Part shown: piece after piece, positions 1-64,000 of the stretch
Layout: each line of letters begins with the position of its first letter
How positions within the stretch are numbered: position 1 is the first letter of the stretch
Source of the DNA: Geomonas sp. RF6
GTDB lineage: Bacteria > Desulfobacterota > Desulfuromonadia > Geobacterales > Geobacteraceae
Length of the DNA stretch: 64,000 nucleotides
Assembly: GCF_021044625.1 (NCBI RefSeq)
Contig: NZ_CP087999.1
Location: forward strand, 4,113,001-4,177,000
Direction: 5' to 3'
Translations under genes and position numbers: made by a program
The notes under the pieces: model-generated
Seen by the model: the letters and a program-made list of their open reading frames with translations, nothing else
Database searches by the model: none
Told to the model about the DNA's origin: nothing

Positions 1-1
1 A

Positions 2-76
2 GTCGGGAAGGTGCTCGGCCCGGTAAAGACCCAGTTCGGGTACCATCTGATCGAGATTACCAGCCGTACGCCGTAA
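2..76 (+). CDS. Peptidyl-prolyl cis-trans isomerase, PpiC/parvulin type (C-terminal end only)
   Basis: Only the last 24 codons are in the window, read in frame from base 2 to a TAA at 74-76. The visible peptide contains GPVKTQFGYHLIEI, the final strand of the parvulin rotamase fold, in which the conserved F-G-(Y/W)-H motif lines the active site. Such enzymes catalyse prolyl isomerisation and in Gram-negative bacteria usually help fold exported proteins. The N-terminus, signal peptide and any SurA-like chaperone domain lie outside the window, so the exact family member cannot be named. A terminator follows 22 bases downstream. Confidence 0.65.
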   Translation, partial: VGKVLGPVKTQFGYHLIEITSRTP

Positions 77-98
77 TTTCCCCGGTGTGACACGAAGG

Positions 99-136
99 AA
101 AAAAGGCGCAAAGGGTCTCTCCTCTGCGCCTTTTTT
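99..136. terminator. Bidirectional rho-independent terminator
   Basis: Bases 99-110 (AAAAAAGGCGCA) and 125-136 (TGCGCCTTTTTT) are perfect inverted repeats around a 14-base loop. With an A-run on the left and a T-run on the right, the hairpin can stop transcription both from the isomerase gene on the left and from the minus-strand efflux operon on the right. Confidence 0.85.
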
Positions 137-164
137 GCGTCCTCGATCTGCCCTTCCCGCAAGG

Positions 165-1727
165 TCAGTGGACTGGCGGGGGTGGGGCGTGCCGGTCGGG
201 CTTTTTCAGGAGGAGCAGGAGGGGGATGATGACCAGGAACGCGAGCCCCACGATGAAGAAGATCCTGTTGTAGGAGAGCATCGCAGCCTGGCGCCGGACC
301 GTCCCGTATATCATCGCCAGGGCGGCATTCTGCGCGCTCGCCGGATCAAGTCCCCGCGAGGCGGCTGCCTGCGTCATGGCGGAGATCGTCTTTTGCGTGA
401 CGAGGCCGTAGGGGGTGACGTGGGCGGCGAGCGTCGTCTGGTAGAACTGGGAGTAGCGCGCCAGCATGGTGGCGGCGATGGCGATCCCCACGCTCCCGCC
501 GATGTTGCGCAGCAGGTTGAAGATGCCGGTGGCGTTCCCCATCTCCTCCTTGCTGATGGTGGCGAGGGTGACGGTGGTGAGCGGCACGAAGATCATGGCG
601 AGCCCGATGCCGAGGATCACGCGCGGCCACACGAAGTCCCAGTAGGCGGCCTCCAGCGAGAAGCGCTGCATGATGAACATGGAGGTGGCGCCTATGATGA
701 GGCCGCCGAACACGACCTTGCGCCCGTCGTATTTCTGGATCGCCGCGCCGACGAAGGGCATGGTGACGAGGGTGGCCACCCCGCCCGGCGCGAGCACCAT
801 CCCCGCCATCGTGGCGTTGTACCCCATGAGGGTCTGCAGGAAGAGGGGGATCAGCATGATGGAGCTGTACAGGCAGAACCCGACGAAGAACATGATGGTG
901 TTCCCGGCGGAGAAGGAGACGTTCTTGAAAAGGCGCAGGTTGACGACCGGGTGCGGATGCATGAGCTCGACGACCACCAGCGCCACGAGCGAAATGGCGG
1001 AGACCACCGAGCAGGTCACGATGAAGGGGGAGTTGAACCAGTCGTCGCGCTGCCCCAGGTCGAGGACGATCTGCAGCGCCCCGAGGCCGAGGCACAGGAA
1101 GGTGAGCCCCCAGTAGTCGATGGCGGTCCGCTCCCTCTTCAGGTAGCTTGGGTCGAAGATGAAGAAGGTTGCCATGACGACGGCGATGATCCCGATCGGG
1201 ATGTTGATGTAGAAGATCCAGCGCCAGTTCAGGTTGTCGGTGATCCACCCACCGAGGGCGGGGCCGATGATCGGGCCGAACATCGCTCCGACCCCGAAGA
1301 TCGCCATCGCCATCCCCTGCTGGTGCGGCGGGAAGGTCTCCATCATGATCGCCTGGCTGATCGGGATGAGCGCTCCTCCGGCGGCTCCTTGCACGACACG
1401 GAAGAATATCAGGGAGTTCAGATTCGGCGCGGCGCCGCAAAGGAGGGAGGAGAGGGTAAAGAGCGTGATGCAGGTGATGAGGAAGCGTTTCCTGCCGAAC
1501 ATGCGGGAGAGCCACCCGGTCATCGGGAGGACGATGGCGTTGCTCACCAGGTAGGAGGTAAGGACCCAGGTGATCTCGTCGGTCCCGGCGTTCAGGCTCC
1601 CCTGCATGTGCGGGAGAGCAACGTTCGCCACGGAGGTGTCCACGATCTCCATGATGGTGGGGAGCATCACCGTGATGGTGATGAGCCACTTGTTGATGTT
1701 CTGCTCTTTTTCCTTTTTGCTGGTCAG
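165..1727 (-). CDS. DHA2-family MFS multidrug exporter (EmrB/QacA-like)
   Basis: Proton-driven exporter of the 14-helix DHA2 group, which with a HlyD-type adaptor and a TolC-type channel expels toxic compounds across both membranes. Visible signatures are motif A (GWLSRMFGRKR) and the antiporter motif C (GPIIGPALGGW), with hydrophobic helices throughout. The first ATG/GTG (about 1667-1670) lies inside transmembrane helix 1, which would remove the charged N-terminus normal for this family. In frame upstream there is no ATG, GTG or TTG, but a CTG at 1725-1727 has a perfect GGAGG 7 bases before it, giving 520 residues, the usual EmrB length. I therefore chose the CTG. It is the last gene of a minus-strand operon, 57 bases after the adaptor gene. 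Function is sure at family level; the substrate is unknown. Confidence 0.88.
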   Translation of the reverse strand: MTSKKEKEQNINKWLITITVMLPTIMEIVDTSVANVALPHMQGSLNAGTDEITWVLTSYLVSNAIVLPMTGWLSRMFGRKRFLITCITLFTLSSLLCGAAPNLNSLIFFRVVQGAAGGALIPISQAIMMETFPPHQQGMAMAIFGVGAMFGPIIGPALGGWITDNLNWRWIFYINIPIGIIAVVMATFFIFDPSYLKRERTAIDYWGLTFLCLGLGALQIVLDLGQRDDWFNSPFIVTCSVVSAISLVALVVVELMHPHPVVNLRLFKNVSFSAGNTIMFFVGFCLYSSIMLIPLFLQTLMGYNATMAGMVLAPGGVATLVTMPFVGAAIQKYDGRKVVFGGLIIGATSMFIMQRFSLEAAYWDFVWPRVILGIGLAMIFVPLTTVTLATISKEEMGNATGIFNLLRNIGGSVGIAIAATMLARYSQFYQTTLAAHVTPYGLVTQKTISAMTQAAASRGLDPASAQNAALAMIYGTVRRQAAMLSYNRIFFIVGLAFLVIIPLLLLLKKPDRHAPPPPVH

Positions 1728-1734
1728 GGTGGAA

Positions 1735-1739
1735 CCTCC
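1735..1739 (-). promoter_or_regulatory. Ribosome binding site deciding a CTG start
   Basis: GGAGG on the minus strand, 7 bases before CTG (1725-1727). No ATG, GTG or TTG occurs in frame between the preceding gene and the codons inside helix 1, so this site is the main argument for a CTG start of the DHA2 transporter. Confidence 0.55.
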
Positions 1740-1784
1740 GCGAGACCCGGGGAACGGACCGGGTGGTGCCGCTTCCGGTGAGGG

Positions 1785-2864
1785 CTACAGCCCGAGGACC
1801 TGCCGGAAGCTCTTCCCGGTGAGGATGGTGGGCACGACGCTCATCCCGACGCGCAAAAGGTGGTTCGGGTCGGAGGCGGCGTCTATGGCGATCCGCACCG
1901 GAACCCTCTGCACGACCTTCACGTAGTTGCCGGTGGCATTCTCCGGCGGAAGGAGGGAGAAGGCCGCTCCGGTCCCCGCCATGAGGCTCTCCACGTTACC
2001 CCTGAAAGAGAGGCCGGGATAGGCGTCGACGGAGAACTCCACCCGCTGCCCAGGCCTCACGTCGGTGAGCTGGCTCTCCTTGTAGTTCGCGGTCACCCAC
2101 GAGTCCTGCAGGCTGACGAGCGCCATCAGCGGCTGCCCCGGCTGTACGTAGTTTCCCGGCTCCACGGACTTCTTCGTAATGTAGCCGTCCGAGACCGCGA
2201 CGATGCGGGTGTAGCTCAAGCTGAGCTTCGCTTCTGCGAGCTGGCTCTGCCTCTGGGCAACCTTCGCGTCCTTCTTCCCCTGCGAGGTCATCCCGAGGGT
2301 CGCCTGCGCGCGGCGCTCCCCTTCCTGCGATTCCCTGAGCTGCATCTGAGCGACGGTGCGTGCGGTTTTCAGCTTGTCGAGCTGCTCGCGGGGGATGACC
2401 TCCTTCGCAAAGAGCGCCTCCGCGCGCTTGAGATCTATCTCCGCCTGCTCCAGGCGCGCCTTCGCCAGTCCCACCGTGGCACGGGCCCCCTCGAGCTGCG
2501 CCGCGTCGCCGGCGGTCTCGTTCCTGGCGAGATCGAGCGCTGCGGCTGCCGTCTCGGCGCGGGCCTGGTAGTCGGAGGTGTCCAGTTCGACCAGGAGATC
2601 CCCCTTGTGCACGAACTGGTTGTCCACCACGGCGACCCTCTTCACGAGCGCCGGGATGCGGCTGGAGACGGAGTGCACGTGAGACTCGATAAAGGCGTTG
2701 TCCGTCTCTATGTGGGTCTTGCTCTTCACCCACTGGTGCACGCCGAAGACTGCGCTGCCGATGCACAGGATCGCCAGGATGATCGCGCCGCGCTGCCTCT
2801 TGTTCAGCCTCTTCCCACCGTTTTTTTCATCCACGGCCTGACCGTTGCCGTTTTCCTCTGCCAT
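1785..2864 (-). CDS. HlyD/EmrA-family membrane fusion protein
   Basis: Periplasmic adaptor of 359 residues that links the inner-membrane exporter encoded next to it with the outer-membrane channel. It has a polar N-terminus, one transmembrane helix at about residues 26-44, then the half-lipoyl/barrel-sandwich region (HSVSSRIPALVKRV, GDLLVELD), a long Ala/Glu-rich coiled-coil hairpin at about 100-215, the second lipoyl half and a beta-barrel domain (PGNYVQPGQPLMALV). Length and order match EmrA. It lies between the tolC-like gene (23-base gap) and the emrB-like gene (57-base gap), so the three are probably co-transcribed under the MarR regulator. Confidence 0.92.
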   Translation of the reverse strand: MAEENGNGQAVDEKNGGKRLNKRQRGAIILAILCIGSAVFGVHQWVKSKTHIETDNAFIESHVHSVSSRIPALVKRVAVVDNQFVHKGDLLVELDTSDYQARAETAAAALDLARNETAGDAAQLEGARATVGLAKARLEQAEIDLKRAEALFAKEVIPREQLDKLKTARTVAQMQLRESQEGERRAQATLGMTSQGKKDAKVAQRQSQLAEAKLSLSYTRIVAVSDGYITKKSVEPGNYVQPGQPLMALVSLQDSWVTANYKESQLTDVRPGQRVEFSVDAYPGLSFRGNVESLMAGTGAAFSLLPPENATGNYVKVVQRVPVRIAIDAASDPNHLLRVGMSVVPTILTGKSFRQVLGL

Positions 2865-2887
2865 AAAACCCCCCGGGGTGTCGGTAG

Positions 2888-4150
2888 CTAAAGCTGTCCC
2901 ATCGCCCGCTTCACGCGGGCCGCCGCGACTTCCAGATCGAACACGCTCCTGTAGTAGTCGGTGCGGGTCTGGGTGAGCAGCGTCTGGGCATCGACCACCT
3001 CGGTGGCGGTGCCCACTTTCTCCTGATAGCGGTCCTTCGTGATGCGCAGGTTCTCCACCCCCTGCTGGATCGCCGTTTCCGAAACCTTTATCCTCTCCTG
3101 GGCGACCGCCATGTCGTTTCGTGCCGTGGCGAGCTCGAGGGAGAGGCGCTCCTTCAGATCGCGCACCCGATCCTCGTCGCGGGAACGGGCGGCGACCGCG
3201 GCGCGCAACCTGGAGGTCGTGGCGAAGCCGTCGAAGAGGTTTACCCGGAACCCGGCAGTCGCGGCCATGATCGTCTGCTCCGTCACCGCGCTGTTACTGA
3301 CGTAGTCCGCCGAGAGCTTCAGAAAGAACTCCGGGTACCACCCGGTCTTCAGTTCCTTCACGGTGAGCTCGTCCGCCTTTACGGTGTCCTGCAGCGCGAC
3401 GAGTTCCCCCCGTCCGGAGAAGTCGACCGGAGCGGCGGGGGAGGGGAGCGCGGCTGTCTCGGTCCCTTCCCGGAGCTCGCCGCGGAAATCGGGGGGGTAC
3501 CCTGCGAGGTAGTTGAGGAGGAGCCAGCCGTTTTGCACCGCGTTTTGGGCGGCAAGGAGCTTCTGGCGGCTCGCCGCGACCCGGACCTCGGCCTGCAGCA
3601 GGTCGTTTCGGGTCACCACCCCCTCCTCGTACAGCGCTTTGGCCACCCGCTGGTGCGAAAGCATCTGGTCGAGCTCGTCCTTTGCCGCCTGCACGACCTT
3701 CCCCCCCTCGAGGATCCCGTAATAGGCGCGCACCACCTGCAGGAAGACGTCCTGCTCGCTGGCACGGTACAGCCCCTTCACGGCGTCGGTCTGCAGCCTC
3801 GCGCTTTCGGTGCGGTAGCGGGTTCTGCCGAAGTCGTAGAGGGTCTGGTAGATGGAGAGGCTGAAGAAAGGGAAATCTGCGTCCTGGGTGGGGAGGGCGA
3901 GGCCGTTGAACTCCACCGCCTGAGGATCGAGCTGCGCCTGGTACCCCCCCTGCGCGTCGATGCGGGGGAGGTGCCCGCTGCGCGCCACCCCCTCCTGTTC
4001 GAGGGCGATCGCCTGCTCCCGGGCCGCGGCCTTCAGCGAGCTGTTCGAGGTGGCAGCCTTCTCGAGGAAGTGCTTCAGCTCCAGGGGCTCCGCGTGCACT
4101 TGCGGGATTGCGATGAGAAGTGCACCTACTATGACCAGTATCTTGTACAT
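2888..4150 (-). CDS. TolC-family outer-membrane efflux protein
   Basis: Outer-membrane channel component of a tripartite pump. The start at 4150 is chosen because it gives a clear signal peptide (MYKILVIVGALLIAIPQVHA, cleavage after residue 20); the open frame continues upstream through marR only by chance. The mature protein of about 400 residues shows two OEP repeats rich in Ala, Glu and Arg, as expected for the coiled-coil barrel (one helix pair around residues 160-200, another near 330-400), ending RVKRAMGQL. It starts 14 bases after marR and is followed by the adaptor gene, giving the order marR-tolC-emrA-emrB. Confidence 0.9.
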   Translation of the reverse strand: MYKILVIVGALLIAIPQVHAEPLELKHFLEKAATSNSSLKAAAREQAIALEQEGVARSGHLPRIDAQGGYQAQLDPQAVEFNGLALPTQDADFPFFSLSIYQTLYDFGRTRYRTESARLQTDAVKGLYRASEQDVFLQVVRAYYGILEGGKVVQAAKDELDQMLSHQRVAKALYEEGVVTRNDLLQAEVRVAASRQKLLAAQNAVQNGWLLLNYLAGYPPDFRGELREGTETAALPSPAAPVDFSGRGELVALQDTVKADELTVKELKTGWYPEFFLKLSADYVSNSAVTEQTIMAATAGFRVNLFDGFATTSRLRAAVAARSRDEDRVRDLKERLSLELATARNDMAVAQERIKVSETAIQQGVENLRITKDRYQEKVGTATEVVDAQTLLTQTRTDYYRSVFDLEVAAARVKRAMGQL

Positions 4151-4164
4151 GAAGTGCTCCAGCG

Positions 4165-4599
4165 TCAGCTGCGGATTTTCTCCAGAAGGTACTTCAGTGT
4201 CTCCACCTCGTCCGGGGGGAGTTTCTTGAGCCAGCGCTCCTGCACGATGGCGGCCTGGGCGCACAGTTCCTCCTCCAGGCTCCTGCCGCGCTCGGTGAGA
4301 CAGATGAGGTGGGCGCGGCGATCCTCCGGATGGCTCTGCCTCGACAGGAGACCTTCCTTCTCCAGGCGGTCCACCAGCCCCCCGACGGTCGTGCGGTCGA
4401 TCTGGCTGCGGGCCGAGAGCTCCGCCTGGGTGAGGCGATCCTCCTGCCAGAGAAAGGCGAGAACCGCGAACTGCTGGGGCGTTACCTCGTGGCGGTCGAA
4501 CTCCTCCTTGAAGACTGCGCAGCCGCGCTGGTAGGCCTTCGCCAGGAGGAAGCCGACGCTTCGCTCGATATCGAGAATTTCTGTTCGCTTTGTGTTCAT
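4165..4599 (-). CDS. MarR-family transcriptional regulator
   Basis: Winged-helix regulator of 144 residues that typically represses its own operon until a ligand binds. The central region TPQQFAVLAFLWQEDRLTQA and the recognition part RSQIDRTTVGGLVDRLEKEG are typical MarR wHTH, followed by the wing (SHPEDRRAHLICLTERG). I take the ATG at 4599 with GGGA five bases upstream; a GTG seven codons earlier has a poorer site. It is the first gene of the efflux operon, and a palindrome about 65 bases upstream overlaps a possible -10 box, consistent with autorepression. The ligand is unknown. Confidence 0.9.
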   Translation of the reverse strand: MNTKRTEILDIERSVGFLLAKAYQRGCAVFKEEFDRHEVTPQQFAVLAFLWQEDRLTQAELSARSQIDRTTVGGLVDRLEKEGLLSRQSHPEDRRAHLICLTERGRSLEEELCAQAAIVQERWLKKLPPDEVETLKYLLEKIRS

Positions 4600-4664
4600 G
4601 ACGATCCCGTCCCCCGCCACGCACAGGGCGGCAGCTGCGCCGCAAGTGGCGGGTACGACAAGGC

Positions 4665-4678
4665 ATTATGCATATAAT
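4665..4678 (-). promoter_or_regulatory. Putative MarR operator overlapping a -10 box
   Basis: ATTAT-GCAT-ATAAT, a 14-base inverted repeat in an otherwise GC-rich region, sits between the end of slt and marR. On the minus strand it contains CATAAT, usable as a -10 element for marR. Position and symmetry suit an autoregulatory MarR site; this is inference without binding data. Confidence 0.45.
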
Positions 4679-6780
4679 CAGTGTGCTGTCAATCTCAATT
4701 CCCGGGTGAGTGGGGAGACGGCGGGGAGGGCGTAAAGACTCTGGTACAGGGCCATGGCGCTGGTGACCTTCTTCACGTATTCCCGGGTCTCCTTGAAGGT
4801 GATGCTCTCCACAAACTCGTCCAGGGGGAGGGTGCCGAAATTCCTCTGCCAGCGCCGCGCGTTCCCCCCCCCTGCGTTGTACGCCGCGATGGAGAGGGGG
4901 ATGTTTCCGGAGAAGCTCTCCAGGAGGTCCTTCAGGTGGCGCGCGCCGAGGCGGATGTTGAGATCAGGGGAGGTAAGGCGCGCGGAGCCCCCCTTCGCGA
5001 TGCTCTCCGCCGTGGCCGGCATGATCTGCATGAGACCTACCGCGCCGACCGGGGAGAGCGCACTCGGCAGGTAGTTGCTCTCCGCTCGTATCACCGCGTA
5101 GACGAGGCTCTCCGGGACGTTACTTGCCGCAGCCTCCTTCGCCACCTCCTGGCGGAAGGCGAGGGGGAAGTTCACCCCCCAAAGGAGGGAGCCGTCCGGG
5201 TCTCCCGCCTTCGGAACGTCCTGTCCGGTGAGGTGGTAGGCGGCGTTGTAGTTCTCCATCTCCAGGTAGAGCCTCGCCACCGAGAAGGGGTTTTTCGGCT
5301 TCTTGATGAGGGAGAGCTCGCGCGTCGCCTCCTCGTACAGCCCAAGGGCGATGAGCGCTTTCTCTCTCTCCAGCCCCGCCGGCATCGGAAGGGCCCCGGC
5401 GAGGTTCTGCGGGGGGCGCGGCGGCTCGGCCGAGGGGCGCCCTGAGTTGCATAGCATCGCGTAGTAGCCGAAAGGGTAGTCGGAGCAGAGGACCGCCATC
5501 TGCGCCTCTCCCCCTTTCTGGTCCCCGGAGAGGATCAGCGCGCGTCCCAGCCAGTAGAGAGACTTCTCCCTCTGCTCGCGGTATTGGGAGAGGTTTTGCA
5601 GGTAGTCGACGGCGGAGCGGTAGTCGCGGGACTGGTAGCTAAGCCAGGCGACCTCCCAGAGGATTGCCGGGCGCTTTGCAGCGTCCGGATAGCGGTTCAG
5701 GAAGTTCTGGAAGAGGCGCAGCGCCTCGGCGGTGTGCCCCTGGTAGCGCTTGAGGTAGGCAGCATCGAGAAGGGCATCGGCCGCGAGGTTCCCCCCCACG
5801 CCCCGCTCGGAGAGGGCGAGGTAGCGGGTGTAGGCTTTCTCCGGGTTCCCCGACTTCTCCAGCGCCCGGGCGTACCAGTACGCTCCCTCCGTCGACCCGG
5901 GACGCTCCGCGAGGGGGCGCAGCGTCTCCTCCGCGTCGTGGTAGTGCCGCGCCTTGAAGTGCGACAGCCCGAGCTTTAGCCGCACTCTGGCCGCAAACTC
6001 CCCGCTCTCGGCGCGGGAGGCGATCTCGGAGAAGGCGGCCGCCGCCTTCCCGTACTGCCCGAGATCGTACAGGGCGCTGGCGCGCCTGAAGAGCTCGTCG
6101 ACAGTGTACGGCGCTATCGCCACCCCCGTCTTTGCCAGTTGCGACATCTCGTCCGCCGCCTGCTGCGCGACGCCGGAGCCGGGGTTCCTGATCCAGATGC
6201 CGCGCAAGATCGCTGCGGCACCGGCGGGATCACCGAGCTTCTCCCGGCAAAGCGCCGAGGCATGGAGCGCCTTTAGCGAGTCGCTTCCCAGGGGATACCG
6301 CTCTACGAAGGCGCTGTAGGCGTCGAGCGCCTCTTTGTAGCGGCCGCAGGAAAAGAGGGTTTCCGCGCTCAGGAAGAGGGAGGGGCGCACGAGGCGACTT
6401 CCCGGGAAGGTCTTTACGAGCTTTTGCAGCGGCGCCAGCGCCTCGTCCGTTCGGGAGAGCTTCGAGAGGGCGAGCCCCTGGTTGTACAGTGCGTAGTCCC
6501 CGAGGAGCGGGAGGTACTGCGCCGCCGCCGCGAGCTGAGGAGCCGCATCCTCATAGAACTCCAGCTTCACGTCGGTCATCCCCACAAGGAAGGAGCGCAC
6601 GCCGGGGTCGGAGGCCTTCAAAGCCGCCTCCCTGGCCCCGCGGTAGTCCTTCAGCTTCAGGCGCGCCGCAGCCGCCACGACGGCGGGGTCGGAAAACCTT
6701 CCCGGCGAGAGGGCGGAGGCGGGGATGGCGAGGGCAAGGGCGATGAAGGCAAGGACGGCGGCAAAGAGGCGACAGGGCAT
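4678..6780 (-). CDS. slt: Soluble lytic murein transglycosylase (Slt70-like)
   Basis: Periplasmic enzyme that cleaves the MurNAc-GlcNAc bond of peptidoglycan and forms 1,6-anhydro ends. The 700-residue protein has a signal peptide (cleavage near residue 22, ASA), a long superhelical region of TPR-like repeats at about 30-500, and a C-terminal SLT domain at about 550-680. The catalytic glutamate is E567 (AVIRAESNY), followed by the conserved GLMQIMPAT (582-590) and AAYNAG (632-637) motifs. AGGAG precedes the ATG by six bases. It is transcribed divergently from rnr; its stop codon abuts the putative marR operator. Confidence 0.95.
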   Translation of the reverse strand: MPCRLFAAVLAFIALALAIPASALSPGRFSDPAVVAAAARLKLKDYRGAREAALKASDPGVRSFLVGMTDVKLEFYEDAAPQLAAAAQYLPLLGDYALYNQGLALSKLSRTDEALAPLQKLVKTFPGSRLVRPSLFLSAETLFSCGRYKEALDAYSAFVERYPLGSDSLKALHASALCREKLGDPAGAAAILRGIWIRNPGSGVAQQAADEMSQLAKTGVAIAPYTVDELFRRASALYDLGQYGKAAAAFSEIASRAESGEFAARVRLKLGLSHFKARHYHDAEETLRPLAERPGSTEGAYWYARALEKSGNPEKAYTRYLALSERGVGGNLAADALLDAAYLKRYQGHTAEALRLFQNFLNRYPDAAKRPAILWEVAWLSYQSRDYRSAVDYLQNLSQYREQREKSLYWLGRALILSGDQKGGEAQMAVLCSDYPFGYYAMLCNSGRPSAEPPRPPQNLAGALPMPAGLEREKALIALGLYEEATRELSLIKKPKNPFSVARLYLEMENYNAAYHLTGQDVPKAGDPDGSLLWGVNFPLAFRQEVAKEAAASNVPESLVYAVIRAESNYLPSALSPVGAVGLMQIMPATAESIAKGGSARLTSPDLNIRLGARHLKDLLESFSGNIPLSIAAYNAGGGNARRWQRNFGTLPLDEFVESITFKETREYVKKVTSAMALYQSLYALPAVSPLTRELRLTAH

Positions 6781-6942
6781 GGGAGACTCCTATTTATATA
6801 CGGCGCCCCCCGGGGAGGGGGGTGGAACAAACCAGCTATTGTTACCGGAGCTTCCCTCAAATTGCAAAGGCTTTTTGCCCCTTTTGTGCTCCGGCGCACG
6901 GCGCCCCGCGCACCCCCGCAGTGGCGCAACGGGGCAAAGTCA

Positions 6943-6971
6943 TTGACAATTCTTCACCCCTTCTTCATTAT
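6943..6971 (+). promoter_or_regulatory. Sigma-70 promoter of rnr
   Basis: TTGACA (6943-6948) and CATTAT (6966-6971) are separated by exactly 17 bases, about 50 bases before the rnr ATG. It is the best sigma-70 match in the slt-rnr divergent region (6781-7020), which otherwise holds only the short leader and ribosome binding site. Confidence 0.65.
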
Positions 6972-7020
6972 CCGAGGTAGGGCGAGCCTCAAAGTTGCCG
7001 ATTCCATCCGGAGGTTTACC

Positions 7021-9225
7021 ATGCGCATCGACAAAAACGTCGTGCTGAAACTGTTAAAGGGGAGGAGGGACGCGCTGCAGTTCCGGGAGATCCTGAAGGT
7101 GCTCGCCGTGCCGAAGCACCAGCGCCCGCGGCTGGAGTCCCTCCTTGACGATATGGTCTATCGCGGTGACGTGGTGCGTCTCCCCGGGCGGCTCTATTCC
7201 CTCGCCGGCGCAGGGGGCACGGTGCGCGGGAAGCTCGTGTGCCACCGGGAAGGGTACGGCTTCGTGGTCCCCGAGGACGGGGGGGACGACCTCTTCATTC
7301 CCGCCCGCTACCTGCGCGACTCTTTAAGCGGCGACACCGTGGAGGCGCAGGTCGTCTCCACCCGCCGCGACGGCAAGAGGGAGGGGCGGGTCACCGCCCT
7401 CGTGAAGCGCGGCGTCACCAGCGTCGTCGGCCGCTACGAGGCGGCCGGGCGGGGGGGCAGAGTCATCCCCGACGACGACCGCCTCGGTCGCGACGTCTTC
7501 ATCCCCCCCGGCGCTGCCGGAAACGCCCTCACAGGGGAGACGGTCGTGGCGGAGATCGTCTCCTACCCCACCCCCCACTCCGGGATGTCCGGAAAGATCG
7601 TGGAGGTGCTCGGACACCCCTCCGACCCCGAGGTGGAGGTCATGACGGTGGTGCGCAAGTTCGAGCTCCCCTACGCCTTCTCCGACGGGGCACTCGCCGA
7701 GGCGGCGAAGGCCCCGCAGCGGGTGTCGGAGGATATGCTCGCAGGGAGGACCGATCTGCGGGAGCGGCGCACCGTCACCATCGACGGGGAGACCGCGCGC
7801 GACTTCGACGACGCGGTCTCCGTGGTGCGAGAGGGGAGCGGCCTCCGCCTCTTCGTCTCCATCGCCGACGTCTCCCACTACGTCACGGAGGGGTCGAAGC
7901 TCGACCTCGACGCCTACCAGCGCGGCACGAGCGTCTACTTCCCGGACCGCTGCATCCCTATGCTCCCGGAGGAGCTCTCCAACGGGATCTGCTCCCTGAA
8001 CCCCCAGGTCGACCGCCTCACCATGACGGCTGAGATCCTCTTCGACGAGGGGGGCGCCCCCGTCTCCTCGAGCTTCTACCCGAGCGTCATCAGAAGCGAC
8101 GCGCGCCTCACCTACACGATCGTGAAGCGGATCGTGGTGGACGAAGAGCCGGAGGCGATCGCCGCCCACGAGGATCTGGTGGCGGATCTGAACCTCATGA
8201 AGGAGCTCGCCCTGAAGCTGAACGGGAGGCGGCAGGGGCGCGGCTCCATCGACTTCGACCTCCCGGAGCCCCAGATCATCATCGACCTGCAGGGGGAGAC
8301 GACAGCGATCGTGCGCGCCGAAAGAAACTTCGCCCACCGCATCATCGAGGAGTTCATGCTCGCGGCGAACGAGGCGGTGGCCACCTTCATCGAGAGACAG
8401 GGGAGCCCGTCGTTGTACCGCGTCCACGAAAACCCCGACCCGGCGAAGCTCGTGGATCTCGCCGAGTTCGTCTTCTCTTTTGGCTACACATTGAAGGTGG
8501 AGGAGGAGAAGGTCGCCCCGAAGGAGCTGCAGAGGCTGCTCTCCGAGGTGGAGGGTAAGCCCGAGGAGCGCCTCATAAACGAGGTCCTCCTGCGCTGCAT
8601 GAAGCAGGCGCGCTACAGCGCGGAGAACCTCGGGCACTTCGGCCTCGCCGCCCCCTGCTACACCCATTTCACCTCCCCCATCAGGCGCTACCCCGACCTC
8701 GTGGTGCACCGCATCCTGAGGCGCCTCCTCTCCGCCCCCCTGAAGGAGGGGGAGCGCACCCGTCTCGCCGGGCGCCTCGACGACGTGGCGCTGCACACCA
8801 GCCGCCGCGAGCGGATCGCCATGGAGGCGGAGCGGGAGATGGTGGACCTGAAGAAGATGCAGTTCATGAGGGACAAGGTGGGAGAGGAGTACGAGGGGTT
8901 CATCACCGGGGTCGCCCCCTTCGGCATCTTCGTGGAACTGGTCGATCTCTTCGTGGAGGGGATGGTGCCGGTCACCACCCTTCCTGTCGACTACTACCTG
9001 CACATGGAGAAGAGCCACGCCCTCGTCGGTCAGCACAGCCGCGTCATGTACCGCATCGCGGACAAGGTGCGGGTACGGGTGGCCGGCGTGCGCGAGCTCG
9101 CCCGCCAGGTGGAGTTTGCCCTCGTGGAGACGCTGGAGGAGCGCGGCGCCGTTTCGCGCACCGTTTCCGAAAGCTATCCGCGGGTAGCGATCAAGGGGAA
9201 GCGCCCGAAGTCGAGGCGGCGCTGA
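7021..9225 (+). CDS. rnr: Ribonuclease R
   Basis: Processive 3'-5' exoribonuclease of the RNase II/RNB family that degrades structured RNA. The ATG at 7021 has GGAGG six bases upstream and gives 734 residues; the frame is open further 5' but has no start supported by homology. Domains in order are an N-terminal winged helix (1-65), two cold-shock OB folds (about 68-205, including GYGFVVPEDGG), the RNB catalytic domain with TIDGETARDFDDAV (Asp cluster at 255-264), and a C-terminal S1 domain (about 625-705). It ends in a short basic tail (KGKRPKSRRR), shorter than the Lys-rich tail of E. coli RNase R. Confidence 0.96.
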   Translation: MRIDKNVVLKLLKGRRDALQFREILKVLAVPKHQRPRLESLLDDMVYRGDVVRLPGRLYSLAGAGGTVRGKLVCHREGYGFVVPEDGGDDLFIPARYLRDSLSGDTVEAQVVSTRRDGKREGRVTALVKRGVTSVVGRYEAAGRGGRVIPDDDRLGRDVFIPPGAAGNALTGETVVAEIVSYPTPHSGMSGKIVEVLGHPSDPEVEVMTVVRKFELPYAFSDGALAEAAKAPQRVSEDMLAGRTDLRERRTVTIDGETARDFDDAVSVVREGSGLRLFVSIADVSHYVTEGSKLDLDAYQRGTSVYFPDRCIPMLPEELSNGICSLNPQVDRLTMTAEILFDEGGAPVSSSFYPSVIRSDARLTYTIVKRIVVDEEPEAIAAHEDLVADLNLMKELALKLNGRRQGRGSIDFDLPEPQIIIDLQGETTAIVRAERNFAHRIIEEFMLAANEAVATFIERQGSPSLYRVHENPDPAKLVDLAEFVFSFGYTLKVEEEKVAPKELQRLLSEVEGKPEERLINEVLLRCMKQARYSAENLGHFGLAAPCYTHFTSPIRRYPDLVVHRILRRLLSAPLKEGERTRLAGRLDDVALHTSRRERIAMEAEREMVDLKKMQFMRDKVGEEYEGFITGVAPFGIFVELVDLFVEGMVPVTTLPVDYYLHMEKSHALVGQHSRVMYRIADKVRVRVAGVRELARQVEFALVETLEERGAVSRTVSESYPRVAIKGKRPKSRRR

Positions 9226-9299
9226 AAGCTGCTTGAGTTTTCGCGGGGCGCTGTGCTATAAGGGCAGACTGTCGGCTCCTCAAGGAGAAGGGATAAGTA

Positions 9300-10136
9300 A
9301 TGAGTGATGAAAAGGTTCTCCCCTTTATGGAGCACCTCATAGAGCTGCGCAAGCGGCTCATCGTGTGCACCGTGGCGCTGGTGATAGGGATGGGGGTGTG
9401 CTGGAACTTCTCGGACAACCTCCTCGACCTGGTGGAACGCCCCCTTACCGGGGAGACCTACCTCACCAATGTGAAGAAGATCATCTACGGCGAGGTGCGC
9501 ACCCGTTTCCCCGCGGTGTACCAGCATTACAAGCTGGCGGACGAGGTGAACGCGACACCGGAGAAGAGGAAGCTGAACTACAGCGCTCCGCTGGAGCCGT
9601 TTTTCGTCCAGTGCAAGCTCTCCATGCTGGCGGGGTTCGTCCTCGTCCTTCCGGTGATTTTCCACCAGATCTGGCTCTTCGTGGCGCCGGGGCTGACCAG
9701 GAAGGAGAGAAAGCTCGTCGTCCCCTTCGTGACCGCCACCTCCTTCAGCTTTCTCCTGGGGGGAGGCTTCTTCCTGATCGTCATCTGGCCGGTCATCATC
9801 AACTTTTCCCTCTCCTACGAGGCGGCCGGGCTGCAGAGCTGGTTCAACCTCTCCGCCTACATCAATTTCTGCTTAAGGCTCATTCTCGTTTTCGGGCTCA
9901 TCTTCGAGCTGCCGATTCTCTCCTTCCTCCTTGCCCGCTTCGGCATCGTGAACTACCAGATGCTCGCCACGCGGCGCAAGTACGCACTCCTGGCGAGCTC
10001 GATCATCGCCGCCTTCCACGCCGACCTGATCACCATGTTCGTGATCATGATCCCTTTGTACCTCATGTACGAGGTGAGCGTCTGGGTGGCACTCCTCTTC
10101 GGCAAGAAGCGGCAGCCTGCCGTGGTGCAGGAGTGA
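9300..10136 (+). CDS. tatC: Sec-independent translocase subunit TatC
   Basis: Core receptor of the twin-arginine pathway, which exports folded proteins. The 278-residue protein has six hydrophobic segments, the cytoplasmic motif PFMEHLIELRKRL (8-20) and the conserved membrane glutamate E203 in FGLIFELPIL. The first periplasmic loop carries a polar insert of roughly 40 residues (about 50-95) compared with E. coli TatC. GGAGAAGGG precedes the ATG. No tatA/B gene is present in the window, so its partners must be encoded elsewhere. Confidence 0.95.
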   Translation: MSDEKVLPFMEHLIELRKRLIVCTVALVIGMGVCWNFSDNLLDLVERPLTGETYLTNVKKIIYGEVRTRFPAVYQHYKLADEVNATPEKRKLNYSAPLEPFFVQCKLSMLAGFVLVLPVIFHQIWLFVAPGLTRKERKLVVPFVTATSFSFLLGGGFFLIVIWPVIINFSLSYEAAGLQSWFNLSAYINFCLRLILVFGLIFELPILSFLLARFGIVNYQMLATRRKYALLASSIIAAFHADLITMFVIMIPLYLMYEVSVWVALLFGKKRQPAVVQE

Positions 10137-10209
10137 TTCTGGCGGCGGGGAGCGCCCCGCCGGCAGCGGGAGGGTGGAGAGCCCCTTCGAGAGGTAAAGT
10201 GGCGTTGTC

Positions 10210-11169
10210 ATGATCATCTACAGGCAGATAAGCGACTTACCGGCCGGGCTGCCGCACCCGGTCGTCACCATCGGCAACTTCGACGGCGTGCACCTCGGGC
10301 ACCGCCAGGTCCTCTCCCGGGTGAGGGAGGAGGCGCAAAGGCGCGGCGGGGTCTCGGTGGTGATCACCTTCGTTCCGCACCCGTTGCAGGTTCTCTCCCC
10401 CGGAGTGCCGCTGAAACTCATTACCACCCCCGCCGAAAAGGCAGCCCTCATCGCCGCCTCGGAGATCGACTACCTCCTGGAGATCCCCTTTGACGCCGCC
10501 TTCGCTGCGACGCCCGCCCGGGTTTTCGTGGAGGAGGTACTGGTCGGAAGGATCGGGGTCGAGCTCCTGGTGATCGGGTACGACTACGCCTTTGGGCGCG
10601 GCCGGGAAGGGGAGCCTGAGCTCCTGCGCCTCCTCGGGGAGCGCCACAACTTCTCGGTGGAACTGCTGAACCCCGTCTCCAACGGGACGATCGTGTACAG
10701 CTCCACCGCGGTGCGCCGCATGGTGGAGCACGGGGACGTGAAGGGGGTGGTGGCGATTCTCGGGAGGCACTACTGCATGGCCGGGGAGGTGGTGCACGGC
10801 TTCCACCGCGGCAGAACCCTCGGCTACCCCACCGCGAACCTGAAGACGGAGAAGGACCTCGTCCCCTGCGCCGGGGTGTACGCGGTGAAGGTGCGCCTCG
10901 GCGACGAGCTCTTCGACGGCGCCTGCAACGTGGGGACGAACCCTACCTTCGCCAACGCGAAACTCTCCATGGAAGTATTCCTCTTCGACTTCGACCGGGA
11001 CATCTACGGGGAGACGATCTGCGTCTACTTCATCGACAGGGTGCGCGGGGAGAAACGCTTTCCCGGAGTGGACGCCCTGCGCCAGGCGATCGCCCAGGAC
11101 GTGGAGCACTGCCGCGAACTCCTGGAGAGTGCGACCCTCATCGACTGCCATACCGCGGAGACGTGCTGA
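10210..11169 (+). CDS. ribF: Bifunctional riboflavin kinase / FAD synthetase
   Basis: Converts riboflavin to FMN and FMN to FAD in the cytoplasm. The N-terminal nucleotidyltransferase domain shows VTIGNFDGVHLGHRQVL (19-35), including the GxFDGVHxGH nucleotide-binding motif, and SSTAVRRMVEHGDV. The C-terminal flavokinase domain has HGFHRGRTLGYPTANL and GVYAVKV. The 319-residue length is normal. It is separated from tatC by 73 bases and is the last conserved housekeeping gene before two membrane proteins. Confidence 0.96.
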   Translation: MIIYRQISDLPAGLPHPVVTIGNFDGVHLGHRQVLSRVREEAQRRGGVSVVITFVPHPLQVLSPGVPLKLITTPAEKAALIAASEIDYLLEIPFDAAFAATPARVFVEEVLVGRIGVELLVIGYDYAFGRGREGEPELLRLLGERHNFSVELLNPVSNGTIVYSSTAVRRMVEHGDVKGVVAILGRHYCMAGEVVHGFHRGRTLGYPTANLKTEKDLVPCAGVYAVKVRLGDELFDGACNVGTNPTFANAKLSMEVFLFDFDRDIYGETICVYFIDRVRGEKRFPGVDALRQAIAQDVEHCRELLESATLIDCHTAETC

Positions 11170-11189
11170 AGGGTTGCGCGCTCCCTGAG

Positions 11190-11210
11190 ACCAGTCCGAC
11201 CAGTCCGACC
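11190..11210. repeat. Short tandem repeat between ribF and the next gene
   Basis: The 9-base unit ACCAGTCCG occurs twice in direct succession (11190-11198, 11199-11207) followed by a third partial copy (ACC). It lies in the 114-base gap after ribF, which otherwise shows only the ribosome binding site of the next gene. Confidence 0.6.
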
Positions 11211-11283
11211 GGCACGAACAGAACATCCGCATCCTGCAACCCGGGAGCCTCCTGCGCTCCCCCAACCTCGGAGCATTGCACGT

Positions 11284-12306
11284 TTGAAACACGTATTTGA
11301 TAAGAAACTCTGGCTGGGTATCGCGATCAGCGGCTTTTTCCTCTTTCTCCTCGGCCGCCAGATCGAGCCTGGAAAGCTCGTCGCCGCCTTCCGCCAGATG
11401 GATTACCGCTTCCTCCTGCCGGCTCTTCTTCTCACCATGGTGAGCTACTTCTTCCGCGCGCTGCGCTGGAAGTATCTCCTTTTGCCGATAAAGAAGACGA
11501 GGCTCTCCAACCTCTTTCCCTCCACCCTCATTGGGTACATGGCGAATAACCTCCTTCCGGCCCGGCTCGGGGAGTTCGTGCGCGCCTACTCCCTGGCGCA
11601 GAAAGAGGAGCTAAAGACGAGTGCGGTCTTCGGGACACTGGTGGTGGATCGCCTCTGGGACGGCTTCACCATGCTCCTGGTCCTTCTGGTGACCTTCTTC
11701 ACCGTGCGCCTCCCGGCGGGGAAGGAGCACATGCAGGAAGGGCTCGCCACCGGCGGCTACATCACCCTTGCGGTGTACCTGACGGCGCTGGCGATTCTGG
11801 CGGTCCTGAAGAAGAAGCCGGCGCTCGCGGTACGGACCCTGTCGGCGATTCCCCCCGCAAAGCTCGGAAAGAAACTCGCGCACCTGGCCGAATCGTTCAT
11901 ACAGGGGCTGCAGCTCTCCACCTCGCCGCGGGAGATCGCCACCATCTTCGCCCTCTCCCTCCTCGTGTGGGGGACCGCAATCTGGCCGCTCGACTTTCTC
12001 CTCGCCTCCTTCGACCTGCACTTTCCCCTCACGGTCTCCATGTTCATCATGGTTTTCCTCGTTTTTGCCGTCATGGTCCCTTCCTCCCCCGGGTTCGTCG
12101 GGACGTACCACTACGCCTGCGTGAGCGCGCTCGCCGCCTTCGACGTGGCGCCGGAGCGCGCTCTTAGCGTCGCCATTGTCATGCACGGCATGGGGTTTTT
12201 CCCCGTCACCGTGATCGGGCTTTTCTGCCTCTGGCGGGACAAGCTCTCACTGAAGAAGCTAAGTGCAGCTGAAGATGCCGAACATGAAACAGGAGCCTCC
12301 GCGTGA
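11284..12306 (+). CDS. Flippase-like integral membrane protein (UPF0104/LPG synthase TM type)
   Basis: Predicted inner-membrane protein of 340 residues with about seven to eight transmembrane helices. It carries features of the UPF0104/AglD family: RALRWKYLLLPI, the conserved NNLLPARLGEFVRAYSLAQKE segment split across two elements, and a PSSPGFVGTYHYACVSAL segment near the C-terminus. Family members are implicated in moving or modifying lipid-linked sugars or lipids, but the substrate here is unknown. It starts with TTG, with GGAG nine bases before. Its stop codon overlaps the GTG of the DUF2723 gene, so the two are probably translated together. Confidence 0.8.
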   Translation: MKHVFDKKLWLGIAISGFFLFLLGRQIEPGKLVAAFRQMDYRFLLPALLLTMVSYFFRALRWKYLLLPIKKTRLSNLFPSTLIGYMANNLLPARLGEFVRAYSLAQKEELKTSAVFGTLVVDRLWDGFTMLLVLLVTFFTVRLPAGKEHMQEGLATGGYITLAVYLTALAILAVLKKKPALAVRTLSAIPPAKLGKKLAHLAESFIQGLQLSTSPREIATIFALSLLVWGTAIWPLDFLLASFDLHFPLTVSMFIMVFLVFAVMVPSSPGFVGTYHYACVSALAAFDVAPERALSVAIVMHGMGFFPVTVIGLFCLWRDKLSLKKLSAAEDAEHETGASA

Positions 12307-14168
12307 AAGAGACCTTCCGGCGCGCCGGGATCGAGCCGTTTGCCGCGCTCTCGTTCCTCATCCCCCTCTTTATCTACCTTCTGACCCTGGCCCCCACCGT
12401 CACCTTCTTTGACAGCGGCGAGTTCCTGACCGCGGTCGCCTCTCTGGGGACCGCCCACTCCCCGGGGTACCCGCTCTTTATAAACTACGCGCACCCCTTC
12501 ACCTGGCTCCCCTTCGGCTCCATCGCCTTCCGGGTGAACTTCGCCACCGCGGTTTCCGCGGCGCTCGCCTGCTTCGGGGTGTATCTCGTGACGAAGCACC
12601 TCCTGAAGGACGAGGAGCTCCCGGAGGGTGTCCCGGCGCCTCTTGTGACCTCCCTTGCCGCGCTCGCGGCGGCGCTCGCCTTCTGCGGCACCGCGCGGTT
12701 GTGGCTGCAGTCGAACCACGACAAGCCGTATCCGCTCCTCTCCTTTATCTGTGCCGCGGTCTTCTACCTCATGCTGCGCTGGCGCGACAGCTTCGACGCG
12801 GGGGAGGAGCGCCCCTCCTACGTCTACCTCGGCGCCTTCCTCTGCGGACTGGGGACCGGCGCACACCAGATCATGGTCCTCATGATCCCGGCGTACGCGT
12901 TCCTCCTCCTCTCGAAGGAGTGGCGCATTATCTTCAGGATGAAGGAGTTTTTGATCGCGCTCTCCTTCGGGATCCTCGGCTTCTCCATCCACCTGCACCT
13001 GATCGTGCGGGCGCTCGCGAAGCCGCTTCTCAACTGGGGGGACTCGAAGAACCTGACGCAGTTCCTCTGGAACCTGCTGCGCAAGGGGTACCCCACCGAG
13101 AAGCCGCAGCGCGACCTCTCGCTGCTCTGGTCGCAGATAAACGCCTTCAACGTCCAGTACGAGTTCACGGTCGTCGGGCTTTTGCTCCTCATCGCGGGGC
13201 TCGTCTTCTTCTTTCGCACGAAGAGGGACATCGTCCTTTCGTACCTGATCGCGCTCTTCACCTTTCTCCTTATCATCGCAGGGTACTTCAACACGCCGGG
13301 GGAGCTCATCTTTCTCACCGAGGAGTTCTTCACCCCGCTGTACCTCCTGAGCGCGGTCGTCATAGGGCTTGCCCTCTTCGGGCTCCTGCGCCTTCTCCTT
13401 TCCGCCTTCCGCGTGCGGGGAAAGGTCCCCGCGCTCGGGCTCTCCGCTCTTCTTTTCGTCCTCCCCCTCTCGGTCGTCCTTTTGCACTACGTGGAGAACG
13501 ACCAGCACGAGAACTACATCGCCAGCGATTACGCGCAGAACTCGCTGCGCTCCCTGCCGCAGGGGGCGGTCATGTTCACCTGGGGTGACAGCGGCGCCTT
13601 TCCCCTCTGGTACATCCAAGGGGTGGAGCGGATGCGCGACGACCTCGACCTCCTGCACACCCCGCACCTCGTTTTCGAGTGGTACCTGGACGGCTTCCCG
13701 GCGCTCTTCCGGGGGAGCAGGCTGCGCTCCCTCGTGGACCAGACAGCCCCTGAGGACGCCCTCCTCGTGGCGGTGGCGGAGCAGTTCCCGCGCCGGCCGG
13801 TGTTCATCGACTTTTCCACCAAGTATTCCGTCGCGCTCCCCGGCTACCAGGCGTTGCAGCACGGCATCGTGTACCAGCTGATCCCCGCCTCGCAGCCTCT
13901 CCCCCTCCCGGACTCCGGGGTCTGGGCGCTGTACACGCAGCGCGGTGTAGTCGGTGCGAGCGACATGTTCTTCCGCGACCTCGACACCGGGAAGGCGATC
14001 CAGATCTACGCCGCCGCCCTCATGGAGTCCGGGGAGATCCTCCTCTCGGCCGGAGGGGGAGCCCAGGTGACCGGCGCGCAGCAGCTGTGCCTCGGGAAAG
14101 AGATCTCGCCGGAGCTCGCCCCGCACATCGACCAGATACTTGCCCGCTACGGTGCCTCATGCCGGTGA
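12303..14168 (+). CDS. DUF2723-family membrane protein (GT-C-like)
   Basis: Large inner-membrane protein of 621 residues with roughly ten helices and a C-terminal periplasmic part. The N-terminal motif APTVTFFDSGEFLTAV, followed by AHSPGYPLF, is diagnostic for DUF2723, which is related to TMEM260-type O-mannosyltransferases and other GT-C enzymes using lipid-linked sugars; the DxGE motif would be the catalytic loop. Activity and acceptor are unknown. The GTG start overlaps the preceding stop by four bases, and the end overlaps aroE by ten bases, so the three genes form one transcription unit. Confidence 0.8.
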   Translation: MKETFRRAGIEPFAALSFLIPLFIYLLTLAPTVTFFDSGEFLTAVASLGTAHSPGYPLFINYAHPFTWLPFGSIAFRVNFATAVSAALACFGVYLVTKHLLKDEELPEGVPAPLVTSLAALAAALAFCGTARLWLQSNHDKPYPLLSFICAAVFYLMLRWRDSFDAGEERPSYVYLGAFLCGLGTGAHQIMVLMIPAYAFLLLSKEWRIIFRMKEFLIALSFGILGFSIHLHLIVRALAKPLLNWGDSKNLTQFLWNLLRKGYPTEKPQRDLSLLWSQINAFNVQYEFTVVGLLLLIAGLVFFFRTKRDIVLSYLIALFTFLLIIAGYFNTPGELIFLTEEFFTPLYLLSAVVIGLALFGLLRLLLSAFRVRGKVPALGLSALLFVLPLSVVLLHYVENDQHENYIASDYAQNSLRSLPQGAVMFTWGDSGAFPLWYIQGVERMRDDLDLLHTPHLVFEWYLDGFPALFRGSRLRSLVDQTAPEDALLVAVAEQFPRRPVFIDFSTKYSVALPGYQALQHGIVYQLIPASQPLPLPDSGVWALYTQRGVVGASDMFFRDLDTGKAIQIYAAALMESGEILLSAGGGAQVTGAQQLCLGKEISPELAPHIDQILARYGASCR

Positions 14169-15055
14169 CGGTAGACGGCAGGACAGCCCTCACGGGGATC
14201 GTCGGCTACCCGGTCTCCCACTCCCTCTCCCCCCTCATGCACAACGCGGCATTCGGGGAGCTCGGGTTGAATATGGTCTACCTCCCCTTCTCCGTGGCGC
14301 CGGAGGCGCTCCCCCAGGGGGTGGCGGGGCTCGCCGCACTCGGGGTGCGGGGGTTCAACGTGACGATCCCCCACAAGGTGGCGATCCTCCCGCTCCTGCA
14401 CGAGATAACCCCGGAGGCGCGGGCGATCGGGGCGGTGAACACGGTCCTTAACAGGGACGGTCTTCTCACGGGGTACAACACGGACGGGATCGGTCTTTTG
14501 CGGGCGCTGGAGGGGGAATTCGGCTTCTACCCGGCGGGGCGCTCGGTCCTTCTGCTCGGGGCCGGCGGCGCGGCGCGCAGTGCGGTCGCCGCGCTCTCTC
14601 TTGCCGGCGCCGCACGGGTCGTGGTGGCAAACCGCACGAAGGAGCGGGGGGAGGAACTGGTCGCCTCCGTGGCGCCGCACCTCCCGGGAACGCTCCTTCA
14701 GAGCGCCCCCTTTACGCTCCTTTCGGACGCCGGGTTCCTCTCCGGCTTCGACCTGCTGGTGAACACGACCTCGGTGGGGATGGGGGGGAGCGCCTTCGGG
14801 GACCTCGCGCTTACGGGGCTCCCTCCGCACGCGGCGATCTACGACATGGTGTACGCCCCGCTGGAGACTCCGCTCATGGAGCAGGGGAGGGGGGTCGGGC
14901 TCCCCGTGGCGAACGGGATCGGGATGCTGGTGGCGCAGGGGGAGGCCGCCTTCACGATCTGGACCGGTCAACAGCCTCCCGCCGGATGCATGAAGCGCGC
15001 CGTCCTGGAGGGGATAGGGGCGGCAACTCTTGACATCGTCCGACAATCAAAATAG
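14159..15055 (+). CDS. aroE: Shikimate dehydrogenase
   Basis: Reduces 3-dehydroshikimate to shikimate with NADPH in aromatic amino-acid synthesis. The ATG at 14159 gives 298 residues starting MPVTVDGRTALTGIVGYPVS. Key motifs are the shikimate-binding SHSLSPLMHNAAF, the catalytic lysine in VTIPHKVAIL, the aspartate in YNTDGIGLL, the NADP loop LLGAGGAARSAV and the NADP-selective NRTKER. A frame extension upstream lies inside DUF2723 and lacks homology. It ends 33 bases before pilB. Confidence 0.95.
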   Translation: MPVTVDGRTALTGIVGYPVSHSLSPLMHNAAFGELGLNMVYLPFSVAPEALPQGVAGLAALGVRGFNVTIPHKVAILPLLHEITPEARAIGAVNTVLNRDGLLTGYNTDGIGLLRALEGEFGFYPAGRSVLLLGAGGAARSAVAALSLAGAARVVVANRTKERGEELVASVAPHLPGTLLQSAPFTLLSDAGFLSGFDLLVNTTSVGMGGSAFGDLALTGLPPHAAIYDMVYAPLETPLMEQGRGVGLPVANGIGMLVAQGEAAFTIWTGQQPPAGCMKRAVLEGIGAATLDIVRQSK

Positions 15056-15088
15056 TATTCACAGGATGTCAAAAGCCTTGAGGTTACT

Positions 15089-16795
15089 ATGCAGATAAGC
15101 AGACTGGGCGAGCTCCTGGTCGGACACAATATGATCACGAAGGATCAGCTGAAGCAGGCCCTCGCCGAGCAGAAGGCATCGGGGGGGCAGATGCGCCTCG
15201 GCTCCATCCTTATCCGGGACGGCCTCATCACCGAGGAGGAGCTCACCTCCTTCCTCTCGAAGCAGTACGGGGTCCCGACGGTGAACCTCACCGACCACGA
15301 GGTGGAGCCCGGCGTCATCAAGGTGATCCCCGCCGAGATCGCCCACAAGTACCAGATCGTGCCGGTGAACAGGGCGGGGTCGACCCTCATCATCGCCATG
15401 AGCGACCCCTCCAACATCTTCGCCATCGACGATATCAAGTTCATGACCGGGTACAACGTCGAGGTGGTGGTGGTGCCGGAGAGCGCCATCAAGAACGCCA
15501 TCGACAAGTTCTACGACCAGTCCGCATCGCTGGCGGACGTCATGGACAGCCTCGAGATGGAGGAGTTCGAGGTGGTGGGGGACGAGGAAGAGGTCGATCT
15601 CGGCTCCCTGGAGCGCGCCGTCGAGGACGCGCCGGTCGTGAAGCTTGTGAACCTCATCCTCACCGACGCCATCAAGAAAAAGGCGAGCGATATTCACATC
15701 GAGCCGTACGAGAAGAGCTTCCGGGTGCGCTACCGCATCGACGGCGTCCTCTACGAGGTCATGAAGCCGCCGATGAAGCTCAAAAACGCCATCACCTCCC
15801 GCATAAAGATCATGAGCGAGCTCGACATCGCCGAGCGGCGCCTTCCCCAGGACGGCAGGATAAAGATCAAGCTCGGCGGCGGGAAGGACATGGACTTCCG
15901 CGTCTCGGTGCTGCCGACCCTCTTCGGCGAGAAGATCGTTTTGCGACTCCTGGACAAGTCGAACCTGCAGCTCGACATGACGAAGCTCGGTTACGAGCCG
16001 GACGCGCTCGCCTCCTTCCAGAGGGAGATCCACAAGCCGTTCGGGATGGTGCTCGTCACCGGACCGACCGGCTCGGGAAAGACCGTCTCCCTCTACTCGG
16101 CCCTTGCGGAGCTGAACAAGGTCACGGAGAACATCTCCACCGCGGAGGACCCGGTGGAGTTCAACTTCGCAGGTATCAACCAGGTGCAGATGCACGAGGA
16201 CATAGGGCTCAACTTCGCCTCCGCGCTGCGCGCCTTCCTGCGCCAGGACCCTGACATCATCATGATCGGCGAGATCCGTGACTTCGAGACCGCGGAGATC
16301 GGGGTGAAGGCCGCACTAACCGGCCACCTCGTCCTCTCGACGCTGCACACAAACGACGCCCCCTCCACCATCAACCGTCTCCTGAACATGGGGATCGAGC
16401 CGTTCCTGGTGGCAAGCGCCGTGAACCTGATCACCGCCCAGCGCCTCGCGCGGCGCGTCTGTTCCGAGTGCAAGGAGCTGGACGAGATCCCGGTGCAGGC
16501 CCTCGTGGACGCAGGGGTCCCCGCGGCGGAAGCGGCCGACTTCGTCTGTTACAAAGGGCGCGGCTGTTCCGTGTGCAACGGCACCGGCTACAAGGGGCGC
16601 GTCGGCTTCTACCAGGTCATGCCGATGCTGGAGCCGATCCGGGAGCTCATCCTGAACGGCGCCAACACCGCCGAGATAAAGAGGGAGAGCATGCGCCTCG
16701 GCATAAAGACGATGCGCCAGTCCGGGCTTACGAAGTTAAAGGAGGGGGTCACCTCCTTCGAGGAAGTGCTGCGGGTCACCGTGGCTGACGACTGA
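15089..16795 (+). CDS. pilB: Type IV pilus assembly ATPase PilB
   Basis: Cytoplasmic hexameric ATPase that drives pilus extension. The 568-residue protein has the N-terminal T2SSE_N region (about 1-150), then the N2 and C-terminal RecA-like domain with Walker A GPTGSGKT (325-332), Asp box AEDPVE (352-357), Walker B IIMIGEIRD (390-398) and His box (TGHLVLSTLHTND, 411-423). A tetracysteine zinc site (C458, C461, C493, C496) separates it from PilT. First gene of the pil block, 15 bases before pilT. Confidence 0.97.
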   Translation: MQISRLGELLVGHNMITKDQLKQALAEQKASGGQMRLGSILIRDGLITEEELTSFLSKQYGVPTVNLTDHEVEPGVIKVIPAEIAHKYQIVPVNRAGSTLIIAMSDPSNIFAIDDIKFMTGYNVEVVVVPESAIKNAIDKFYDQSASLADVMDSLEMEEFEVVGDEEEVDLGSLERAVEDAPVVKLVNLILTDAIKKKASDIHIEPYEKSFRVRYRIDGVLYEVMKPPMKLKNAITSRIKIMSELDIAERRLPQDGRIKIKLGGGKDMDFRVSVLPTLFGEKIVLRLLDKSNLQLDMTKLGYEPDALASFQREIHKPFGMVLVTGPTGSGKTVSLYSALAELNKVTENISTAEDPVEFNFAGINQVQMHEDIGLNFASALRAFLRQDPDIIMIGEIRDFETAEIGVKAALTGHLVLSTLHTNDAPSTINRLLNMGIEPFLVASAVNLITAQRLARRVCSECKELDEIPVQALVDAGVPAAEAADFVCYKGRGCSVCNGTGYKGRVGFYQVMPMLEPIRELILNGANTAEIKRESMRLGIKTMRQSGLTKLKEGVTSFEEVLRVTVADD

Positions 16796-16810
16796 CAGGC
16801 GAGGTACTAG

Positions 16811-17908
16811 ATGATCAACTTTCACCAGCTACTGAAGGATCTCGTGGAGCGGGGCGGCTCCGACCTGCACATCACCACGAACACGCCGCCGCAGATCCGC
16901 ATCGACGGGAAGCTCACCCCGATGGACATCCCCCCCCTGAACGCCATCGAGACGAAGCAGCTGTGCTACAGCATCCTCACCGACGCGCAGAAACACAAGT
17001 TCGAGGAGGAGAACGAGCTCGACCTCTCTTTCGGGGTAAAGGGGCTCTCCCGCTTCCGCGGCAACATCTTCATCCAGCGCGGCGCGGTGGCAGGGGTCTT
17101 CAGGGTCATCCCGTACCGGATCCTCTCCTTCGAGGAACTGGGGCTGCCGCCGGTGGTAACGGAGCTGTGCGGGAAGCCGCGCGGCCTTATCCTCGTCACC
17201 GGCCCCACGGGGAGCGGGAAGTCCACCACACTCGCCTCCATGATCGACAAGATCAACACGGACCGGCACGACCACATCGTGACGATCGAGGACCCGATCG
17301 AGTACCTGCACCCGCACAAGGGGTGCATCGTGAACCAGCGCGAGGTAGGGGCCGACACGAAGAGCTTCAAGCATGCGCTTAAGTACGTGCTGCGCCAGGA
17401 CCCGGACGTCGTCCTCGTCGGCGAGTTGCGCGACCTGGAGACGATCGAGGCGGCGCTCACCCTCGCCGAGACGGGGCACCTCTGCTTCGCCACGCTGCAC
17501 ACCAATTCGTGCGCCCAGACCATAAACCGCATCATCGACGTCTTCCCCTCCTACCAGCAGACCCAGGTGCGCACCCAGCTCTCCTTCGTCCTGGAGGGGG
17601 TCCTCTCCCAGATGCTCGTGCCGCGCTCCGACGGCCGAGGGCGTGCGCTGGCGCTGGAGGTCATGGTGCCGAACCCGGCGATCAGGAACCTCGTCAGGGA
17701 GGACAAGGTGCACCAGATCTACTCCCAGATGCAGGTCGGCCAGGAGAAGTTCGGCATGCAGACGATGAACCAGTCTCTCGTGGCGCACCTCGCGAAGCGG
17801 AACATCTCCATCGATGACGCCATCGCCCGCTCCCCCGACCCGGACGAGCTGAAGCAGATGCTCTCTCCCGGCGGGGCCGCCATGGGGCAGCGCCGGCCGA
17901 TGAGGTAG
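16811..17908 (+). CDS. pilT: Type IV pilus retraction ATPase PilT
   Basis: Hexameric ATPase that powers pilus disassembly and retraction. The 365 residues include Walker A GPTGSGKS (131-138), Asp box EDPIEY, Walker B VVLVGELRD (200-208), the His box TGHLCFATLHTNS and the PilT-specific AIRNLV motif (290-295) needed for retraction in other species. Unlike pilB it has no zinc tetracysteine. The Ser/Gly-rich C-terminus ends AMGQRRPMR. Geobacter genomes usually have several pilT paralogues; this one sits in the position of pilT4 beside pilB and pilC. Confidence 0.96.
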   Translation: MINFHQLLKDLVERGGSDLHITTNTPPQIRIDGKLTPMDIPPLNAIETKQLCYSILTDAQKHKFEEENELDLSFGVKGLSRFRGNIFIQRGAVAGVFRVIPYRILSFEELGLPPVVTELCGKPRGLILVTGPTGSGKSTTLASMIDKINTDRHDHIVTIEDPIEYLHPHKGCIVNQREVGADTKSFKHALKYVLRQDPDVVLVGELRDLETIEAALTLAETGHLCFATLHTNSCAQTINRIIDVFPSYQQTQVRTQLSFVLEGVLSQMLVPRSDGRGRALALEVMVPNPAIRNLVREDKVHQIYSQMQVGQEKFGMQTMNQSLVAHLAKRNISIDDAIARSPDPDELKQMLSPGGAAMGQRRPMR

Positions 17909-18073
17909 GGAATCTTTCCGGGGGGCGTCCCCCGCGTGCAATGGTGCCCCCGGTCACTGAAGGGTGGCGCCGGTCGTGGTACAGTACTATCGGGAATTCA
18001 TCTACATCGCAGTTCGAGCCAGACTAGCCCCCCTGCCGCTTTCCGTCAGTCCAGCCAGTTGCAGTCTCTGCCC

Positions 18074-18093
18074 CCCCTCCGCTAGCGGAGGGG
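18074..18093. repeat. Perfect 20-base palindrome upstream of pilC
   Basis: CCCCTCCGCTAGCGGAGGGG is a perfect inverted repeat in the 236-base gap between pilT and pilC; flanking CTG/CAG (18068-18070 / 18094-18096) extend it with a three-base bulge. No U-run follows, so it is not a standard terminator. It may be a dispersed palindromic repeat or an RNA stability hairpin that changes pilC levels relative to pilBT. The rest of the gap (17909-18144) shows only a weak GC hairpin near 17920 and the pilC ribosome binding site. Confidence 0.6.
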
Positions 18094-18144
18094 CAGGGGA
18101 GGGACGGGTGTTTCGTCTAGCCACCTTTTCAAGGAGAAAAGCTC

Positions 18145-19362
18145 ATGCCCAAGTTCAGTTGGGAAGCGAGAAGCAAGGCCGGTTCGGTGCAGAAGGGGGT
18201 CATGGAGGCCACCAACAGCGCGCAGGTCGAGGCTCAACTAAAGCGCTACGGCTTCACCGGCATTACCATCAAGGAAGAGGGGAAGGGGCTCGGGCGCGAG
18301 ATCAAGTTCGGCAGCGGCCAGAAGAAGATCCAGACGAAGGAGCTCGTCGTCTTTACGAGGCAGTTCGCCACCATGATCGACTCCGGCCTCCCGCTGGTGC
18401 AGTGCCTGGACATCCTCTCGGGACAGCAGGAAAACAAGACGTTCAAGGAGGTGCTCGTGAAGGTGAAGGAGAGCGTGGAGAGCGGCTCCACCTTCGCCGA
18501 CGCCCTCTCGAAGCATCCGAAGGCCTTCGACCAGCTCTACGTGAACCTGGTGGCGGCAGGGGAGGTCGGCGGTATCCTCGACACGATCCTGAATCGGCTC
18601 GCCGCCTACATCGAGAAGGCGATGAAGCTGAAGAAGCAGGTGAAGGGGGCGATGGTCTATCCGACCACCATCATGGCGATCGCGGTCATCGTCGTCGGCG
18701 TCATCCTCGTCTTCGTCATCCCGACCTTTGCAAAGATGTTCGCCGACTTCGGCGGGGACCTCCCCGCGCCGACGAAGTTCGTCATCGCCCTCTCCGGCTT
18801 CCTCACGAAGTACCTCGTCGTCATCATCGCAGCTCTCTTTGGGCTGAAGTTCGGCATCTCGAAGTACTACGCCACCCCTGCCGGGAAGAAGAACATCGAC
18901 CGCTTTGCCCTGAACGCGCCGATCGTCGGCCCCCTGGTGCGCAAGGTCGCGGTGGCGAAGTTCACGAGGACCCTCGGCACGATGATAAGCTCCGGCGTCC
19001 CGATCATGGACGGCCTCGACATCGTGGCGAGGACGGCCGGAAACAAGATCGTCGAGGAGGCGATCTACCGGGTGCGCCAGTCGATCTCCGAGGGGAAGAC
19101 GATCGCGGAGCCGCTGCAGGAGAGCGGGGTCTTCCCGCCGATGGTCGTGCAGATGATCGCAGTCGGCGAGGCGACCGGTGCCATGGACGCCATGCTGAAC
19201 AAGATCGCGGACTTCTACGATGATGAGGTCGACGATGCGGTGGGTGCCATGACCGCCATGATGGAGCCTCTTCTCATGGTCTTCCTCGGCACGACCGTGG
19301 GGGGGCTCGTCATCGCCATGTATCTCCCGATCTTCAAGCTGGCGAGCACGGTGGGCGGTTGA
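18145..19362 (+). CDS. pilC: Type IV pilus inner-membrane platform protein PilC
   Basis: Polytopic platform protein that couples PilB/PilT to pilin insertion. The 405 residues contain two T2SSF domains: residues about 65-190 (FTRQFATMIDSGLPLVQCL) and about 270-390 (KFTRTLGTMISSGVPIMDGL), each followed by hydrophobic helices (VVGVILVFVIPTF; PLLMVFLGTTVGGLVIAMYLPIF). AAGGAGAAAAGC precedes the ATG. It lies 3 bases before pilS. Confidence 0.97.
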   Translation: MPKFSWEARSKAGSVQKGVMEATNSAQVEAQLKRYGFTGITIKEEGKGLGREIKFGSGQKKIQTKELVVFTRQFATMIDSGLPLVQCLDILSGQQENKTFKEVLVKVKESVESGSTFADALSKHPKAFDQLYVNLVAAGEVGGILDTILNRLAAYIEKAMKLKKQVKGAMVYPTTIMAIAVIVVGVILVFVIPTFAKMFADFGGDLPAPTKFVIALSGFLTKYLVVIIAALFGLKFGISKYYATPAGKKNIDRFALNAPIVGPLVRKVAVAKFTRTLGTMISSGVPIMDGLDIVARTAGNKIVEEAIYRVRQSISEGKTIAEPLQESGVFPPMVVQMIAVGEATGAMDAMLNKIADFYDDEVDDAVGAMTAMMEPLLMVFLGTTVGGLVIAMYLPIFKLASTVGG

Positions 19363-19365
19363 TGC

Positions 19366-20973
19366 ATGCTCGATAGGAGAAAAGTAGGCTGGTTCATCCT
19401 CTTCCGGGTGCTGACGATCTCCGTATTCCTCGTCTCCACCATCTTCCTCGACCTCCAGGACAGCGTCGTCTCCCTCTCTGGCCTGGTCCGGCTTACCGTC
19501 GCCACCTATCTCTTCTCTCTCGTTTCCCTGGTCACCCTCGCCCTTACCGACAGGGTGACCAGGACCCTCACCTACGCACAGATCGTCTGGGACGTGATCC
19601 TCGTCACCGTACTGATCCTCCTCACCGGTGGGGTGAGTTCGCCGTACGCGTTTCTCTTCTTTCTATGCATCATCAGCGCGAGTGTCCTTCTGGCCCGCTC
19701 GCAGGCGTACTACACCGCGTCGCTGTGCGTCATCCTGCACGGCTCCATACTCGACCTGCAGTTCTACGGACGCCTCGCCCCGCTGGGGCTGAGCCAGATA
19801 CCGGCCCAGCAGTTCGGCGCCTCCTACCTCTTTTACCTCATCTTTCTGTACAGCTCCGCCTTCTACCTCACGGCTTTCCTGGCGGGGCACCTCTCGGAGC
19901 GCGCGCGTCTCTCGGAGACGGCACTCAAGGAGAAGGTCATCGACTTCGAGGAGCTGGAGCGGCTGAACAGCTCCATCGTCTCCACGATCGACAGTGCGCT
20001 CCTCACCATAAACCGTGAGGGGCGCATTCGCGTCTTCAACCGCTACGCCGAGATCCTCACAGGGTGCTCCCAGCTCGAGGCGTACGACCGTCCGCTGGCG
20101 GAGGTCCTCCCGGGGCTCTCGGCGCGGCTCCCCGAGCTTTTCGGCGTGAGCCAGGGGGAGTGCGAGCACACCGCACCCTCAGGTACCCGTCTCGTCCTCT
20201 CCTGCAAGTCGGTCCCCCTGGTCGGAATAGACGGGGATGACCAGGGGGCCATCCTCGACCTGCGCGACCTCACCGAGATGAAGCGCCTCTCCCTGGAGCT
20301 GAAGCGTGCCGACCGGCTCGCGGCGGTGGGGGAGCTCTCCGCCCGCATCGCCCACGAGATCCGCAATCCGCTCGCGGCCATAAGCGGCTCCGTGCAGCTC
20401 GTGGCGCTCAGGGACTGGGTCGACGAGAAGGACAGAAAGCTCTTCTCCATCATCCTCAGGGAGACGGACCGGCTGGACGGCCTCCTGCGCGAGTTCCTCG
20501 CCTATGCTCGCCCGAACACGCCGAACAAGACCCCCTTCGGGCTGCGACAGCTTATGGCGGACCTCTGCGCGCTCCTCTCCCGCGATCCCAGGCTCGAGAA
20601 GGTAGCAATAGAGAACCGGGTGCCGGAGGCGCTCTCCCTCGTGGCCGACCGGGACCAGCTCAAACAGGTCTTCTGGAACCTCTTCGTGAACGGCGCGGAG
20701 GCAATGAGCGGCGGAGGGAGGATCGTGGTGCAGGCGGGGGCGCAGCGCGAGGAGGGGGGAAACCTGGTACGGATCCGGGTGACGGATGACGGGGCGGGGA
20801 TGGACGCGGAGGAGGTGAAGCGCGTCTTCGAGCCGTTCTTCACCACGAAGCAGGTCGGCACCGGGCTCGGGCTTGCCACCGTGTACCGCATAGTGGAGGC
20901 GCACCACGGGCGGATCAGCGTGGAGAGCGCGCGCGGGACGGGGACGACGGTGACGATAGATCTCCCCGCCTGA
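19366..20973 (+). CDS. pilS: Sensor histidine kinase PilS
   Basis: Membrane sensor kinase, partner of PilR in control of pilin transcription. The 535 residues comprise about six N-terminal transmembrane helices (1-180), a PAS domain (about 200-300, TIDSALLTINREGRIRVFN), the HisKA domain with phosphoacceptor H330 in IAHEIRNPLAAISG, and a C-terminal ATPase domain with the N box (WNLFVNGAEAM), DDGAGMD and GTGLGLATV. Notably the N box has WNLFVNGAEAM instead of the usual NLLxNAxxA. It begins three bases after pilC ends and is followed by pilR after 55 bases. Confidence 0.95.
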   Translation: MLDRRKVGWFILFRVLTISVFLVSTIFLDLQDSVVSLSGLVRLTVATYLFSLVSLVTLALTDRVTRTLTYAQIVWDVILVTVLILLTGGVSSPYAFLFFLCIISASVLLARSQAYYTASLCVILHGSILDLQFYGRLAPLGLSQIPAQQFGASYLFYLIFLYSSAFYLTAFLAGHLSERARLSETALKEKVIDFEELERLNSSIVSTIDSALLTINREGRIRVFNRYAEILTGCSQLEAYDRPLAEVLPGLSARLPELFGVSQGECEHTAPSGTRLVLSCKSVPLVGIDGDDQGAILDLRDLTEMKRLSLELKRADRLAAVGELSARIAHEIRNPLAAISGSVQLVALRDWVDEKDRKLFSIILRETDRLDGLLREFLAYARPNTPNKTPFGLRQLMADLCALLSRDPRLEKVAIENRVPEALSLVADRDQLKQVFWNLFVNGAEAMSGGGRIVVQAGAQREEGGNLVRIRVTDDGAGMDAEEVKRVFEPFFTTKQVGTGLGLATVYRIVEAHHGRISVESARGTGTTVTIDLPA

Positions 20974-21028
20974 GGGGAAAAGAGGTTTGTCGCCGCGGCA
21001 TCGCGGCTGTGAAGGGAAGGGCGGGCAA

Positions 21029-22402
21029 ATGAGCGCAAAGATTCTGGTGGTGGATGACGAACTGAGCATGCGGGAGTTCCTGGCGATACTCCTGGAAGGG
21101 GAGGGGTACACTGTCGACCAGGCCTCCGGCGCCGAAGAGGCGCTCCTTTCGATGGAAGACAAAAGCTACGACCTGGTGATTTCAGACGTCAGCATGCCGG
21201 GGCTTGACGGCATCGCCCTCCTCGAGCGCATCAAGAGCCGCTCCCCTGAGACGGCGGTCCTCATGATCACCGCCTTCACCACAGCGGAGCAGGCGGTGGA
21301 GGCGATGAAGCTCGGCGCCTACGACTACATCGCGAAGCCGTTCCGGGTGGAGGAGGTGAAGGTCCTCGTCGCCAACGCACTGGAGAAGCGCTCCCTTGTG
21401 GAGGAGAACCGGCGGCTGAAGGCGGAGGTGCAGGAGCGCTTCAGCTTCAGCGGGCTGATCGGGAAAAGCAAGGAGATGCGGGAGGTGTACGAGCTGATCG
21501 AGAAGGTCGCCGGGAGCACCGCCAACATCCTCATCCAGGGGGAGAGCGGCACCGGGAAAGAGCTCGCGGCAAAGGCGATCCACTACAACAGTCCGCGCAG
21601 AAGCGCCCCCTTCCTCGCCGTGAACTGCGGCGCCATCCCGGAGACGCTCATCGAGAGCGAGCTCTTCGGGCACGCCAGGGGCTCCTTTACCGGCGCCATC
21701 TCCGACCGCCCCGGCCTCTTCGAGCAGGCGTACGGCGGGACCCTTTTTCTGGACGAGATAGGGGAGGTGCCGCTGCAGTTGCAGACGAAGCTTCTTCGGG
21801 TCCTGCAGGAGCGTGAATTCCGCCCCGTGGGGGGGACCTCGTCGGTGAAGGCGGAGGTGAGGATCGTTGCCGCCTCCAACCGAAACCTCGAGGAGCAGGT
21901 GCAGGACGGCTCCTTCCGCGAGGACCTCTTCTACCGCCTCAACGTCGTGCAGGTGAAGATGCCTGCGCTCCGGGACCGTACGGAGGACGTCCTGCCGCTG
22001 GTGGAGCATTTCTACCGGAAGTACTCCCACTGGTCCGGAGCGGGGGAGATCATCACCCCGCAGGCGCTGCAGCTCCTGATGAGCTACCCCTTTCCAGGGA
22101 ACGTGAGGGAACTGGAGAACCTGGTGGAGCGCTGCGTCGTACTCGGCAGCCGCGTCATCACGGCCGAGTGTCTTCCCGCCAAGGTGCGCGACTACCAGGC
22201 TGCCCCCCCGGCCGCGGAGGCCTTCGAGATACCGGAGGGTGGGATGGACCTGCAGGGGTACCTGGACACCCTGGAGTACCGCATGCTGGTGCAGGCACTG
22301 GAGCGCAGCGGCGGGGTAAAAAAGCGCGCCGCTTCCCTGCTGGGGCTCACCTTCCGCTCCTTCCGCTACCGTCTGGCAAAATTCGGCATGGACGACGACT
22401 GA
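21029..22402 (+). CDS. pilR: Sigma-54 response regulator PilR
   Basis: NtrC-type activator of 457 residues. The receiver domain has acidic D10/D11... ending at phosphoacceptor D53 (ISDVSMPG) and K103. The AAA+ domain has Walker A GESGTGKE (171-178), the sigma-54 contacting loop GSFTGA (218-223, Ser replacing the usual Ala) and Walker B GGTLFLDEIG (236-245). The C-terminus is a Fis-type HTH. The ATG at 21029 is preferred to an open extension 14 codons upstream because it starts directly at the receiver fold. The gene precedes pilA and its sigma-54 promoter, its expected target. Confidence 0.96.
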   Translation: MSAKILVVDDELSMREFLAILLEGEGYTVDQASGAEEALLSMEDKSYDLVISDVSMPGLDGIALLERIKSRSPETAVLMITAFTTAEQAVEAMKLGAYDYIAKPFRVEEVKVLVANALEKRSLVEENRRLKAEVQERFSFSGLIGKSKEMREVYELIEKVAGSTANILIQGESGTGKELAAKAIHYNSPRRSAPFLAVNCGAIPETLIESELFGHARGSFTGAISDRPGLFEQAYGGTLFLDEIGEVPLQLQTKLLRVLQEREFRPVGGTSSVKAEVRIVAASNRNLEEQVQDGSFREDLFYRLNVVQVKMPALRDRTEDVLPLVEHFYRKYSHWSGAGEIITPQALQLLMSYPFPGNVRELENLVERCVVLGSRVITAECLPAKVRDYQAAPPAAEAFEIPEGGMDLQGYLDTLEYRMLVQALERSGGVKKRAASLLGLTFRSFRYRLAKFGMDDD

Positions 22403-22403
22403 G

Positions 22404-22420
22404 GTGACGAAAAACGTCAC
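22404..22420. promoter_or_regulatory. Inverted repeat upstream of pilA, possible activator site
   Basis: GTGACG-AAAAA-CGTCAC, a perfect 6-base inverted repeat with an A5 spacer, directly follows the pilR stop and lies about 140 bases before the predicted pilA transcription start. Distance and symmetry suit an upstream activating sequence for an NtrC-type activator such as PilR. It could instead be a small hairpin at the end of the pilR transcript; there is no U-run. Confidence 0.4.
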
Positions 22421-22525
22421 CCCTCGACGACGTAAATTGTCAACCTCTCCCCCGCGTCTCCCCTCTGGTGGCCCCTTTACCCCCTATTTTCCCCCTTTTG
22501 AGGCGGATTTTACTCCTTTCCGGTT

Positions 22526-22541
22526 TGGCGTGCATATTGCT
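22526..22541 (+). promoter_or_regulatory. Sigma-54 promoter of pilA
   Basis: TGGCGTG (22526-22532), four bases, then TTGCT (22537-22541) fits the sigma-54 pattern TGGCRYR-N4-TTGCW, with the GG and GC dinucleotides exactly 12 bases apart. Predicted start of transcription is near 22552, leaving a leader of about 70 bases before pilA. It agrees with the sigma-54 activator PilR encoded next door. The region upstream (about 22435-22520) is a strikingly pyrimidine-rich tract. Confidence 0.85.
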
Positions 22542-22623
22542 AGGTGATATTTCAGACTTTAATGTTCAATAGGTGGTCGCAGTCACGTCAGGCTCGCCAT
22601 CACATCACCAAAAGGAGAAGCGC

Positions 22624-22833
22624 ATGTTAAGAAAACTCAAAAGCAGCAAAGGCTTCACGCTCATCGAGCTGTTGATCGTCGTGGCGATCATCGGCATCCT
22701 GGCGGCAATCGCCATCCCGCAGTTCTCCGCGTACCGCCAGAAGGCGTACAACTCCGCCGCACTGAGCGACCTGAAGAACTCGAAGACCGCCCTCGAGTCC
22801 TACTACGCCGACAACCAGCACTATCCGGAATAA
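22624..22833 (+). CDS. pilA: Short Geobacter-type type IV pilin (PilA-N)
   Basis: Major pilin precursor of 69 residues. The leader MLRKLKSSKG is cut before F1 by the prepilin peptidase; the mature 59 residues have E5, the hydrophobic helix FTLIELLIVVAIIGILAAI, and end shortly after it, with no globular domain or C-terminal disulfide loop. Aromatic residues lie at F1, F24, Y27, Y32, Y50, Y51 and Y57. This closely resembles the G. sulfurreducens pilin, in which F24, Y27, Y32, F51 and Y57 occur; the extra Y50 and the Y51 are differences. AAGGAG precedes the ATG at 22624. Expressed from a sigma-54 promoter, it is followed after 61 bases by its probable partner. Confidence 0.96.
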   Translation: MLRKLKSSKGFTLIELLIVVAIIGILAAIAIPQFSAYRQKAYNSAALSDLKNSKTALESYYADNQHYPE

Positions 22834-22846
22834 GGTTTAGTTCCGC

Positions 22847-22863
22847 ATAATCAGCCTGATTAT
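22847..22863 (+). promoter_or_regulatory. Intercistronic hairpin between pilA and the downstream pilin partner
   Basis: ATAATCA-GCC-TGATTAT is a perfect 7-base inverted repeat 13 bases after the pilA stop. It lacks a T-run, so it is more likely an RNA stability or processing element that raises the pilA message over the downstream gene than a full terminator. This role is inferred. Confidence 0.5.
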
Positions 22864-22894
22864 TACTTACAAAAAGAATATAAAGGAGTTCGAT

Positions 22895-23275
22895 ATGAAA
22901 AAGATTTTAGCTGTAGCCGCTCTCCTCGCGTGCGCCGCAGGCACCTCCTACGCCGTCACCAACGGCTGGGGCTATGGTACCGCAGGAACATACACCTTCG
23001 GCGCCACCGCCGCTACCCAGCTCGCATTCAAACCCTCTGCAAACGTGGGCATGTCCTACGACACCGATTCCGGCGGCACCGTCTATACCGTGGGCGCCTA
23101 CCATGCACAGGGGAACAAGGCGTACGCTACGAGCTCTGTCGATACCAACGTGTACTACACCGACATCACTGCACCTGGCATCAACGTGGCACTCTCCACC
23201 CCCGCAGCCCCCACCAAGCCGACGAGCGCAACCGCATCCACCGCGTTCGGCGCAGGGTGGACCGCCAGCAAGTAA
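22895..23275 (+). CDS. Small exported pilin-partner protein (PilA-C / Spc-like)
   Basis: Exported protein of 126 residues with a clear signal peptide (MKKILAVAALLACAAGTSYA, cut after residue 20) and a mature Thr/Ala/Tyr-rich beta-type domain (YTVGAYHAQGNKAYATS in its core) and a Pro/Thr-rich tail. In G. sulfurreducens the gene right after pilA (GSU1497; Spc or PilA-C) encodes a small protein that stabilises the short pilin and acts as the missing globular half. Position, size and the GxHxQGxxxY-like core suggest this is its counterpart; overall sequence divergence is expected. AAAGGAG precedes the ATG and a strong terminator follows. Confidence 0.75.
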   Translation: MKKILAVAALLACAAGTSYAVTNGWGYGTAGTYTFGATAATQLAFKPSANVGMSYDTDSGGTVYTVGAYHAQGNKAYATSSVDTNVYYTDITAPGINVALSTPAAPTKPTSATASTAFGAGWTASK

Positions 23276-23304
23276 GACAGAAAGAAGCGTTACTTTTTCA
23301 ATTG

Positions 23305-23334
23305 CGGGGTGCACCACGTGCACCCCGTTTTTTT
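23305..23334 (+). terminator. Strong rho-independent terminator after the pilin pair
   Basis: CGGGGTGCAC (23305-23314), a CAC loop and GTGCACCCCG (23318-23327) form a perfect 10-base GC-rich stem followed by seven T. It closes the pilA transcript only 22 bases before the next ATG. Confidence 0.92.
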
Positions 23335-23356
23335 CGAGTGCCTGAAGGGGCTGCAC

Positions 23357-24160
23357 ATGTCGACATTCGAGAATTTCTTCCGGTTGAGCATCACCTCCCT
23401 TTTGCGTGACCGGCTGCTCTATCTCCTCCTTTCCCTGGCCTTCCTGGTGCTCCTGCTGATTCCGCTTTTCAGCATGTTTTCCCTGCGCCAGGTCCAGGAG
23501 CTTTCGGTGACCCTTTCCCTGTCGGCGCTCTCGCTCCTCCTCCTGGTGGTGGCGGTCCTCACCGGCGCCTCCTCTCTCTGGCGCGACGTGGAAAAACGCT
23601 ACACCGCCTCCGTTCTCGGTCTTCCGGTCTCCAGAGGCGCCCTTGTGGTGGGGAAGTTCCTGGCGATCGCTACGCTGCTGGCCGCTATCGCCGCCCTTTT
23701 CGGACTCGGCTCCGTGCTCGCCATCAAGGTGGCGGCGGCGTCGTACCCCGCGGACATCCCGGTGCGCTGGGATGTCTTCGCCGCGGCGGTGTGCTTCGAG
23801 TATCTGAAGAACGTGATGCTTCTTTCCCTGGCTTTTCTCTTTTCAGCGGTGAGCACCTCCTTTTACTTCCCTTTTCTCGCCTCCTTTGCCATCTATCTCG
23901 CAGGAAGCGCCAGCCAGGACGTCTTCGAGATGCTCAGCGGCTCCTACGGGCAGGCGCTCCTCCCCTCGTCCCGGGCCCTGATCAAGGGGATCTACTACCT
24001 GTTGCCGAACTTCTCCGCCTTCGACCTGAAGACCCAGGCGATCTACGCGCTCCCCCTTTCCCCCGGCACACTCGTTCTTACCTGCATCTACTTCGTCTGC
24101 TACACGGGACTCGCTCTCTCGGTGGCTGTGTGGAGCTTCTCCAGAAGAGAGCTGGCATGA
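23357..24160 (+). CDS. ABC-2 type transporter permease (PilI-like position)
   Basis: Integral membrane protein of 267 residues with six hydrophobic segments (LLYLLLSLAFLVLLLIPLF near 19-37 through a last helix near 240-260), the ABC-2 permease layout. A start upstream (23309) would fall inside the terminator hairpin, so the ATG at 23357 (MSTFENFF) is used. It forms a three-gene unit with the TPR protein and ATPase that follow (ATGA overlap). In Myxococcus xanthus the pilGHI genes beside pilA encode an ABC transporter needed for pili; this set has the same composition and place. In G. sulfurreducens, genes here belong to the locus for an extracellular anchoring polysaccharide (xap). Substrate unknown. 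Confidence 0.82.
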   Translation: MSTFENFFRLSITSLLRDRLLYLLLSLAFLVLLLIPLFSMFSLRQVQELSVTLSLSALSLLLLVVAVLTGASSLWRDVEKRYTASVLGLPVSRGALVVGKFLAIATLLAAIAALFGLGSVLAIKVAAASYPADIPVRWDVFAAAVCFEYLKNVMLLSLAFLFSAVSTSFYFPFLASFAIYLAGSASQDVFEMLSGSYGQALLPSSRALIKGIYYLLPNFSAFDLKTQAIYALPLSPGTLVLTCIYFVCYTGLALSVAVWSFSRRELA

Positions 24161-25041
24161 TCGGCAGGATCGTCTGCGCCCTTTTTCTCTGCGGCTATCT
24201 CGCCGTCATCGTTCCCTTCACCACCGCGGTAGCACACCGGCCGCTGGCGGTGAAGCTGGGGACCATGCCGAGCCCCGAGGTGCTGCGTCCCCTCTCCGGG
24301 GGAAACAGGCAGTTCATCGCGCAGTACGCGGTGGTGAAGGTCCTCTTCTACTACGGGACACTGGTGGAGAAATTCAGGGAAAAGATCTACCTGAAGCCGG
24401 AGTACGAGAACATGTTCGACACCCTTCAGACGGCGGCGAAGCTCGACCCCTGGAACAGCGACGTGTACTACTTCACCCAGGCCGCCTTCACCTGGGAGCT
24501 GCGCAGGATCGACGAGGTGAACCGACTCCTTGAGTTCGGCATGCGCTACCGCACCTGGGACTACCAGCTCCCTTTCTTCCTGGGCTTCAACAACGCCTAT
24601 TTCAGGAAGGACTACGCGGCCGCCGCGCCGTACTTCGAGAAGGCCGCGAAGCTCTCGCACGACCCTCTCATGGTGAACCTCTCCGCCCGCTATTTCTCCG
24701 AGTCGGGACAAAACGAGATGGCGCTGCGCTTCATCGAGTTCATGCAGAGGCGCACCACGGACCGGAAGATGATCGCCCTGTACGAGATACGGAAGCAGGC
24801 GCTGATCGGGGCGCTGACGGTACAAAAGGGGGCCGAGGAATACCGGCGCAGGTTCGGCACCCCCCCCGCCCGCGTCTCCGATCTCGTCGCGAAGGGGGTC
24901 CTGAAGAGCATCCCCCGCGACCCGTACGGCGGCGAGTATTACCTGGACGAAAAGGGTGTGGTGCGCAGCACCAGCAAGTTCGCCCGCCCCTCCACCCCCC
25001 CGCAGCAGAAGGGGGGAGTTCCCAGCAGGAGAATGGATTGA
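24157..25041 (+). CDS. TPR-repeat protein with N-terminal membrane anchor (ABC-associated, PilG-like position)
   Basis: Protein of 294 residues with one N-terminal hydrophobic segment (about 2-24, signal anchor or uncleaved signal) and a helical region of TPR-like repeats (LDPWNSDVYYFTQAAFTWEL; DYAAAAPYFEKAAKLSHDP; NLSARYFSESGQNEMALRFI), so the bulk is probably periplasmic. The C-terminal segment DPYGGEYYLDEKG resembles the end of type II/IV major pseudopilins. It overlaps the permease gene by ATGA and the ATPase gene by TGATG, implying tight coupling and a shared function. The substrate-linked role is unknown; an adaptor between the ABC transporter and the pilus or polysaccharide machinery is plausible. 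Confidence 0.72.
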   Translation: MIGRIVCALFLCGYLAVIVPFTTAVAHRPLAVKLGTMPSPEVLRPLSGGNRQFIAQYAVVKVLFYYGTLVEKFREKIYLKPEYENMFDTLQTAAKLDPWNSDVYYFTQAAFTWELRRIDEVNRLLEFGMRYRTWDYQLPFFLGFNNAYFRKDYAAAAPYFEKAAKLSHDPLMVNLSARYFSESGQNEMALRFIEFMQRRTTDRKMIALYEIRKQALIGALTVQKGAEEYRRRFGTPPARVSDLVAKGVLKSIPRDPYGGEYYLDEKGVVRSTSKFARPSTPPQQKGGVPSRRMD

Positions 25042-25919
25042 TGAATGCACTCGAGATCTCCGGCCTTTCCAAGACCTACCGCGGCAAGAAGCTCGCGAAG
25101 GTCACCGCCCTGAAGGACCTCTCGCTGGAGGTGCGTCCCGGCGAGGTCTTCGGCTTCCTGGGGCCGAACGGCGCCGGAAAGAGCACCACCATAAAGTCGA
25201 TCATCGGGCTCGTGCGCCCGGAGTCGGGGAGCATCACCATCTTCGGTGAGCCGGCCCGTTCCCCCCGCTCCCGCCTGAGGGTGGGGTATCTCCCGGAGAA
25301 TCCCTCCTTCTACGACTTTCTCTCTGCCCGCGAATATCTCCTCTTCGTGGGGCGCATCTTCGGCATGAGCGAGGACGCCATCAGGACCCGCAGCCATGAG
25401 GTGCTGGAGCTCCTCGATCTCGCCTCCGCCGCGGACCGCCCGGTGAGGGGATACAGCAAGGGGATGGTGCAGAGGCTGGGGCTCGCCCAGGCGATGCTGC
25501 ACGACCCGGACCTGTACATCCTGGACGAGCCGATGAGCGGGCTCGATCCCATCGGCAGGGCGCTCGTGAAGGAGATCATCAAGGAGCTGAAAACGAGCGG
25601 GAAAACGGTCTTTTTCAGCACCCACATCACGGCGGACATCGAGGTTGTGTGCGACAGGGTGGGGATCGTTGGCGGGGGGCGCCTGCGGGCCGTTGACAGC
25701 GTCGCCAATATCCTGCAAAGTGGCGTCGAAGGTTACCTCCTGCAGGTGAACCGGACCGGCACCTTCGAGGAGCTGGCGGTGGAGAAGTCCCGTCTGCAGC
25801 AGGTTCTCGGGGAGCTCTGCGCTAGCGGCGCCGTCATCGAGCGGATCGAGCCGCAGCGCAAGGATATGGAGGCGTATCTACTTGACGTTCTCGCAGACGA
25901 CGTTGCCGTCAAAAAGTAA
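25041..25919 (+). CDS. ABC transporter ATP-binding protein (PilH/XapD-like position)
   Basis: Cytoplasmic ATPase of 292 residues. Walker A GPNGAGKST (about 41-49), signature YSKGMVQRLGLAQ, Walker B LYILDEPMSGLDP and switch histidine in FFSTHITADIEVV are all intact. The C-terminal 70 residues resemble drug/Na+-type ABC-2 ATPases. I use the ATG at 25041, directly overlapping the preceding stop, with AGGAG upstream. It pairs with the permease at 23357. In G. sulfurreducens the exporter gene xapD lies in this part of the pil-linked polysaccharide locus; I believe this is the likely counterpart but cannot prove orthology. Confidence 0.88.
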   Translation: MNALEISGLSKTYRGKKLAKVTALKDLSLEVRPGEVFGFLGPNGAGKSTTIKSIIGLVRPESGSITIFGEPARSPRSRLRVGYLPENPSFYDFLSAREYLLFVGRIFGMSEDAIRTRSHEVLELLDLASAADRPVRGYSKGMVQRLGLAQAMLHDPDLYILDEPMSGLDPIGRALVKEIIKELKTSGKTVFFSTHITADIEVVCDRVGIVGGGRLRAVDSVANILQSGVEGYLLQVNRTGTFEELAVEKSRLQQVLGELCASGAVIERIEPQRKDMEAYLLDVLADDVAVKK

Positions 25920-27621
25920 GGAAATCGCTCTTCTTGTTGCGGCCGTCGCTGTTGTGTACTGCGGTGCCCTGTGGGGGACGATCGTCTCCATAGACGACGC
26001 CGCGATCATGAGATTCTACGGCAGCAGCCGGCTGTCCCTTCTCGACGTGCTCAGGGCGGGGGAGGGGTACTACTATCGCCCCCTGATCGCCCTGAGCTAT
26101 TTCCTCGATGCCCGCATCTTCGGCCACTCCCCCTTCCTGATGCACCTGGAAAACGTCCTGATCCACGGCGCGAACGTAGTCCTTCTGTACCTGCTGGCCT
26201 GCCGCCTTCTCGGGACTGCCGTTCCCCGTCTTCCCTTCCTGGCAGCCCTCGTTTTTGCAGTGCACCCCGTCAACTCCGAAGCGGTGAGCTGGATCGCCGG
26301 CCGCACCGATCCGCTGGCCGCTGTCTTCGTGCTCGGGTCTGCCCTCTCCCTGTGCCGCGGCGCCGAGACGGGGAGGGCAAGGTACACAGTACTCTCCGTA
26401 CTCCTCCTCCTCGTGGGGGTGATGGCCAAGGAGACGGCGATACTCTTTGTCCCCGCCTCCTTCGTTCTCCTTTTCTGCTGGCGCACACTGCACCCCGAGC
26501 GTTGCGACCGGTTCCGGCAGCAGGTGACGGTACTTGCCGGACTCTATCTTTGCCTCTGCGCCGGGGCCGCCGTCGTCCTCGCCTCGCGCCTGGGGGGGCA
26601 TAACAGTGCGGCGAAGCTTGCTGCCGGTGTCACCGGCGGCGCCATGCTGCACGGCCTGGACTCCCTCGTGCTGTTCCTGTCGGTGTGGGGTTTCTACCTC
26701 AAGAAGATGGTTTTTCCCTGGCCCCTTTGCTTCGCCATCACCTCCGTATCGCCGTGGTACGCGGTTCCCGGGGCGGCTGCTCTCCTTCTTCTTGGCTGCG
26801 CCCGTAAAAGAAGCCCGTGGTTCCTCCTGTTCTGCACCGGGGCCTTTTTTCTCCTCCCCGCCATCCTCGTGGGGGTGCTGGACATGACCTGGACCGTGGT
26901 GGCGGAGCGCTATCTGTACCTTCCCTGCGCCTTCTTCTCCATTGCTGTTGTCGGCTACCTTCACGAGGTGGCGCAGCGCCTGCGTCTGCGCCCGATGGCC
27001 GCTCCTGCTCTTTGGCTTCTCTTCGCCGCTGCCGCCCTTTCCACGGTGCAGCGCACGACCGTGTGGCACTCCAATCTCTCCCTCTTCACCGACACCGTGT
27101 CGAAGACCCCGGACTTCGGCATGCTGCACAACGAGCTCGCCGCCGCCCTGGCGACCTCCGGCCGGCTGGCCGAGGCCGAGAAGGAACTCGAGGTGGCCTC
27201 CACCCTTCGCCCGAGCGAGCTGGTGCAGGGACTGATCCGGCGCAACCGGATCCTCATCCGGGTGAAGATGGCGAAGACCCCGCAGGAGCGGCGCACCCTC
27301 CTCCTGGGGTACGGATGGGACAGGGTCCGCACGGACCCGGATCTCCTCAGAATCCTGCGGGACGAAGACTACGCCATGCTGCGCCATGCTTCGGGGGGGG
27401 AGCGGGACTCCCTGGCAAGCGAACTGATCGAGGTTGGCGACCGGCTCTACGCTGAAACCGGCGACACGCTCTTTCTGTACAACAACGGCCAGCTCCATCT
27501 TGGGCGTGGAGACGAGGCGCGGGCTCTCTCCTGCTTCGCCCGCTGTGCCGCCGCTCCGGAGGAGGCCTTCTACAAGGAGGCTGCCGCGAAGCTCGCCGCC
27601 AGACTGGGGGGGAAGCAATGA
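25882..27621 (+). CDS. GT-C membrane glycosyltransferase, TMTC/DUF1736-like with C-terminal TPR part
   Basis: Inner-membrane protein of 579 residues with about ten helices followed by a TPR-like C-terminus (about 400-579). The signature VFAVHPVNSEAVSWIAGRTD (about 115-135) and SIDDAAIMRFYG after helix 1 are typical of TMTC/PMT-related GT-C enzymes that transfer sugars from polyprenyl phosphate to exported proteins. A TTG at 25882 is the likely start (GGAGG nine bases before), overlapping the ATPase gene by 38 bases; a second TTG at 25903 is possible. Next to the pilin and exporter genes, pilin or surface-protein glycosylation is a reasonable guess, not shown. Confidence 0.78.
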   Translation: MTFSQTTLPSKSKEIALLVAAVAVVYCGALWGTIVSIDDAAIMRFYGSSRLSLLDVLRAGEGYYYRPLIALSYFLDARIFGHSPFLMHLENVLIHGANVVLLYLLACRLLGTAVPRLPFLAALVFAVHPVNSEAVSWIAGRTDPLAAVFVLGSALSLCRGAETGRARYTVLSVLLLLVGVMAKETAILFVPASFVLLFCWRTLHPERCDRFRQQVTVLAGLYLCLCAGAAVVLASRLGGHNSAAKLAAGVTGGAMLHGLDSLVLFLSVWGFYLKKMVFPWPLCFAITSVSPWYAVPGAAALLLLGCARKRSPWFLLFCTGAFFLLPAILVGVLDMTWTVVAERYLYLPCAFFSIAVVGYLHEVAQRLRLRPMAAPALWLLFAAAALSTVQRTTVWHSNLSLFTDTVSKTPDFGMLHNELAAALATSGRLAEAEKELEVASTLRPSELVQGLIRRNRILIRVKMAKTPQERRTLLLGYGWDRVRTDPDLLRILRDEDYAMLRHASGGERDSLASELIEVGDRLYAETGDTLFLYNNGQLHLGRGDEARALSCFARCAAAPEEAFYKEAAAKLAARLGGKQ

Positions 27622-28457
27622 CCCCGTACCTGCGCCTTCTGCGCGCCCACCAGTGGCTGAAAAACCTGATGCTCCTTTTCCCCCCCTTCCTCTCCGGCGC
27701 GCTTTTGCAACCTGCGCTGCTGCAAAGGGGGGTGCTGCCGATACTCTCCTTCTGTCTCGCCTCCAGCGCGACCTATGTCTTCAACGACGTGCACGATGCC
27801 GAGAGGGACCGCCATCACCCGGTTAAAAAGGGGAGGCCGGTCGCCTGCGGGGAAATCTCCCGGGGGCGCGCCACCTTCTTCGGGGTCTGCCTTCTCGTTG
27901 GGGCCCTTTTTTGCGGCAGCCGTGTTCCCGGAGGGTTTTTCCCCTTCCTCGCGGCGTACCTCCTCATCAACGCCTGCTACACGCTGGGGCTGAAGGCCCT
28001 CCCCGTCGTCGACATCTTCTGTATCGCCGCCGGATTCGTGCTGCGCCTGCAGGGGGGAGGGGCCGCCTTCGGAGTGATCATTTCGGAGTGGCTCTTCCTG
28101 TCGGTCTTTCTCCTTGCCGTCTTTCTCAGCACCGGTAAGAGACTGTGCGAAAAGGGGGGGCTCGCCGACAATGCGGCAAACCACCGCAAGAGCCTGGAGG
28201 GGTACCCGGAGGGGTTTCTGGAGCTCGCCATGGGGATCACCGGAGCCGCGGTCCTCGTCACCTACGCCATGTACACCCTCTCCCGCCATGCGCTCATCTA
28301 CACGGTGCCGCTGTGCACCTTCGGTCTGCTGCGCTACACCTTGCGGGTGAAGGCGGGGGGGGGAGGGGACCCGACGGACGCGCTCCTGAAGGACCTCCCC
28401 CTTTGCGTCACCGGGCTTTTGTGGGTGGTGCTGACCGCCTTCGGTATCTACCGATGA
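27618..28457 (+). CDS. UbiA-family prenyltransferase (decaprenyl-phosphate phosphoribosyltransferase-like)
   Basis: Membrane protein of 279 residues with about eight helices. The first Asp-rich motif NDVHDAERDRHHPVKKGRPV (56-75) and the sequence TGKRLCEKGGLADNA match the subgroup of UbiA enzymes that includes the mycobacterial 5-phosphoribosyl-1-pyrophosphate:decaprenyl-phosphate transferase. Such enzymes make a lipid-linked pentose phosphate, which would be a sugar donor for the GT-C enzymes in this locus. ATGA overlap with the GT-C gene before it and with the GT2 gene after it supports one unit. Confidence 0.82.
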   Translation: MTPYLRLLRAHQWLKNLMLLFPPFLSGALLQPALLQRGVLPILSFCLASSATYVFNDVHDAERDRHHPVKKGRPVACGEISRGRATFFGVCLLVGALFCGSRVPGGFFPFLAAYLLINACYTLGLKALPVVDIFCIAAGFVLRLQGGGAAFGVIISEWLFLSVFLLAVFLSTGKRLCEKGGLADNAANHRKSLEGYPEGFLELAMGITGAAVLVTYAMYTLSRHALIYTVPLCTFGLLRYTLRVKAGGGGDPTDALLKDLPLCVTGLLWVVLTAFGIYR

Positions 28458-29497
28458 GCGTGTACGTGGTGCTCGTCAACTACAACGGCTGGGAAGATAC
28501 TGTAGCCTGCCTCGACTCCCTCTTCCGTTCCGACTACCCTCGCTTTCGGGTGCTCGTCTGCGACAACGGTTCCGGTGACGGATCTCTGGACAAAATCGCG
28601 CAGTGGGCTGAGGGGGGGCGCTCGCTCCCTCCGGCTCGGCGCGGCACCCTCGCAAGGCTGCATCACCCCCCGAGGGTGAGGGCGCTCCCCTTCGCGCGCT
28701 ACGACCGCCGCGCTGCGGAGTCGGGAGGGGAGGTGGGGGAGGAAGCGCCCCTCGTCCTCATCGACTGCGGGGAAAACCTGGGCTTTGCCGGCGGGAACAA
28801 CGTGGCGCTGCGCTACGCCCTTGCCCGCGGCGATTTCGACCATGCCTGGCTTTTGAACAATGACACCGTGGTGGAGCCGGATGCCATGAGAGCCATGGCC
28901 GCGCGCCTCGCGGAGAGCGCAGAGGGGGGGCTCTGTGCCGCCACCCTTTTGCACTACCACGACCCCTCCCGGGTGCAGGCGCTGGGGGGCGGGTGGTATT
29001 GCAAGTGGCTGGGGCTTGCCTGGCACCTCGGGCGGCTCAGTAGGTGGCCGGCGCGCCCCGACCGGGACCGTATCGAGCGCCTCCTGCATTACCCCGTCGG
29101 CGCCTCCATGATGGTGTCGAAGGGGTTCCTCGAGGAGGTCGGGCTTTTGTGCGAGGAGTACTTCCTCTATTTCGAGGAGCTCGACTGGGTGCTGCGCGCC
29201 GCCGGGCGCTACGGCGTCGTCTATGCTCCCGAGAGCGTGGTGTACCACAAGGTCGGTGCCAGCGTAGGGACAAGCAGCAATCCCGCCGCAAAGAGCGCAG
29301 CCTGCGACTACTGGAACGCGAGGAACAGGATTTTCTTTACCCGGCGATGGTTTCCGGAGGCGCTCCCCACCGTCTACCTGGGACTCCTGGGGACCCTGGC
29401 GGTGCGGCTCCTCCTCGGCAAATGGGACAGGGCGGCGATGCTCCTCAGGCTTCTCTGCGGCGGGGAGGACGCGCGCCCCGTCGTCCGCCCCGGCTGA
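28454..29497 (+). CDS. GT2 glycosyltransferase (rhamnosyl/galactofuranosyl-transferase type)
   Basis: Cytoplasmic or membrane-associated GT-A enzyme of 347 residues. The N-terminus YVVLVNYNGWEDTVACLDSL and CDNGSGDGS are the nucleotide-binding start of GT2; LLNNDTVVEPDAM holds the metal-binding D-x-D equivalent, and FLYFEELDWVLRA is the conserved acceptor-site ED motif. Compared with typical members there is an insert rich in Arg/Gly around residues 50-95 (GRSLPPARRGTLARLHHPP). The ATG at 28454 overlaps the previous stop. Donor and acceptor are unknown. Confidence 0.88.
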   Translation: MSVYVVLVNYNGWEDTVACLDSLFRSDYPRFRVLVCDNGSGDGSLDKIAQWAEGGRSLPPARRGTLARLHHPPRVRALPFARYDRRAAESGGEVGEEAPLVLIDCGENLGFAGGNNVALRYALARGDFDHAWLLNNDTVVEPDAMRAMAARLAESAEGGLCAATLLHYHDPSRVQALGGGWYCKWLGLAWHLGRLSRWPARPDRDRIERLLHYPVGASMMVSKGFLEEVGLLCEEYFLYFEELDWVLRAAGRYGVVYAPESVVYHKVGASVGTSSNPAAKSAACDYWNARNRIFFTRRWFPEALPTVYLGLLGTLAVRLLLGKWDRAAMLLRLLCGGEDARPVVRPG

Positions 29498-29548
29498 GGC
29501 GCCCTGCATAGACACCTTCTATTGCGATCTCTTTTTCGAGGACCCGTT

Positions 29549-30532
29549 GTGAACAAAGCGTTGTCGCTTCTTTTCTCTGCGCTGCACAGGATCTCCCCTG
29601 TGCTCGAGCTCTTCCTGGCTCCGTTTACCCTCTTCAGCGCGCTCCTCCTCTCCTTCATCAGGAGGGGGGAGATCGACAGGATGCCTCTCACCAGGAAGAT
29701 CCTTCTGAAGGTCGGCGTCTTTCCCGTCGTGCGTCATTACTACGAGCCGCAGTTCGACCACCGGCAGTTGACCCGCCCGCTCGGGGAGGACAGGACCCTC
29801 CCGGGGGTGGATCTCAATGTGGAGGAACAGCTCGCTTTGCTGCGGGAACTGCACTACGGCGCCGAGCTCCTGCAATTCCCCACCCGCAGCGGCTCACCTC
29901 TGGAATACTGCTACGACAACCCCTTCTTCAGAGCAGGGGACTCGGAATTCCTCTACTCCATGGTACGACGGTTCACCCCGCGCACCGTCATCGAGATCGG
30001 CAGCGGCAACTCGACTCTCATGGTCAGAAACGCACTGAAAAAGAACGCGCAGGAGCGGGAGGGGTACCGCTGCAGGCACGTCTGCATCGAGCCGTACGAA
30101 ATGCCCTGGCTTGAGCAGGCCGGGGTCGAGGTGATTCGCGAGCGGGTGGAGACGGTGGATCGCGCCCTCTTCGCGGAGCTCGGAGCAGGGGACATCCTCT
30201 TTGTGGACTCCTCCCACATCATAAAACCGCAGGGGGACGTGCTCGCCATCTACCTCGAAATCCTCCCCCTCCTCAGATCGGGAGTGCTCGTGCACGTCCA
30301 CGACGTCCTGTCACCGAAAGACTATTTCGAGAGGTGGGTGGTGCACGAGGTGAAGTTCTGGAACGAACAGTACCTGCTGGAAGCTTTTCTGACTCTCAAC
30401 AACCATTTCAGAATCATCGGAGCCCTCAACTATTTGAAGCACCACCACTTCGAGGAGCTGGCAGCGAGCTGCCCGGTGATGGCGACCGAGAGCGGGTGCG
30501 AGCCCGGCTCCTTCTGGATGGTGAGGAACTGA
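29549..30532 (+). CDS. Class I SAM-dependent methyltransferase (Methyltransf_24-like)
   Basis: Protein of 327 residues with a hydrophobic N-terminal segment (about 13-35) and a Rossmann methyltransferase fold: SAM-binding VIEIGSGNSTLM near 150, acidic strand end CIEPYEMPW, and DILFVDSSHIIKPQGD with a downstream HVHDVLSPKDY resembling the metal or sugar site of TylF/Methyltransf_24-like sugar O-methyltransferases. GTG at 29549 has GAGGA six bases before; a TTG at 29522 is the alternative. Probably methylates a glycan intermediate in this locus; the acceptor is unknown. Confidence 0.75.
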   Translation: MNKALSLLFSALHRISPVLELFLAPFTLFSALLLSFIRRGEIDRMPLTRKILLKVGVFPVVRHYYEPQFDHRQLTRPLGEDRTLPGVDLNVEEQLALLRELHYGAELLQFPTRSGSPLEYCYDNPFFRAGDSEFLYSMVRRFTPRTVIEIGSGNSTLMVRNALKKNAQEREGYRCRHVCIEPYEMPWLEQAGVEVIRERVETVDRALFAELGAGDILFVDSSHIIKPQGDVLAIYLEILPLLRSGVLVHVHDVLSPKDYFERWVVHEVKFWNEQYLLEAFLTLNNHFRIIGALNYLKHHHFEELAASCPVMATESGCEPGSFWMVRN

Positions 30533-30535
30533 TCG

Positions 30536-31333
30536 ATGCGGATTTCGGTGATCACCGTCTGCCACAACAGCGCCTCATATCTTGAGCAGACCATCACGAG
30601 CGTTCTCGGGCAGTCGTACCGCGACCTGGAGTACATCATCGTGGACGGCGGATCCTGCGACGCGACGGTGCAGATCATCAAGGCCCACGCCGCCCGTGAC
30701 CCGAGGGTTCGCTGGGTCTCCGAGCCGGACGGCGGGATCTCCGATGCCATGAACAAGGGGGTGCGCATGGCGAGCGGCGAGATAGTGGCCCACCTGCACT
30801 CCGATGATTTCTATCCGCACGAGAGAGTACTGGAGGCGGTGGCCTCGGCGTGGGTGGAGCATGGTGACCCCCACTGGCTCACCGGTGGGGTCCATCTCGT
30901 GGACCGGGAGGGGCGATTCCTGAGGGAGGTGAAGGTCAGGCGCTACTCCTGCCGCAGGCTGATCCACTCAAACATACTCCTGCACCCGGCGACTTTCGTG
31001 CGGCGCACCTCCTTTCTCGCCTGCGGGGGATTCGACACCTCCTTGAGCTTCTGCATGGACTACCACCTCTGGCTCAGGCTCGGTGCGCTTGGCAACCCGA
31101 TCCTCGTGCCGCAGGCGCTCGCCTCCTTCAGGGTGCACGGGGGGAGCCGCTCTACCGCCCAGGCTGCAGCGGCCTATGCCGAGGAATTCCGGGTACGCTG
31201 CGCTTTTCTGGAGGAGCGCGGCCTGTGGCGGCTTCCGTACCGGATCGAGTACCTCGTCAAGCGGCATCTGAACCGCCTTTTCATGAATCGGCTCGCCGCC
31301 TCAGCCGACGGCGCCACCGGTGGTGACGCGTGA
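30536..31333 (+). CDS. GT2 glycosyltransferase (WcaA-like)
   Basis: GT-A enzyme of 265 residues: ISVITVCHNSASYLEQTITS (3-22), IIVDGGSCDATVQII and the DxD-type LHSDDFYPHERVL, then MDYHLWLRLG as acceptor motif. It resembles colanic-acid type glycosyltransferases acting in sequential glycan assembly. The gene starts three bases after the methyltransferase and ends by GTGA overlap with another GT2 gene. Confidence 0.88.
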   Translation: MRISVITVCHNSASYLEQTITSVLGQSYRDLEYIIVDGGSCDATVQIIKAHAARDPRVRWVSEPDGGISDAMNKGVRMASGEIVAHLHSDDFYPHERVLEAVASAWVEHGDPHWLTGGVHLVDREGRFLREVKVRRYSCRRLIHSNILLHPATFVRRTSFLACGGFDTSLSFCMDYHLWLRLGALGNPILVPQALASFRVHGGSRSTAQAAAAYAEEFRVRCAFLEERGLWRLPYRIEYLVKRHLNRLFMNRLAASADGATGGDA

Positions 31334-32091
31334 GTGCCGCCCCAAAGGTCTCGGTGATCATCCCCTGCTACAACCACGGCGCCTACCTGGACCAGGCGGT
31401 GGGGTCGGTGCTCGCCCAGAGCTATCAGGATTTCGAGATCGTGGTGGTGAACGACGGCTCAAGCGACCCGGAGACGGTGGAGCTCCTCCGGAAGTACCAA
31501 AGGCCGAAGACGAGAGTCATCCACACGGCAAACTGCGGCGTCTCCCGCGCCAGGAATGCCGGGATCAGCAGCGCCCGTGGCGCATACATCCTGCCGCTCG
31601 ACGCGGACGATTTCATCGGGGAGAGGTACCTGGAAAAGGCGGTGGCGATTCTCGATGCGGATCCCGCAGCGGGGGTGGTGTATTGCGAGCAGGAGATGTT
31701 CGGCGCACGGGAGGGGGTGCCGCCTCTCCCCCCCTACGATGCCACCGATCTCCTCTTCGACAACCTGATCCTCTCCTGCGCCATGTACCGCAAGGGGGAC
31801 TGGGAGAGGGTAGGGGGATACTCTCCCCGCTTCGTCTACGGCTGGGAAGACTGGGACTTCTGGATCTCGCTGTCGCGGCTCAACAAAAAGGTTATCAAGC
31901 TCCCCGAAATACTATACTATTACCGGATTCGCGCCGGCTCCCGGGACCGCTCCATGTGCCTTCGCCACAAGATCGCCACCATGGGGCTCCTGATCGTGCG
32001 TCACCATCCCCTTTACCTGAAGAACTGCGGCCGCCTGCTGGCGAGGAGCGCCCGGTTCCTTTCGCGCACCCTCAAGGGGGTGCTCTCTTGA
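31330..32091 (+). CDS. GT2 glycosyltransferase
   Basis: GT-A enzyme of 253 residues with VSVIIPCYNHGAYLDQAVGS, VVNDGSSDPETVELL, the metal-binding LPLDADDFIGERYLEKA and the acceptor motif GWEDWDFWISLS. It differs from the preceding GT2 in the acceptor half and so probably adds a different residue. It overlaps its upstream neighbour by GTGA and is followed closely by the Wzm-type permease. Confidence 0.9.
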   Translation: MSAAPKVSVIIPCYNHGAYLDQAVGSVLAQSYQDFEIVVVNDGSSDPETVELLRKYQRPKTRVIHTANCGVSRARNAGISSARGAYILPLDADDFIGERYLEKAVAILDADPAAGVVYCEQEMFGAREGVPPLPPYDATDLLFDNLILSCAMYRKGDWERVGGYSPRFVYGWEDWDFWISLSRLNKKVIKLPEILYYYRIRAGSRDRSMCLRHKIATMGLLIVRHHPLYLKNCGRLLARSARFLSRTLKGVLS

Positions 32092-32135
32092 TCCGGCTGA
32101 AGAACCTTCACGGAAGTGCTGAAACGAGCAATGAC

Positions 32136-32963
32136 ATGGCAGAGGCTTACGATCTGATCCTTACACCAACCTCTGCGTCGGCGAACTACTGGCGTGATCT
32201 GTGGCGCTACCGGGAGCTTTTCTGCTTTCTGGCTTGGCGCGACATCCTGGTGCGCTACAAGCAGACCTCGATCGGCGTGGCCTGGAGCGTGCTGCGCCCC
32301 TTCCTCACCATGGTGGTCTTCACCCTGATTTTCGGAAGGGTGGCGCAGCTCCCCTCCAACGGCGTTCCCTACCCGGTCATGGTGTACGCGGGGATGCTCC
32401 CCTGGCAGCTCTTCGCGAACTCCCTCTCCGAGAGCAGCAATTCGTTGCTGGACAACGCAAACCTCCTGACGAAGGTCTATTTCCCGAGGGTGATCGTCCC
32501 TGCCAGCGCCGTCATCGTCAGCGTGGTCGATTTTCTCATCTCCAGCCTGATCCTCTGCGGGATCATGGCGTGGTACCGTTTCGTTCCCGACCTGAAGATT
32601 CTGCTTTTGCCGGTCTTTTTCCTGCTGGCCTGTCTCGCCGCCTCGGGAGCGGGCTTCTGGCTCTCTGCGCTCAACGTGAAGTACCGCGATTTCCGCCACG
32701 TGGTCCCCTTTCTGGTGCAATTCGGCCTCTACGTCTCTCCTGTGGGATTCTCCAGCGCGATCGTGTCCGAGGAGTGGCGCTTCTTCTACTTCCTGAACCC
32801 CATGGTCGGCGTCATCGACGGTTTCCGCTGGGCGCTCCTTGGGGATGCCTTCCCGGTGAACTGGTCCGGCTTTTTCCTCTCCTGCGCCCTCGTCCTTTTC
32901 ATCTTCGCTGGCGGGATCCTCTACTTCCGCCGCATGGAACGCAGCTTTGCGGACGTGATATGA
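32136..32963 (+). CDS. wzm: Polysaccharide ABC exporter permease (Wzm)
   Basis: ABC-2 permease of 275 residues with six helices that carries a lipid-linked polysaccharide across the inner membrane. The N-terminal amphipathic stretch YRELFCFLAWRDILVRYKQT and the following SIGVAWSVLRPFLTMVVFTL are hallmark Wzm/TagG sequences; the N-P-M of FYFLNPMVGVIDGFRWAL is conserved too. The ATG at 32136 is used; a TTG at 32088 overlapping the previous stop would add 16 residues. It works with the Wzt ATPase encoded 64 bases downstream. Confidence 0.94.
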   Translation: MAEAYDLILTPTSASANYWRDLWRYRELFCFLAWRDILVRYKQTSIGVAWSVLRPFLTMVVFTLIFGRVAQLPSNGVPYPVMVYAGMLPWQLFANSLSESSNSLLDNANLLTKVYFPRVIVPASAVIVSVVDFLISSLILCGIMAWYRFVPDLKILLLPVFFLLACLAASGAGFWLSALNVKYRDFRHVVPFLVQFGLYVSPVGFSSAIVSEEWRFFYFLNPMVGVIDGFRWALLGDAFPVNWSGFFLSCALVLFIFAGGILYFRRMERSFADVI

Positions 32964-33027
32964 GAGAGCGCATGGCCGCACGGCGGCGCATTACACTCCC
33001 TTGCAGAATCCGGTGGACGGGCCTTTG

Positions 33028-34311
33028 ATGTCGACTGTCATCAACGTGGAAAATCTGGGGAAGAAGTACCTGCTGCGGCACGCGGGGCAGGGGGCAGCGT
33101 CGGGGTCCTTCCGGGAGATGCTGAGCGAGGGGGCGAAACGCGTGGGGCGCCGCATCATCGGCGCAGGTGGCGGGAGCCATGCGCCGTGCGAGGAATTCTG
33201 GGCGCTCAGGGACGTCTCCTTCCAGATCCGGCAGGGGGACCGTATCGGCATCATCGGCCGCAATGGTGCCGGCAAGTCCACCCTCCTGAAGATCCTCAGC
33301 CGCATCACGGACCCGAGCAGCGGATCGGTCTCCATAAGGGGGAGAGTAGCCTCGCTGCTGGAAGTGGGGACAGGGTTTCACCCGGAGCTCACCGGGCGCG
33401 AGAACATCTTTCTGAACGGCGCCATCCTCGGCATGGGGCGCCAGGAGATCAGAAAAAAGTTTGACGAGATAGTGGACTTTGCCGAAATAGAGAGGTTTCT
33501 CGATACTCCGGTGAAGCGCTACTCTTCCGGGATGTACGTCCGGCTCGCTTTTGCGGTGGCCGCCCACCTGGAACCGGAGATACTCCTGGTGGACGAGGTG
33601 CTGGCGGTGGGGGATGCCCAGTTCCAGAAGAAATGTCTGGGAAAGATGGAGGAGGTATCTGCCAGGGGGGGGCGCACGGTCGTCTTCGTCAGTCACAACA
33701 TGGCCACCATCAGCAGTCTTTGCAACCGCACCATCCTGCTGGAAAAGGGGTCCGTGTGCGCCGACGGCGACACCTCCGTGGTGATTGAGCGCTACCTTGC
33801 CGGGGTGAACGAGCAGGCCGCCATTTCGCTTCGTGATCGCACAGACCGCACCGGGAACGGCGCCATTCGCTTCACCGAGGTCACCCTGGTAAACGAGAGG
33901 GGGGACCAGGTGGCCTCCTTCGCCAGCGGTGAGTGCGCCAAACTCATCTTGAGCTTTCAAAGGGGTGCCCCCACCGTGAAGGAGCTGCGAGTCGACCTGG
34001 GGATAGACAACAGTGCCGGGGAGCGCATCTTCTGGATGAGTAACGACACCCTCGGCAAGGTCTTCCGTGAGGTGGGGCCCTCCGCGCTTGCGGTGGAGAT
34101 AACGCTGCCGCGTTTGCAACTCTCCCCGGGGAGGTACTTCTTTACCATCTTCGCCTCCGCAGGCGGAGAAGTGGTCGACTGGATCCAGAACGCCGGCGCC
34201 TTCTTCGTAGAGGGGGGGGACTACTACAGGACCGGGAGGTTGCCGCCGCACAGCCAGGGTTCTTTCTACGCCAATTACGACTTCGACCTGAAAGAGCAGG
34301 ATCAACCATGA
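33028..34311 (+). CDS. wzt: Polysaccharide ABC exporter ATPase with C-terminal glycan-binding domain (Wzt)
   Basis: ATPase of 427 residues. The nucleotide domain (1-260) has Walker A GRNGAGKST, signature YSSGMYVRLAFAVA and Walker B ILLVDEVLAVGD, with an insert of about 25 residues before FWALRDVSF typical of Wzt. The C-terminal part (about 275-427, beta-rich, FTEVTLVNERGDQ; LSPGRYFFTIFAS) matches the Wzt_C carbohydrate-binding domain, which in O9a-type systems recognises the finished non-reducing end of the polymer. Terminal modification, for example by the methyltransferases encoded nearby, could be what it reads. TTG at 33001 is an alternative start. Confidence 0.94.
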   Translation: MSTVINVENLGKKYLLRHAGQGAASGSFREMLSEGAKRVGRRIIGAGGGSHAPCEEFWALRDVSFQIRQGDRIGIIGRNGAGKSTLLKILSRITDPSSGSVSIRGRVASLLEVGTGFHPELTGRENIFLNGAILGMGRQEIRKKFDEIVDFAEIERFLDTPVKRYSSGMYVRLAFAVAAHLEPEILLVDEVLAVGDAQFQKKCLGKMEEVSARGGRTVVFVSHNMATISSLCNRTILLEKGSVCADGDTSVVIERYLAGVNEQAAISLRDRTDRTGNGAIRFTEVTLVNERGDQVASFASGECAKLILSFQRGAPTVKELRVDLGIDNSAGERIFWMSNDTLGKVFREVGPSALAVEITLPRLQLSPGRYFFTIFASAGGEVVDWIQNAGAFFVEGGDYYRTGRLPPHSQGSFYANYDFDLKEQDQP

Positions 34312-35009
34312 AAGAAAGGATCAGGAATATCTGCCACCATGCGGCGAGGGCCCTTCTGGCGAACCCCCTGATGAGGGAGCGGGTCCTTCGGGTCGTCCTC
34401 GAACCGAGGGAGGCCGCGGCCCGGACTCTCGCGCAGCCGGGATACCTGGATGACATCGGCTGGTTCAACGCCTACGAGAAAGGGATGCCGGTGGGGGCGG
34501 AGAACGAGCCGGTTCCCTGGCTCACCTATCCTGCCGTGAGCTTTCTGAAGGAGCGCCTGCATCGCGACTTCGATCTCTTCGAGTACGGCTGCGGGAACTC
34601 CACCCTTTTCTATGCCGACAGGGTCCAATCGGTGAGTGCCGTTGAACACGACCGTGTCTGGTTTGAGAGGGTGCAAGAGGGGATGGCGCCCAATGTCCGG
34701 CTCATCTTTTCGGAGCTGGAGTATGGTGGGGGGTACTGCCGCACCTGCCTCGCGGACGGCAAAAGGTACGACCTGATCGTGGTGGACGGCAGAGACCGGG
34801 TCAACTGCCTTGCGCACGCAGTGCAGGCACTGAAGCCGGCTGGGGTATTGATTCTCGACGACTCGCAGCGTGAAAGCTACCTCCCCGGCAGGAAGCTCGT
34901 CTCGGAAAAGGGGTTCAGGCACATCGACTTCTGGGGCATCAATCCCGGCTGCTCCTCCACCTCGTGTACCACTTTTTTTTACCGCCAGGAGAACTGCCTC
35001 GGCTTGTGA
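34308..35009 (+). CDS. Class I SAM-dependent methyltransferase-like protein
   Basis: Protein of 233 residues with a Rossmann fold: LFEYGCGNSTLFYA is the SAM-binding loop, SAVEHDRVWFERV the acidic second strand, DLIVVDGRDRVNCLAHAV and GVLILDDSQRESY the later strands. It shares the G-x-G-N-S-T loop with the methyltransferase at 29549 but is otherwise different. It ends CSSTSCTTFFYRQ. ATGA overlap with wzt suggests co-function, perhaps chain-terminating methylation, which is inferred from position. Confidence 0.75.
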   Translation: MKERIRNICHHAARALLANPLMRERVLRVVLEPREAAARTLAQPGYLDDIGWFNAYEKGMPVGAENEPVPWLTYPAVSFLKERLHRDFDLFEYGCGNSTLFYADRVQSVSAVEHDRVWFERVQEGMAPNVRLIFSELEYGGGYCRTCLADGKRYDLIVVDGRDRVNCLAHAVQALKPAGVLILDDSQRESYLPGRKLVSEKGFRHIDFWGINPGCSSTSCTTFFYRQENCLGL

Positions 35010-35072
35010 GCCTGAAGAAGGAGCCGGCGAGCGGCTTCAACCCAGAAAAAAAGATGGCTTAAGGAAGCTTAC

Positions 35073-36032
35073 GTGCATCGCACCTTTTGTACCTTATTCG
35101 ACCACAATTACCTCTACAAAGGGCTCGCCCTGTACCATTCGCTCCGGGCCTTCACCCCGACCTTCACTCTTTGGGTGCTGGCGCTCAGCGATGAGGCGTA
35201 TGAGCTTCTGGAGCGCATGTCCCTGGAAAACGTCAGGCTGGTCCGCCTGGAGGATCTGGAGGACGAGGAACTGCGCCGGGCGAAGAGGAATCGCTCCGCG
35301 GTGGAGTACTACTGGACGCTCAGCCCCTCCCTCCCTCTGTACGTCCTGAAGGAAGATGCCGGGATCGACGCGGTCACCTACATAGATGCCGACTGCTTCT
35401 TCTTTTCCGATCCCGAGCCGCTGTACCGCGAGATGGGAGACGCCTCGGTGCTCGTCATCGAGCATCGCTACAGCGAGGAGCGCAAGGCGTGGGAAAAGAC
35501 CAGCGGACGCTTCAACGTGCAGTTTCTGGTCTTCAAGAGGGACGAGATCGGCATGAGCGTCCTCACGAAGTGGCGCTCCCAGTGCAACGAGTGGTGCTAC
35601 TACCGGGAGGAGGAGGGGCGCTTCGGCGACCAGATGTACCTCGACGCCTGGCCCCGCGAATTTCCCGGGATCCACATTCTGCAGCACAAGGGGGGAGGGC
35701 TCGCCCCCTGGAACATCAAGAACTACCGCCTGCAGAAATGCGGCGCCCGGGTGCTGGTGGACGCCGACCCCCTGGTCTTCTACCACTTTCACGCCCTGCG
35801 GATCTACTCGCGGCGCGCTTTCGAGCCTGCCGTCGGCTACACCTTCACCGGAAACGAGCTCGCGCTCGTCTACAAGCCGTATCAGGATGCCCTGAAGCGG
35901 GCGATGTCGCAGGTGGCACTATACGACCCTTCCTTCGCCCACGGCTTTACCGGCCGCGACGGCCTGGCGCGCAGGGTGCTCGCCGCTTCGGTGGCGCGGC
36001 TGGCGGCGGCGGTAAGAAGGGTCAAGGGGTAG
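35073..36032 (+). CDS. GT-A type glycosyltransferase (nucleotide-diphospho-sugar transferase), paralogue 1
   Basis: Protein of 319 residues with a GT-A nucleotide-sugar fold: FCTLFDHNYLYKGLALYHSL at the start, VTYIDADCFFFSDPEPLYRE holding the DxD metal site, and FGDQMYLDAWPREFPGIHIL and PLVFYHFHALRIY near the C-terminus. It aligns along its full length with the gene at 39716, showing a duplication within the island. The GTG start has AAGGAAGC upstream. Donor and acceptor are unknown. Confidence 0.8.
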   Translation: MHRTFCTLFDHNYLYKGLALYHSLRAFTPTFTLWVLALSDEAYELLERMSLENVRLVRLEDLEDEELRRAKRNRSAVEYYWTLSPSLPLYVLKEDAGIDAVTYIDADCFFFSDPEPLYREMGDASVLVIEHRYSEERKAWEKTSGRFNVQFLVFKRDEIGMSVLTKWRSQCNEWCYYREEEGRFGDQMYLDAWPREFPGIHILQHKGGGLAPWNIKNYRLQKCGARVLVDADPLVFYHFHALRIYSRRAFEPAVGYTFTGNELALVYKPYQDALKRAMSQVALYDPSFAHGFTGRDGLARRVLAASVARLAAAVRRVKG

Positions 36033-36086
36033 CTCGTGGCGCATCGGAAGAGGGGGGGGCTGGGGGCGACCGCCGGGAGAGACGGG

Positions 36087-37031
36087 ATGCAATGCCCGAT
36101 TTGCGCAGAAGCGATGGCTGTGGTGCGGCGGGTGTACGACGACCGTTACGGCTATCCGGGACTTTTTCCCCTGGCGCGCTGCCCCGCCTGCGGCCACAAG
36201 GCGCTCGCCCTCCGGGATATGGACGCGACGGCGCTTTGCGAGCTGTACACCCGCTATTACCCGCGCGGCTCCTTCGATCTCGCCGATTTCTCCCCCGCCC
36301 CCGAGGCGCGGGGCTTCAGGGGGTGGCTCGGCGGTATGCGCTGTGCCGCGTACCTCTGGGTCCCGGCCGGGGTGCGGGTCCTGGACATCGGCTGCGGGGT
36401 CGGTGCCACCCTTGCCTACCACAGCGCGCGCGGGTGCGAGGCGCACGGCGTGGAAGCGGATGAAAACGTGCGCCACATCGCGCAGGCGCTGAAGCTCGAG
36501 GTGCAGATCGGTCTCTTCGACCCCGAACTGTACGCGCCGGAGAGCTTCGATTACGTCACCCTCGATCAGGTGGTGGAGCACTTCCCCGATCCCGTCGCCA
36601 CCCTGCGCGGTATCGCCCGGGTGCTGAAGCCGGGAGGGGTGGTAGTAGCCAGCACCCCCAACTCCGGCGGCTGGGGTGCCCGCATCTTCGGCCGTCGCTG
36701 GATCAACTGGCACGCGCCGTACCATCTGCAGCACTTCTCGCGGCGCTCCATGGAGCTCGCCGCAGGGATGGCGGGACTGGAGCTGGTGGAGGCTCGCACC
36801 CTCACCTCTTCGGAATGGCTCTACTACCAGTGGGTGCATCTTGTCACCTGCCCGAGGCAGGGGGTGGCGTCGCCATTCTGGTCCCCCGGGGGAGTTACCG
36901 GAAAGGGGGCGCGTCCGGTGCTCGCGCTCCTTCGTCTCGTGCATCGCACGAAGGTGAACCACCTGCTCACGAGGGTCGCCGACCTTTGCGGTGCGGGGGA
37001 CAACTCTCTCTTTTTCCTGAGGAAGCCGTGA
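36087..37031 (+). CDS. SAM-dependent methyltransferase with N-terminal zinc finger
   Basis: Protein of 314 residues. A CxxC...CxxC zinc ribbon at the N-terminus (CPIC; CPACGHKALAL) is followed by a class I methyltransferase domain: VLDIGCGVGATLAYHSARG, GVEADENVRHIA, FDYVTLDQVVEHFPDP and VLKPGGVVVASTPNSGG. This architecture is common in methyltransferases of surface-glycan loci. The ATG at 36087 has GGGAGA upstream and begins at the zinc finger; a GTG at 36036 adds 17 residues without apparent homology. Confidence 0.86.
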   Translation: MQCPICAEAMAVVRRVYDDRYGYPGLFPLARCPACGHKALALRDMDATALCELYTRYYPRGSFDLADFSPAPEARGFRGWLGGMRCAAYLWVPAGVRVLDIGCGVGATLAYHSARGCEAHGVEADENVRHIAQALKLEVQIGLFDPELYAPESFDYVTLDQVVEHFPDPVATLRGIARVLKPGGVVVASTPNSGGWGARIFGRRWINWHAPYHLQHFSRRSMELAAGMAGLELVEARTLTSSEWLYYQWVHLVTCPRQGVASPFWSPGGVTGKGARPVLALLRLVHRTKVNHLLTRVADLCGAGDNSLFFLRKP

Positions 37032-37897
37032 CCGTGATGATCCACATCCTGCTCCCGGTACACAACCGTCGCGAGCTGACCCGGCGCTTCGTGGCCTGCC
37101 TCAAGGCGCAGAGTTATCGGAATTTCCGCCTGGTGCTCGTCGATGACGGCTCGGGGGACGGCACCGCCGCCATGGTGCGGGAGGAGATCCCGGAGGTCAC
37201 CGTGATCACCGGGAGCGGGTCGTGGTGGTGGGCCGGGTGCCTGCAGCAGGGGTGCAGATTCCTTGAGCGGCAGGGGGTCCCCGACTCCGATGTGGTGCTT
37301 TTCGCCAACGACGACACGGCTTTCGACCCGGACTTTCTGGAGCGCGCCGTGGCATTTCTTGCGGCACGGCCGCGCACCCTCCTTCTGGCGCACGCCTTCG
37401 ATGCGGCGACCGGGGTGCTGTGCGACCGGGGGGTGCGGATCGACTGGCCGCGGTTGCGTATCGAGAAGGTTTTCAGCGATGACGATATCGGCTGCTTCTC
37501 CACGCGGGGGCTCTTCATGCGCATGGGGGACGTGAGGGAGACGGGCGGGTTCTTCCCGAGACTGCTCCCCCATTACCTTTCCGACTACGAGTTCACCCTG
37601 CGCGCCAGGCGCCGCGGGGTGCGCCTGGCCACCACCCCGGAGGTGCGGCTCTTCCTGAACGTGGAGACGACCGGCCACCACGCGCTCGGCGCCGACTCCT
37701 TGAGAGAGTGCCTCGTCAAGTTCTGCTCCATGAAGTCGGCGGATAACCTCCTGTGCTGGACCAGTTTCATCGTGCTGGCGTGCCCCTCGCGCTGGATGCT
37801 GCGCAATATCGTGTGGCTGTGGGGGACTGCCCTCAGGAAAGTGGGGCGAGCCATGTCGCACTCATTTTTCTGGAAGACCCCGGGGACGAACCTATGA
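37028..37897 (+). CDS. GT2 glycosyltransferase
   Basis: GT-A enzyme of 289 residues: IHILLPVHNRRELTRRFVAC, LVDDGSGDGTAAMV, VLFANDDTAFDPDFL as DxD region and LSDYEFTLRARRRG as acceptor motif. The segment SGSWWWAGCLQQGC is typical of rhamnosyl/galactofuranosyl transferases related to GlfT/WbbL. The GTG at 37028 overlaps the previous stop and has GAGGA just upstream; an ATG at 37037 is possible. ATGA overlap with the next gene. Confidence 0.87.
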   Translation: MTVMIHILLPVHNRRELTRRFVACLKAQSYRNFRLVLVDDGSGDGTAAMVREEIPEVTVITGSGSWWWAGCLQQGCRFLERQGVPDSDVVLFANDDTAFDPDFLERAVAFLAARPRTLLLAHAFDAATGVLCDRGVRIDWPRLRIEKVFSDDDIGCFSTRGLFMRMGDVRETGGFFPRLLPHYLSDYEFTLRARRRGVRLATTPEVRLFLNVETTGHHALGADSLRECLVKFCSMKSADNLLCWTSFIVLACPSRWMLRNIVWLWGTALRKVGRAMSHSFFWKTPGTNL

Positions 37898-38790
37898 CCA
37901 CCGCACCGATCGTGCTCTTTGTGTACAACCGCCCCTGGCACACCCGCCAGACGGTGGAGGCCCTCGCAAGGAACCCCCTGGCTCCGGAATCCGATCTCCT
38001 TGTCTATTCCGATGCCGCAAGGACAGCGGCTGCCGCCGAGGCGGTGGGGGAGGTGCGCGCCTACCTGAAAACGATCCGCGGCTTCAGATCGGTGCAGGTA
38101 ACGGAACGGGAGGAGAACCTCGGGGTGGCGCGCTCGGTCATTGCGGGGGTGTCCGATGCCATCGGGAAATTCGGCGAGGCCATCGTCGTCGAGGACGACC
38201 TGGTGACTTCCCCCCACTTTCTGGGGTACATGAACGACGCCCTCCGGCTGTACCGCGACGTGGAGGAGGTCGTGAGCATTCACGGCTATCTCTACCCGGT
38301 GGCGCAGACGCTGCCGGAGTCCTTTTTCCTCAAAGGCGCGGACTGCTGGGGGTGGGCGACCTGGAAGCGGGGGTGGGACCTCTTCGAGCCGGACGGGAGA
38401 AAGCTGCAGGCCGCTCTCGCCGCCCGCAAGCTGGAGCGGCGCTTCGAATTCAACGGCACCTATCCGTACTGCCGCCTCCTGGAGGATCAGATCGCGGGGC
38501 GGAACGATTCCTGGGCCATCAGGTGGTACGCCAGCGCCCTCCTGCACGACAGGCTGACCCTCTACCCCGGGAGGTCGCTGGTGCACAATATCGGCAACGA
38601 CCTGAGCGGCACCCACTGCGACAACGTCCGTTGCTACGATACGGAGATGTCCAGCCGCCCCATCTCTCTGGCGCCCCTGCCGCCGGAGGAGGACCGCTTC
38701 GCTCTGCATGCCTTCGAGTGCTACTTCAGGAAAATCCGGCCGTCGCGTTGCCAAAGGCTCCTCGCCCGTCTGGCGGGAGTGTTCCGATGA
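37894..38790 (+). CDS. GNT-I-like sugar transferase
   Basis: GT-A protein of 298 residues: APIVLFVYNRPWHTRQTVEA, DLLVYSDAART, EENLGVARSVIAGVSDAI, and the metal site IVVEDDLVTSPHFLGYMNDAL resembling the EDD motif of GNT-I/POMGNT1-type N-acetylglucosaminyltransferases. A WGWATWKRGWDLFEPD segment follows, common to bacterial members in surface-polysaccharide loci. It overlaps both neighbours by ATGA. Confidence 0.82.
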   Translation: MTTAPIVLFVYNRPWHTRQTVEALARNPLAPESDLLVYSDAARTAAAAEAVGEVRAYLKTIRGFRSVQVTEREENLGVARSVIAGVSDAIGKFGEAIVVEDDLVTSPHFLGYMNDALRLYRDVEEVVSIHGYLYPVAQTLPESFFLKGADCWGWATWKRGWDLFEPDGRKLQAALAARKLERRFEFNGTYPYCRLLEDQIAGRNDSWAIRWYASALLHDRLTLYPGRSLVHNIGNDLSGTHCDNVRCYDTEMSSRPISLAPLPPEEDRFALHAFECYFRKIRPSRCQRLLARLAGVFR

Positions 38791-39620
38791 TGCACCGTGT
38801 CAGGAACCGGCTTTCCAGGTGGCTCCCCCCCGCCCTCGTCGACTGCCTCGCCCGCAGGAAAAGGGTGTATGGCTACTTCGGCGACTACTCCTGCTGGGAG
38901 GACGCCAGACGGGCCTCTGGCGGCTACGACTCCGGCCACATCCTGGAAAAGGTGTGCGCGTCACTGCTCAAGGTGAAGCAGGGGGTGGCGGTCTATGAGA
39001 GGGACTCGGTCCTTTTCGACGAGGTGCAGCACGCCTGGCCCCTGCTGGCGGGACTGCTGTGGATCGCCTCCCGGGAGGATCACCGGCTGAACCTGCTGGA
39101 CTTCGGCGGTTCTCTCGGGAGCAGCTACTATCAGTGCCGCGCCTTTCTGCAGCATCTCCCGCAGCTCAGGTGGAGCATCGTCGAACAGGAAGCGTTTGTC
39201 AGGCGCGGTAGGGAGCTCTTCGAGGACGAGGTGCTCAGATTCTACTACTCGCTGGATGAATGCATCTGCGACCGCAATCCCGACGTGGTCCTCCTTTCCA
39301 GCGTGCTGCCGTACCTCGAAAGCCCGCATCGCACCGTCAGCGACATCCTGAGCCGCGCCCCTTCCTACGTCGTAGTGGACAGGACCCCCTTCATCGAGGG
39401 GAGGGGGGACCGTCTCACCGTGCAGGTCGTGCCGCAGGAGATTTACGGGGGGAGCTATCCCGCGTGGATGCTCGGGGAGGACCCTTTCCTGGAGCTTTTC
39501 AGCGAAGCGTACGAGGTGATTGCGCGCTTTGACGCCCTGGGGGGGGAGATCGACCTGGGAGACGAGGTGGCGCGCTTCAAGGGCTTTCTCTTCGCGAAGC
39601 GGGGGAGCTCCAGGGGGTGA
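38787..39620 (+). CDS. TIGR04325-family putative methyltransferase
   Basis: Protein of 277 residues recognised by the family hallmarks YFGDYSCWEDARRASGGYD and AVYERDSVLFDEVQHAWPLL, then LNLLDFGGSLGSSYYQCRAF as a SAM-binding-like loop. The family (described from Leptospira LPS loci, LIC12133) is annotated as methyltransferase by fold; no reaction is known to me. Conserved GxxYPAW (GGSYPAWMLGEDPF) follows near the C-terminus. Overlaps the previous stop by ATGA and lies in a run of coupled glycan genes. Confidence 0.82.
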   Translation: MMHRVRNRLSRWLPPALVDCLARRKRVYGYFGDYSCWEDARRASGGYDSGHILEKVCASLLKVKQGVAVYERDSVLFDEVQHAWPLLAGLLWIASREDHRLNLLDFGGSLGSSYYQCRAFLQHLPQLRWSIVEQEAFVRRGRELFEDEVLRFYYSLDECICDRNPDVVLLSSVLPYLESPHRTVSDILSRAPSYVVVDRTPFIEGRGDRLTVQVVPQEIYGGSYPAWMLGEDPFLELFSEAYEVIARFDALGGEIDLGDEVARFKGFLFAKRGSSRG

Positions 39621-39715
39621 GAATGCGCGGCGTTGGAGTGGAGGACGAGGAACCGATGGGTGATCGATGGCAGGCCAGGGAGTGCGCCCCGGAGCAGGGT
39701 GCGGCAACGGTACCG

Positions 39716-40672
39716 ATGCGTAATTTCTGCACCCTTTTCGACGCGAACTATCTCACCCGGGGGGTGCTGATGCACCGCTCCCTCATGGAGGCCGGCGAGC
39801 CGTTCACCCTCTACGTGGTCTGTTTCGACCCCCTCTCCCTGCAAGTGCTGCAGCGCCTCGCCCTGCCGCATCTGGTGCCGATTGCGCTGGAGGAGTTCGA
39901 ATCCCCCCCTTTGCGGGAGGTGAAGAAGAGCCGCTCCAGGGCAGAGTACTGCTGGACCTGCGCGAGCCACGTGATCCGCTATGTGCTGGAGCGCTTCCGG
40001 CTGGAGGAGGTGACCTATCTCGACGCCGATCTCTTCTTCTACCGCCCCCCCTCCTCGGTGCTGGCTGAATACGACGCAACGGAGGGATCGGTACTGTTGA
40101 CCGAGCACCGCTTCGCCCCGCTCTTTGAAAGCCACCTGGAGTACGGGCGCTACTGCGTGCAGTTCGTCACCTTCAGAAACGACCGCAGGGGGAGGGAGGC
40201 GCTCGACTGGTGGTGTGAGCGCACCCTCGAGTGGTGCCACGACAGGCTGGAGGACGGGCGCTTCGGCGACCAGAAGTACCTGGACGACTGGCTGGAGCGC
40301 TTTGAGGGGGTGCGGGTAAGCTCGCATATCGGAGCGGGGGTGGCGAACTGGAACGTGCGGCAGTACCGGGTTGCCGGCAGCAGCGAGGCGCCCACGGTGG
40401 ACGGGGTTCCGGTCCTCTTTTTCCACTTCCACATGGTGAAGTTATTCGTGAGCGGCAGGATCGACCTTGGGTACCTGCCGCTGCCACGCGAGGCGGTGGA
40501 GATCCTGTATCTCCCGTACTTGAGACGGCTGGCGACCGTGGAACGGGAAGTCGCGCTCCTGTGCCCCGGTTTCGCCACGGCTCTCATGCCGGACCGCCAT
40601 CCGCTGGCACGCGCCATCAGCTACCTGTACAGGAAAGCAAAGGGGAATTACCATGTCGTTCGAGTCGTATAA
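39716..40672 (+). CDS. GT-A type glycosyltransferase, paralogue 2
   Basis: Protein of 318 residues, paralogous to the gene at 35073 from FCTLFDANYLTRGVLMHRSL onward; shared features include VTYLDADLFFYRPPSSVLAE (DxD metal site), FGDQKYLDDWLERFEGV and PVLFFHFHMVKLF. I chose the ATG at 39716 since it gives the same N-terminus and nearly the same length as the paralogue; ATG codons at 39623 and 39656 and a GTG at 39617 (overlapping the preceding stop) have better ribosome binding sites, so an extension of up to 33 residues is possible. Overlaps the following epimerase by 20 bases. Confidence 0.78.
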   Translation: MRNFCTLFDANYLTRGVLMHRSLMEAGEPFTLYVVCFDPLSLQVLQRLALPHLVPIALEEFESPPLREVKKSRSRAEYCWTCASHVIRYVLERFRLEEVTYLDADLFFYRPPSSVLAEYDATEGSVLLTEHRFAPLFESHLEYGRYCVQFVTFRNDRRGREALDWWCERTLEWCHDRLEDGRFGDQKYLDDWLERFEGVRVSSHIGAGVANWNVRQYRVAGSSEAPTVDGVPVLFFHFHMVKLFVSGRIDLGYLPLPREAVEILYLPYLRRLATVEREVALLCPGFATALMPDRHPLARAISYLYRKAKGNYHVVRVV

Positions 40673-41639
40673 GGGAAAGAAGGTGCTGATCACCGGCGGT
40701 CTCGGTTTTATCGGGAGCTCTCTCGCGCTGCGCCTGGTAGGACTGGGGGCGCGGGTGACGGTCATCGACTCCCTTATTCCCCAGTACGGCGGGAACCTCT
40801 TCAACGTGGAGCCGGTGAAGGATCTCCTGAGGGTCAATATCTCCGACGTCCGGGATCGCAGCAGCATCAATTACCTCGTGCAGGGACAGGACTTCCTCTT
40901 CAACCTGGCGGGGACGCTGAGTCATATCGACTCCATGCGCGACCCGTTCACCGACCTGGAGATCAACTGCGTGAGCCAGTTGAGGATACTGGAGGCGTGC
41001 CGGGAGAACAATCCGGGGGTAAAGATCGTCTTCGCCGGCACCCGCGGTCAATTCGGCCGCGCCACCTACCTCCCGGTGGACGAGGAGCACCCCCTGCGCC
41101 CCACCGACGTGAACGGCATCAACAACATTGCGGGGGAGCAGTACCATCTCCTGTACAGCGAGGTGTACGGCATCAGGGCCTGTTCCCTGAGGCTCACCAA
41201 CACCTACGGCCCCAGGCACCAGATGAGGCACGCGCGGCAGGGGGTGCTGAACTGGTTCGTGCGCCAGGTGATCGAGGGAGAGAAGATCCGCATCTACGGC
41301 GACGGCTCCCAGATCCGCGACACGAACTACATAGAAGACGTGGTGGAGGCGCTCCTCCTCGCCATGATCACCCCCGAGACCGACGGCCAGGTGTACAACC
41401 TGGGGGGGGAGCCGCTCTCCCTGGTGAACTTCGTGGAACAGCTGATCACCCTGAACGGCTCCGGCGCCTACGAGCTGGTGGCATATCCCCAGGATCTGAA
41501 GCCGATCGAGATCGGCGACTACATCGCCTCCCACGACAAGTTTTCCCGCTGCACCGGATGGCACCCCCGGGTCCCCCTCGTGGACGGCCTGCAATGCACC
41601 CTCGATTACTACCGCAAGAACCGGCACGAGTACTGGTGA
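40653..41639 (+). CDS. Extended-SDR NAD-dependent sugar epimerase/dehydratase with unusual active site
   Basis: Protein of 328 residues of the GalE-like extended SDR fold. GGLGFIGSS (15-23) is the NAD loop and [15 protein letters not shown] the substrate region. The usual YxxxK catalytic pair is replaced: the segment that should hold it reads [14 protein letters not shown]. Related sequences that I recall carry NGINK here, so the Tyr is absent in the group and the Lys is additionally Asn in this copy. It could use another base or be a weakened or binding-only protein. It is followed directly by a decayed aminotransferase gene, suggesting it once formed a step in an amino-sugar pathway. Confidence 0.85.
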
Positions 41640-41646
41640 TGGAGGG

Positions 41647-41793
41647 CTGGCCGTGGTCGAGGACGTGGCCCAGGCCACCGGTTCCCGCTGGAACGGCAAA
41701 AGCTGCGGCACCATCGGCGATTACGGAGCCTTCAGCTTCTACCCGAGCAAGAACCTTGGCGTCTTTCCTAGCTCCATTCCCCTGAATTGTTGA
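41647..41793 (+). pseudogene. Remnant of a DegT/DnrJ/EryC1/StrS aminotransferase
   Basis: Between the epimerase stop and the nucleotidyltransferase start, frame 41647 reads [13 protein letters not shown], then [20 protein letters not shown], then an unrelated tail and TGA at 41791. This is the characteristic middle of PLP-dependent sugar aminotransferases: ED-AQ before the G-D-A/G-FSF-P-KN-G block whose Lys binds PLP. About 40 of an expected 370-400 residues remain, with no start codon and neither flank of the enzyme. It is a decayed fragment, probably left after a recombination that replaced neighbouring genes. The remainder of 41640-41853 holds only the ribosome binding site of the next gene. 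Confidence 0.85.
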
Positions 41794-41853
41794 CGCTTGC
41801 CCGTGGCTGGTGTTAATGTGTCGCAGCAAAATCAGCAAAGCTAGAGGGTCCTT

Positions 41854-43521
41854 GTGCAGATCGTCATTCCAATGTCAGGCTTCGGCGAGCGTTTTCGCCG
41901 CGCGGGGTACACCGAGCCGAAACCGCTTATAGAAATCGACGGGAAACCGATCATCGCGCACGTCGTGGAGATGTTCCCCGGCGAATCCGACTTCCTCTTC
42001 ATCTGCAACGAGGATCATCTCCGGCACCCCGACTACCGGATGGAGGAGACGCTCCGTCTCCATGCCCCCTCCGGACGCATTGCCGGCATCCCCCCCCACA
42101 AGCTCGGTCCGGTCCACGCAGTACGGCAGGTCGAGCACCTGATCGATCCCGATCGCCCCGTGCTGATAAACTACTGCGACTTTACCTGCTACTGGGACTG
42201 GGATCACTTCCGCTCCTTCGTCGCCCGGACCGCCTGTGCCGGGGCGATACCCGCCTACCGGGGCTTTCACCCTCATTCCCTCGGGAGTACCAACTACGCC
42301 TACCTGCGCGAAGAGGGGGGGTGGGTTTCCGACATCCGCGAAAAGGAGCCCTTTACCTGCGACCGCATGCAGGAGTTCGCCTCCAGCGGTACCTACTACT
42401 TTGCCTCGGGAAGGCTCATGAGCGACGCGCTGCGCGCCGCCGTGGAGCAGGGGTGGCAGGTAGGGGGGGAGTACTACGTGAGCCTCGCCTACAGGCATCT
42501 CTTCGCGCACGATCTTCCGGTGGCGGTGTACCCCCTGCAGCACTTCATGCAGTGGGGGACCCCGGAGGATGTCGCCGAATACCGGGGGTGGTCCGCGGCT
42601 TTCCGGGATTTGGCGGCGGAAAAGGTGCCGTCCCTGCCGGCAGGGACGCTGGTGGTTCCGATGGCGGGGCTGGGGGAGCGCTTTGCGCAGGAAGGGTACC
42701 CCGTTCCTAAGCCGCTCATCCCCGTTTCCGGTGAGCCGATGGTGGTGCAGGCCACCCGTGACCTCCCCGTCGCTGCAAACCACGTCTTCGTCGTGCGAAG
42801 CGACATGCCGGGGCACCGTGAGATCTCCCGCACGCTCGCCGACACCTATCCGGGCGCCGTCATAGAGACCCTCCCCGGCGTAACTGAAGGGCAGGCGTGC
42901 ACAGCTCTGGCCGGGCTCGAGGCGCTGGAGCGCGCGCTGGGGGAGGTGCCCGGTCCCGTCACCTTCGGCGCCTGCGACAACGGCGTCCTCTACGACCCGG
43001 AGCGTTTGAGGCGCCTCCTCGACGACCCCGAAACGGACGTCGTCGTCTGGGGCGCGCGTGGCCACGCAAACGCCGTGCGCCGCCCCGAGATGTTCGGCTG
43101 GATCGACGCCGAAAGAGGAGCGATTCGCGGGATCTCCGTGAAAAAGCCGCTCGGTGACCCCGCAACGGACCCCATCGTTATCGGCACCTTCACCTTCCGC
43201 AGCGCCGCGGATTTCCGCCGGGTGGTGCAGCGCCTGATGAGCCGGGAGGGCCGGGTGAACGGCGAGTTCTACCTCGACTCGTGCATCAACGACGCCCTCC
43301 AGCTCGGGTTGACCTGCCGTCTCTTCGAGGTGGACGGCTATCTGTCGTGGGGGACTCCGAACGACCTGAAAAGCTTCGAGTACTGGCAGTCCTGTTTCCA
43401 CAAGTGGTCCGGCCACAGCTACCTGATGGAGCTCGACGGACGCATCCCTCCGGAGGCGCTTTCCTCCCTTACGCTGCGCTATCAGGCCCTCGTCCCCGAA
43501 GTGCCGCTCCCGCGGATGTGA
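41854..43521 (+). CDS. Tandem nucleotidyltransferase: two NTP_transferase domains in one chain
   Basis: Protein of 555 residues made of two homologous sugar-phosphate nucleotidyltransferase-like domains. Domain 1 (about 1-245) begins IVIPMSGFGERFRRAGYTEP with K23 and has INYCDF (105-110) and QWGTPEDV (233-240). Domain 2 (about 264-520) begins LVVPMAGLGERFAQEGYPVP with K286 and has FGACDNGVLY (371-380) and SWGTPNDL (498-505). The G-x-G-x-R-F and PKPL motifs are intact in both, so each may bind nucleotide. The family usually has one such domain. It may activate one sugar or polyol phosphate twice, two different ones, or one domain may be regulatory. GTG start with AGAGGG upstream; GT2 and GDPD-like genes follow. 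Confidence 0.85.
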   Translation: MQIVIPMSGFGERFRRAGYTEPKPLIEIDGKPIIAHVVEMFPGESDFLFICNEDHLRHPDYRMEETLRLHAPSGRIAGIPPHKLGPVHAVRQVEHLIDPDRPVLINYCDFTCYWDWDHFRSFVARTACAGAIPAYRGFHPHSLGSTNYAYLREEGGWVSDIREKEPFTCDRMQEFASSGTYYFASGRLMSDALRAAVEQGWQVGGEYYVSLAYRHLFAHDLPVAVYPLQHFMQWGTPEDVAEYRGWSAAFRDLAAEKVPSLPAGTLVVPMAGLGERFAQEGYPVPKPLIPVSGEPMVVQATRDLPVAANHVFVVRSDMPGHREISRTLADTYPGAVIETLPGVTEGQACTALAGLEALERALGEVPGPVTFGACDNGVLYDPERLRRLLDDPETDVVVWGARGHANAVRRPEMFGWIDAERGAIRGISVKKPLGDPATDPIVIGTFTFRSAADFRRVVQRLMSREGRVNGEFYLDSCINDALQLGLTCRLFEVDGYLSWGTPNDLKSFEYWQSCFHKWSGHSYLMELDGRIPPEALSSLTLRYQALVPEVPLPRM

Positions 43522-43525
43522 CACC

Positions 43526-44224
43526 GTGCGGCTATCCCTGATCATCCCCTGTTATAACGAGGCCGCGAACCTCCCTCTCCTCCTTGAGCGCTGCGGCGAG
43601 GTGAGCCGCGTCCCCGGGGTGGAGGTCATCGTGGTGGACAACGGCTCCACCGACGAAAGCGCTGCCATCCTTCGGGACCTGCTCCCCCGTTACCCCGGCT
43701 GCCGCAGCGTCACGGTGGAGGTGAATCAGGGGTACGGCAAGGGGATACTCGCCGGGCTCGAGGATGCCAGAGGGGAGATCCTCGCCTGGACCCATGCCGA
43801 CCTGCAGACCGATCCTCTGGACGCGCTGCGCGGACTGGAGCTTTTCGACGGCGAGGCCCCGAACCTTCTGGTAAAGGGACGCCGCCACGGCCGCCCCTTG
43901 GGGGATACCTTCTTCACCGTCGGGATGAGCCTCTTCGAGACCGCCCTTCTGGGGAAGAGGATGTGGGACATCAATGCCCAGCCCACCATGTTCCCGCGCG
44001 CCTTCTTCCTCACTTGGCAGGAGCCGCCGCACGACTTCTCCCTCGATCTCTACGCCTACCACCAGGCGCTTTGCCAGCAAATGGCGGTGCGCCGTTTTCC
44101 GGTACGCTTCGGGGAGCGGGCCCACGGCGTCTCCCACTGGAACGTGAGCTGGAGCGCCAGGCGCAAATTCATCCGCAGGACAGTCTCTTTCAGCCTGCAG
44201 CTAAAAAAGAGGCTCAAACGATGA
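43526..44224 (+). CDS. GT2 glycosyltransferase (polyprenyl-phosphate sugar synthase-like)
   Basis: GT-A enzyme of 232 residues: LSLIIPCYNEAANLPLLLER, VVDNGSTDES, QGYGKGILAGLEDARGE and WTHADLQTDPLDAL. The N-Q-G-Y-G-K-G motif and the D-x-Q-x-D site are typical of DPM1/polyprenyl-phosphate glycosyltransferases, but the C-terminal membrane anchors are missing. It may load a sugar onto a lipid carrier for the membrane GT-C proteins encoded nearby. GTG start, four bases after the preceding gene; overlaps the next by ATGA. Confidence 0.87.
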   Translation: MRLSLIIPCYNEAANLPLLLERCGEVSRVPGVEVIVVDNGSTDESAAILRDLLPRYPGCRSVTVEVNQGYGKGILAGLEDARGEILAWTHADLQTDPLDALRGLELFDGEAPNLLVKGRRHGRPLGDTFFTVGMSLFETALLGKRMWDINAQPTMFPRAFFLTWQEPPHDFSLDLYAYHQALCQQMAVRRFPVRFGERAHGVSHWNVSWSARRKFIRRTVSFSLQLKKRLKR

Positions 44225-44820
44225 AAATTATCCGGCACCGTCTGAACACCATGGCAGAGCTGAAGGCGACCCCCGCCTGCTACGGCGTGGAGGTGGACAT
44301 CCGCAGCCGCGGGGACGAGCTCATCATCCACCACGACCCCTTCGCCTCCGGGGAGCCTTTCGAGGAGTGGCTCGGCGCCTACAGGCACGGGACCCTCATC
44401 CTCAACGTGAAGGAGGAAGGACTGGAAGGGCGCCTCCTCGAGCTCCTCGAGTCGCGCGGCATGGAGGACTACTTCCTTCTCGATCAGTCCTTCCCCTTCC
44501 TCCTGAAATGGGCCCCGGCGCTGAAGGGGCGCTGCGCGGTACGGGTGTCGGAGTTCGAATCGGTGGAAACCGCGCTCGCCCTGGCCGGCAAGGCACGCTG
44601 GGTCTGGGTCGACTGCTTCAGCACTTTTCCCCTCTCCGGTGCGGATGCCTGCCGGCTGAAGGATGCAGGGTTCCGGCTCTGTCTCGTCTCCCCCGAGCTC
44701 CAGGGGCGCGACCCCGACACCGAGGTACCCGAGCTGGTCCGGCTCCTGGGGAGGCGGGGGATCGAAGCGGACGCGGTGTGCACGAAGCGCCCCGATCTCT
44801 GGGAAAGGGTGGCGCAGTGA
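44221..44820 (+). CDS. Small GDPD/PI-PLC-like TIM-barrel protein
   Basis: Protein of 199 residues resembling a shortened glycerophosphodiester phosphodiesterase barrel: H6-R7 (IIRHRLN), then GVEVDIRSRGDELIIHHDP with E24, D26 and H38 in the spacing of the GDPD metal/catalytic residues, and LILNVKEEGLE for the next strand. There is no signal peptide, so it should act in the cytoplasm, unlike most glycerol-phosphodiesterases that degrade lipids outside. Linked by ATGA overlap to a GT2 gene and next to a kinase fusion, it may cleave or form a phosphodiester intermediate of the glycan pathway. Function is inferred by fold only. Confidence 0.7.
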   Translation: MKIIRHRLNTMAELKATPACYGVEVDIRSRGDELIIHHDPFASGEPFEEWLGAYRHGTLILNVKEEGLEGRLLELLESRGMEDYFLLDQSFPFLLKWAPALKGRCAVRVSEFESVETALALAGKARWVWVDCFSTFPLSGADACRLKDAGFRLCLVSPELQGRDPDTEVPELVRLLGRRGIEADAVCTKRPDLWERVAQ

Positions 44821-44821
44821 C

Positions 44822-46867
44822 GTGAAGAAGCTGCCGCTGCATCTCCTTTTTCTGCTCGGTCTGGCGATCCGCCTCGCCCTCATCTTTACCAGCGTCTCCT
44901 CGGCCGTAACAGACTGGTTCGTCCCCTTTCTCGACGCCACGACGGAGCGCTTCACGCTGGACCCGTGGTCCCTCTGGATGCACGGCGGGGGGACGGGGCT
45001 CGCCTTCCCCTACGGCTACGCCATGTGGTTTCTTTTCCTGCCGCTGACCGTTGCGGCAAAGGTCCTCGGGATCCCCCTGCAGTACGCCTACGGCTTCACG
45101 CTCCTTGCCGGCGACTGCGCCCTCCTGTCCGTGCTGCGCCGCCTGCTCCCCGGGCGGGACCGGCTGCTCCTCGGGGCCTACTGGCTCTCCCCCATCGTGA
45201 TCCTCGCAAGCTACGGGCTCGGATTCAACGACGTGCTCCCGGCGCTCCTTCTGGTCCTCGCGCTGTACTTCACCCGAGAGCTCCGCCTGCAAAGCGCGGG
45301 GGCCGCCTGCATCGCCGCCGTTTCCGCAAAGCTGAGCATGGCGCTGGCGGTCCCTTTCTTCGTCATCTATCTGTACAACAACCGGGCGCTGAGGCAGCTG
45401 TTGCCGCGCTTTGTCAGGGGGGCGCTCCTCGCCGCGGCGGTGCTCGTCCTCCCTTTTCTCTTTTCCGACAGCGGGTGGCGGATGGTCTTTGGCAACCGGG
45501 AGATCGGCAGGGTCTACAGCCTGGCCCTCGATGTCGGCGCGGACACCCGCATCTACCTCGTTCCCCTGATCTACCTGGTGATGCTGTACCTTGTCTGGCG
45601 GGTACGACGCCTCAACTACGAGCTTTTTCACGCCACCCTCGGCATGGTATTTCTCCTGGTGGTCCTCATGACCCCGGCGGCACCGGGGTGGTTCATCTGG
45701 GCGCTGCCGTGGCTCGTATCGTACCAGGCGATGAGCGGGACGACGGGGATAGCCCTGGCGGGAGTCTTTTCCGGGCTCTATCTGCTGAGCACCCTCCTTA
45801 CCACCCCCTTGCATCTCATGGGGTGGGGGACGCTCGACCTGCTGGGCGCTTTCCGACTGAGCGCGGGGGAGGGGAGTCATGCCGCCTCCCTTCTGCACAC
45901 CGTCATGGTGGCGAGCGGCGTCATCCTGACCCTGCGCATCTGGCGTGAAGGGGTCACCCGCAACGACTACTTCAGGCTGAGCCGCAAGCCGTTTGTCGTC
46001 GGGGTGGCCGGCGACTCAGGGGCCGGGAAGGATACCTTTTGCGACGCGCTCGCCGCCCTTTTCGGCAGTCACTCCGTCGCCACCGTCTCCGGGGACGATT
46101 ATCACCTGTGGGACAGGCAGAAGCCGATGTGGCAGGTCATGACCCATCTGAATCCGAAGGCGAACGACCTGGAGGGGTTTGTGAATGCGGTGGTGGCCCT
46201 CACCGACGGCAGGAGCATTCAGTCCCGGCACTACGACCACGGCTCCGGCAAGATGAGCAGGCCCTTCACGGTAAAAAGCAACGACTTCATCATCGCCAGC
46301 GGCCTGCACGCCCTCTACCTGCCGATGCTGCGCGACCGCTACGACCTGAGCATCTTTCTCGACATCGACGAGGGACTGCGCCGTCACTTCAAGGTGGTGC
46401 GCGACGTCGAGCAAAGGGGGCACAGCACCGCCGCTGTCCTCCAGTCGTTCGAGCGCAGGGAGCCGGATGCGGCGCGCTTCATCCGCCCCCAGGCGGAGCA
46501 CGCCGACCTGATACTCTCTCTCCAGCCGGCCCATGAGGGGCTCCTGGAGCACCCCGGCGAAAAGCCCCTCACTTTCAAGCTCGTGGCGCGCTCGCGTCTG
46601 GGGATGGACGATCTGCTTCTGAGAAGGGTGCTGGTTGGGGTCTGCGGGCTCCACGTGGAAATCGCGGAGGGGGAGGGGGGCGTAGCTGTCCTTTCCGTCC
46701 AGGATGACGCCTCCTCGGAGGATATCGCCCTGGCTGCCCGCCTGCTTTGCCCCTCGATCCTCGAGTTCCTGGACATAGAGCCGGGATGGGAGGGGGGCGC
46801 ACTCGGTCTCATGCAGCTGGTCACCCTCACCCACATAAACCAGGCACTGACCAGGAGGTTCGTCTAG
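44822..46867 (+). CDS. Fusion of a GT-C membrane protein and a phosphoribulokinase/uridine-kinase domain
   Basis: Protein of 681 residues from a GTG start. Residues 1-370 form about ten transmembrane helices of GT-C type (DWFVPFLDATTERFTLDPW loop after helix 1, FNDVLPALLLVLALYF, TPAAPGWFIWALPW). Residues 390-600 are a P-loop kinase of the PRK/uridine-kinase family: Walker A GDSGAGKDT (397-405), SGDDYHLWDR (423-432), THLNPKANDL (441-450) and the HYDHGSG (470-476) motif of that family; the last 80 residues are unassigned. The join is in frame with no stop or repeat. A cytoplasmic kinase tethered to a membrane sugar transferase suggests coupled phosphorylation and transfer. I know no characterised protein with this architecture. 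Next gene overlaps by one base. Confidence 0.85.
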   Translation: MKKLPLHLLFLLGLAIRLALIFTSVSSAVTDWFVPFLDATTERFTLDPWSLWMHGGGTGLAFPYGYAMWFLFLPLTVAAKVLGIPLQYAYGFTLLAGDCALLSVLRRLLPGRDRLLLGAYWLSPIVILASYGLGFNDVLPALLLVLALYFTRELRLQSAGAACIAAVSAKLSMALAVPFFVIYLYNNRALRQLLPRFVRGALLAAAVLVLPFLFSDSGWRMVFGNREIGRVYSLALDVGADTRIYLVPLIYLVMLYLVWRVRRLNYELFHATLGMVFLLVVLMTPAAPGWFIWALPWLVSYQAMSGTTGIALAGVFSGLYLLSTLLTTPLHLMGWGTLDLLGAFRLSAGEGSHAASLLHTVMVASGVILTLRIWREGVTRNDYFRLSRKPFVVGVAGDSGAGKDTFCDALAALFGSHSVATVSGDDYHLWDRQKPMWQVMTHLNPKANDLEGFVNAVVALTDGRSIQSRHYDHGSGKMSRPFTVKSNDFIIASGLHALYLPMLRDRYDLSIFLDIDEGLRRHFKVVRDVEQRGHSTAAVLQSFERREPDAARFIRPQAEHADLILSLQPAHEGLLEHPGEKPLTFKLVARSRLGMDDLLLRRVLVGVCGLHVEIAEGEGGVAVLSVQDDASSEDIALAARLLCPSILEFLDIEPGWEGGALGLMQLVTLTHINQALTRRFV

Positions 46868-47616
46868 TGAAAATCCTCAATCCCGGCCGCCTCACCCGTC
46901 TCCCCGACGCCATCATCTTCGACACGGACAACACGCTCTACCCGTACGACCCCGCTCATGCGGCGGCGCAGCAGGCGCTGAAGGAAAAGGTGGTGCGCAC
47001 CTTCTCCATCGGGGAGGCGCAGTTCGACCGGGCATTCAGCGAGGCGCGCCAGCAGGTGAAGGCGGGACTGAAGAACACTGCATCCTCGCACAGCCGCCTC
47101 CTCTACGTGCAGCGCATGCTGGAGATCATGGGGCTCGGCTCGCAGGTGCTCCATGCCCTCGACTTCGAGCAGACGTACTGGCGGAGCTTTCTGAACCACG
47201 CCGTCCTTTTTCCTGAGGTGCGGGAGTTACTCGACGACATCCGGCTGCTGGGGATCCCCACCGCCATCGTCACCGATCTCACCGCCCAGATTCAGTTCCG
47301 CAAGGTGGTCTACTTTGGCCTCGATCATCATTTCGACTACATCGTCACCAGTGAGGAGGCGGGATACGACAAGCCGCACGAGGCGCCTTTCCGGCTGGCC
47401 CTGCAGAAGATCCGCCCGAAGGGGGAGTGCATCTGGATGATCGGCGACAACCCGGTGAACGACATCCGCGGCGGCCGTGAGCACATCAATGCGGTGACCC
47501 TGCAAAAACTCCATCCCGGAGCTGAACTGGGGAGAGGTGAAGACGCGCCTGATGCCGCTTTCGAGGAGTTTGCCGCGCTGAGGCGTCTCGTCGCCCGTCT
47601 GCAGGACGCACGGTGA
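46867..47616 (+). CDS. HAD-family hydrolase
   Basis: Cytoplasmic phosphatase-like protein of 249 residues with motif I FDTDNTLYPYD (D19, D21), a helical cap, motif II in TAIVTDLTA, the lysine KPHEAPF and motif IV MIGDNPVNDIRGGRE. All HAD catalytic residues seem present. GTG start overlapping the preceding stop (TAGTG) and GTGA overlap with the aldolase gene imply it acts in the same pathway, perhaps removing phosphate from the aldol product. Confidence 0.85.
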   Translation: MKILNPGRLTRLPDAIIFDTDNTLYPYDPAHAAAQQALKEKVVRTFSIGEAQFDRAFSEARQQVKAGLKNTASSHSRLLYVQRMLEIMGLGSQVLHALDFEQTYWRSFLNHAVLFPEVRELLDDIRLLGIPTAIVTDLTAQIQFRKVVYFGLDHHFDYIVTSEEAGYDKPHEAPFRLALQKIRPKGECIWMIGDNPVNDIRGGREHINAVTLQKLHPGAELGRGEDAPDAAFEEFAALRRLVARLQDAR

Positions 47617-48665
47617 AGGGGGATGCCGTGAGGGAATCGATCGTCCGCTACTGCTCGCGACTCGGGGGGGATCCTCTGCTCGTGCAGGGCGCCGGGGGGA
47701 ACGTCTCCTGGAAGGAAGGCGACACCCTGTGGGTGAAGGCTTCCGGTACCTGGCTGGCGCATGCCGGGCAGGAAGAGATCTTCGTGCCGGTAGACCTCGT
47801 GCATCTGCGGGGAGCATTGAGCCTCGGCGATTTCTCGGTGCGCCCCAGGGTGCGCGGGGAATCCTCCCTGAGGCCATCGATCGAGACGCTACTGCACGCC
47901 CTGATGCCGCAGCGCGTGGTCGTGCATCTGCACCCTGTGGAAGTCGTGGCCCGTCTTGTGCGCAGCACCTGCGGCGCTGAACTCGAGGACCTTTTCGGCT
48001 CTTCCCTTCCCTGGACACTCGTGGGGTACCACAAACCGGGAGCCGCGCTGGCTGCGGCGGTACGCGCTGCGCTTGTCGAAGTCCCGGGGGCAGCGGTGGT
48101 ATTTCTGAGGAATCACGGTCTGGTGGTCGGTGGAAAGGATGTGGAAGAGGTCGATGCTCTCCTGGAGGTGATTATCTCCACGGTGACCGGTACCTGCGCC
48201 GCTCTTGCCGGTGCGGCACACGGAGATACGGAAGGTAAAATGCCGGAGCCGCTGCTGGCGCCGGACGGCAGGTGCTACCTTCCTGTCGACGGCGCCGGGA
48301 TCCAGAACCTGTCACATCCCCTTTTCTTTGACCGGCTGGAGCGCGACTGGGCGCTCTGCCCCGACCATGTGGTTTTTCTTGGAGGGCGTCCCGCCTGCTA
48401 CCCGTCGCTCGATGACGTCCTTGAAGACATCGAGAGGGGAAATGACTCCGAACTCTTCTTTGTGAAAGGGGAGGGGGTCTACTCGGCGCCCACTCTGAGC
48501 GCGGCGCAGCGGGTTCAGCTCCAGTGCTTTTACGATGTGCTGGCGCGCCAGTCACCCGATTCCCCTCTGCACACGCTCGACTGCTACCAGGTTGCGGAGC
48601 TGCTCGCGTGGGATGCAGAGCGTTACAGGCAGCAGCTTGCCAGGGGGGAAGGGGGCACGGTGTGA
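47613..48665 (+). CDS. Class II aldolase/adducin-family protein with C-terminal extension
   Basis: Protein of 350 residues. The N-terminal class II aldolase domain (about 1-215) has VQGAGGNVSWK, E91, the zinc histidines H105 and H107 (VVHLHPVEV) and H168 (RNHGLVV), as in fuculose/rhamnulose-phosphate aldolases. The C-terminal part (about 235-345, with CPDHVVFLGG and FFVKGEGVY) resembles the middle portion of RhaD-like bifunctional proteins, so it is longer than the 215-residue simple aldolases. It may form a C-C bond between dihydroxyacetone phosphate and an aldehyde, or act as a lyase. Coupled to the HAD gene. Confidence 0.83.
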   Translation: MKGDAVRESIVRYCSRLGGDPLLVQGAGGNVSWKEGDTLWVKASGTWLAHAGQEEIFVPVDLVHLRGALSLGDFSVRPRVRGESSLRPSIETLLHALMPQRVVVHLHPVEVVARLVRSTCGAELEDLFGSSLPWTLVGYHKPGAALAAAVRAALVEVPGAAVVFLRNHGLVVGGKDVEEVDALLEVIISTVTGTCAALAGAAHGDTEGKMPEPLLAPDGRCYLPVDGAGIQNLSHPLFFDRLERDWALCPDHVVFLGGRPACYPSLDDVLEDIERGNDSELFFVKGEGVYSAPTLSAAQRVQLQCFYDVLARQSPDSPLHTLDCYQVAELLAWDAERYRQQLARGEGGTV

Positions 48666-48682
48666 GGAAGGGAGATTCTGCC

Positions 48683-50428
48683 ATGACAAACCTGTCCCTC
48701 TCCAGAAAAGATACCGTCTGGCTCCTTCTTGTGGCGACGCTGGTCCTCTTCTACCTCGTCGTGGCGGGGGCGGCCAATGCCGATCTGACGGTGGGGCGCT
48801 TCGCGCTCTTCATGGACGAGCGGATCACCTTCGACGGCGTCAAGAATATCCTGCATCCCGCCGGCTGGTCCCATTTCCTCTGGAGCATCGCCGACGGCGG
48901 CGACCATCGTTACGGGCGGTCGCTGTGGAACTCCATGGCGCTCTTCTGCGCGTTGCCGGAGTACTTCTTCGGGGAGCCGGGGCAGATCTTCGCAGGGAGA
49001 ATGAGCGGCGTCGTCATCCTTCTTTCCGCCTTCCTCGTCCTCACCTTCACCTTTGTGAAGCGGTGGTATCTGCGTTTTCTGCTCATGGCATCCCTTCTGG
49101 CGATGCCGTATGCCGATTACTACATGAGCATGCCGAAACCGGAGCCACTCCAGATGCTTTTCATCGCCATCTTCCTGTACTTCTTCAGGAAGGAGGAGAT
49201 GAGCTTCAGGGGGAGCTACTGGATATTTCTCGGCCTCGCTTTCGGCACGAAGATCTCCGCCCTGCCGTTGGTCGGGGTCTTCGGGGCGGCCGCCATCATC
49301 AAGGGCTTCTCCCGGCGCGGTCTGGATCAATCTGTCTGTGAGCTCCTGCGTGCGGCGGGCTTTTTCCTTGCCGGGCTTGCCCTCGCTGTCCCCATTTTGC
49401 TAAAACCGGTGGCGATCTCCCTGCTCCTTTTCTGCCTCTTTGACACGCTTGTTACCAGGAAGCTCCGCATCCCCCAATCTGCTGCCAACGTCACCATGGC
49501 CGCCCTCCTCATCGCCGGCAACGGTCTCGCCGCATGGTGGTCCATCTACCTGGGGGAGGGGTCGGGCCTGGCGGTTTGGGTAGGGAACACCTTCCTGAAC
49601 ACCGGTCATGGCAGTGACCTCCGCAGCATCGGCTTTGGGAGCTGGGTCGACTTCTTCGTCCACGACTGGATGGTCGCGCCGGCTGCGCTCACCGCGCTTC
49701 TCCTGGCGATCGTCCTGGCGCTCCTTGCTTGCTTCGGTATAAGGCAGGTGCAAAAGAGTGGGGTGCCGGAAGGGGCGGCTGACGCGGTTCCCGCCCTCGT
49801 TTTGCTGAGCGGTCTCGCGCTGGTGCTCGCTATTTTCAGCGGGGTGCACCGGCTTTGGGGGTTTTACCTTTTTCCCGGCACCATATTGGCGCTCGTCGGC
49901 CTCTTCGGCCTGGTGGAGATACACCTCCCGGAAAAGGGATGCTGTCCCGGGAGGGAGGACCGCAGCGCAGGGAGATATCTTTCTCTTTCCGCACTGGCAC
50001 TGGTTGCCGTCATCACCGTCTGCTGGTGGTTTCCGCTCAGCATCCAGAAGTACCGGCAGCTGGCCAGACGGACCGCCGCTCCCCAGTACCGGGACGATTA
50101 CCTGTCGTATCTGAAGCTCACAGATTTTTTGGCTGGTTACGCGGACGGGAAAAAGGGGGCGGTGTCCGTTTCCTTTGACCCGTCCCTGTTCATTCCTGTA
50201 AGCTGCCCGAAATACAAGATTACGGAGTTCTGGGGGGAGGGGCCTCACTGGGGGGAGGGGGTGGACGTCGTTGTGGTCGCCAAAGACAACGCACCTTGCA
50301 GCGTGGTTCCGAATGGCTCCCCCGGGTCTGCGCCCACCCTCGCGGAGGGCTCAGAGTATGACAAACGGTACGAGCGCCGACTGAGATTGCCAAATGGCGG
50401 CGAGGTTTTCGTGGCACGAGGCGAATGA
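48683..50428 (+). CDS. Large GT-C-like integral membrane protein
   Basis: Membrane protein of 581 residues with about eleven helices, unrecognised at the level of a named family. The loop after helix 1 has ALFMDERITFDGVKNILHP, an acidic D-E-R motif typical of ArnT/PMT-type GT-C enzymes; later parts include FAGRMSGVVILLSAFLVL and a C-terminal periplasmic tail (from about 515). It might add a sugar or other group to a lipid-linked acceptor or exported protein. GGGAG precedes the ATG. It begins 17 bases after the aldolase gene. Confidence 0.7.
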   Translation: MTNLSLSRKDTVWLLLVATLVLFYLVVAGAANADLTVGRFALFMDERITFDGVKNILHPAGWSHFLWSIADGGDHRYGRSLWNSMALFCALPEYFFGEPGQIFAGRMSGVVILLSAFLVLTFTFVKRWYLRFLLMASLLAMPYADYYMSMPKPEPLQMLFIAIFLYFFRKEEMSFRGSYWIFLGLAFGTKISALPLVGVFGAAAIIKGFSRRGLDQSVCELLRAAGFFLAGLALAVPILLKPVAISLLLFCLFDTLVTRKLRIPQSAANVTMAALLIAGNGLAAWWSIYLGEGSGLAVWVGNTFLNTGHGSDLRSIGFGSWVDFFVHDWMVAPAALTALLLAIVLALLACFGIRQVQKSGVPEGAADAVPALVLLSGLALVLAIFSGVHRLWGFYLFPGTILALVGLFGLVEIHLPEKGCCPGREDRSAGRYLSLSALALVAVITVCWWFPLSIQKYRQLARRTAAPQYRDDYLSYLKLTDFLAGYADGKKGAVSVSFDPSLFIPVSCPKYKITEFWGEGPHWGEGVDVVVVAKDNAPCSVVPNGSPGSAPTLAEGSEYDKRYERRLRLPNGGEVFVARGE

Positions 50429-50521
50429 TCAAAGGATGCTGCGGTCGGCTGATGCGATGCAGGGGCGTCTTGAAGCACGACAAGGGTGCGTAGCGGTGGC
50501 GGGGGAGGGGTACTGGCGGGG

Positions 50522-51634
50522 ATGAAGATCAAGCTTATCAAGCTGGTGGACAGAGTGGCAGGGAAGGGGGCTACCATGTGCCTCCCTCCTCCGGCACAGC
50601 GGCCGGTACCTTCTCCACGCTCCATCCTGGTCATCCGCCCCGGCGGGATCGGGGACGCTGTGCTCCTCCTCCCCGCACTGAGGGCGCTGCAGCGCGCTTT
50701 TCCTGCCTGTCGCATAGATGTCCTTGCCGAGAGACGCAATGCCGGTGCTTTCCGTTTCATCTCCGGCCTCGGCTCGGTTCGCTGCTACGATTCGGCGCGG
50801 GGGCTCGGCGAGGTGCTGCGCTGTCGCTACGACGTGGTGATCGATACCGAGCAGTGGTATCACCTCTCCGCCGTGGTGGCGAGGCTGACCCGCGCGCCGG
50901 TCCTCATCGGCTTTGGCACCAACGAGAGGCGGCGGCTCTTTACTCATTCGGTGCCGTATCCGCGGGAATTCTACGAAGCCGACGCCTTCTTCAGGCTGCT
51001 TGAGCCGCTCGGCATCACGGCGCCGCCCCTGATCGAGACCCCCTTCGTGGAGCTTTCCGACTCCGACCGGCAGGAGGGGGCGCGCCTCCTGGCGCAACTG
51101 GGAGACAGGCGCTACATCACGCTCTTCCCCGGTGCCAGCGCCCCCGAGAAGCTCTGGAATGGTGAACGGTTCCGGGAGGTGGTCTCGCTGCTGAACCGGA
51201 GGGGGGTCGCGGTGGTGCTGCTCGGCGGGAAGGACACCGTGGCGGCAGCGGAGGCGGTCGCGCGGGGAACCGGGGCGCTCAACCTGGCGGGAGCGACCTC
51301 TCTCGCCGTCAGTGCCGCGGTCATAGAAGGAGGGGAGGGGCTGATCAGCGGCGACTCCGGGCTCCTGCACATCGCGGCAGGACTCGGCAAGCCGACCGCT
51401 GCCCTCTTCGGCCCGAGCGATCCGCGCAAGTGGGCGCCGCGCGGCGAGTCGCACATCGTGGTGGCGAAGGATCTTCAGTGCGCCCCCTGCTCCTCCTTCG
51501 GCACGATCCCACGCTGCACGGCGAAGGAAAAATGCATGGAGCAGATCTCGGTGGGGGATTTCCTGGAACGGATGGCGGGGCATCCTCTGTGGGGTGCGGC
51601 GCTCGGCACAAGACGTGACAGCGGCGAAGAATGA
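50522..51634 (+). CDS. GT9-family glycosyltransferase (heptosyltransferase-like)
   Basis: Soluble GT-B enzyme of 370 residues resembling LPS heptosyltransferases: ILVIRPGGIGDAVLLLPALR near 35-55, DVVIDTEQWYHLSA, TLFPGASAPEKLWNGERFRE and the C-terminal donor-site GDSGLLHIAAGLGKPTAALFG. Four cysteines near the C-terminus (CAPC, CTAKEKC) may bind zinc, as in related GT9 proteins. The ATG at 50522 is used. It is the last plus-strand gene before the minus-strand DUF6056 gene, which converges on it across 33 bases. Confidence 0.88.
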   Translation: MKIKLIKLVDRVAGKGATMCLPPPAQRPVPSPRSILVIRPGGIGDAVLLLPALRALQRAFPACRIDVLAERRNAGAFRFISGLGSVRCYDSARGLGEVLRCRYDVVIDTEQWYHLSAVVARLTRAPVLIGFGTNERRRLFTHSVPYPREFYEADAFFRLLEPLGITAPPLIETPFVELSDSDRQEGARLLAQLGDRRYITLFPGASAPEKLWNGERFREVVSLLNRRGVAVVLLGGKDTVAAAEAVARGTGALNLAGATSLAVSAAVIEGGEGLISGDSGLLHIAAGLGKPTAALFGPSDPRKWAPRGESHIVVAKDLQCAPCSSFGTIPRCTAKEKCMEQISVGDFLERMAGHPLWGAALGTRRDSGEE

Positions 51635-51667
51635 CGCTCCGAACGGACCGCTAGCTGCGGCTTTCCA

Positions 51668-53101
51668 TCACAGGGAGGCGCGCACCGTGTGCCGGGACTT
51701 GAGGACGACGCTCTTTTTTCCAAAGCAGGCGGCATAGTACTTGTTGACCCAGTATTTGCCGTCAAGGCTAACGAAGTAGAAATAGAGGCTCCCGGGGGTG
51801 GCTGTGAGCGGCTCCACGATGATGGTCTCTTCGTGCGACGTCATCACCTGGAGTTCTCTGCGCTGCAGCTCTTCGTGGTACCGGGAGGAGTTGCCGCTCA
51901 GCACGTCGTTCGCTACCAGGGCGAAGTTGGAGGTTTGCAGGGGGATCAGGGGGATAATAAGCGCTGAGGCAACAAGGCCCGATCCCTTGAACGTAACCCG
52001 CCTCATGAGGGCTACGACCTTCTCGCCGAAATGCGCGGAAAATAGTGCCACGTTCAGCAGCCAGCCGATGAGGAAGAAGAGGTAAATCATGTTGATGACC
52101 CTGTTCTGCGGCGGCGCCCCGGTACTGTGATACGGGATGAAAAAGGCTGCGAAGAGGAGCACAGAGAGGGAAAGTGCCGATCCGGCGATCCTGAAGGAGC
52201 GGAAGGTCTGCCGCAGCGCCGGGTGCCCGGTGACTGCGCTGAAGACCATGTACATGAGGATCAGGGTGACAGGTGCGGTCGCCCAGGTCTGGAGCAGTGG
52301 CAAGGCGTAGCGCAACGTTTCCACAGCGGTGACCAGTACCGGTTTGTGCTGCGTATATTGACCGAGTCTGACGAAGTTGCCGGGGGCCATTAGCGCCAGA
52401 TAGTTCCCGCCGGCCACAACGGCGACGGTGACAACCTGAAAGCGGTCGATAGCCTTGGTGGCGGCATGAGCATGGTAAAGTGCGAGCGCCGTCGCCAGCA
52501 GCGTCACTACGGCGACGATCTCGTTCGTTCCGCAAAGGAGGAGGCCGAGGATCGGCGTCAGGAATTTGAGGAGGAGATTGTCGTCCCTGCGACCCTGGAC
52601 GATGTGGACAAGAGCCGCAAGGTAAAGGATGAGGAGCGACTCCGCTACCTGGTATGTCACCACTCCTGCCATCCAATAGAGGCCCGACCTGATGTCGTCC
52701 ATCTGGTCGAGAAAGGCAAAGGCCAGGGCGAGCGTGAAGATGAGCCGTTGCTGCCGGGAGAGGGCCCTCGCGGTCACTTCGGCAACCAGAAGGTACAGGG
52801 CGGCGATCTGTGCTGCGGCAACGATCGCCAGGGAGAGCTTGTAGCCGGTGATGGAGTTGAATACCAGAGGGTTCAGGCTAAGGAGCGCGCTCGATGTGAA
52901 GCGTCCGGTCCATGTCGTGTACCAGTGATGCTGCGCCTCCAGAAACCCCTTTTCCATCGATATGGCGGAGTAGGCGAAATCGTCCGTCTGGGGATGGACG
53001 AAGTAAAAGTTGACCAGGAACGGGGAGATCGCCAGCAAAAGCACGACCACCATCAGGTGCAGCTTTGCCCTGGACGGGAGTGTGGAGGCTGTAGGTAGCA
53101 T
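51668..53101 (-). CDS. DUF6056-like integral membrane protein
   Basis: Membrane protein of 477 residues with about ten to eleven helices, the only minus-strand gene in the glycan island. The loop after helix 1 (FYFVHPQTDDFAYSAISMEK) has the D-D acidic motif and HWYTTWTGRFTSSALLSLNP follows, the pattern of the DUF6056/GtrB-region GT-C-like family. The ATG at 53101 has GAGGGGA upstream, starting just before the first helix; the frame stays open to 53185. It has its own sigma-70-like promoter and is less GC-rich than its neighbours, suggesting separate acquisition. No function is known. Confidence 0.75.
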   Translation of the reverse strand: MLPTASTLPSRAKLHLMVVVLLLAISPFLVNFYFVHPQTDDFAYSAISMEKGFLEAQHHWYTTWTGRFTSSALLSLNPLVFNSITGYKLSLAIVAAAQIAALYLLVAEVTARALSRQQRLIFTLALAFAFLDQMDDIRSGLYWMAGVVTYQVAESLLILYLAALVHIVQGRRDDNLLLKFLTPILGLLLCGTNEIVAVVTLLATALALYHAHAATKAIDRFQVVTVAVVAGGNYLALMAPGNFVRLGQYTQHKPVLVTAVETLRYALPLLQTWATAPVTLILMYMVFSAVTGHPALRQTFRSFRIAGSALSLSVLLFAAFFIPYHSTGAPPQNRVINMIYLFFLIGWLLNVALFSAHFGEKVVALMRRVTFKGSGLVASALIIPLIPLQTSNFALVANDVLSGNSSRYHEELQRRELQVMTSHEETIIVEPLTATPGSLYFYFVSLDGKYWVNKYYAACFGKKSVVLKSRHTVRASL

Positions 53102-53415
53102 TTTTTTAGATTCCCCTCTGTTCAACCGGCAGATTCTCCCTCTCAGGAAGAGCGGGAAGACAAGGAGCCCAGTTATTACAGTCATTCGGCATATCTGTCA
53201 ATGTGATACGCCAATTGTCGTTTCACGCGATGCCGGTGCCCTGGCCTTAAAGTTCAGGGGCGGGCGTTTCCCCGGAGAGTCTCCTCCCGCAGCGGAACGG
53301 CCGCCGGTTCATCACTGACCAGTTTCCGCTTTTTAAGGAGAGCTCTTTGTGGTAGCTTTACCCGCCGGAGAGACGTCTCCCCAGATGGTTTCCCGAAAGG
53401 AGTATTCGCTTTCAG
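53102..53415. other. 314-base divergent intergenic region
   Basis: This gap lies between the minus-strand membrane protein and the plus-strand epimerase. It holds the minus-strand promoter (53173-53201), a GAGACGTCTC palindrome (53370-53379), an ops-like GTGGTAGCTTT (53349-53359) and the epimerase ribosome binding site (AAAGGAG). No coding frame with recognisable homology is visible on either strand. Confidence 0.6.
53173..53201 (-). promoter_or_regulatory. Sigma-70-like promoter of the DUF6056 gene
   Basis: On the minus strand TTGACA (53201-53196), 17 bases, then TAATAA (53178-53173), about 70 bases before the ATG at 53101. The -35 is consensus; the -10 matches partially. A dedicated promoter fits this gene being an independent insert in the island. 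Confidence 0.6.
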
Positions 53416-54474
53416 ATGAAGAAGATTTTTGTCACCGGTTCCTCAGGTCTTATCGGTTCGGAAGTTGTCCGGTTTTTTCATGAAGAAGGTTTCCAGGTTT
53501 TTGGAGCAGACAACAACCAGAGGGCAGTCTTCTTCGGCCCCCAGGGGGACACCCGCTGGAGCCAGAAACGGATGGAGGAGACGCTCCCGAACTTCCGGCA
53601 TCACGAAATCGACATCCGTGACCGGGGCGGTGTCCTCGCGCTCCTGAAGGAGCTGAAGCCTCACTGCATCGTCCATGCTGCGGCACAGCCCTCTCACGAC
53701 CGGGCAGCCGACATTCCCTTCGACGACTTCGAGACGAACGCCGTCGCCACCCTGAATCTCTTGGAAGCCGCCCGCCAGGTTTGTCCCGAATCCCCCTTCA
53801 TTCACATGTCCACCAACAAGGTCTACGGCGATCTCCCGAACACCATTGCGCTGAAGGAGCTCGAGCAGAGATGGGATTATGACGATCCGGCCTACGAAAA
53901 GGGAATCCCGGAAACTTTTTCCATCGACCAGTCCAAACATTCCCTCTTCGGCGCTTCGAAGGTCGCCGGCGATGTGATGGTGCAGGAATACGGCCGGTAC
54001 TTCGGCATGCCGACCTGCTGCCTGCGCGGGGGGTGCCTCACCGGGCCCAACCACACCGGGGTGGAACTGCACGGCTTCCTGAGTTACCTCGTGAAGTGCA
54101 ATCTCGAGGGGCGGGAATACCGCATCTTCGGGTACGGAGGGAAGCAGGTCCGTGACAACATCCACTCCCACGATGTCGCCCGCTTCATCCATGCCTTCTA
54201 CCAGTCGCCACGCAGCGCGGAGGTGTACAACCTGGGCGGAGGAAAGGAAAATTCCTGCTCCATCCTGGAGGCCTTCGCGCTCGCGGAAAAGTACAGCGGG
54301 AAAAAGCAGGTCTACAGCTATGTGGAGGAGAACCGCATCGGCGATCATATCTGCTACTACAGCGACCTTTCGAAGATGAAGGCTCACTACCCCAGTTGGG
54401 ATATCTCCAAGCCTTTGCATCAAACGGTGCGGGAAATTGTGGAGTCGTGGCAGGAGCGTCTCCATGCCAGATGA
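53416..54474 (+). CDS. NAD-dependent epimerase (CDP-tyvelose/paratose 2-epimerase-like)
   Basis: Extended SDR of 352 residues: [16 protein letters not shown] (NAD loop), [15 protein letters not shown], and [19 protein letters not shown] where the YxxxK motif reads F-G-A-S-K, that is, Phe replaces the catalytic Tyr while Lys is kept. [20 protein letters not shown] follows. The S-T-N-K and E-L-E-Q-R motifs relate it to CDP-paratose 2-epimerase. The Phe seems common to this subgroup, so the protein is probably functional with a different mechanism or role. AAAGGAG precedes the ATG. First gene of the last island segment. Confidence 0.85.
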
Positions 54475-54661
54475 GAGTGCGCCTCTGGCCCTCCAGAGGC
54501 AGTACCAGGCCCGTTTTGCCGGCTCCGAGGCGTACAGGGCCTCGGTATGGAAGGAACTGAGCGCCTTCTTTTCCCGCTATGTGCCAGCAGGCGCCACGGT
54601 GGCCGACTGTGCCAGGACATGGCAGGTAGCGGACGCCTCCATCGACGTGGTGCCTGCATGA
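54464..54661 (+). pseudogene. Truncated SAM methyltransferase remnant
   Basis: A 65-residue frame from ATG 54464. Its first part, LQRQYQARFAGSEAYRASVW through FFSRYVPAGATVADCA, matches the N-terminus of glycan-locus methyltransferases, which continue ...GATVLDLGCG. Here the SAM loop is lost and the frame passes directly to TWQVADASIDVV, which resembles the later W-x-L-x-D-x-S-x-D-x-V segment of the same family. The frame then ends on the start codon of the next epimerase. So about 80 internal residues and the whole C-terminal half are missing. It overlaps the upstream gene by 11 bases, so it is still translated in coupling, but should be inactive. Confidence 0.8.
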
Positions 54662-55725
54662 GGATCCTCATCACCGGAATCTGCGGATTCGTTGGCAGCT
54701 CTTTGGCCTCCTCCTTGTTGGAGTCCATGCCCGATGCGGAACTCTACGGGTTGGACAATTTTATCCGGCCAGGGAGCGAGGAGAACCGGCGACGCCTTCT
54801 GGAGATGGGGGTCGCCGTGCAGCACGGCGATATCCGCCACGCCTCCGATCTCGAAGCTCTCCCCCCGGTGGACTACGTCATCGATGCTGCCGCCAATCCG
54901 AGCGTTCTTGCCGGCACGGACGGACAGACGAGCAGCAGGCAGCTTGTCGAGCACAACCTCTGGGGGACGGTGAACCTCTTGGAGTACTGCAAGCGCTACG
55001 GTGCCGGTTTCATTCTGATCAGCACCAGCAGGGTCTATTCCATTGCGCCGCTGGCCCAGGCCGAGGTCGCAGTCGTCGCAGACGCCTTTTCCCTGAAGCC
55101 CGGCGCCACCTTCCCCTCAGGGCTGACAGCAGCCGGAGTCGCCGAGTCCTTCAGCACCGACCCTCCGGTCTCTCTTTATGGGAGCACCAAGCGTGCATCG
55201 GAAATGCTGGCGCTTGAATACGGCGACACCTTCGGTTTTCCCGTCTGGATCAACCGCTGCGGTGTTCTCGCTGGAGCAGGGCAGTTCGGCCGCCCCGACC
55301 AGGGGATCTTTGCCTACTGGATCAACGCCTGGTTGCGTCGCGCGCCACTCGCCTACATCGGCTTCGGCGGCAAGGGGTACCAGGTGCGCGACTGCCTGCA
55401 CCCCAGGGACCTGGTTCCGCTTCTCATGAAGCAGATGGGCGCAGGAGCTGGCGCCCCCAGAGTCATCAACTGTGGCGGCGGGGTGGCAAACGCTATGTCC
55501 CTGGCAAACCTGAGTGCCTGGTGCAGGGACCGGTATGGCGAGCACTTGGTATCTGCTGTTCCCGAGATCCGGCGCAACGATATCCCCTGGCTCGTCATGG
55601 ACTCCTCCCTGGCCCATGACCTCTGGGGGTGGCAACCTGCGACCACGATCGAGGCGATCCTCGACGAGATCGCCACGCACGCCGAGGCCCACCCCGCATG
55701 GCTGGAGATTTCAGGATCGCTATGA
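54658..55725 (+). CDS. NAD-dependent epimerase (CDP-paratose 2-epimerase-like)
   Basis: Extended SDR of 355 residues: ILITGICGFVGSSLASSL (NAD loop), LISTSRVYSIAPL, catalytic SLYGSTKRASEMLALEY with an intact Tyr and Lys, and NRCGVLAGAGQFGRPDQGIF, which is characteristic of the CDP-tyvelose 2-epimerase group. With the epimerase at 53416 it forms a pair of distinct members of one family. No CDP-glucose 4,6-dehydratase or cytidylyltransferase gene is in the window, so the true nucleotide sugar is uncertain. ATGA overlaps on both sides. Confidence 0.9.
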   Translation: MRILITGICGFVGSSLASSLLESMPDAELYGLDNFIRPGSEENRRRLLEMGVAVQHGDIRHASDLEALPPVDYVIDAAANPSVLAGTDGQTSSRQLVEHNLWGTVNLLEYCKRYGAGFILISTSRVYSIAPLAQAEVAVVADAFSLKPGATFPSGLTAAGVAESFSTDPPVSLYGSTKRASEMLALEYGDTFGFPVWINRCGVLAGAGQFGRPDQGIFAYWINAWLRRAPLAYIGFGGKGYQVRDCLHPRDLVPLLMKQMGAGAGAPRVINCGGGVANAMSLANLSAWCRDRYGEHLVSAVPEIRRNDIPWLVMDSSLAHDLWGWQPATTIEAILDEIATHAEAHPAWLEISGSL

Positions 55726-56492
55726 CCACATCCGCTGCTCACCCGAAAAAGCTCGCTCTTCTCTCCGTAGTCATCCCTGCCCGGGACGAGGCGGGGTGCA
55801 TCTGCTCCACCGTCGAGCACCTGCACCTGGAACTGCGCCTGAACGAAGTGCCCCACGAAATCATCGTTGTCGACGACGGCAGCAGCGACAACACCTGGCA
55901 ACTGCTGCAACAGCTCAAGGAGCGGATACCGGGGGTGAGACCGGTTCAAAACTGCGCCCCCCACGGCTTTGGCAGGGCCATCATCCGCGGGCTCGACTCC
56001 ATGACCGGCGACGCGGTGGTGATCATGATGGCCGACGAGTCCGACGATTGCCGTGACGTGGTGCGCTATTGGGAGGAACTGAACAATGGCTGCGACTGCG
56101 TATTCGGCAGCCGCTTCATAAAGGGCGGGGGGACCATCGACTACCCGCGCTTCAAATTGGCCATTAACCGGATGGCCAACAAATTCCTGCAGGTCGTCTT
56201 CGGGATAAGACTGAACGACACCACCAACGCTTTCAAGGCGTACCGTCGAGAAGTCATCGAGGGGTGCCGCCCTCTCATCTCTCCGCACTTTAACCTCACG
56301 GTGGAAATCCCTCTAAAAGCCATCGTGCGTGGCTATTCCTGGAAGATCATCCCAATTACCTGGCGCAATCGAAGAACGGGAGAAGCAAAGCTGAAGATCA
56401 AGGAGATGGGGAGCCGGTACCTCTTCATCTGCCTGTATATCTGGCTGGAAAAATACCTCTCCCGCGGCGATTACATGAGGAAGACTCCCTGA
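55722..56492 (+). CDS. GT2 polyprenyl-phosphate sugar synthase-like (DPM1 type)
   Basis: GT-A enzyme of 256 residues: LSVVIPARDEAGCICSTVEH, IIVVDDGSSDNTWQLL, GFGRAIIRGLDSMTGDAVVI and the metal site MMADESDDCRDV. FGSRFIKGG and LNDTTNAFKAYRREVIEG match dolichol-phosphate mannosyltransferases. It lacks transmembrane anchors but ends in a basic hydrophobic stretch. It probably makes a polyprenyl-phosphate sugar used by the membrane GT-C protein that follows. Confidence 0.9.
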   Translation: MTTSAAHPKKLALLSVVIPARDEAGCICSTVEHLHLELRLNEVPHEIIVVDDGSSDNTWQLLQQLKERIPGVRPVQNCAPHGFGRAIIRGLDSMTGDAVVIMMADESDDCRDVVRYWEELNNGCDCVFGSRFIKGGGTIDYPRFKLAINRMANKFLQVVFGIRLNDTTNAFKAYRREVIEGCRPLISPHFNLTVEIPLKAIVRGYSWKIIPITWRNRRTGEAKLKIKEMGSRYLFICLYIWLEKYLSRGDYMRKTP

Positions 56493-56566
56493 TATGGCGG
56501 CGCCGTTCCATCCCTCCCGGATTTCTCCCTTTCTCCATTTTTCCCGTCTGCTTTCGGAGCCGTAGC

Positions 56567-57949
56567 GTGTCAATCCTTTCCCGTAGATACTTTTTCCTGA
56601 TCCTTTGCGGCGTGTTCTTGTTGTCACTGGACGTAAGACTGTATGCCACAGCAGTAACTCCTGGGCAGGACAATCACATCGACCTGGGAATTTATCGCAA
56701 CAGCGGACAGCTCGTAGTAAACCACATCAACCCGTATGACTCCTCCGACGGTTACGAGATAAGGCAGAAGCTAAGAACGAACAATGACGCGTACAACTCG
56801 TGGGTGAGCGAGACCCAGGAGAGGTGGAACCATTACGCAGGGAGCAACCTGCCTCTGACGGTGCTGATTCTGGGCGGTATCGAAGATCTCTGGATCGTTG
56901 CCGGGTTCGACGGGTCGGGATACGCGTCCGCAACCTTCTACCGGTACTGCTTTGCCGTCTTTGACAGCATCCTGTGCGTGGTGATCGCCATGTACATCCT
57001 GAGGTTCTGGGAGAAGAGGTCGCTGTTGTTCAAGCTGGCGGCGATCTTATTTACCGCTGTCCTTAACCCGATCCTGCTCTATCAGGGGTCCATACTCCCG
57101 GAAGAGAAGGGGCTGCAGGTGGCTTTCATGCTCCTTGCCCTGTACTTTGCCCGTTCCGAGGGGAAGGTCGCGAGGCTCATCCTCGCCGGAGTTTTCACCG
57201 GAGCGTCGATAGCATACAAGGGGATCGGGGTCTTCATCGTGCCGCTGGTTTTCTGGTATGCCGTCCTGAACGGAGGGGAGGGCGGCAGTGGCGGTATCTG
57301 GAGCCGCACGCGATGCAGGGATGCCATAACCTTTGCTGCTTCGGTTCTCTCCGTTCTGATGTTGACCTGCCTGCCCTTTCTCGCCGGCCTGACGCAGATG
57401 ATGTCTGGCAGGCTCTCCGGAAACATGGACACGAAATGTGTCATCCACGCCTCGATATGGCGCGTCTTCGTCGATCTCCTGCCGCATCACTGGGGGTACC
57501 TGCGCAGCGCGACCATAGTCGTCTATCTCGTTGCCGCCGGGGTCATTCTCAGGTGTAGGCGATCTCACGTGGAAGATGCTTTTGCCGCGGTAGTGCTCCT
57601 CTTTACTAATGTCATGCTCCTGGCAGGAAGTCTCGACAGGATGAATATGGGGATACTCTTCTGCCTGGTGGTCCTGTGCCATAAAGATCATTACAGAGAG
57701 ATGTACTACTATTTCATCATCGCCGGATTCCTGATCCTGTCATGCCATCTCCCAATCGGCTTCAACGGGCAGCCACGGCTATTCCCTCTGCTTCCTTCGT
57801 ACCTTTTCCCCGATGAGGAATACAGGAACGCCCTCTTTGCGCTCGGCTTTACGGCGCTTCATCTGCTGGGGCTTTATCGCGTCTGCGCCGAGAAGGGCGC
57901 GGAGGGAGCGCGTACGCCCTTGCACGAGCCGGCCACCCCCGTTGCATGA
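56567..57949 (+). CDS. GT-C/GT87-like integral membrane glycosyltransferase
   Basis: Membrane protein of 460 residues with about ten helices. The loop after helix 1 has GQDNHIDLGIYRNSGQLVVN and INPYDSSDGYE, the D-x-x-x-Y-R-x-x-x-x and N-P-Y-D patterns typical of GT87/PIMT-type polyprenyl-phosphate mannosyltransferases. It would act on the periplasmic side with donor made by the DPM1-type enzyme encoded 74 bases upstream. GTG start. It is the last gene of the island before the tRNA and looks less GC-rich than the left part. Confidence 0.8.
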   Translation: MSILSRRYFFLILCGVFLLSLDVRLYATAVTPGQDNHIDLGIYRNSGQLVVNHINPYDSSDGYEIRQKLRTNNDAYNSWVSETQERWNHYAGSNLPLTVLILGGIEDLWIVAGFDGSGYASATFYRYCFAVFDSILCVVIAMYILRFWEKRSLLFKLAAILFTAVLNPILLYQGSILPEEKGLQVAFMLLALYFARSEGKVARLILAGVFTGASIAYKGIGVFIVPLVFWYAVLNGGEGGSGGIWSRTRCRDAITFAASVLSVLMLTCLPFLAGLTQMMSGRLSGNMDTKCVIHASIWRVFVDLLPHHWGYLRSATIVVYLVAAGVILRCRRSHVEDAFAAVVLLFTNVMLLAGSLDRMNMGILFCLVVLCHKDHYREMYYYFIIAGFLILSCHLPIGFNGQPRLFPLLPSYLFPDEEYRNALFALGFTALHLLGLYRVCAEKGAEGARTPLHEPATPVA

Positions 57950-58037
57950 AATGCGGTACACTTATGTCTTGCGCGGTACGGTGCGCTCCGGGGGGAGGCT
58001 TGGGTTAAAAGAAAGATTTTGCGTTTTAATAAAAGCC

Positions 58038-58066
58038 TTGACTTTGCCGAGTCCAATTGGTATAAC
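58038..58066 (+). promoter_or_regulatory. Promoter of the tRNA-Val gene
   Basis: TTGACT (58038-58043), exactly 17 bases, TATAAC (58061-58066), giving a predicted start about 10 bases before the tRNA. This is the strongest sigma-70 promoter in the window, in keeping with a stable-RNA gene. Confidence 0.85.
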
Positions 58067-58083
58067 GTCATCTGTTCAACAGC

Positions 58084-58158
58084 AGGCGCGTAGCTCAGGG
58101 GGAGAGCGCTACCTTGACACGGTAGAGGTCGGCGGTTCGAGACCGCCCGCGCCTACCA
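58084..58158 (+). tRNA. tRNA-Val (anticodon GAC)
   Basis: A 75-base cloverleaf with encoded CCA. Acceptor arm 58084-58090 pairs with 58148-58154; the D arm has GCTC/GAGC; the anticodon stem CTACC/GGTAG encloses TTGACAC with GAC at 58116-58118; the T arm is GGCGG-TTCGAGA-CCGCC. The acceptor starts with A-U rather than the usual G-C, which is uncommon but regular in pairing. It lies between the glycan island and thrS. Confidence 0.96.
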
Positions 58159-58190
58159 TTTAAACCAACCGTTAACCAAACGGATCGAAG

Positions 58191-58218
58191 AAGGCATCGA
58201 AGGTTTGATGCCTTTTTT
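58191..58218 (+). terminator. Rho-independent terminator between tRNA-Val and thrS
   Basis: AAGGCATC (58191-58198) and GATGCCTT (58207-58214) form a stem around an 8-base loop, and the T-run continues to 58218. It ends the tRNA transcript 16 bases before the thrS ATG, so thrS is either expressed by read-through (attenuation) or from a promoter within or upstream of the tRNA region that I cannot see. Confidence 0.8.
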
Positions 58219-58234
58219 CTTTAAGGGGGCCAGC

Positions 58235-60145
58235 ATGAATGAGATTACGGTTTCGTTGCCGGACGGATCGAAAAGATCGCTTGCCGCGGGTGCTACCATC
58301 CTCGACCTCGCTGCCTCCATCGGCACCGGCCTCGCCAAGGCGGCCATCGCCGGGAAGGTCGACGGCAACCTGGTAGATCTCCAGACACCTCTCGCCGACG
58401 GCGCCACGGTCGAAATCGTGACCGAAAAGAGCCCCGACGCCCTCCACATCATCAGGCATTCCACCTCCCATCTCATGGCCCAGGCGGTGAAGCAGCTCTT
58501 CCCGCAGGCAAAGGTCACCATCGGTCCCGCCATCGAGACCGGCTTCTACTACGACTTCGATCTGGAAAAGAGCTTCTCTCCGGAAGACCTGGAGAAGATC
58601 GAGGCGAAGATGCGCGAGCTTGCCAAGGCGGATCTGAAGATCGAGCGCGAGGTGCTCTCCAGCGCCGACGCCATCGAACTCTTCAGGACGATGGGGGAAG
58701 ACTACAAGGTCGAGCTGATCCAGGACCTCGGCGCGGAAAGCGTTTCCCTCTACCGCCAGGGTGACTTCGTCGATCTCTGCCGCGGCCCGCACCTGCCGAG
58801 AACCTCCCTGTGCAAGGCCTTCAAACTTACCTCTCTTGCAGGCGCCTACTGGCGCGGCGACGAGAAGCGCGCCATGCTGCAGCGTGTCTACGGTACCGCC
58901 TTTGCCGACAAGAAGGAGCTCGAGGCCTACCTCGCCCGCATCGAGGAGGCGAAGAAGCGTGACCATAGAAAGCTCGGGCGTGAGCTCGATCTCTTCTCCT
59001 TCAACGACGAAGTCGGCGCAGGTCTGGTGATCTGGCACCCGAAAGGGGCGATGCTGCGCACGATCCTCGAGGACTTCGAGCGTCGCGAGCACCTGAAGCG
59101 CGGCTACGATATCGTTCTCGGTCCGCAGATCCTGAAGACGGAGCTGTGGCAGCGCTCCGGCCACTACGAGAACTACCGCGAGAACATGTACTTCACCACC
59201 ATCGACGAGCAGGGGTACGGCATCAAGCCGATGAACTGCCTGTCGCACATGATGATCTACAAGTCTCAGTTAAGAAGCTACCGCGACCTGCCGCTGCGCT
59301 TTTTCGAGCTCGGCACGGTGCACCGCCACGAGCGCGCAGGCGTCCTGCACGGCCTTCTTCGCGTGCGCGGCTTCACCCAGGACGACGCCCACATCCTGTG
59401 CACCCCGGACCAGCTCGACGCGGAGATCAAGGGTGTTCTCTCCTTTGTGCGCGACGTCATGGGGATCTTCGGCTTCGACTACGAGATGGAGCTCTCCACC
59501 CGTCCGGAGAAGTCGATCGGCTCGGACGAGGACTGGGAGCGCGCCACCAGCGCACTTCTTTCGGCGCTGAAGGATTCCGGCCGCGAGTTCGAGATCAACG
59601 AGGGTGACGGCGCATTCTACGGCCCGAAAATAGACATCAAGCTGCGCGATGCTCTTGACAGAAGATGGCAATGTGCTACAATCCAGTGCGATTTTACCCT
59701 CCCCGAGCGTTTTGAGCTCACCTACGTGGATGCCGACGGCGAAAAGAAGCGTCCCGTCATGGTTCACCGGGTGATTCTCGGCGCCATCGAGAGGTTCATA
59801 GGGGTCCTCATTGAGCACTTCGCTGGAAACTTCCCCACCTGGCTGGCTCCCGTGCAGGCGACCATCGTTACGGTGACGGATAACCAGATCCCCTACGCGG
59901 AGACCGCGTTCAACACTCTCCGGGCCGCAGGGGTGCGTGTGCAGAAGGATTTCAGAAACGAAAAGCTCGGCTTCAAGATCAGGGAAGCCCAGCTGCAGAA
60001 GATACCGTACATGCTGGTGGTGGGGGACAAGGAGGTCGAGGCGGGCCTCGTGGCTCCGCGCTTCCGCGACGGCAAGAACCTGGAGTCGATGACGCCGGAG
60101 CAGTTCATCGCCTTCATTCAGGATGAAGTCAAAAGTTATCGTTAG
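58235..60145 (+). CDS. thrS: Threonyl-tRNA synthetase
   Basis: Charges tRNA-Thr with threonine. The 636-residue protein has an N-terminal TGS domain (1-62, [16 protein letters not shown]), the SAD editing domain with [11 protein letters not shown] (about 75) and [12 protein letters not shown], the class II catalytic core (motif 1 near [19 protein letters not shown] zinc cysteine, motif 2 [20 protein letters not shown], motif 3 [11 protein letters not shown]) and the anticodon-binding domain. The ATG at 58235 (AGGGGG upstream) is the homologous start. The stop overlaps the ribosome binding site of infC. Confidence 0.98.
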
Positions 60146-60150
60146 GAGGT
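60144..60150 (+). promoter_or_regulatory. Shine-Dalgarno sequence supporting a non-canonical infC start
   Basis: AGGAGGT, a perfect anti-16S match, lies six bases before ATA (60157-60159) and overlaps the thrS TAG stop. Together with the reading frame it fixes the infC start at an AUA codon. Confidence 0.75.
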
Positions 60151-60156
60151 GGCGTC

Positions 60157-60675
<519 letters not shown>

Positions 60676-60690
60676 CCGTTTGGAAGTGCA

Positions 60691-60728
60691 ATAGGACCGG
60701 TGGGGCCTATAGAGCCCGTCGGTCCTAT
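60691..60728 (+). promoter_or_regulatory. Long hairpin between infC and rpmI
   Basis: ATAGGACCG at the left and CGGTCCTAT at the right, with inner GGGC/GCCC, make a nearly perfect stem of about 13 pairs around CTATAGA, followed by TTTTC. It can serve as an attenuator or as a site where ribosomal protein L20 represses rpmI-rplT, as L20 does on leader RNA in other bacteria. No direct proof from sequence. Confidence 0.6.
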
Positions 60729-60763
60729 TTTCATTTACACATCACGACAAGGAGTAACCTAAA

Positions 60764-60961
60764 ATGCCTAAATTGAAGACCCATAGGGGCGCCGCCAAGC
60801 GTTTCAGCAAGACCGGCACGGGCAAGATCAAGATGAGCCACGCCTTCACCAGCCACATTCTTACCTCCAAGACGCGCAAGAACAAGCGCAACCTGCGTAA
60901 GGGCGCCATCGTGGCCGCATCGGATCACAAGAACATCTCGATGCTCATCCCGTACAAGTAA
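60764..60961 (+). CDS. rpmI: 50S ribosomal protein L35
   Basis: Basic 65-residue ribosomal protein: [20 protein letters not shown] at the start and [14 protein letters not shown] in the middle are typical of bL35. AAGGAG lies upstream. In the conserved infC-rpmI-rplT operon. Confidence 0.98.
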
Positions 60962-61080
60962 GGGCTGACGGTATCCGGCGTCCCCCTGGGCACAGGGCGC
61001 GTCGCCTAGCAAAGTCCGAGAACCGTGAGGAAACGTCTCCCCTTGCGGATCCGGCAAAATAAAACCCACAAGGAGTATGT
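60962..61080 (+). other. Structured spacer between rpmI and rplT
   Basis: A 119-base GC-rich spacer with GGGCG/CGCCT and CCGTGAGG-type hairpin elements, unusually long for the rpmI-rplT junction, which is often short. It could be an L20-binding or processing region. The last part holds AAGGAG, the rplT ribosome binding site. No coding frame is visible. Confidence 0.4.
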
Positions 61081-62686
<1,606 letters not shown>

Positions 62687-62744
62687 CAATCATTCGACCG
62701 ATCCCAGCGACCGGTCCGATCTCTTCAAGAAAAGTGGAATCTCT

Positions 62745-64000
62745 ATGATAGTTACCTACAACTGGCTCAAGGAATTCGTTGACTGCGACCTGCCTCCCCA
62801 GGAGTTGGCAGATCTTCTCACCATGCTCGGACTCGAAGTGGAGCGCATGGAGTCGCTCGGCGCCGGGATGGACGACGTCGTCACCGCGCAGGTGCTCGAG
62901 AGGGCCCAGCACCCGAACGCCGACAAGCTCTCCCTTTGCAAGGTGAGCAACGGCAAGGAGACCTTCGCCATCGTCTGCGGCGCGCAGAACTTCAAGTCCG
63001 GCGACAAGGTGGCGCTCGCCCAGATCGGCGCGGTGCTGCCGGGAGACTTCAAGATCAAGCGCTCCAAGATCAGGGGTGAGGAGTCCTTCGGGATGCTCTG
63101 CTCCGAGAGGGAGCTCGCCCTCTCCGACGAGTCCGCCGGCATCATGATACTGCCGGAAGAGACGCCGCTCGGCGTACCCCTTTTCGAGGCGCTGGGGCTG
63201 AAGGACACGATCTTCGAGATCGGTCTCACCCCGAACCGCGCCGACTGCCTGAGCGTCGTCGGTATCGCCCGGGAGGTCGCGGCAAAGCTCGGGACGAAGG
63301 TGCACTACCCCGGTATCGCTCCGGTCGAGGAGGGGGCACCTATCGCTGAGACCGCCTCCGTGACGATCGAGGACGCCGACCTCTGCCCGCGCTACACCGC
63401 GCGCTACATCTCCGGCTGCACCATCGCGCCGTCCCCTGCGTGGCTCGCCGAGAGGCTTCGCAACGCAGGGATCCGCTCCATCAACAACGTGGTGGATATA
63501 ACGAACTACGTCCTCCTGGAGTACGGCCACCCGCTGCACGCCTTCGACTTCCGCCTGCTGGCCGGCGGGAAGATAGTCGTGCGCCGCGCAGCCGAGGGGG
63601 AACGCTTCGGCACCCTCGACGGTCAGGAGCGGATCCTCAATTCCAACGACCTCACCATCCGCGACGCGGAGAAAGGCGTGGCTCTTGCCGGCATCATGGG
63701 TGGCGGCAACTCCGAGATCAGCGACTCCACTGTCGACATCCTCCTGGAGAGCGCCTACTTCGATCCTTCCGCCATCAGGCGGACCTCCAAGAGACTGGGG
63801 CTGCACACCGAGTCGTCGCACCGCTTCGAGCGCGGCACCGATGTCGATGGCCTTGTGCGCGCCCTCGACCGCGCCGCCGAGCTCATCCACGAGCTCGCAG
63901 GCGGCACGATCGCCAAGGGGATCATCGACGTCTACCCGACCCAGATGCAGCCGCGCACCATCAACGCACGCCTGGAGAAGATCAACGCCATCTCCGGTCT
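62745..64000 (+). CDS. pheT: Phenylalanyl-tRNA synthetase beta subunit (5' part)
   Basis: The first 418 codons of about 800 are in the window. Visible are the N-terminal MIVTYNWLKEFVDCDLPPQE, the tRNA-binding/EMAP-type OB fold (VVTAQVLERAQHPNADKLSL and GAQNFKSGDKVALAQIGAVL), the B3/B4 editing domain with LTPNRADCLSVVGIAREVA, NNVVDITNYVLLEYGHPLHA and LAGIMGG, and the start of B5. It follows pheS after 58 bases. The C-terminal anticodon domain lies outside. Confidence 0.97.
   Translation, partial: MIVTYNWLKEFVDCDLPPQELADLLTMLGLEVERMESLGAGMDDVVTAQVLERAQHPNADKLSLCKVSNGKETFAIVCGAQNFKSGDKVALAQIGAVLPGDFKIKRSKIRGEESFGMLCSERELALSDESAGIMILPEETPLGVPLFEALGLKDTIFEIGLTPNRADCLSVVGIAREVAAKLGTKVHYPGIAPVEEGAPIAETASVTIEDADLCPRYTARYISGCTIAPSPAWLAERLRNAGIRSINNVVDITNYVLLEYGHPLHAFDFRLLAGGKIVVRRAAEGERFGTLDGQERILNSNDLTIRDAEKGVALAGIMGGGNSEISDSTVDILLESAYFDPSAIRRTSKRLGLHTESSHRFERGTDVDGLVRALDRAAELIHELAGGTIAKGIIDVYPTQMQPRTINARLEKINAISG

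Follow-up and report, generated by a model that had tools for sequence, protein, structure and literature searches.

A candidate gtr-type surface-glycan modification cassette with its own sugar-donor pathway in Geomonas sp. RF6

Among described systems, the closest to the gene set analyzed here are the gtr (GtrA-GtrB-GtrC) O-antigen glucosylation cassettes of serotype-converting phages. Our set, found in a 64,000-nucleotide window of the Geomonas sp. RF6 genome (the window being the whole stretch analyzed), shares with gtr a GT2 predicted to serve a polyprenyl-phosphate sugar, a GT-C transferase, a variable large membrane protein and, at most loci, GtrA. Phage-like and plasmid carriage, known for gtr, is likewise seen among relatives of the set. 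Unlike gtr, however, the set brings a sugar pathway of its own, consisting of a twin nucleotidyltransferase (NT-NT), a GDPD-like protein, a kinase, a HAD phosphatase, and an aldolase. Its GT2 also lacks the C-terminal transmembrane segments of GtrB, and GtrA is missing from the genome of the window. Since it follows gtr logic, does without GtrA in this genome, and adds a sugar pathway, we class the cassette beside gtr, as a variant. Our preferred reading, to which we assign a probability of roughly 0.55, is a horizontally mobile gtr-type cassette for surface-glycan modification that carries its own donor pathway. Very probably, the set makes an unusual lipid-carried sugar that is attached to the cell surface.

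Three other systems resemble parts of the cassette. ArnC/ArnT and DPM synthase/PIG-M combine the same GT2 and GT-C folds, with loading inside and transfer outside, but they handle a different sugar, and in the cassette the GT-C domain is fused to a kinase. Class II phosphoribulokinases (PRK) share the P-loop and the Ru5P-site motifs of that kinase over about 200 aligned residues, whereas the cassette kinase sits behind a GT-C membrane domain, scores below the family cut-off, and occurs in a genome that contains no RuBisCO. Thus, the kinase operates outside any Calvin cycle. In the haloarchaeal non-carboxylating pentose bisphosphate pathway, a ribulose-1,5-bisphosphate (RuBP) 5-phosphatase was shown to yield ribulose 1-phosphate from RuBP, after which a FucA-type aldolase gives DHAP and glycolaldehyde (PMC9700705). 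The cassette has in common with that pathway (PMC9700705) a RuBP-phosphatase-like HAD and a protein of the class II ketose-1-phosphate aldolase family. Where the haloarchaeal pathway has an R1P kinase and an R15P isomerase, however, the cassette has a PRK-like kinase; it also has no glycolaldehyde reductase, its enzymes score under the family cut-offs, and it lies in a glycan locus.

The window covers bases 4113001-4177000 of a 5.26-Mb, single-contig genome. Six plus-strand ORFs run head to tail from 41854 to 48665, with intergenic gaps of +4, −4, +1, −1, and −4 bases. An earlier sequence-only reading had described six genes in a row, nearly all overlapping; all six were recovered, with overlaps at three of the five junctions and near contiguity at the other two. 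Its family assignments held as well. Pfam detects NTP_transferase (two stretches), Glycos_transf_2, PRK, HAD, and Aldolase_II among the six genes, which backs five of the assigned families, while AlphaFold2 models searched with Foldseek identify the GDPD-like protein and the GT-C domain by fold. Overlooked by that reading were a seventh, polytopic gene, GtrA, the mobility of the set, and the kinship of its kinase and HAD to phosphoribulokinase and RuBP phosphatase, the last of which allows a sharper guess at the substrate.

The GT2 (43526-44224, + strand; Pfam Glycos_transf_2, 4.9e-23) is a 232-aa protein comprising the catalytic domain only, and its closest solved structures are ArnC and DPM synthase. 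The GT-C membrane domain (44822..45961, + strand) forms the first part of a GT-C/kinase fusion gene (44822-46867). Its AlphaFold2 model (pLDDT 93.5) retrieves GPI-mannosyltransferase I, ALG6, ArnT, and PimE in Foldseek, and these structural neighbors (Dol-P-Man, Dol-P-Glc, and Und-P-Ara4N enzymes) all use polyprenyl-phosphate sugars. Family and fold therefore agree with the roles proposed earlier, namely predicted lipid loading by the GT2, nearest to ArnC and DPM synthase, and probable membrane transfer by the GT-C domain, nearest to Dol-P-Man and Dol-P-Glc enzymes, ArnT, and PimE. Seventeen bases past the aldolase gene begins the seventh gene (48683-50428, + strand), which encodes a large polytopic membrane protein with no Pfam match and is a probable variable acceptor-side transferase, that is, a GtrC-like partner. 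Of 88 loci, 62 have a polytopic ORF longer than 400 aa, unrelated or weakly related in sequence, no more than 2.5 kb away on the same strand. The presence of a GT2, a GT-C domain, a variable polytopic protein and, at most loci, GtrA is what points to a gtr-like system. GtrA is absent from both the window and the whole genome that contains it; there, either another protein performs the membrane crossing or the step is dispensable.

Does this neighborhood represent a functional unit? Scanning 84,980 species genomes with an alignment of the GDPD-like protein returned 324 relatives, and we retained the best 80. Pooling window, plasmid, and genome loci gave 62 with enough flanking DNA for comparison. 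All 62 contain the GDPD-like, GT-C, kinase, and HAD components, and in every one the kinase is fused to the GT-C domain. The twin nucleotidyltransferase is present in 59, the aldolase in 58, the GT2 in 57, and GtrA in 47; a few relatives thus have no GT2 at the locus. The order NTa-NTb-GtrA-GT2-GDPD-GTC-K-HAD-ALD is found at 31 of the 62 loci, and most of the remainder keep the identical order with the aldolase placed first or GtrA left out. Because these loci were picked through the GDPD-like gene, we also turned to 395 genomes of the phylum sampled without such selection. Exactly the same 5 of these 395 genomes contain the full-length fusion, a close GDPD-like gene, and a full-length twin nucleotidyltransferase. 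A close aldolase accompanies them in four of the five, and elsewhere in the 395 none scores better than E 2e-13; in the fifth carrier, the cassette sits at the end of a contig. Within the organism's own family, the cassette is confined to 2 of 48 genomes. Coupling of the gene families extends over Desulfobacterota and Alpha-, Beta-, and Gammaproteobacteria, and there are more matches in contigs labelled otherwise. Co-conservation, on which the sequence-only reading had staked its pathway, is therefore strong in both samples. Chance neighborhood is ruled out by this co-occurrence, which lies far above chance in the 62 loci and in the 395-genome sample. Patchy presence combined with strict coupling is the pattern of a horizontally moving functional unit.

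Several copies lie on mobile DNA. Two E. coli IncR-type plasmid records hold the full set, including GtrA; on the annotated E. coli IncR plasmid, the cassette sits between two IS26 copies and adjoins a broken AIDA-repeat autotransporter gene. Further copies are found on Azospirillum brasilense p5 and Hirschia baltica pHbal01. A 71-kb IMG/VR contig carries the cassette between a CI-type repressor gene and tail-fibre and acyltransferase genes, and the rest of the contig encodes terminase, portal, tape measure, baseplate, tail sheath, and integrase. Since there are two baseplate-hub genes, this contig possibly spans two prophages, and the cassette could lie inside one prophage or between two. The INPHARED phage records contain no match to the GDPD-like protein, and no mobile element was seen beside the window copy. 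Considering the best 80 of the 324 relatives together with the plasmids and the prophage-like contig, the cassette would represent a widespread, apparently unrecognized way to alter the bacterial surface.

The sugar that the cassette supplies must be approached through its enzymes. Alignments of relatives show conserved catalytic residues in every enzyme family of the set, with an altered metal ligand in the GDPD-like protein. The kinase domain (45962..46867, + strand; Pfam PRK, 1.7e-36) matches phosphoribulokinases of the PDB at 2.6e-39, and its motifs DDYHxxDR, YxHxxG, GLH, RDxxxRGHS, and PQ align with those of PRK. Against the curated PRK model it scores 194.6 bits (cut-off 236), with the Ru5P-site motifs conserved. 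Public records annotate it as a uridine kinase, which we rule out, since PRK is far closer (1.1e-38 versus 1.1e-17). The HAD phosphatase (46867-47616, + strand) retains the DxDxT, K, and D residues. Its best NCBIfam model is RuBP 5-phosphatase (8e-50), the top model in all six loci compared (the window and five others) and below cut-off in each; the window protein scores 169.6 bits with NF053830, whose cut-off is 330. The aldolase-family protein (47613-48665, + strand; Aldolase_II, 4.3e-18) is of the class II, zinc-dependent, ketose-1-phosphate aldolase type and has the zinc triad HxH...H and the catalytic glutamate of that class; in a 70-member alignment, at least 97% of the sequences keep E91, H105, H107, and H168. 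Among named models it comes closest to aldolase/SDR fusions and RhaD, matching best the aldolase half of RhaD/YuxG-type aldolase/dehydrogenases, and with the ribulose-1-phosphate aldolase model NF053831 it reaches 25.1 of the required 300 bits. None of these three enzymes attains the curated cut-off of the named family concerned. A ketose phosphate is the best-supported substrate class, given that the kinase and HAD come closest to RuBP enzymes and the aldolase to aldolases that act on ketose 1-phosphates. The relationship of the kinase to phosphoribulokinase, together with RuBP 5-phosphatase as the closest match of the HAD, favors a ketopentose 1-phosphate route, although a different sugar phosphate could be the substrate of the kinase.

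The similarity of kinase and HAD to PRK and RuBP phosphatase would also fit a haloarchaea-like pentose-bisphosphate shunt (Ru5P to RuBP to Ru1P to DHAP and glycolaldehyde) that merely adjoins glycan genes. We regard such a shunt as very improbable. Its enzymes move together with the GT2, the GDPD-like protein, and the nucleotidyltransferase, the kinase is joined to the GT-C domain at all 62 loci compared, plasmids and a prophage-like contig carry the set, and the aldolase is remote from Ru1P aldolase. The failure to reach any curated cut-off raises a different alternative, in which the cassette makes an ordinary nucleotide sugar by a divergent route, its aldolase and kinase having drifted to become, for example, an epimerase and a hexose kinase, and the product being a hexose or heptose already described. 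Epimerases and dehydratases do occur within the class II aldolase superfamily. Nevertheless, the active-site residues of PRK and aldolase are conserved, and common sugars require no dedicated mobile set; we therefore consider this explanation distinctly unlikely.

The GDPD-like protein (44221-44820, + strand), a short TIM-barrel protein, is the most conserved member of the set. It matches no Pfam family, and a sequence search of the PDB with its profile gave no match; its AlphaFold2 model (pLDDT 94.5) adopts a GDPD fold according to Foldseek. Canonical GDPDs use HR, ExD, HD, and ExK as catalytic and metal-binding residues. Here H6, R7, E24, D26, H38, N62, and K64 are conserved, so that HR, ExD, HD, and the lysine are retained while an invariant asparagine, N62, takes the place of the glutamate in the ExK metal ligand. 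Judged by these residues, the protein appears to fall outside a strict GDPD definition: the fold fits, and the third metal ligand is altered. The same N-x-K signature is shared by distant relatives in Scandinavium, Azospirillum lipoferum, Rhizobium, Sinorhizobium, Ruegeria, a P. aeruginosa plasmid, and three genomes of the phylum, those borne on plasmids being 27-36% identical. Their genes adjoin nucleotidyltransferase domains, in most cases a pair that may be fused or separate, and usually a beta-phosphoglucomutase-like or other HAD, often with other polysaccharide genes; no PRK-like kinase or aldolase was found within the stretch inspected. The GDPD-like protein, the nucleotidyltransferase pair, and the HAD therefore form a recurring core. 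The window set would then add to this core a PRK-like kinase, an aldolase, and a transfer arm of the polyprenyl-phosphate type, and it defines, within the GDPD fold, a subfamily linked to paired nucleotidyltransferases.

This recurrence of the core without kinase or aldolase, the GDPD fold itself, and the weak IspD similarity of the nucleotidyltransferase in Pfam and NCBIfam models would suit a pathway of the CDP-polyol type. An activated polyol or glycerol phosphate would be attached as a phosphodiester, the GDPD-like enzyme recycling or supplying a glycerophosphate-like piece and the kinase and HAD adjusting polyol phosphorylation. However, the set has neither a reductase nor a CDP-glycerol-type transferase, the GT2, GtrA, and GT-C favor a polyprenyl-phosphate sugar, and the GDPD metal ligand is altered; we judge a CDP-polyol product unlikely.

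Under our preferred reading of a gtr-type cassette with its own donor pathway, the steps might run as follows. The PRK-like kinase would convert a ketopentose 5-phosphate, such as ribulose 5-phosphate, to the 1,5-bisphosphate, from which the HAD would produce the ketopentose 1-phosphate. Moving the phosphate from C5 to C1 would free the C5 hydroxyl for a furanose ring, which is one rationale for the kinase and phosphatase pair. The class II aldolase would make, break, or epimerize the ketose 1-phosphate through DHAP and glycolaldehyde chemistry. Our guess for the GDPD-like enzyme is that it rearranges or trims a phosphate ester via attack by a neighboring hydroxyl. The product would be activated by the NT-NT protein (41854-43521, + strand), a single polypeptide with an N-terminal domain, NTa (41854..42603; Pfam NTP_transf_3, 1.8e-13, residues 7-143), and a C-terminal domain, NTb (42637..43443), which contains the second NTP_transf_3 stretch. 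NTa keeps the motifs GxGxRF..PKPL and NYCDF in 72 relatives, and the NTb motifs AGxGxRF..KP and CD are conserved in the alignment. The GT2 would then transfer the activated sugar to undecaprenyl phosphate, GtrA where present, or otherwise another protein, would mediate membrane crossing, and the GT-C domain with its variable partner (48683-50428) would attach the sugar to an outer polysaccharide or glycoprotein. Of the pathway that the sequence-only reading had outlined, co-conservation, lipid loading, and membrane transfer are thus supported, while the chemistry is what we infer. In a bolder version, the cassette would be the first pathway dedicated to activating a ketofuranose of the ribulose or xylulose type: after the shift from C5 to C1 by kinase and HAD, the GDPD-like protein would make and open a cyclic 1,2-phosphate to give the anomeric C2 ketosyl 2-phosphate, which the nucleotidyltransferase would activate for loading by the GT2. 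We offer this version as a long shot.

Ketose-bearing glycans are known, and we asked whether the cassette accounts for any of them. Among 5,426 E. coli genomes searched, it was found on two plasmids and was detectable on no chromosome, which leaves a link to the xylulose O-antigens of E. coli unsupported. Since O95-type strains might be among those genomes and none has a chromosomal copy, the cassette is probably not the route to E. coli xylulose. The related GDPD/HAD module of Scandinavium had no E. coli match. For the fructose branches of C. jejuni HS1, the capsule gene table lists no GDPD, PRK, or aldolase gene (PMC7901785). Y. enterocolitica O:10 bears an L-xylulose branch (PMC11380512), and a link to it was likewise dropped, the text making no mention of an aldolase (PMC11380512). 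Open-access literature, to which our search was confined, yielded no description of these family combinations; on activated ketoses and xylulose glycans it offers structures and no such pathway. The earlier statement that no described pathway was known to have this set is borne out to that extent. The cassette may thus provide a genetic handle on the possible activation of rare ketose-derived sugars, which is unexplained in the literature found.

Finally, the setting of the window copy bears on where its product might act. The cassette belongs to a polysaccharide locus that includes a Wzt-type exporter, with pilus genes on one side and tRNA-synthetase genes on the other. The pilB, pilT, pilC, pilS, and pilR genes lie at 15-22 kb of the window, the exporter gene at 33-34 kb, and the threonyl-tRNA synthetase and IF-3 genes at 58-61 kb, in keeping with the siting beside pilus genes noted from the sequence. 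We take the locus to be similar to the xap polysaccharide region adjoining pilA in Geobacter sulfurreducens, a likeness that, if right, would tie the cassette to the extracellular matrix.

Translated in the third frame, the DNA immediately preceding the cassette (41636-41790) gives 42 residues that, judged by eye, resemble the leftover of a sugar aminotransferase of the DegT/DnrJ type; this putative remnant possibly marks an insertion or recombination boundary. Upstream lies a gene for an NAD-dependent epimerase (40653-41639; best model dTDP-glucose 4,6-dehydratase, below cut-off), and a closely similar epimerase family occurs near the cassette in 14 of the related loci. On the downstream flank, a GT9 heptosyltransferase-like gene (50486-51634) is followed on the opposite strand by a gene for a DUF6056 polytopic protein (51668-53185, minus strand).

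On the E. coli IncR-type plasmid (locus L029/L133), the cassette and an AIDA-repeat autotransporter gene sit within an IS26-bounded segment. The autotransporter gene, which adjoins the cassette, is frameshifted (15293-16556 of that locus).

The cassette loci of Roseomonas and Pseudoroseomonas (L085, L095, L099, L103) have no GT2 gene between the nucleotidyltransferase and GDPD-like genes, and thus a different enzyme may load the lipid there. The distant GDPD-like relatives (L112-L117, L130-L132) belong to a second architecture, situated in other polysaccharide loci, in which the GDPD-like gene is accompanied by nucleotidyltransferases, mostly paired, usually by a beta-phosphoglucomutase-like HAD protein, and at some loci also by a cupin or WavE.

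Follow-up and report, generated by a model that had tools for sequence, protein, structure and literature searches.

A GT-C membrane enzyme joined to a phosphoribulokinase-family kinase in a mobile, putative surface-glycan modification cassette

The fusion gene and its distribution

The window, i.e., the whole stretch of 64,000 nucleotides analysed here, contains a row of forward-strand genes, one of which codes for a GT-C membrane enzyme joined in frame to a kinase of the phosphoribulokinase (PRK) family. The features are listed below. Fractions in the list refer to 68 loci of at least 17 kb (long loci).

41854..43521, forward strand: tandem nucleotidyltransferase, 555 aa, two NTP_transf domains (PF12804 and PF00483; 64/68 long loci)
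43526..44224, forward strand: GT2 glycosyltransferase, 232 aa, candidate polyprenyl-phosphate sugar synthase (PF00535, E 5e-23; 64/68)
44221..44820, forward strand: short cytosolic GDPD-type phosphodiesterase, 199 aa (AlphaFold2 pLDDT 94; 65/68)
44822..46867, forward strand: GT-C-PRK fusion protein, open frame of 681 aa (AlphaFold2 model; 49-member full-length alignment)
44822..45976, forward strand: GT-C domain of the fusion, residues 1-385, about 11-12 membrane helices (fold match, Pfam matches of homologues, conservation)
45983..46864, forward strand: PRK-family kinase domain of the fusion, residues 388-681, with GDSGAGKDT, DDYH, YDH, SGLH and KxxRD motifs (PF00485, fold)
46867..47616, forward strand: HAD phosphatase with a GTG start (PF00702, NF053830; 68/68)
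47613..48665, forward strand: class II aldolase family protein, 350 aa (PF00596, E 4e-18; 64/68)
48683..50428, forward strand: membrane protein with about 9 membrane segments that occupies the variable last slot; candidate for a GT-C transferase specific for the acceptor (position conserved, sequence not)

The fusion frame opens with a GTG immediately 3' of the stop of the GDPD gene and runs for 681 codons with no internal stops. A longer alternative frame, starting at ATG 44663, runs over part of the preceding gene, and the alignment of homologues begins at the GTG. The preliminary description of this DNA had proposed an in-frame fusion of GT-C and PRK domains, to be checked by a Pfam domain search and by structure prediction of the full chain, and both analyses bear the proposal out. 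PF00485 was detected at residues 392-569 (E 1.7e-36; 126 bits, cut-off 22); this is the only Pfam match of the window protein, which has no match to Pfam glycosyltransferase families. The AlphaFold2 model, generated from a full-length alignment of 49 sequences (the window protein and its homologues), has a mean pLDDT of 90.2 and a pTM of 0.87, and features two complete predicted enzyme folds, GT-C at residues 1-385 and PRK at residues 388-681, as revealed by VIA-align. The gene thus genuinely joins a GT-C membrane enzyme to a PRK-family kinase.

Full-length homologues of the fusion (34-67% identity) are found in at least eight phyla, as well as in plasmids and viral contigs. Named carriers belong to Pseudomonadota, Acidobacteriota, Nitrospirota, Planctomycetota, Bdellovibrionota, Thermodesulfobacteriota, Actinomycetota and Chloroflexota, several of them being metagenome bins, in which contigs may be misplaced. 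Counting in each case the genome on which the sample was centred, full-length homologues occur in 4/297 genomes of the same phylum as the window, in 4/369 genomes of the class sample of Pseudomonas piscis and in 3/289 genomes of the class sample of Skermanella. All full-length matches to the GT-C half in the 955 sampled genomes are fused frames of 680-770 residues, and a stand-alone GT-C half was not found among these genomes. One candidate for an unfused copy of the kinase (genome G298) was rejected, since it resembles ordinary uridine kinases and has the motifs GKT and EGL. Because full-length matches, always fused, span eight or more phyla, the architecture is conserved, and no accident. 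A lack of homologues with this architecture had been named as part of what would refute the preliminary proposal; dozens of full-length homologues were found instead.

Fold and active-site conservation of the two halves

The modelled GT-C half matches GPI mannosyltransferase I (9wno; Z 26.3 over 350 residues), ALG3 (9s6r; Z 25.4) and ALG6 (6snh; Z 25.2), these matches spanning 329-359 residues. PimE and ArnT are also matched by the model (Z 18-19). The predicted fold is closest to enzymes that use polyprenyl-phosphate-linked sugars. In addition, Pfam ALG3 is matched by 16 of the 49 homologues, and GT87 by 11. The preliminary assignment of residues 1-370 to a GT-C region agrees with these results, the fold matches covering residues 1-385. 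W49, Asp137, Lys170 and the Gly289-Trp290 pair are invariant in the 49-member alignment. The acidic position in the first extracytoplasmic loop, located by alignment and not by superposition on a solved active site, is Asp47 in 45/49 sequences and Asn in the other four. Four Arg/Lys residues are found in the interval 380-390, after the last helix, and these positive charges fit a cytosolic location of the kinase.

The modelled kinase half matches 9qkp (Z 29.1 over 284 residues, 2.8 A), corresponding to the whole PRK fold including the C-terminal domain, and the M. hungatei PRK 5b3f (Z 27.1); matches to cyanobacterial and archaeal PRKs have Z scores of 27-29 over 276-284 residues. The kinase had been placed at residues 390-600. 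A PRK domain is indeed found there, as are the DDYHLWD, THLNP and HYDHGSG motifs, but the fold extends from residue 388 to the C-terminus. Among NCBIfam profiles, the kinase half scores 194.6 bits with phosphoribulokinase PRK07429 (NF005655), under the cut-off of 236. A housekeeping uridine kinase was rejected on profile scores (83 bits, versus 195 for the PRK profile).

In the PRKs of M. hungatei and R. sphaeroides, the phosphate of ribulose 5-phosphate (Ru5P), or more broadly Ru5P/ATP, is bound by His55, Arg59, Tyr98, His100, Lys151 and Arg154 in M. hungatei numbering (PMC5241800). The equivalent residues of the fusion are His428, Arg432, Tyr471, His473, Lys524 and Arg527. All are kept in 49/49 homologues except Lys524, which is kept in 48/49, and Asp425 and Asp528 are likewise invariant in the alignment.

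The metal site differs. Walker A had been described as intact, but it reads GKD instead of GK[S/T], the residue after the P-loop Lys (Asp404) being Asp in 44/49 homologues, Asn in two, Ser in two and Thr in one. Moreover, the position of the Walker B Glu of PRKs (EGLHP) is occupied by Ser493, which is Ser in 45/49 homologues and Glu in none. Canonical PRKs and uridine kinases in the same alignment, from which a few misaligned control rows were left out, keep both GK[S/T] and Glu or Asp. Asp404 may take over the metal-ligand role of the lost Glu, in which case this half of the fusion would probably be active as a phosphosugar kinase, its metal site having been rebuilt.

A role as a Calvin-cycle PRK was rejected. 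No RuBisCO match was found in the window genome, which excludes a role in carbon fixation there. Among 15 other carriers checked, 11 have no RuBisCO match, and in one more the sole match lies below the threshold; both carriers in which RuBisCO is strongly matched have a separate PRK besides.

Composition, variation and mobility of the cassette

The preliminary description overlooked the surrounding cassette, which accounts for the fusion better than the fusion gene taken by itself. The typical gene order is tandem nucleotidyltransferase, often GtrA, GT2, GDPD, GT-C-PRK, HAD, class II aldolase and a variable membrane protein. GtrA is present in 51 of the 68 long loci; it is missing in 17, and was not found in the window. 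Signature residues are conserved in both nucleotidyltransferase domains. The GT2 protein, putatively a polyprenyl-phosphate sugar synthase, is encoded beside a GT-C enzyme, an arrangement by which gtr clusters are recognised. The GT2 protein of the window carries HADLQTDP where dolichol-phosphate-mannose synthases have DADLQ; its His is conserved in the cassette family and may reflect an unusual donor.

Sequence searches did not assign the protein encoded at 44221-44820 to the GDPD family. Its identity was confirmed by the predicted fold, the AlphaFold2 model matching GDPD structures (best E 8e-8), and the catalytic-type residues H6, R7, E24, D26 and H38 are conserved in all members. In the 369-genome sample, the four genomes with the fusion are also those with GDPD, apart from one additional genome with a distant GDPD homologue, so that the cassette genes travel as a unit. 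A single sampled genome has a GDPD homologue (30%) without a fusion (locus L131; G319:C81:33000-51500, positions 4340-18379). This locus also holds a GT2 gene (32%) and separate single-domain nucleotidyltransferases, and by eye its neighbours resemble a PRPP-based arabinofuranose set, comprising a HAD-UbiA protein, a DprE1-like oxidase (GLGRSYGDSS), a DprE2-like reductase and a GT-C protein.

The GTG of the HAD gene shares one base with the fusion gene's stop codon. The best NCBIfam match of the HAD protein is ribulose-1,5-bisphosphate (RuBP) 5-phosphatase (NF053830), matched by 24/24 homologues scanned, with a score of 169.6 that lies below the curated cut-off of 330. D20, D22, T24, K170 and D195 (numbered from position 46864) are conserved in all members. 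Conservation in all members also extends to the zinc ligands H105, H107 and H168 and to Glu91 of the aldolase. The aldolase scores 25.1 bits with ribulose 1-phosphate (Ru1P) aldolase (NF053831; cut-off 300), and RhaD-type domains are nearer. Of the four long loci devoid of an adjoining aldolase gene, two belong to genomes with an aldolase elsewhere.

The most divergent cassette (L132, genome G826, positions 8310-14042) resides in an AT-rich genome of 1.0 Mb. It has no adjoining HAD gene and a shortened aldolase frame, and keeps the GKD of Walker A.

The last slot is conserved in position and variable in sequence. A long frame following the aldolase encodes a polytopic membrane protein of 430-750 residues in 30/31 loci having such a frame, and the last-slot proteins of 32 loci, window included, form 14 homology groups. 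A Pfam search with the membrane protein encoded at 48683-50428 gave no match. In gtr seroconversion clusters, a conserved donor-making core is similarly followed by an interchangeable membrane transferase, the variable Gtr (PMC11127046). By analogy with this layout, the GT-C half of the fusion may catalyse a step common to all cassettes, and the last-slot protein may set the acceptor.

In the window, the cassette is flanked by glycosyltransferase-like frames, a NAD-dependent epimerase/dehydratase gene and a GT9 heptosyltransferase-like gene (37753-41639 and 50486-51634), making the window a larger polysaccharide locus.

Several copies reside on mobile elements. A prophage copy was identified in an IMG/VR contig (L022) and in the matching stretch of Pseudomonas sp. 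Choline-02u-1 (L074), where the cassette lies between a CI-like repressor gene and tail-fibre/baseplate genes. In this tailed-phage prophage, the cassette adjoins a gene for a 665-aa protein weakly matching a phage glucosyltransferase moron family. Among 5426 complete E. coli genomes, the cassette is present in two, in both cases on a plasmid, one of which is an IncR plasmid with IS26 nearby. The complete eight-gene cassette is 100% identical in two small E. coli plasmids (L018 and record NZ_JCAPUP010000005.1), their sources being a human stool isolate and a bullfrog isolate. Pseudomonas piscis (G299) features two cassette copies, on scaffolds C11 and C17 (L032 and L047), with identical match scores. 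The gene tree requires 20 changes of taxonomic class, compared with a mean of 22.5 for shuffled labels, and is hence nearly as mixed as shuffled trees. Prophage and plasmid carriage, the occurrence of two copies and the class-mixed tree are in keeping with horizontal spread and with a function in cell-surface variation.

Proposed function and comparison with known systems

The interpretation that best accounts for these data is that the fusion protein lies at the centre of a mobile cassette for surface-glycan modification, which extends the gtr type (GtrA-GtrB-Gtr) of seroconversion system. We estimate the probability of this reading at about one half. Fusion, folds, active-site conservation, cassette and mobility are the observations on which it is based; from these we infer the catalytic steps, their order and the identity of the sugar.

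In the proposed route, the cytosolic PRK-type domain would phosphorylate a sugar phosphate, for which a pentose 5-phosphate is the likeliest candidate, and from the resulting bisphosphate the HAD enzyme would strip the other phosphate to yield a sugar 1-phosphate. One domain of the tandem nucleotidyltransferase would then form the NDP-sugar, the sugar of which would be transferred by the GT2 enzyme to polyprenyl phosphate. The GtrA-type flippase, where present, would turn the polyprenyl-linked sugar outward. In the periplasm, its transfer to a surface polysaccharide would be the task of the GT-C domain and/or the variable GT-C-like last protein. Of the remaining enzymes, the class II aldolase would probably provide the sugar phosphate or epimerise it. 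The GDPD would probably remove a phosphodiester side product, for example a cyclic sugar phosphate.

The row of kinase, phosphatase and nucleotidyltransferase genes matches the logic of NDP-heptose synthesis, in which a kinase makes a bisphosphate, the HAD phosphatase GmhB trims it to the 1-phosphate and a nucleotidyltransferase activates the product; hence the proposed order of bisphosphate, 1-phosphate and NDP-sugar. A pentose is the likeliest activated sugar. A difficulty is that PRK phosphorylates C1 of an open-chain ketose, which is a non-anomeric position, so that a ketose 1-phosphate would not directly give a normal glycosyl donor. Either the substrate of the kinase is an aldose phosphate or the product is used otherwise, for instance via the aldolase as in haloarchaea. 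We tentatively suggest that the PRK-family kinase and the RuBP-phosphatase-like HAD generate a sugar 1-phosphate via a pentose bisphosphate, and that the nucleotidyltransferase and the DPM1-like GT2 enzyme convert it to lipid-linked pentofuranose or ketose donors. This would be a previously undescribed route, with its kinase tied to a GT-C enzyme. Also counting against the overall interpretation are the altered metal site of the kinase, the gaps in GtrA occurrence, the divergent cassette without an adjoining HAD gene and the scores of HAD and aldolase below family cut-offs.

Kinase, phosphatase and aldolase could alternatively constitute a small carbon route, leading from Ru5P via RuBP and Ru1P to DHAP and glycolaldehyde, a product of which feeds the glycan enzymes. 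The best matches of kinase and HAD to phosphoribulokinase and RuBP 5-phosphatase are those expected of such a route, as is a class II aldolase third gene with a weak match (25 bits) to Ru1P aldolase, and the phosphatase-aldolase pair recurs in the non-carboxylating pentose bisphosphate pathway of haloarchaea, which comprises RuBP phosphatase and Ru1P aldolase (PMC9700705). The aldolase, however, is nearer to RhaD-type domains and is the least tightly linked gene of the cassette, being absent from two carrier genomes (G281 and G297), and a degradative role leaves both the GT-C fusion and the two nucleotidyltransferase domains unexplained. We therefore regard this route as unlikely.

The loss of the Walker B Glu from all 49 sequences and the replacement of the P-loop Ser/Thr mostly by Asp, at positions that canonical relatives conserve, would also suit a PRK domain of impaired catalysis serving as a sensor or scaffold, with bound phosphosugar or ATP, to gate the GT-C enzyme. 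Yet no change is seen across eight phyla in the remaining catalytic and substrate residues, Asp425 and Asp528 among them, and the kinase travels with the HAD phosphatase in all but the most divergent cassette. Some active kinases, moreover, have a GKD P-loop, T4 deoxynucleotide kinase and animal phosphomevalonate kinase being examples. A sensor or scaffold role appears improbable on these grounds.

The preliminary description had also envisaged that the kinase product is used at the membrane or that the kinase charges a lipid or polyol acceptor. The former idea is supported in that the kinase product probably enters a membrane glycan pathway. Charging of an acceptor at the membrane, e.g., a polyprenol or alditol then used by the GT-C domain, would accord with the covalent link of the kinase to an enzyme resembling those that use polyprenyl-linked sugars, and members of the PRK family phosphorylate varied hydroxyls. 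Nevertheless, the residues that bind a pre-existing substrate phosphate, i.e., the Ru5P-phosphate ligands, are conserved, the best full-length fold and profile matches are phosphoribulokinases rather than lipid or polyol kinases, and the adjoining gene for a RuBP-5-phosphatase-like HAD implies a bisphosphate product. These features point to a soluble sugar phosphate as the probable substrate of the kinase and to a sugar bisphosphate as its product, and make acceptor charging very improbable.

Chance read-through or an assembly join of two neighbouring genes, suggested by nothing beyond the unusual domain combination, was rejected, given that the same fused architecture is conserved, without internal stops, in every one of dozens of full-length matches from independent genomes, plasmids and viral contigs.

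If the cassette interpretation holds, it reveals a new way of activating unusual sugars for surface polysaccharides, and a use of PRK chemistry outside the Calvin cycle and carbon fixation, in an enzyme whose metal site is altered and whose genes phages and plasmids disseminate. The fusion would also be a marker predicting a surface sugar in Pseudomonas, Lysobacter, Azospirillum and Legionella relatives, among others. Annotation pipelines name the fusion "uridine kinase" or "phosphoribulokinase", hiding a mobile glycan cassette present in at least eight phyla. A search of the open-access literature found, under the terms used, no paper describing the fusion or the cassette, and papers on xylulose- and ribose-bearing O-antigens yielded no gene set like it. 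Three homologues weakly match NF046093 (AZOBR_p60025 family), for which the literature search found no paper. There is a real chance that the sugar-activation route of the cassette is new.

The two halves of the fusion have different relatives. With GT-C enzymes that use polyprenyl-phosphate sugars (GPI mannosyltransferase I, ALG3, ALG6, PimE and ArnT), it shares the predicted fold over 280-360 residues of the N-terminal half, but identity is just 10-15%, and the fusion bears a cytosolic kinase. With class II PRKs of cyanobacteria and archaea (6hzk, 5b3f and 9qkp), it has in common the entire predicted fold and all residues binding the Ru5P phosphate. Unlike these enzymes, the fusion kinase sits behind a GT-C membrane domain, features a GKD Walker A and Ser in place of the Walker B Glu, and scores below the PRK07429 cut-off, in a genome without RuBisCO.

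At the pathway level, the cassette resembles NDP-heptose synthesis in the order of its logic, from sugar phosphate through bisphosphate and 1-phosphate to NDP-sugar. In contrast to that pathway, the kinase belongs to the PRK family and is fused to GT-C, and the HAD is of a different subfamily. As in the haloarchaeal pathway (PMC9700705), a HAD nearest to RuBP 5-phosphatase is paired with a class II aldolase, although in the cassette both score far under the family cut-offs and are located among glycan genes. Further parallels are the three-component gtr systems that modify O-antigens and, as the nearest described system, the three-component system for pentofuranoses (Kelly 2024, PMC11127046). 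Common to these and the cassette are a GT2 polyprenyl-phosphate sugar synthase, often a GtrA flippase, a GT-C transferase, a variable last transferase and carriage by phages and plasmids; to this set the cassette adds a kinase, a phosphatase, an aldolase, a phosphodiesterase and a double nucleotidyltransferase. The pentofuranose system adds pentofuranoses starting from PRPP with a UbiA-type enzyme (PMC11127046), whereas entry into the cassette pathway is through a DPM1-like GT2 enzyme, which should need an NDP-sugar.
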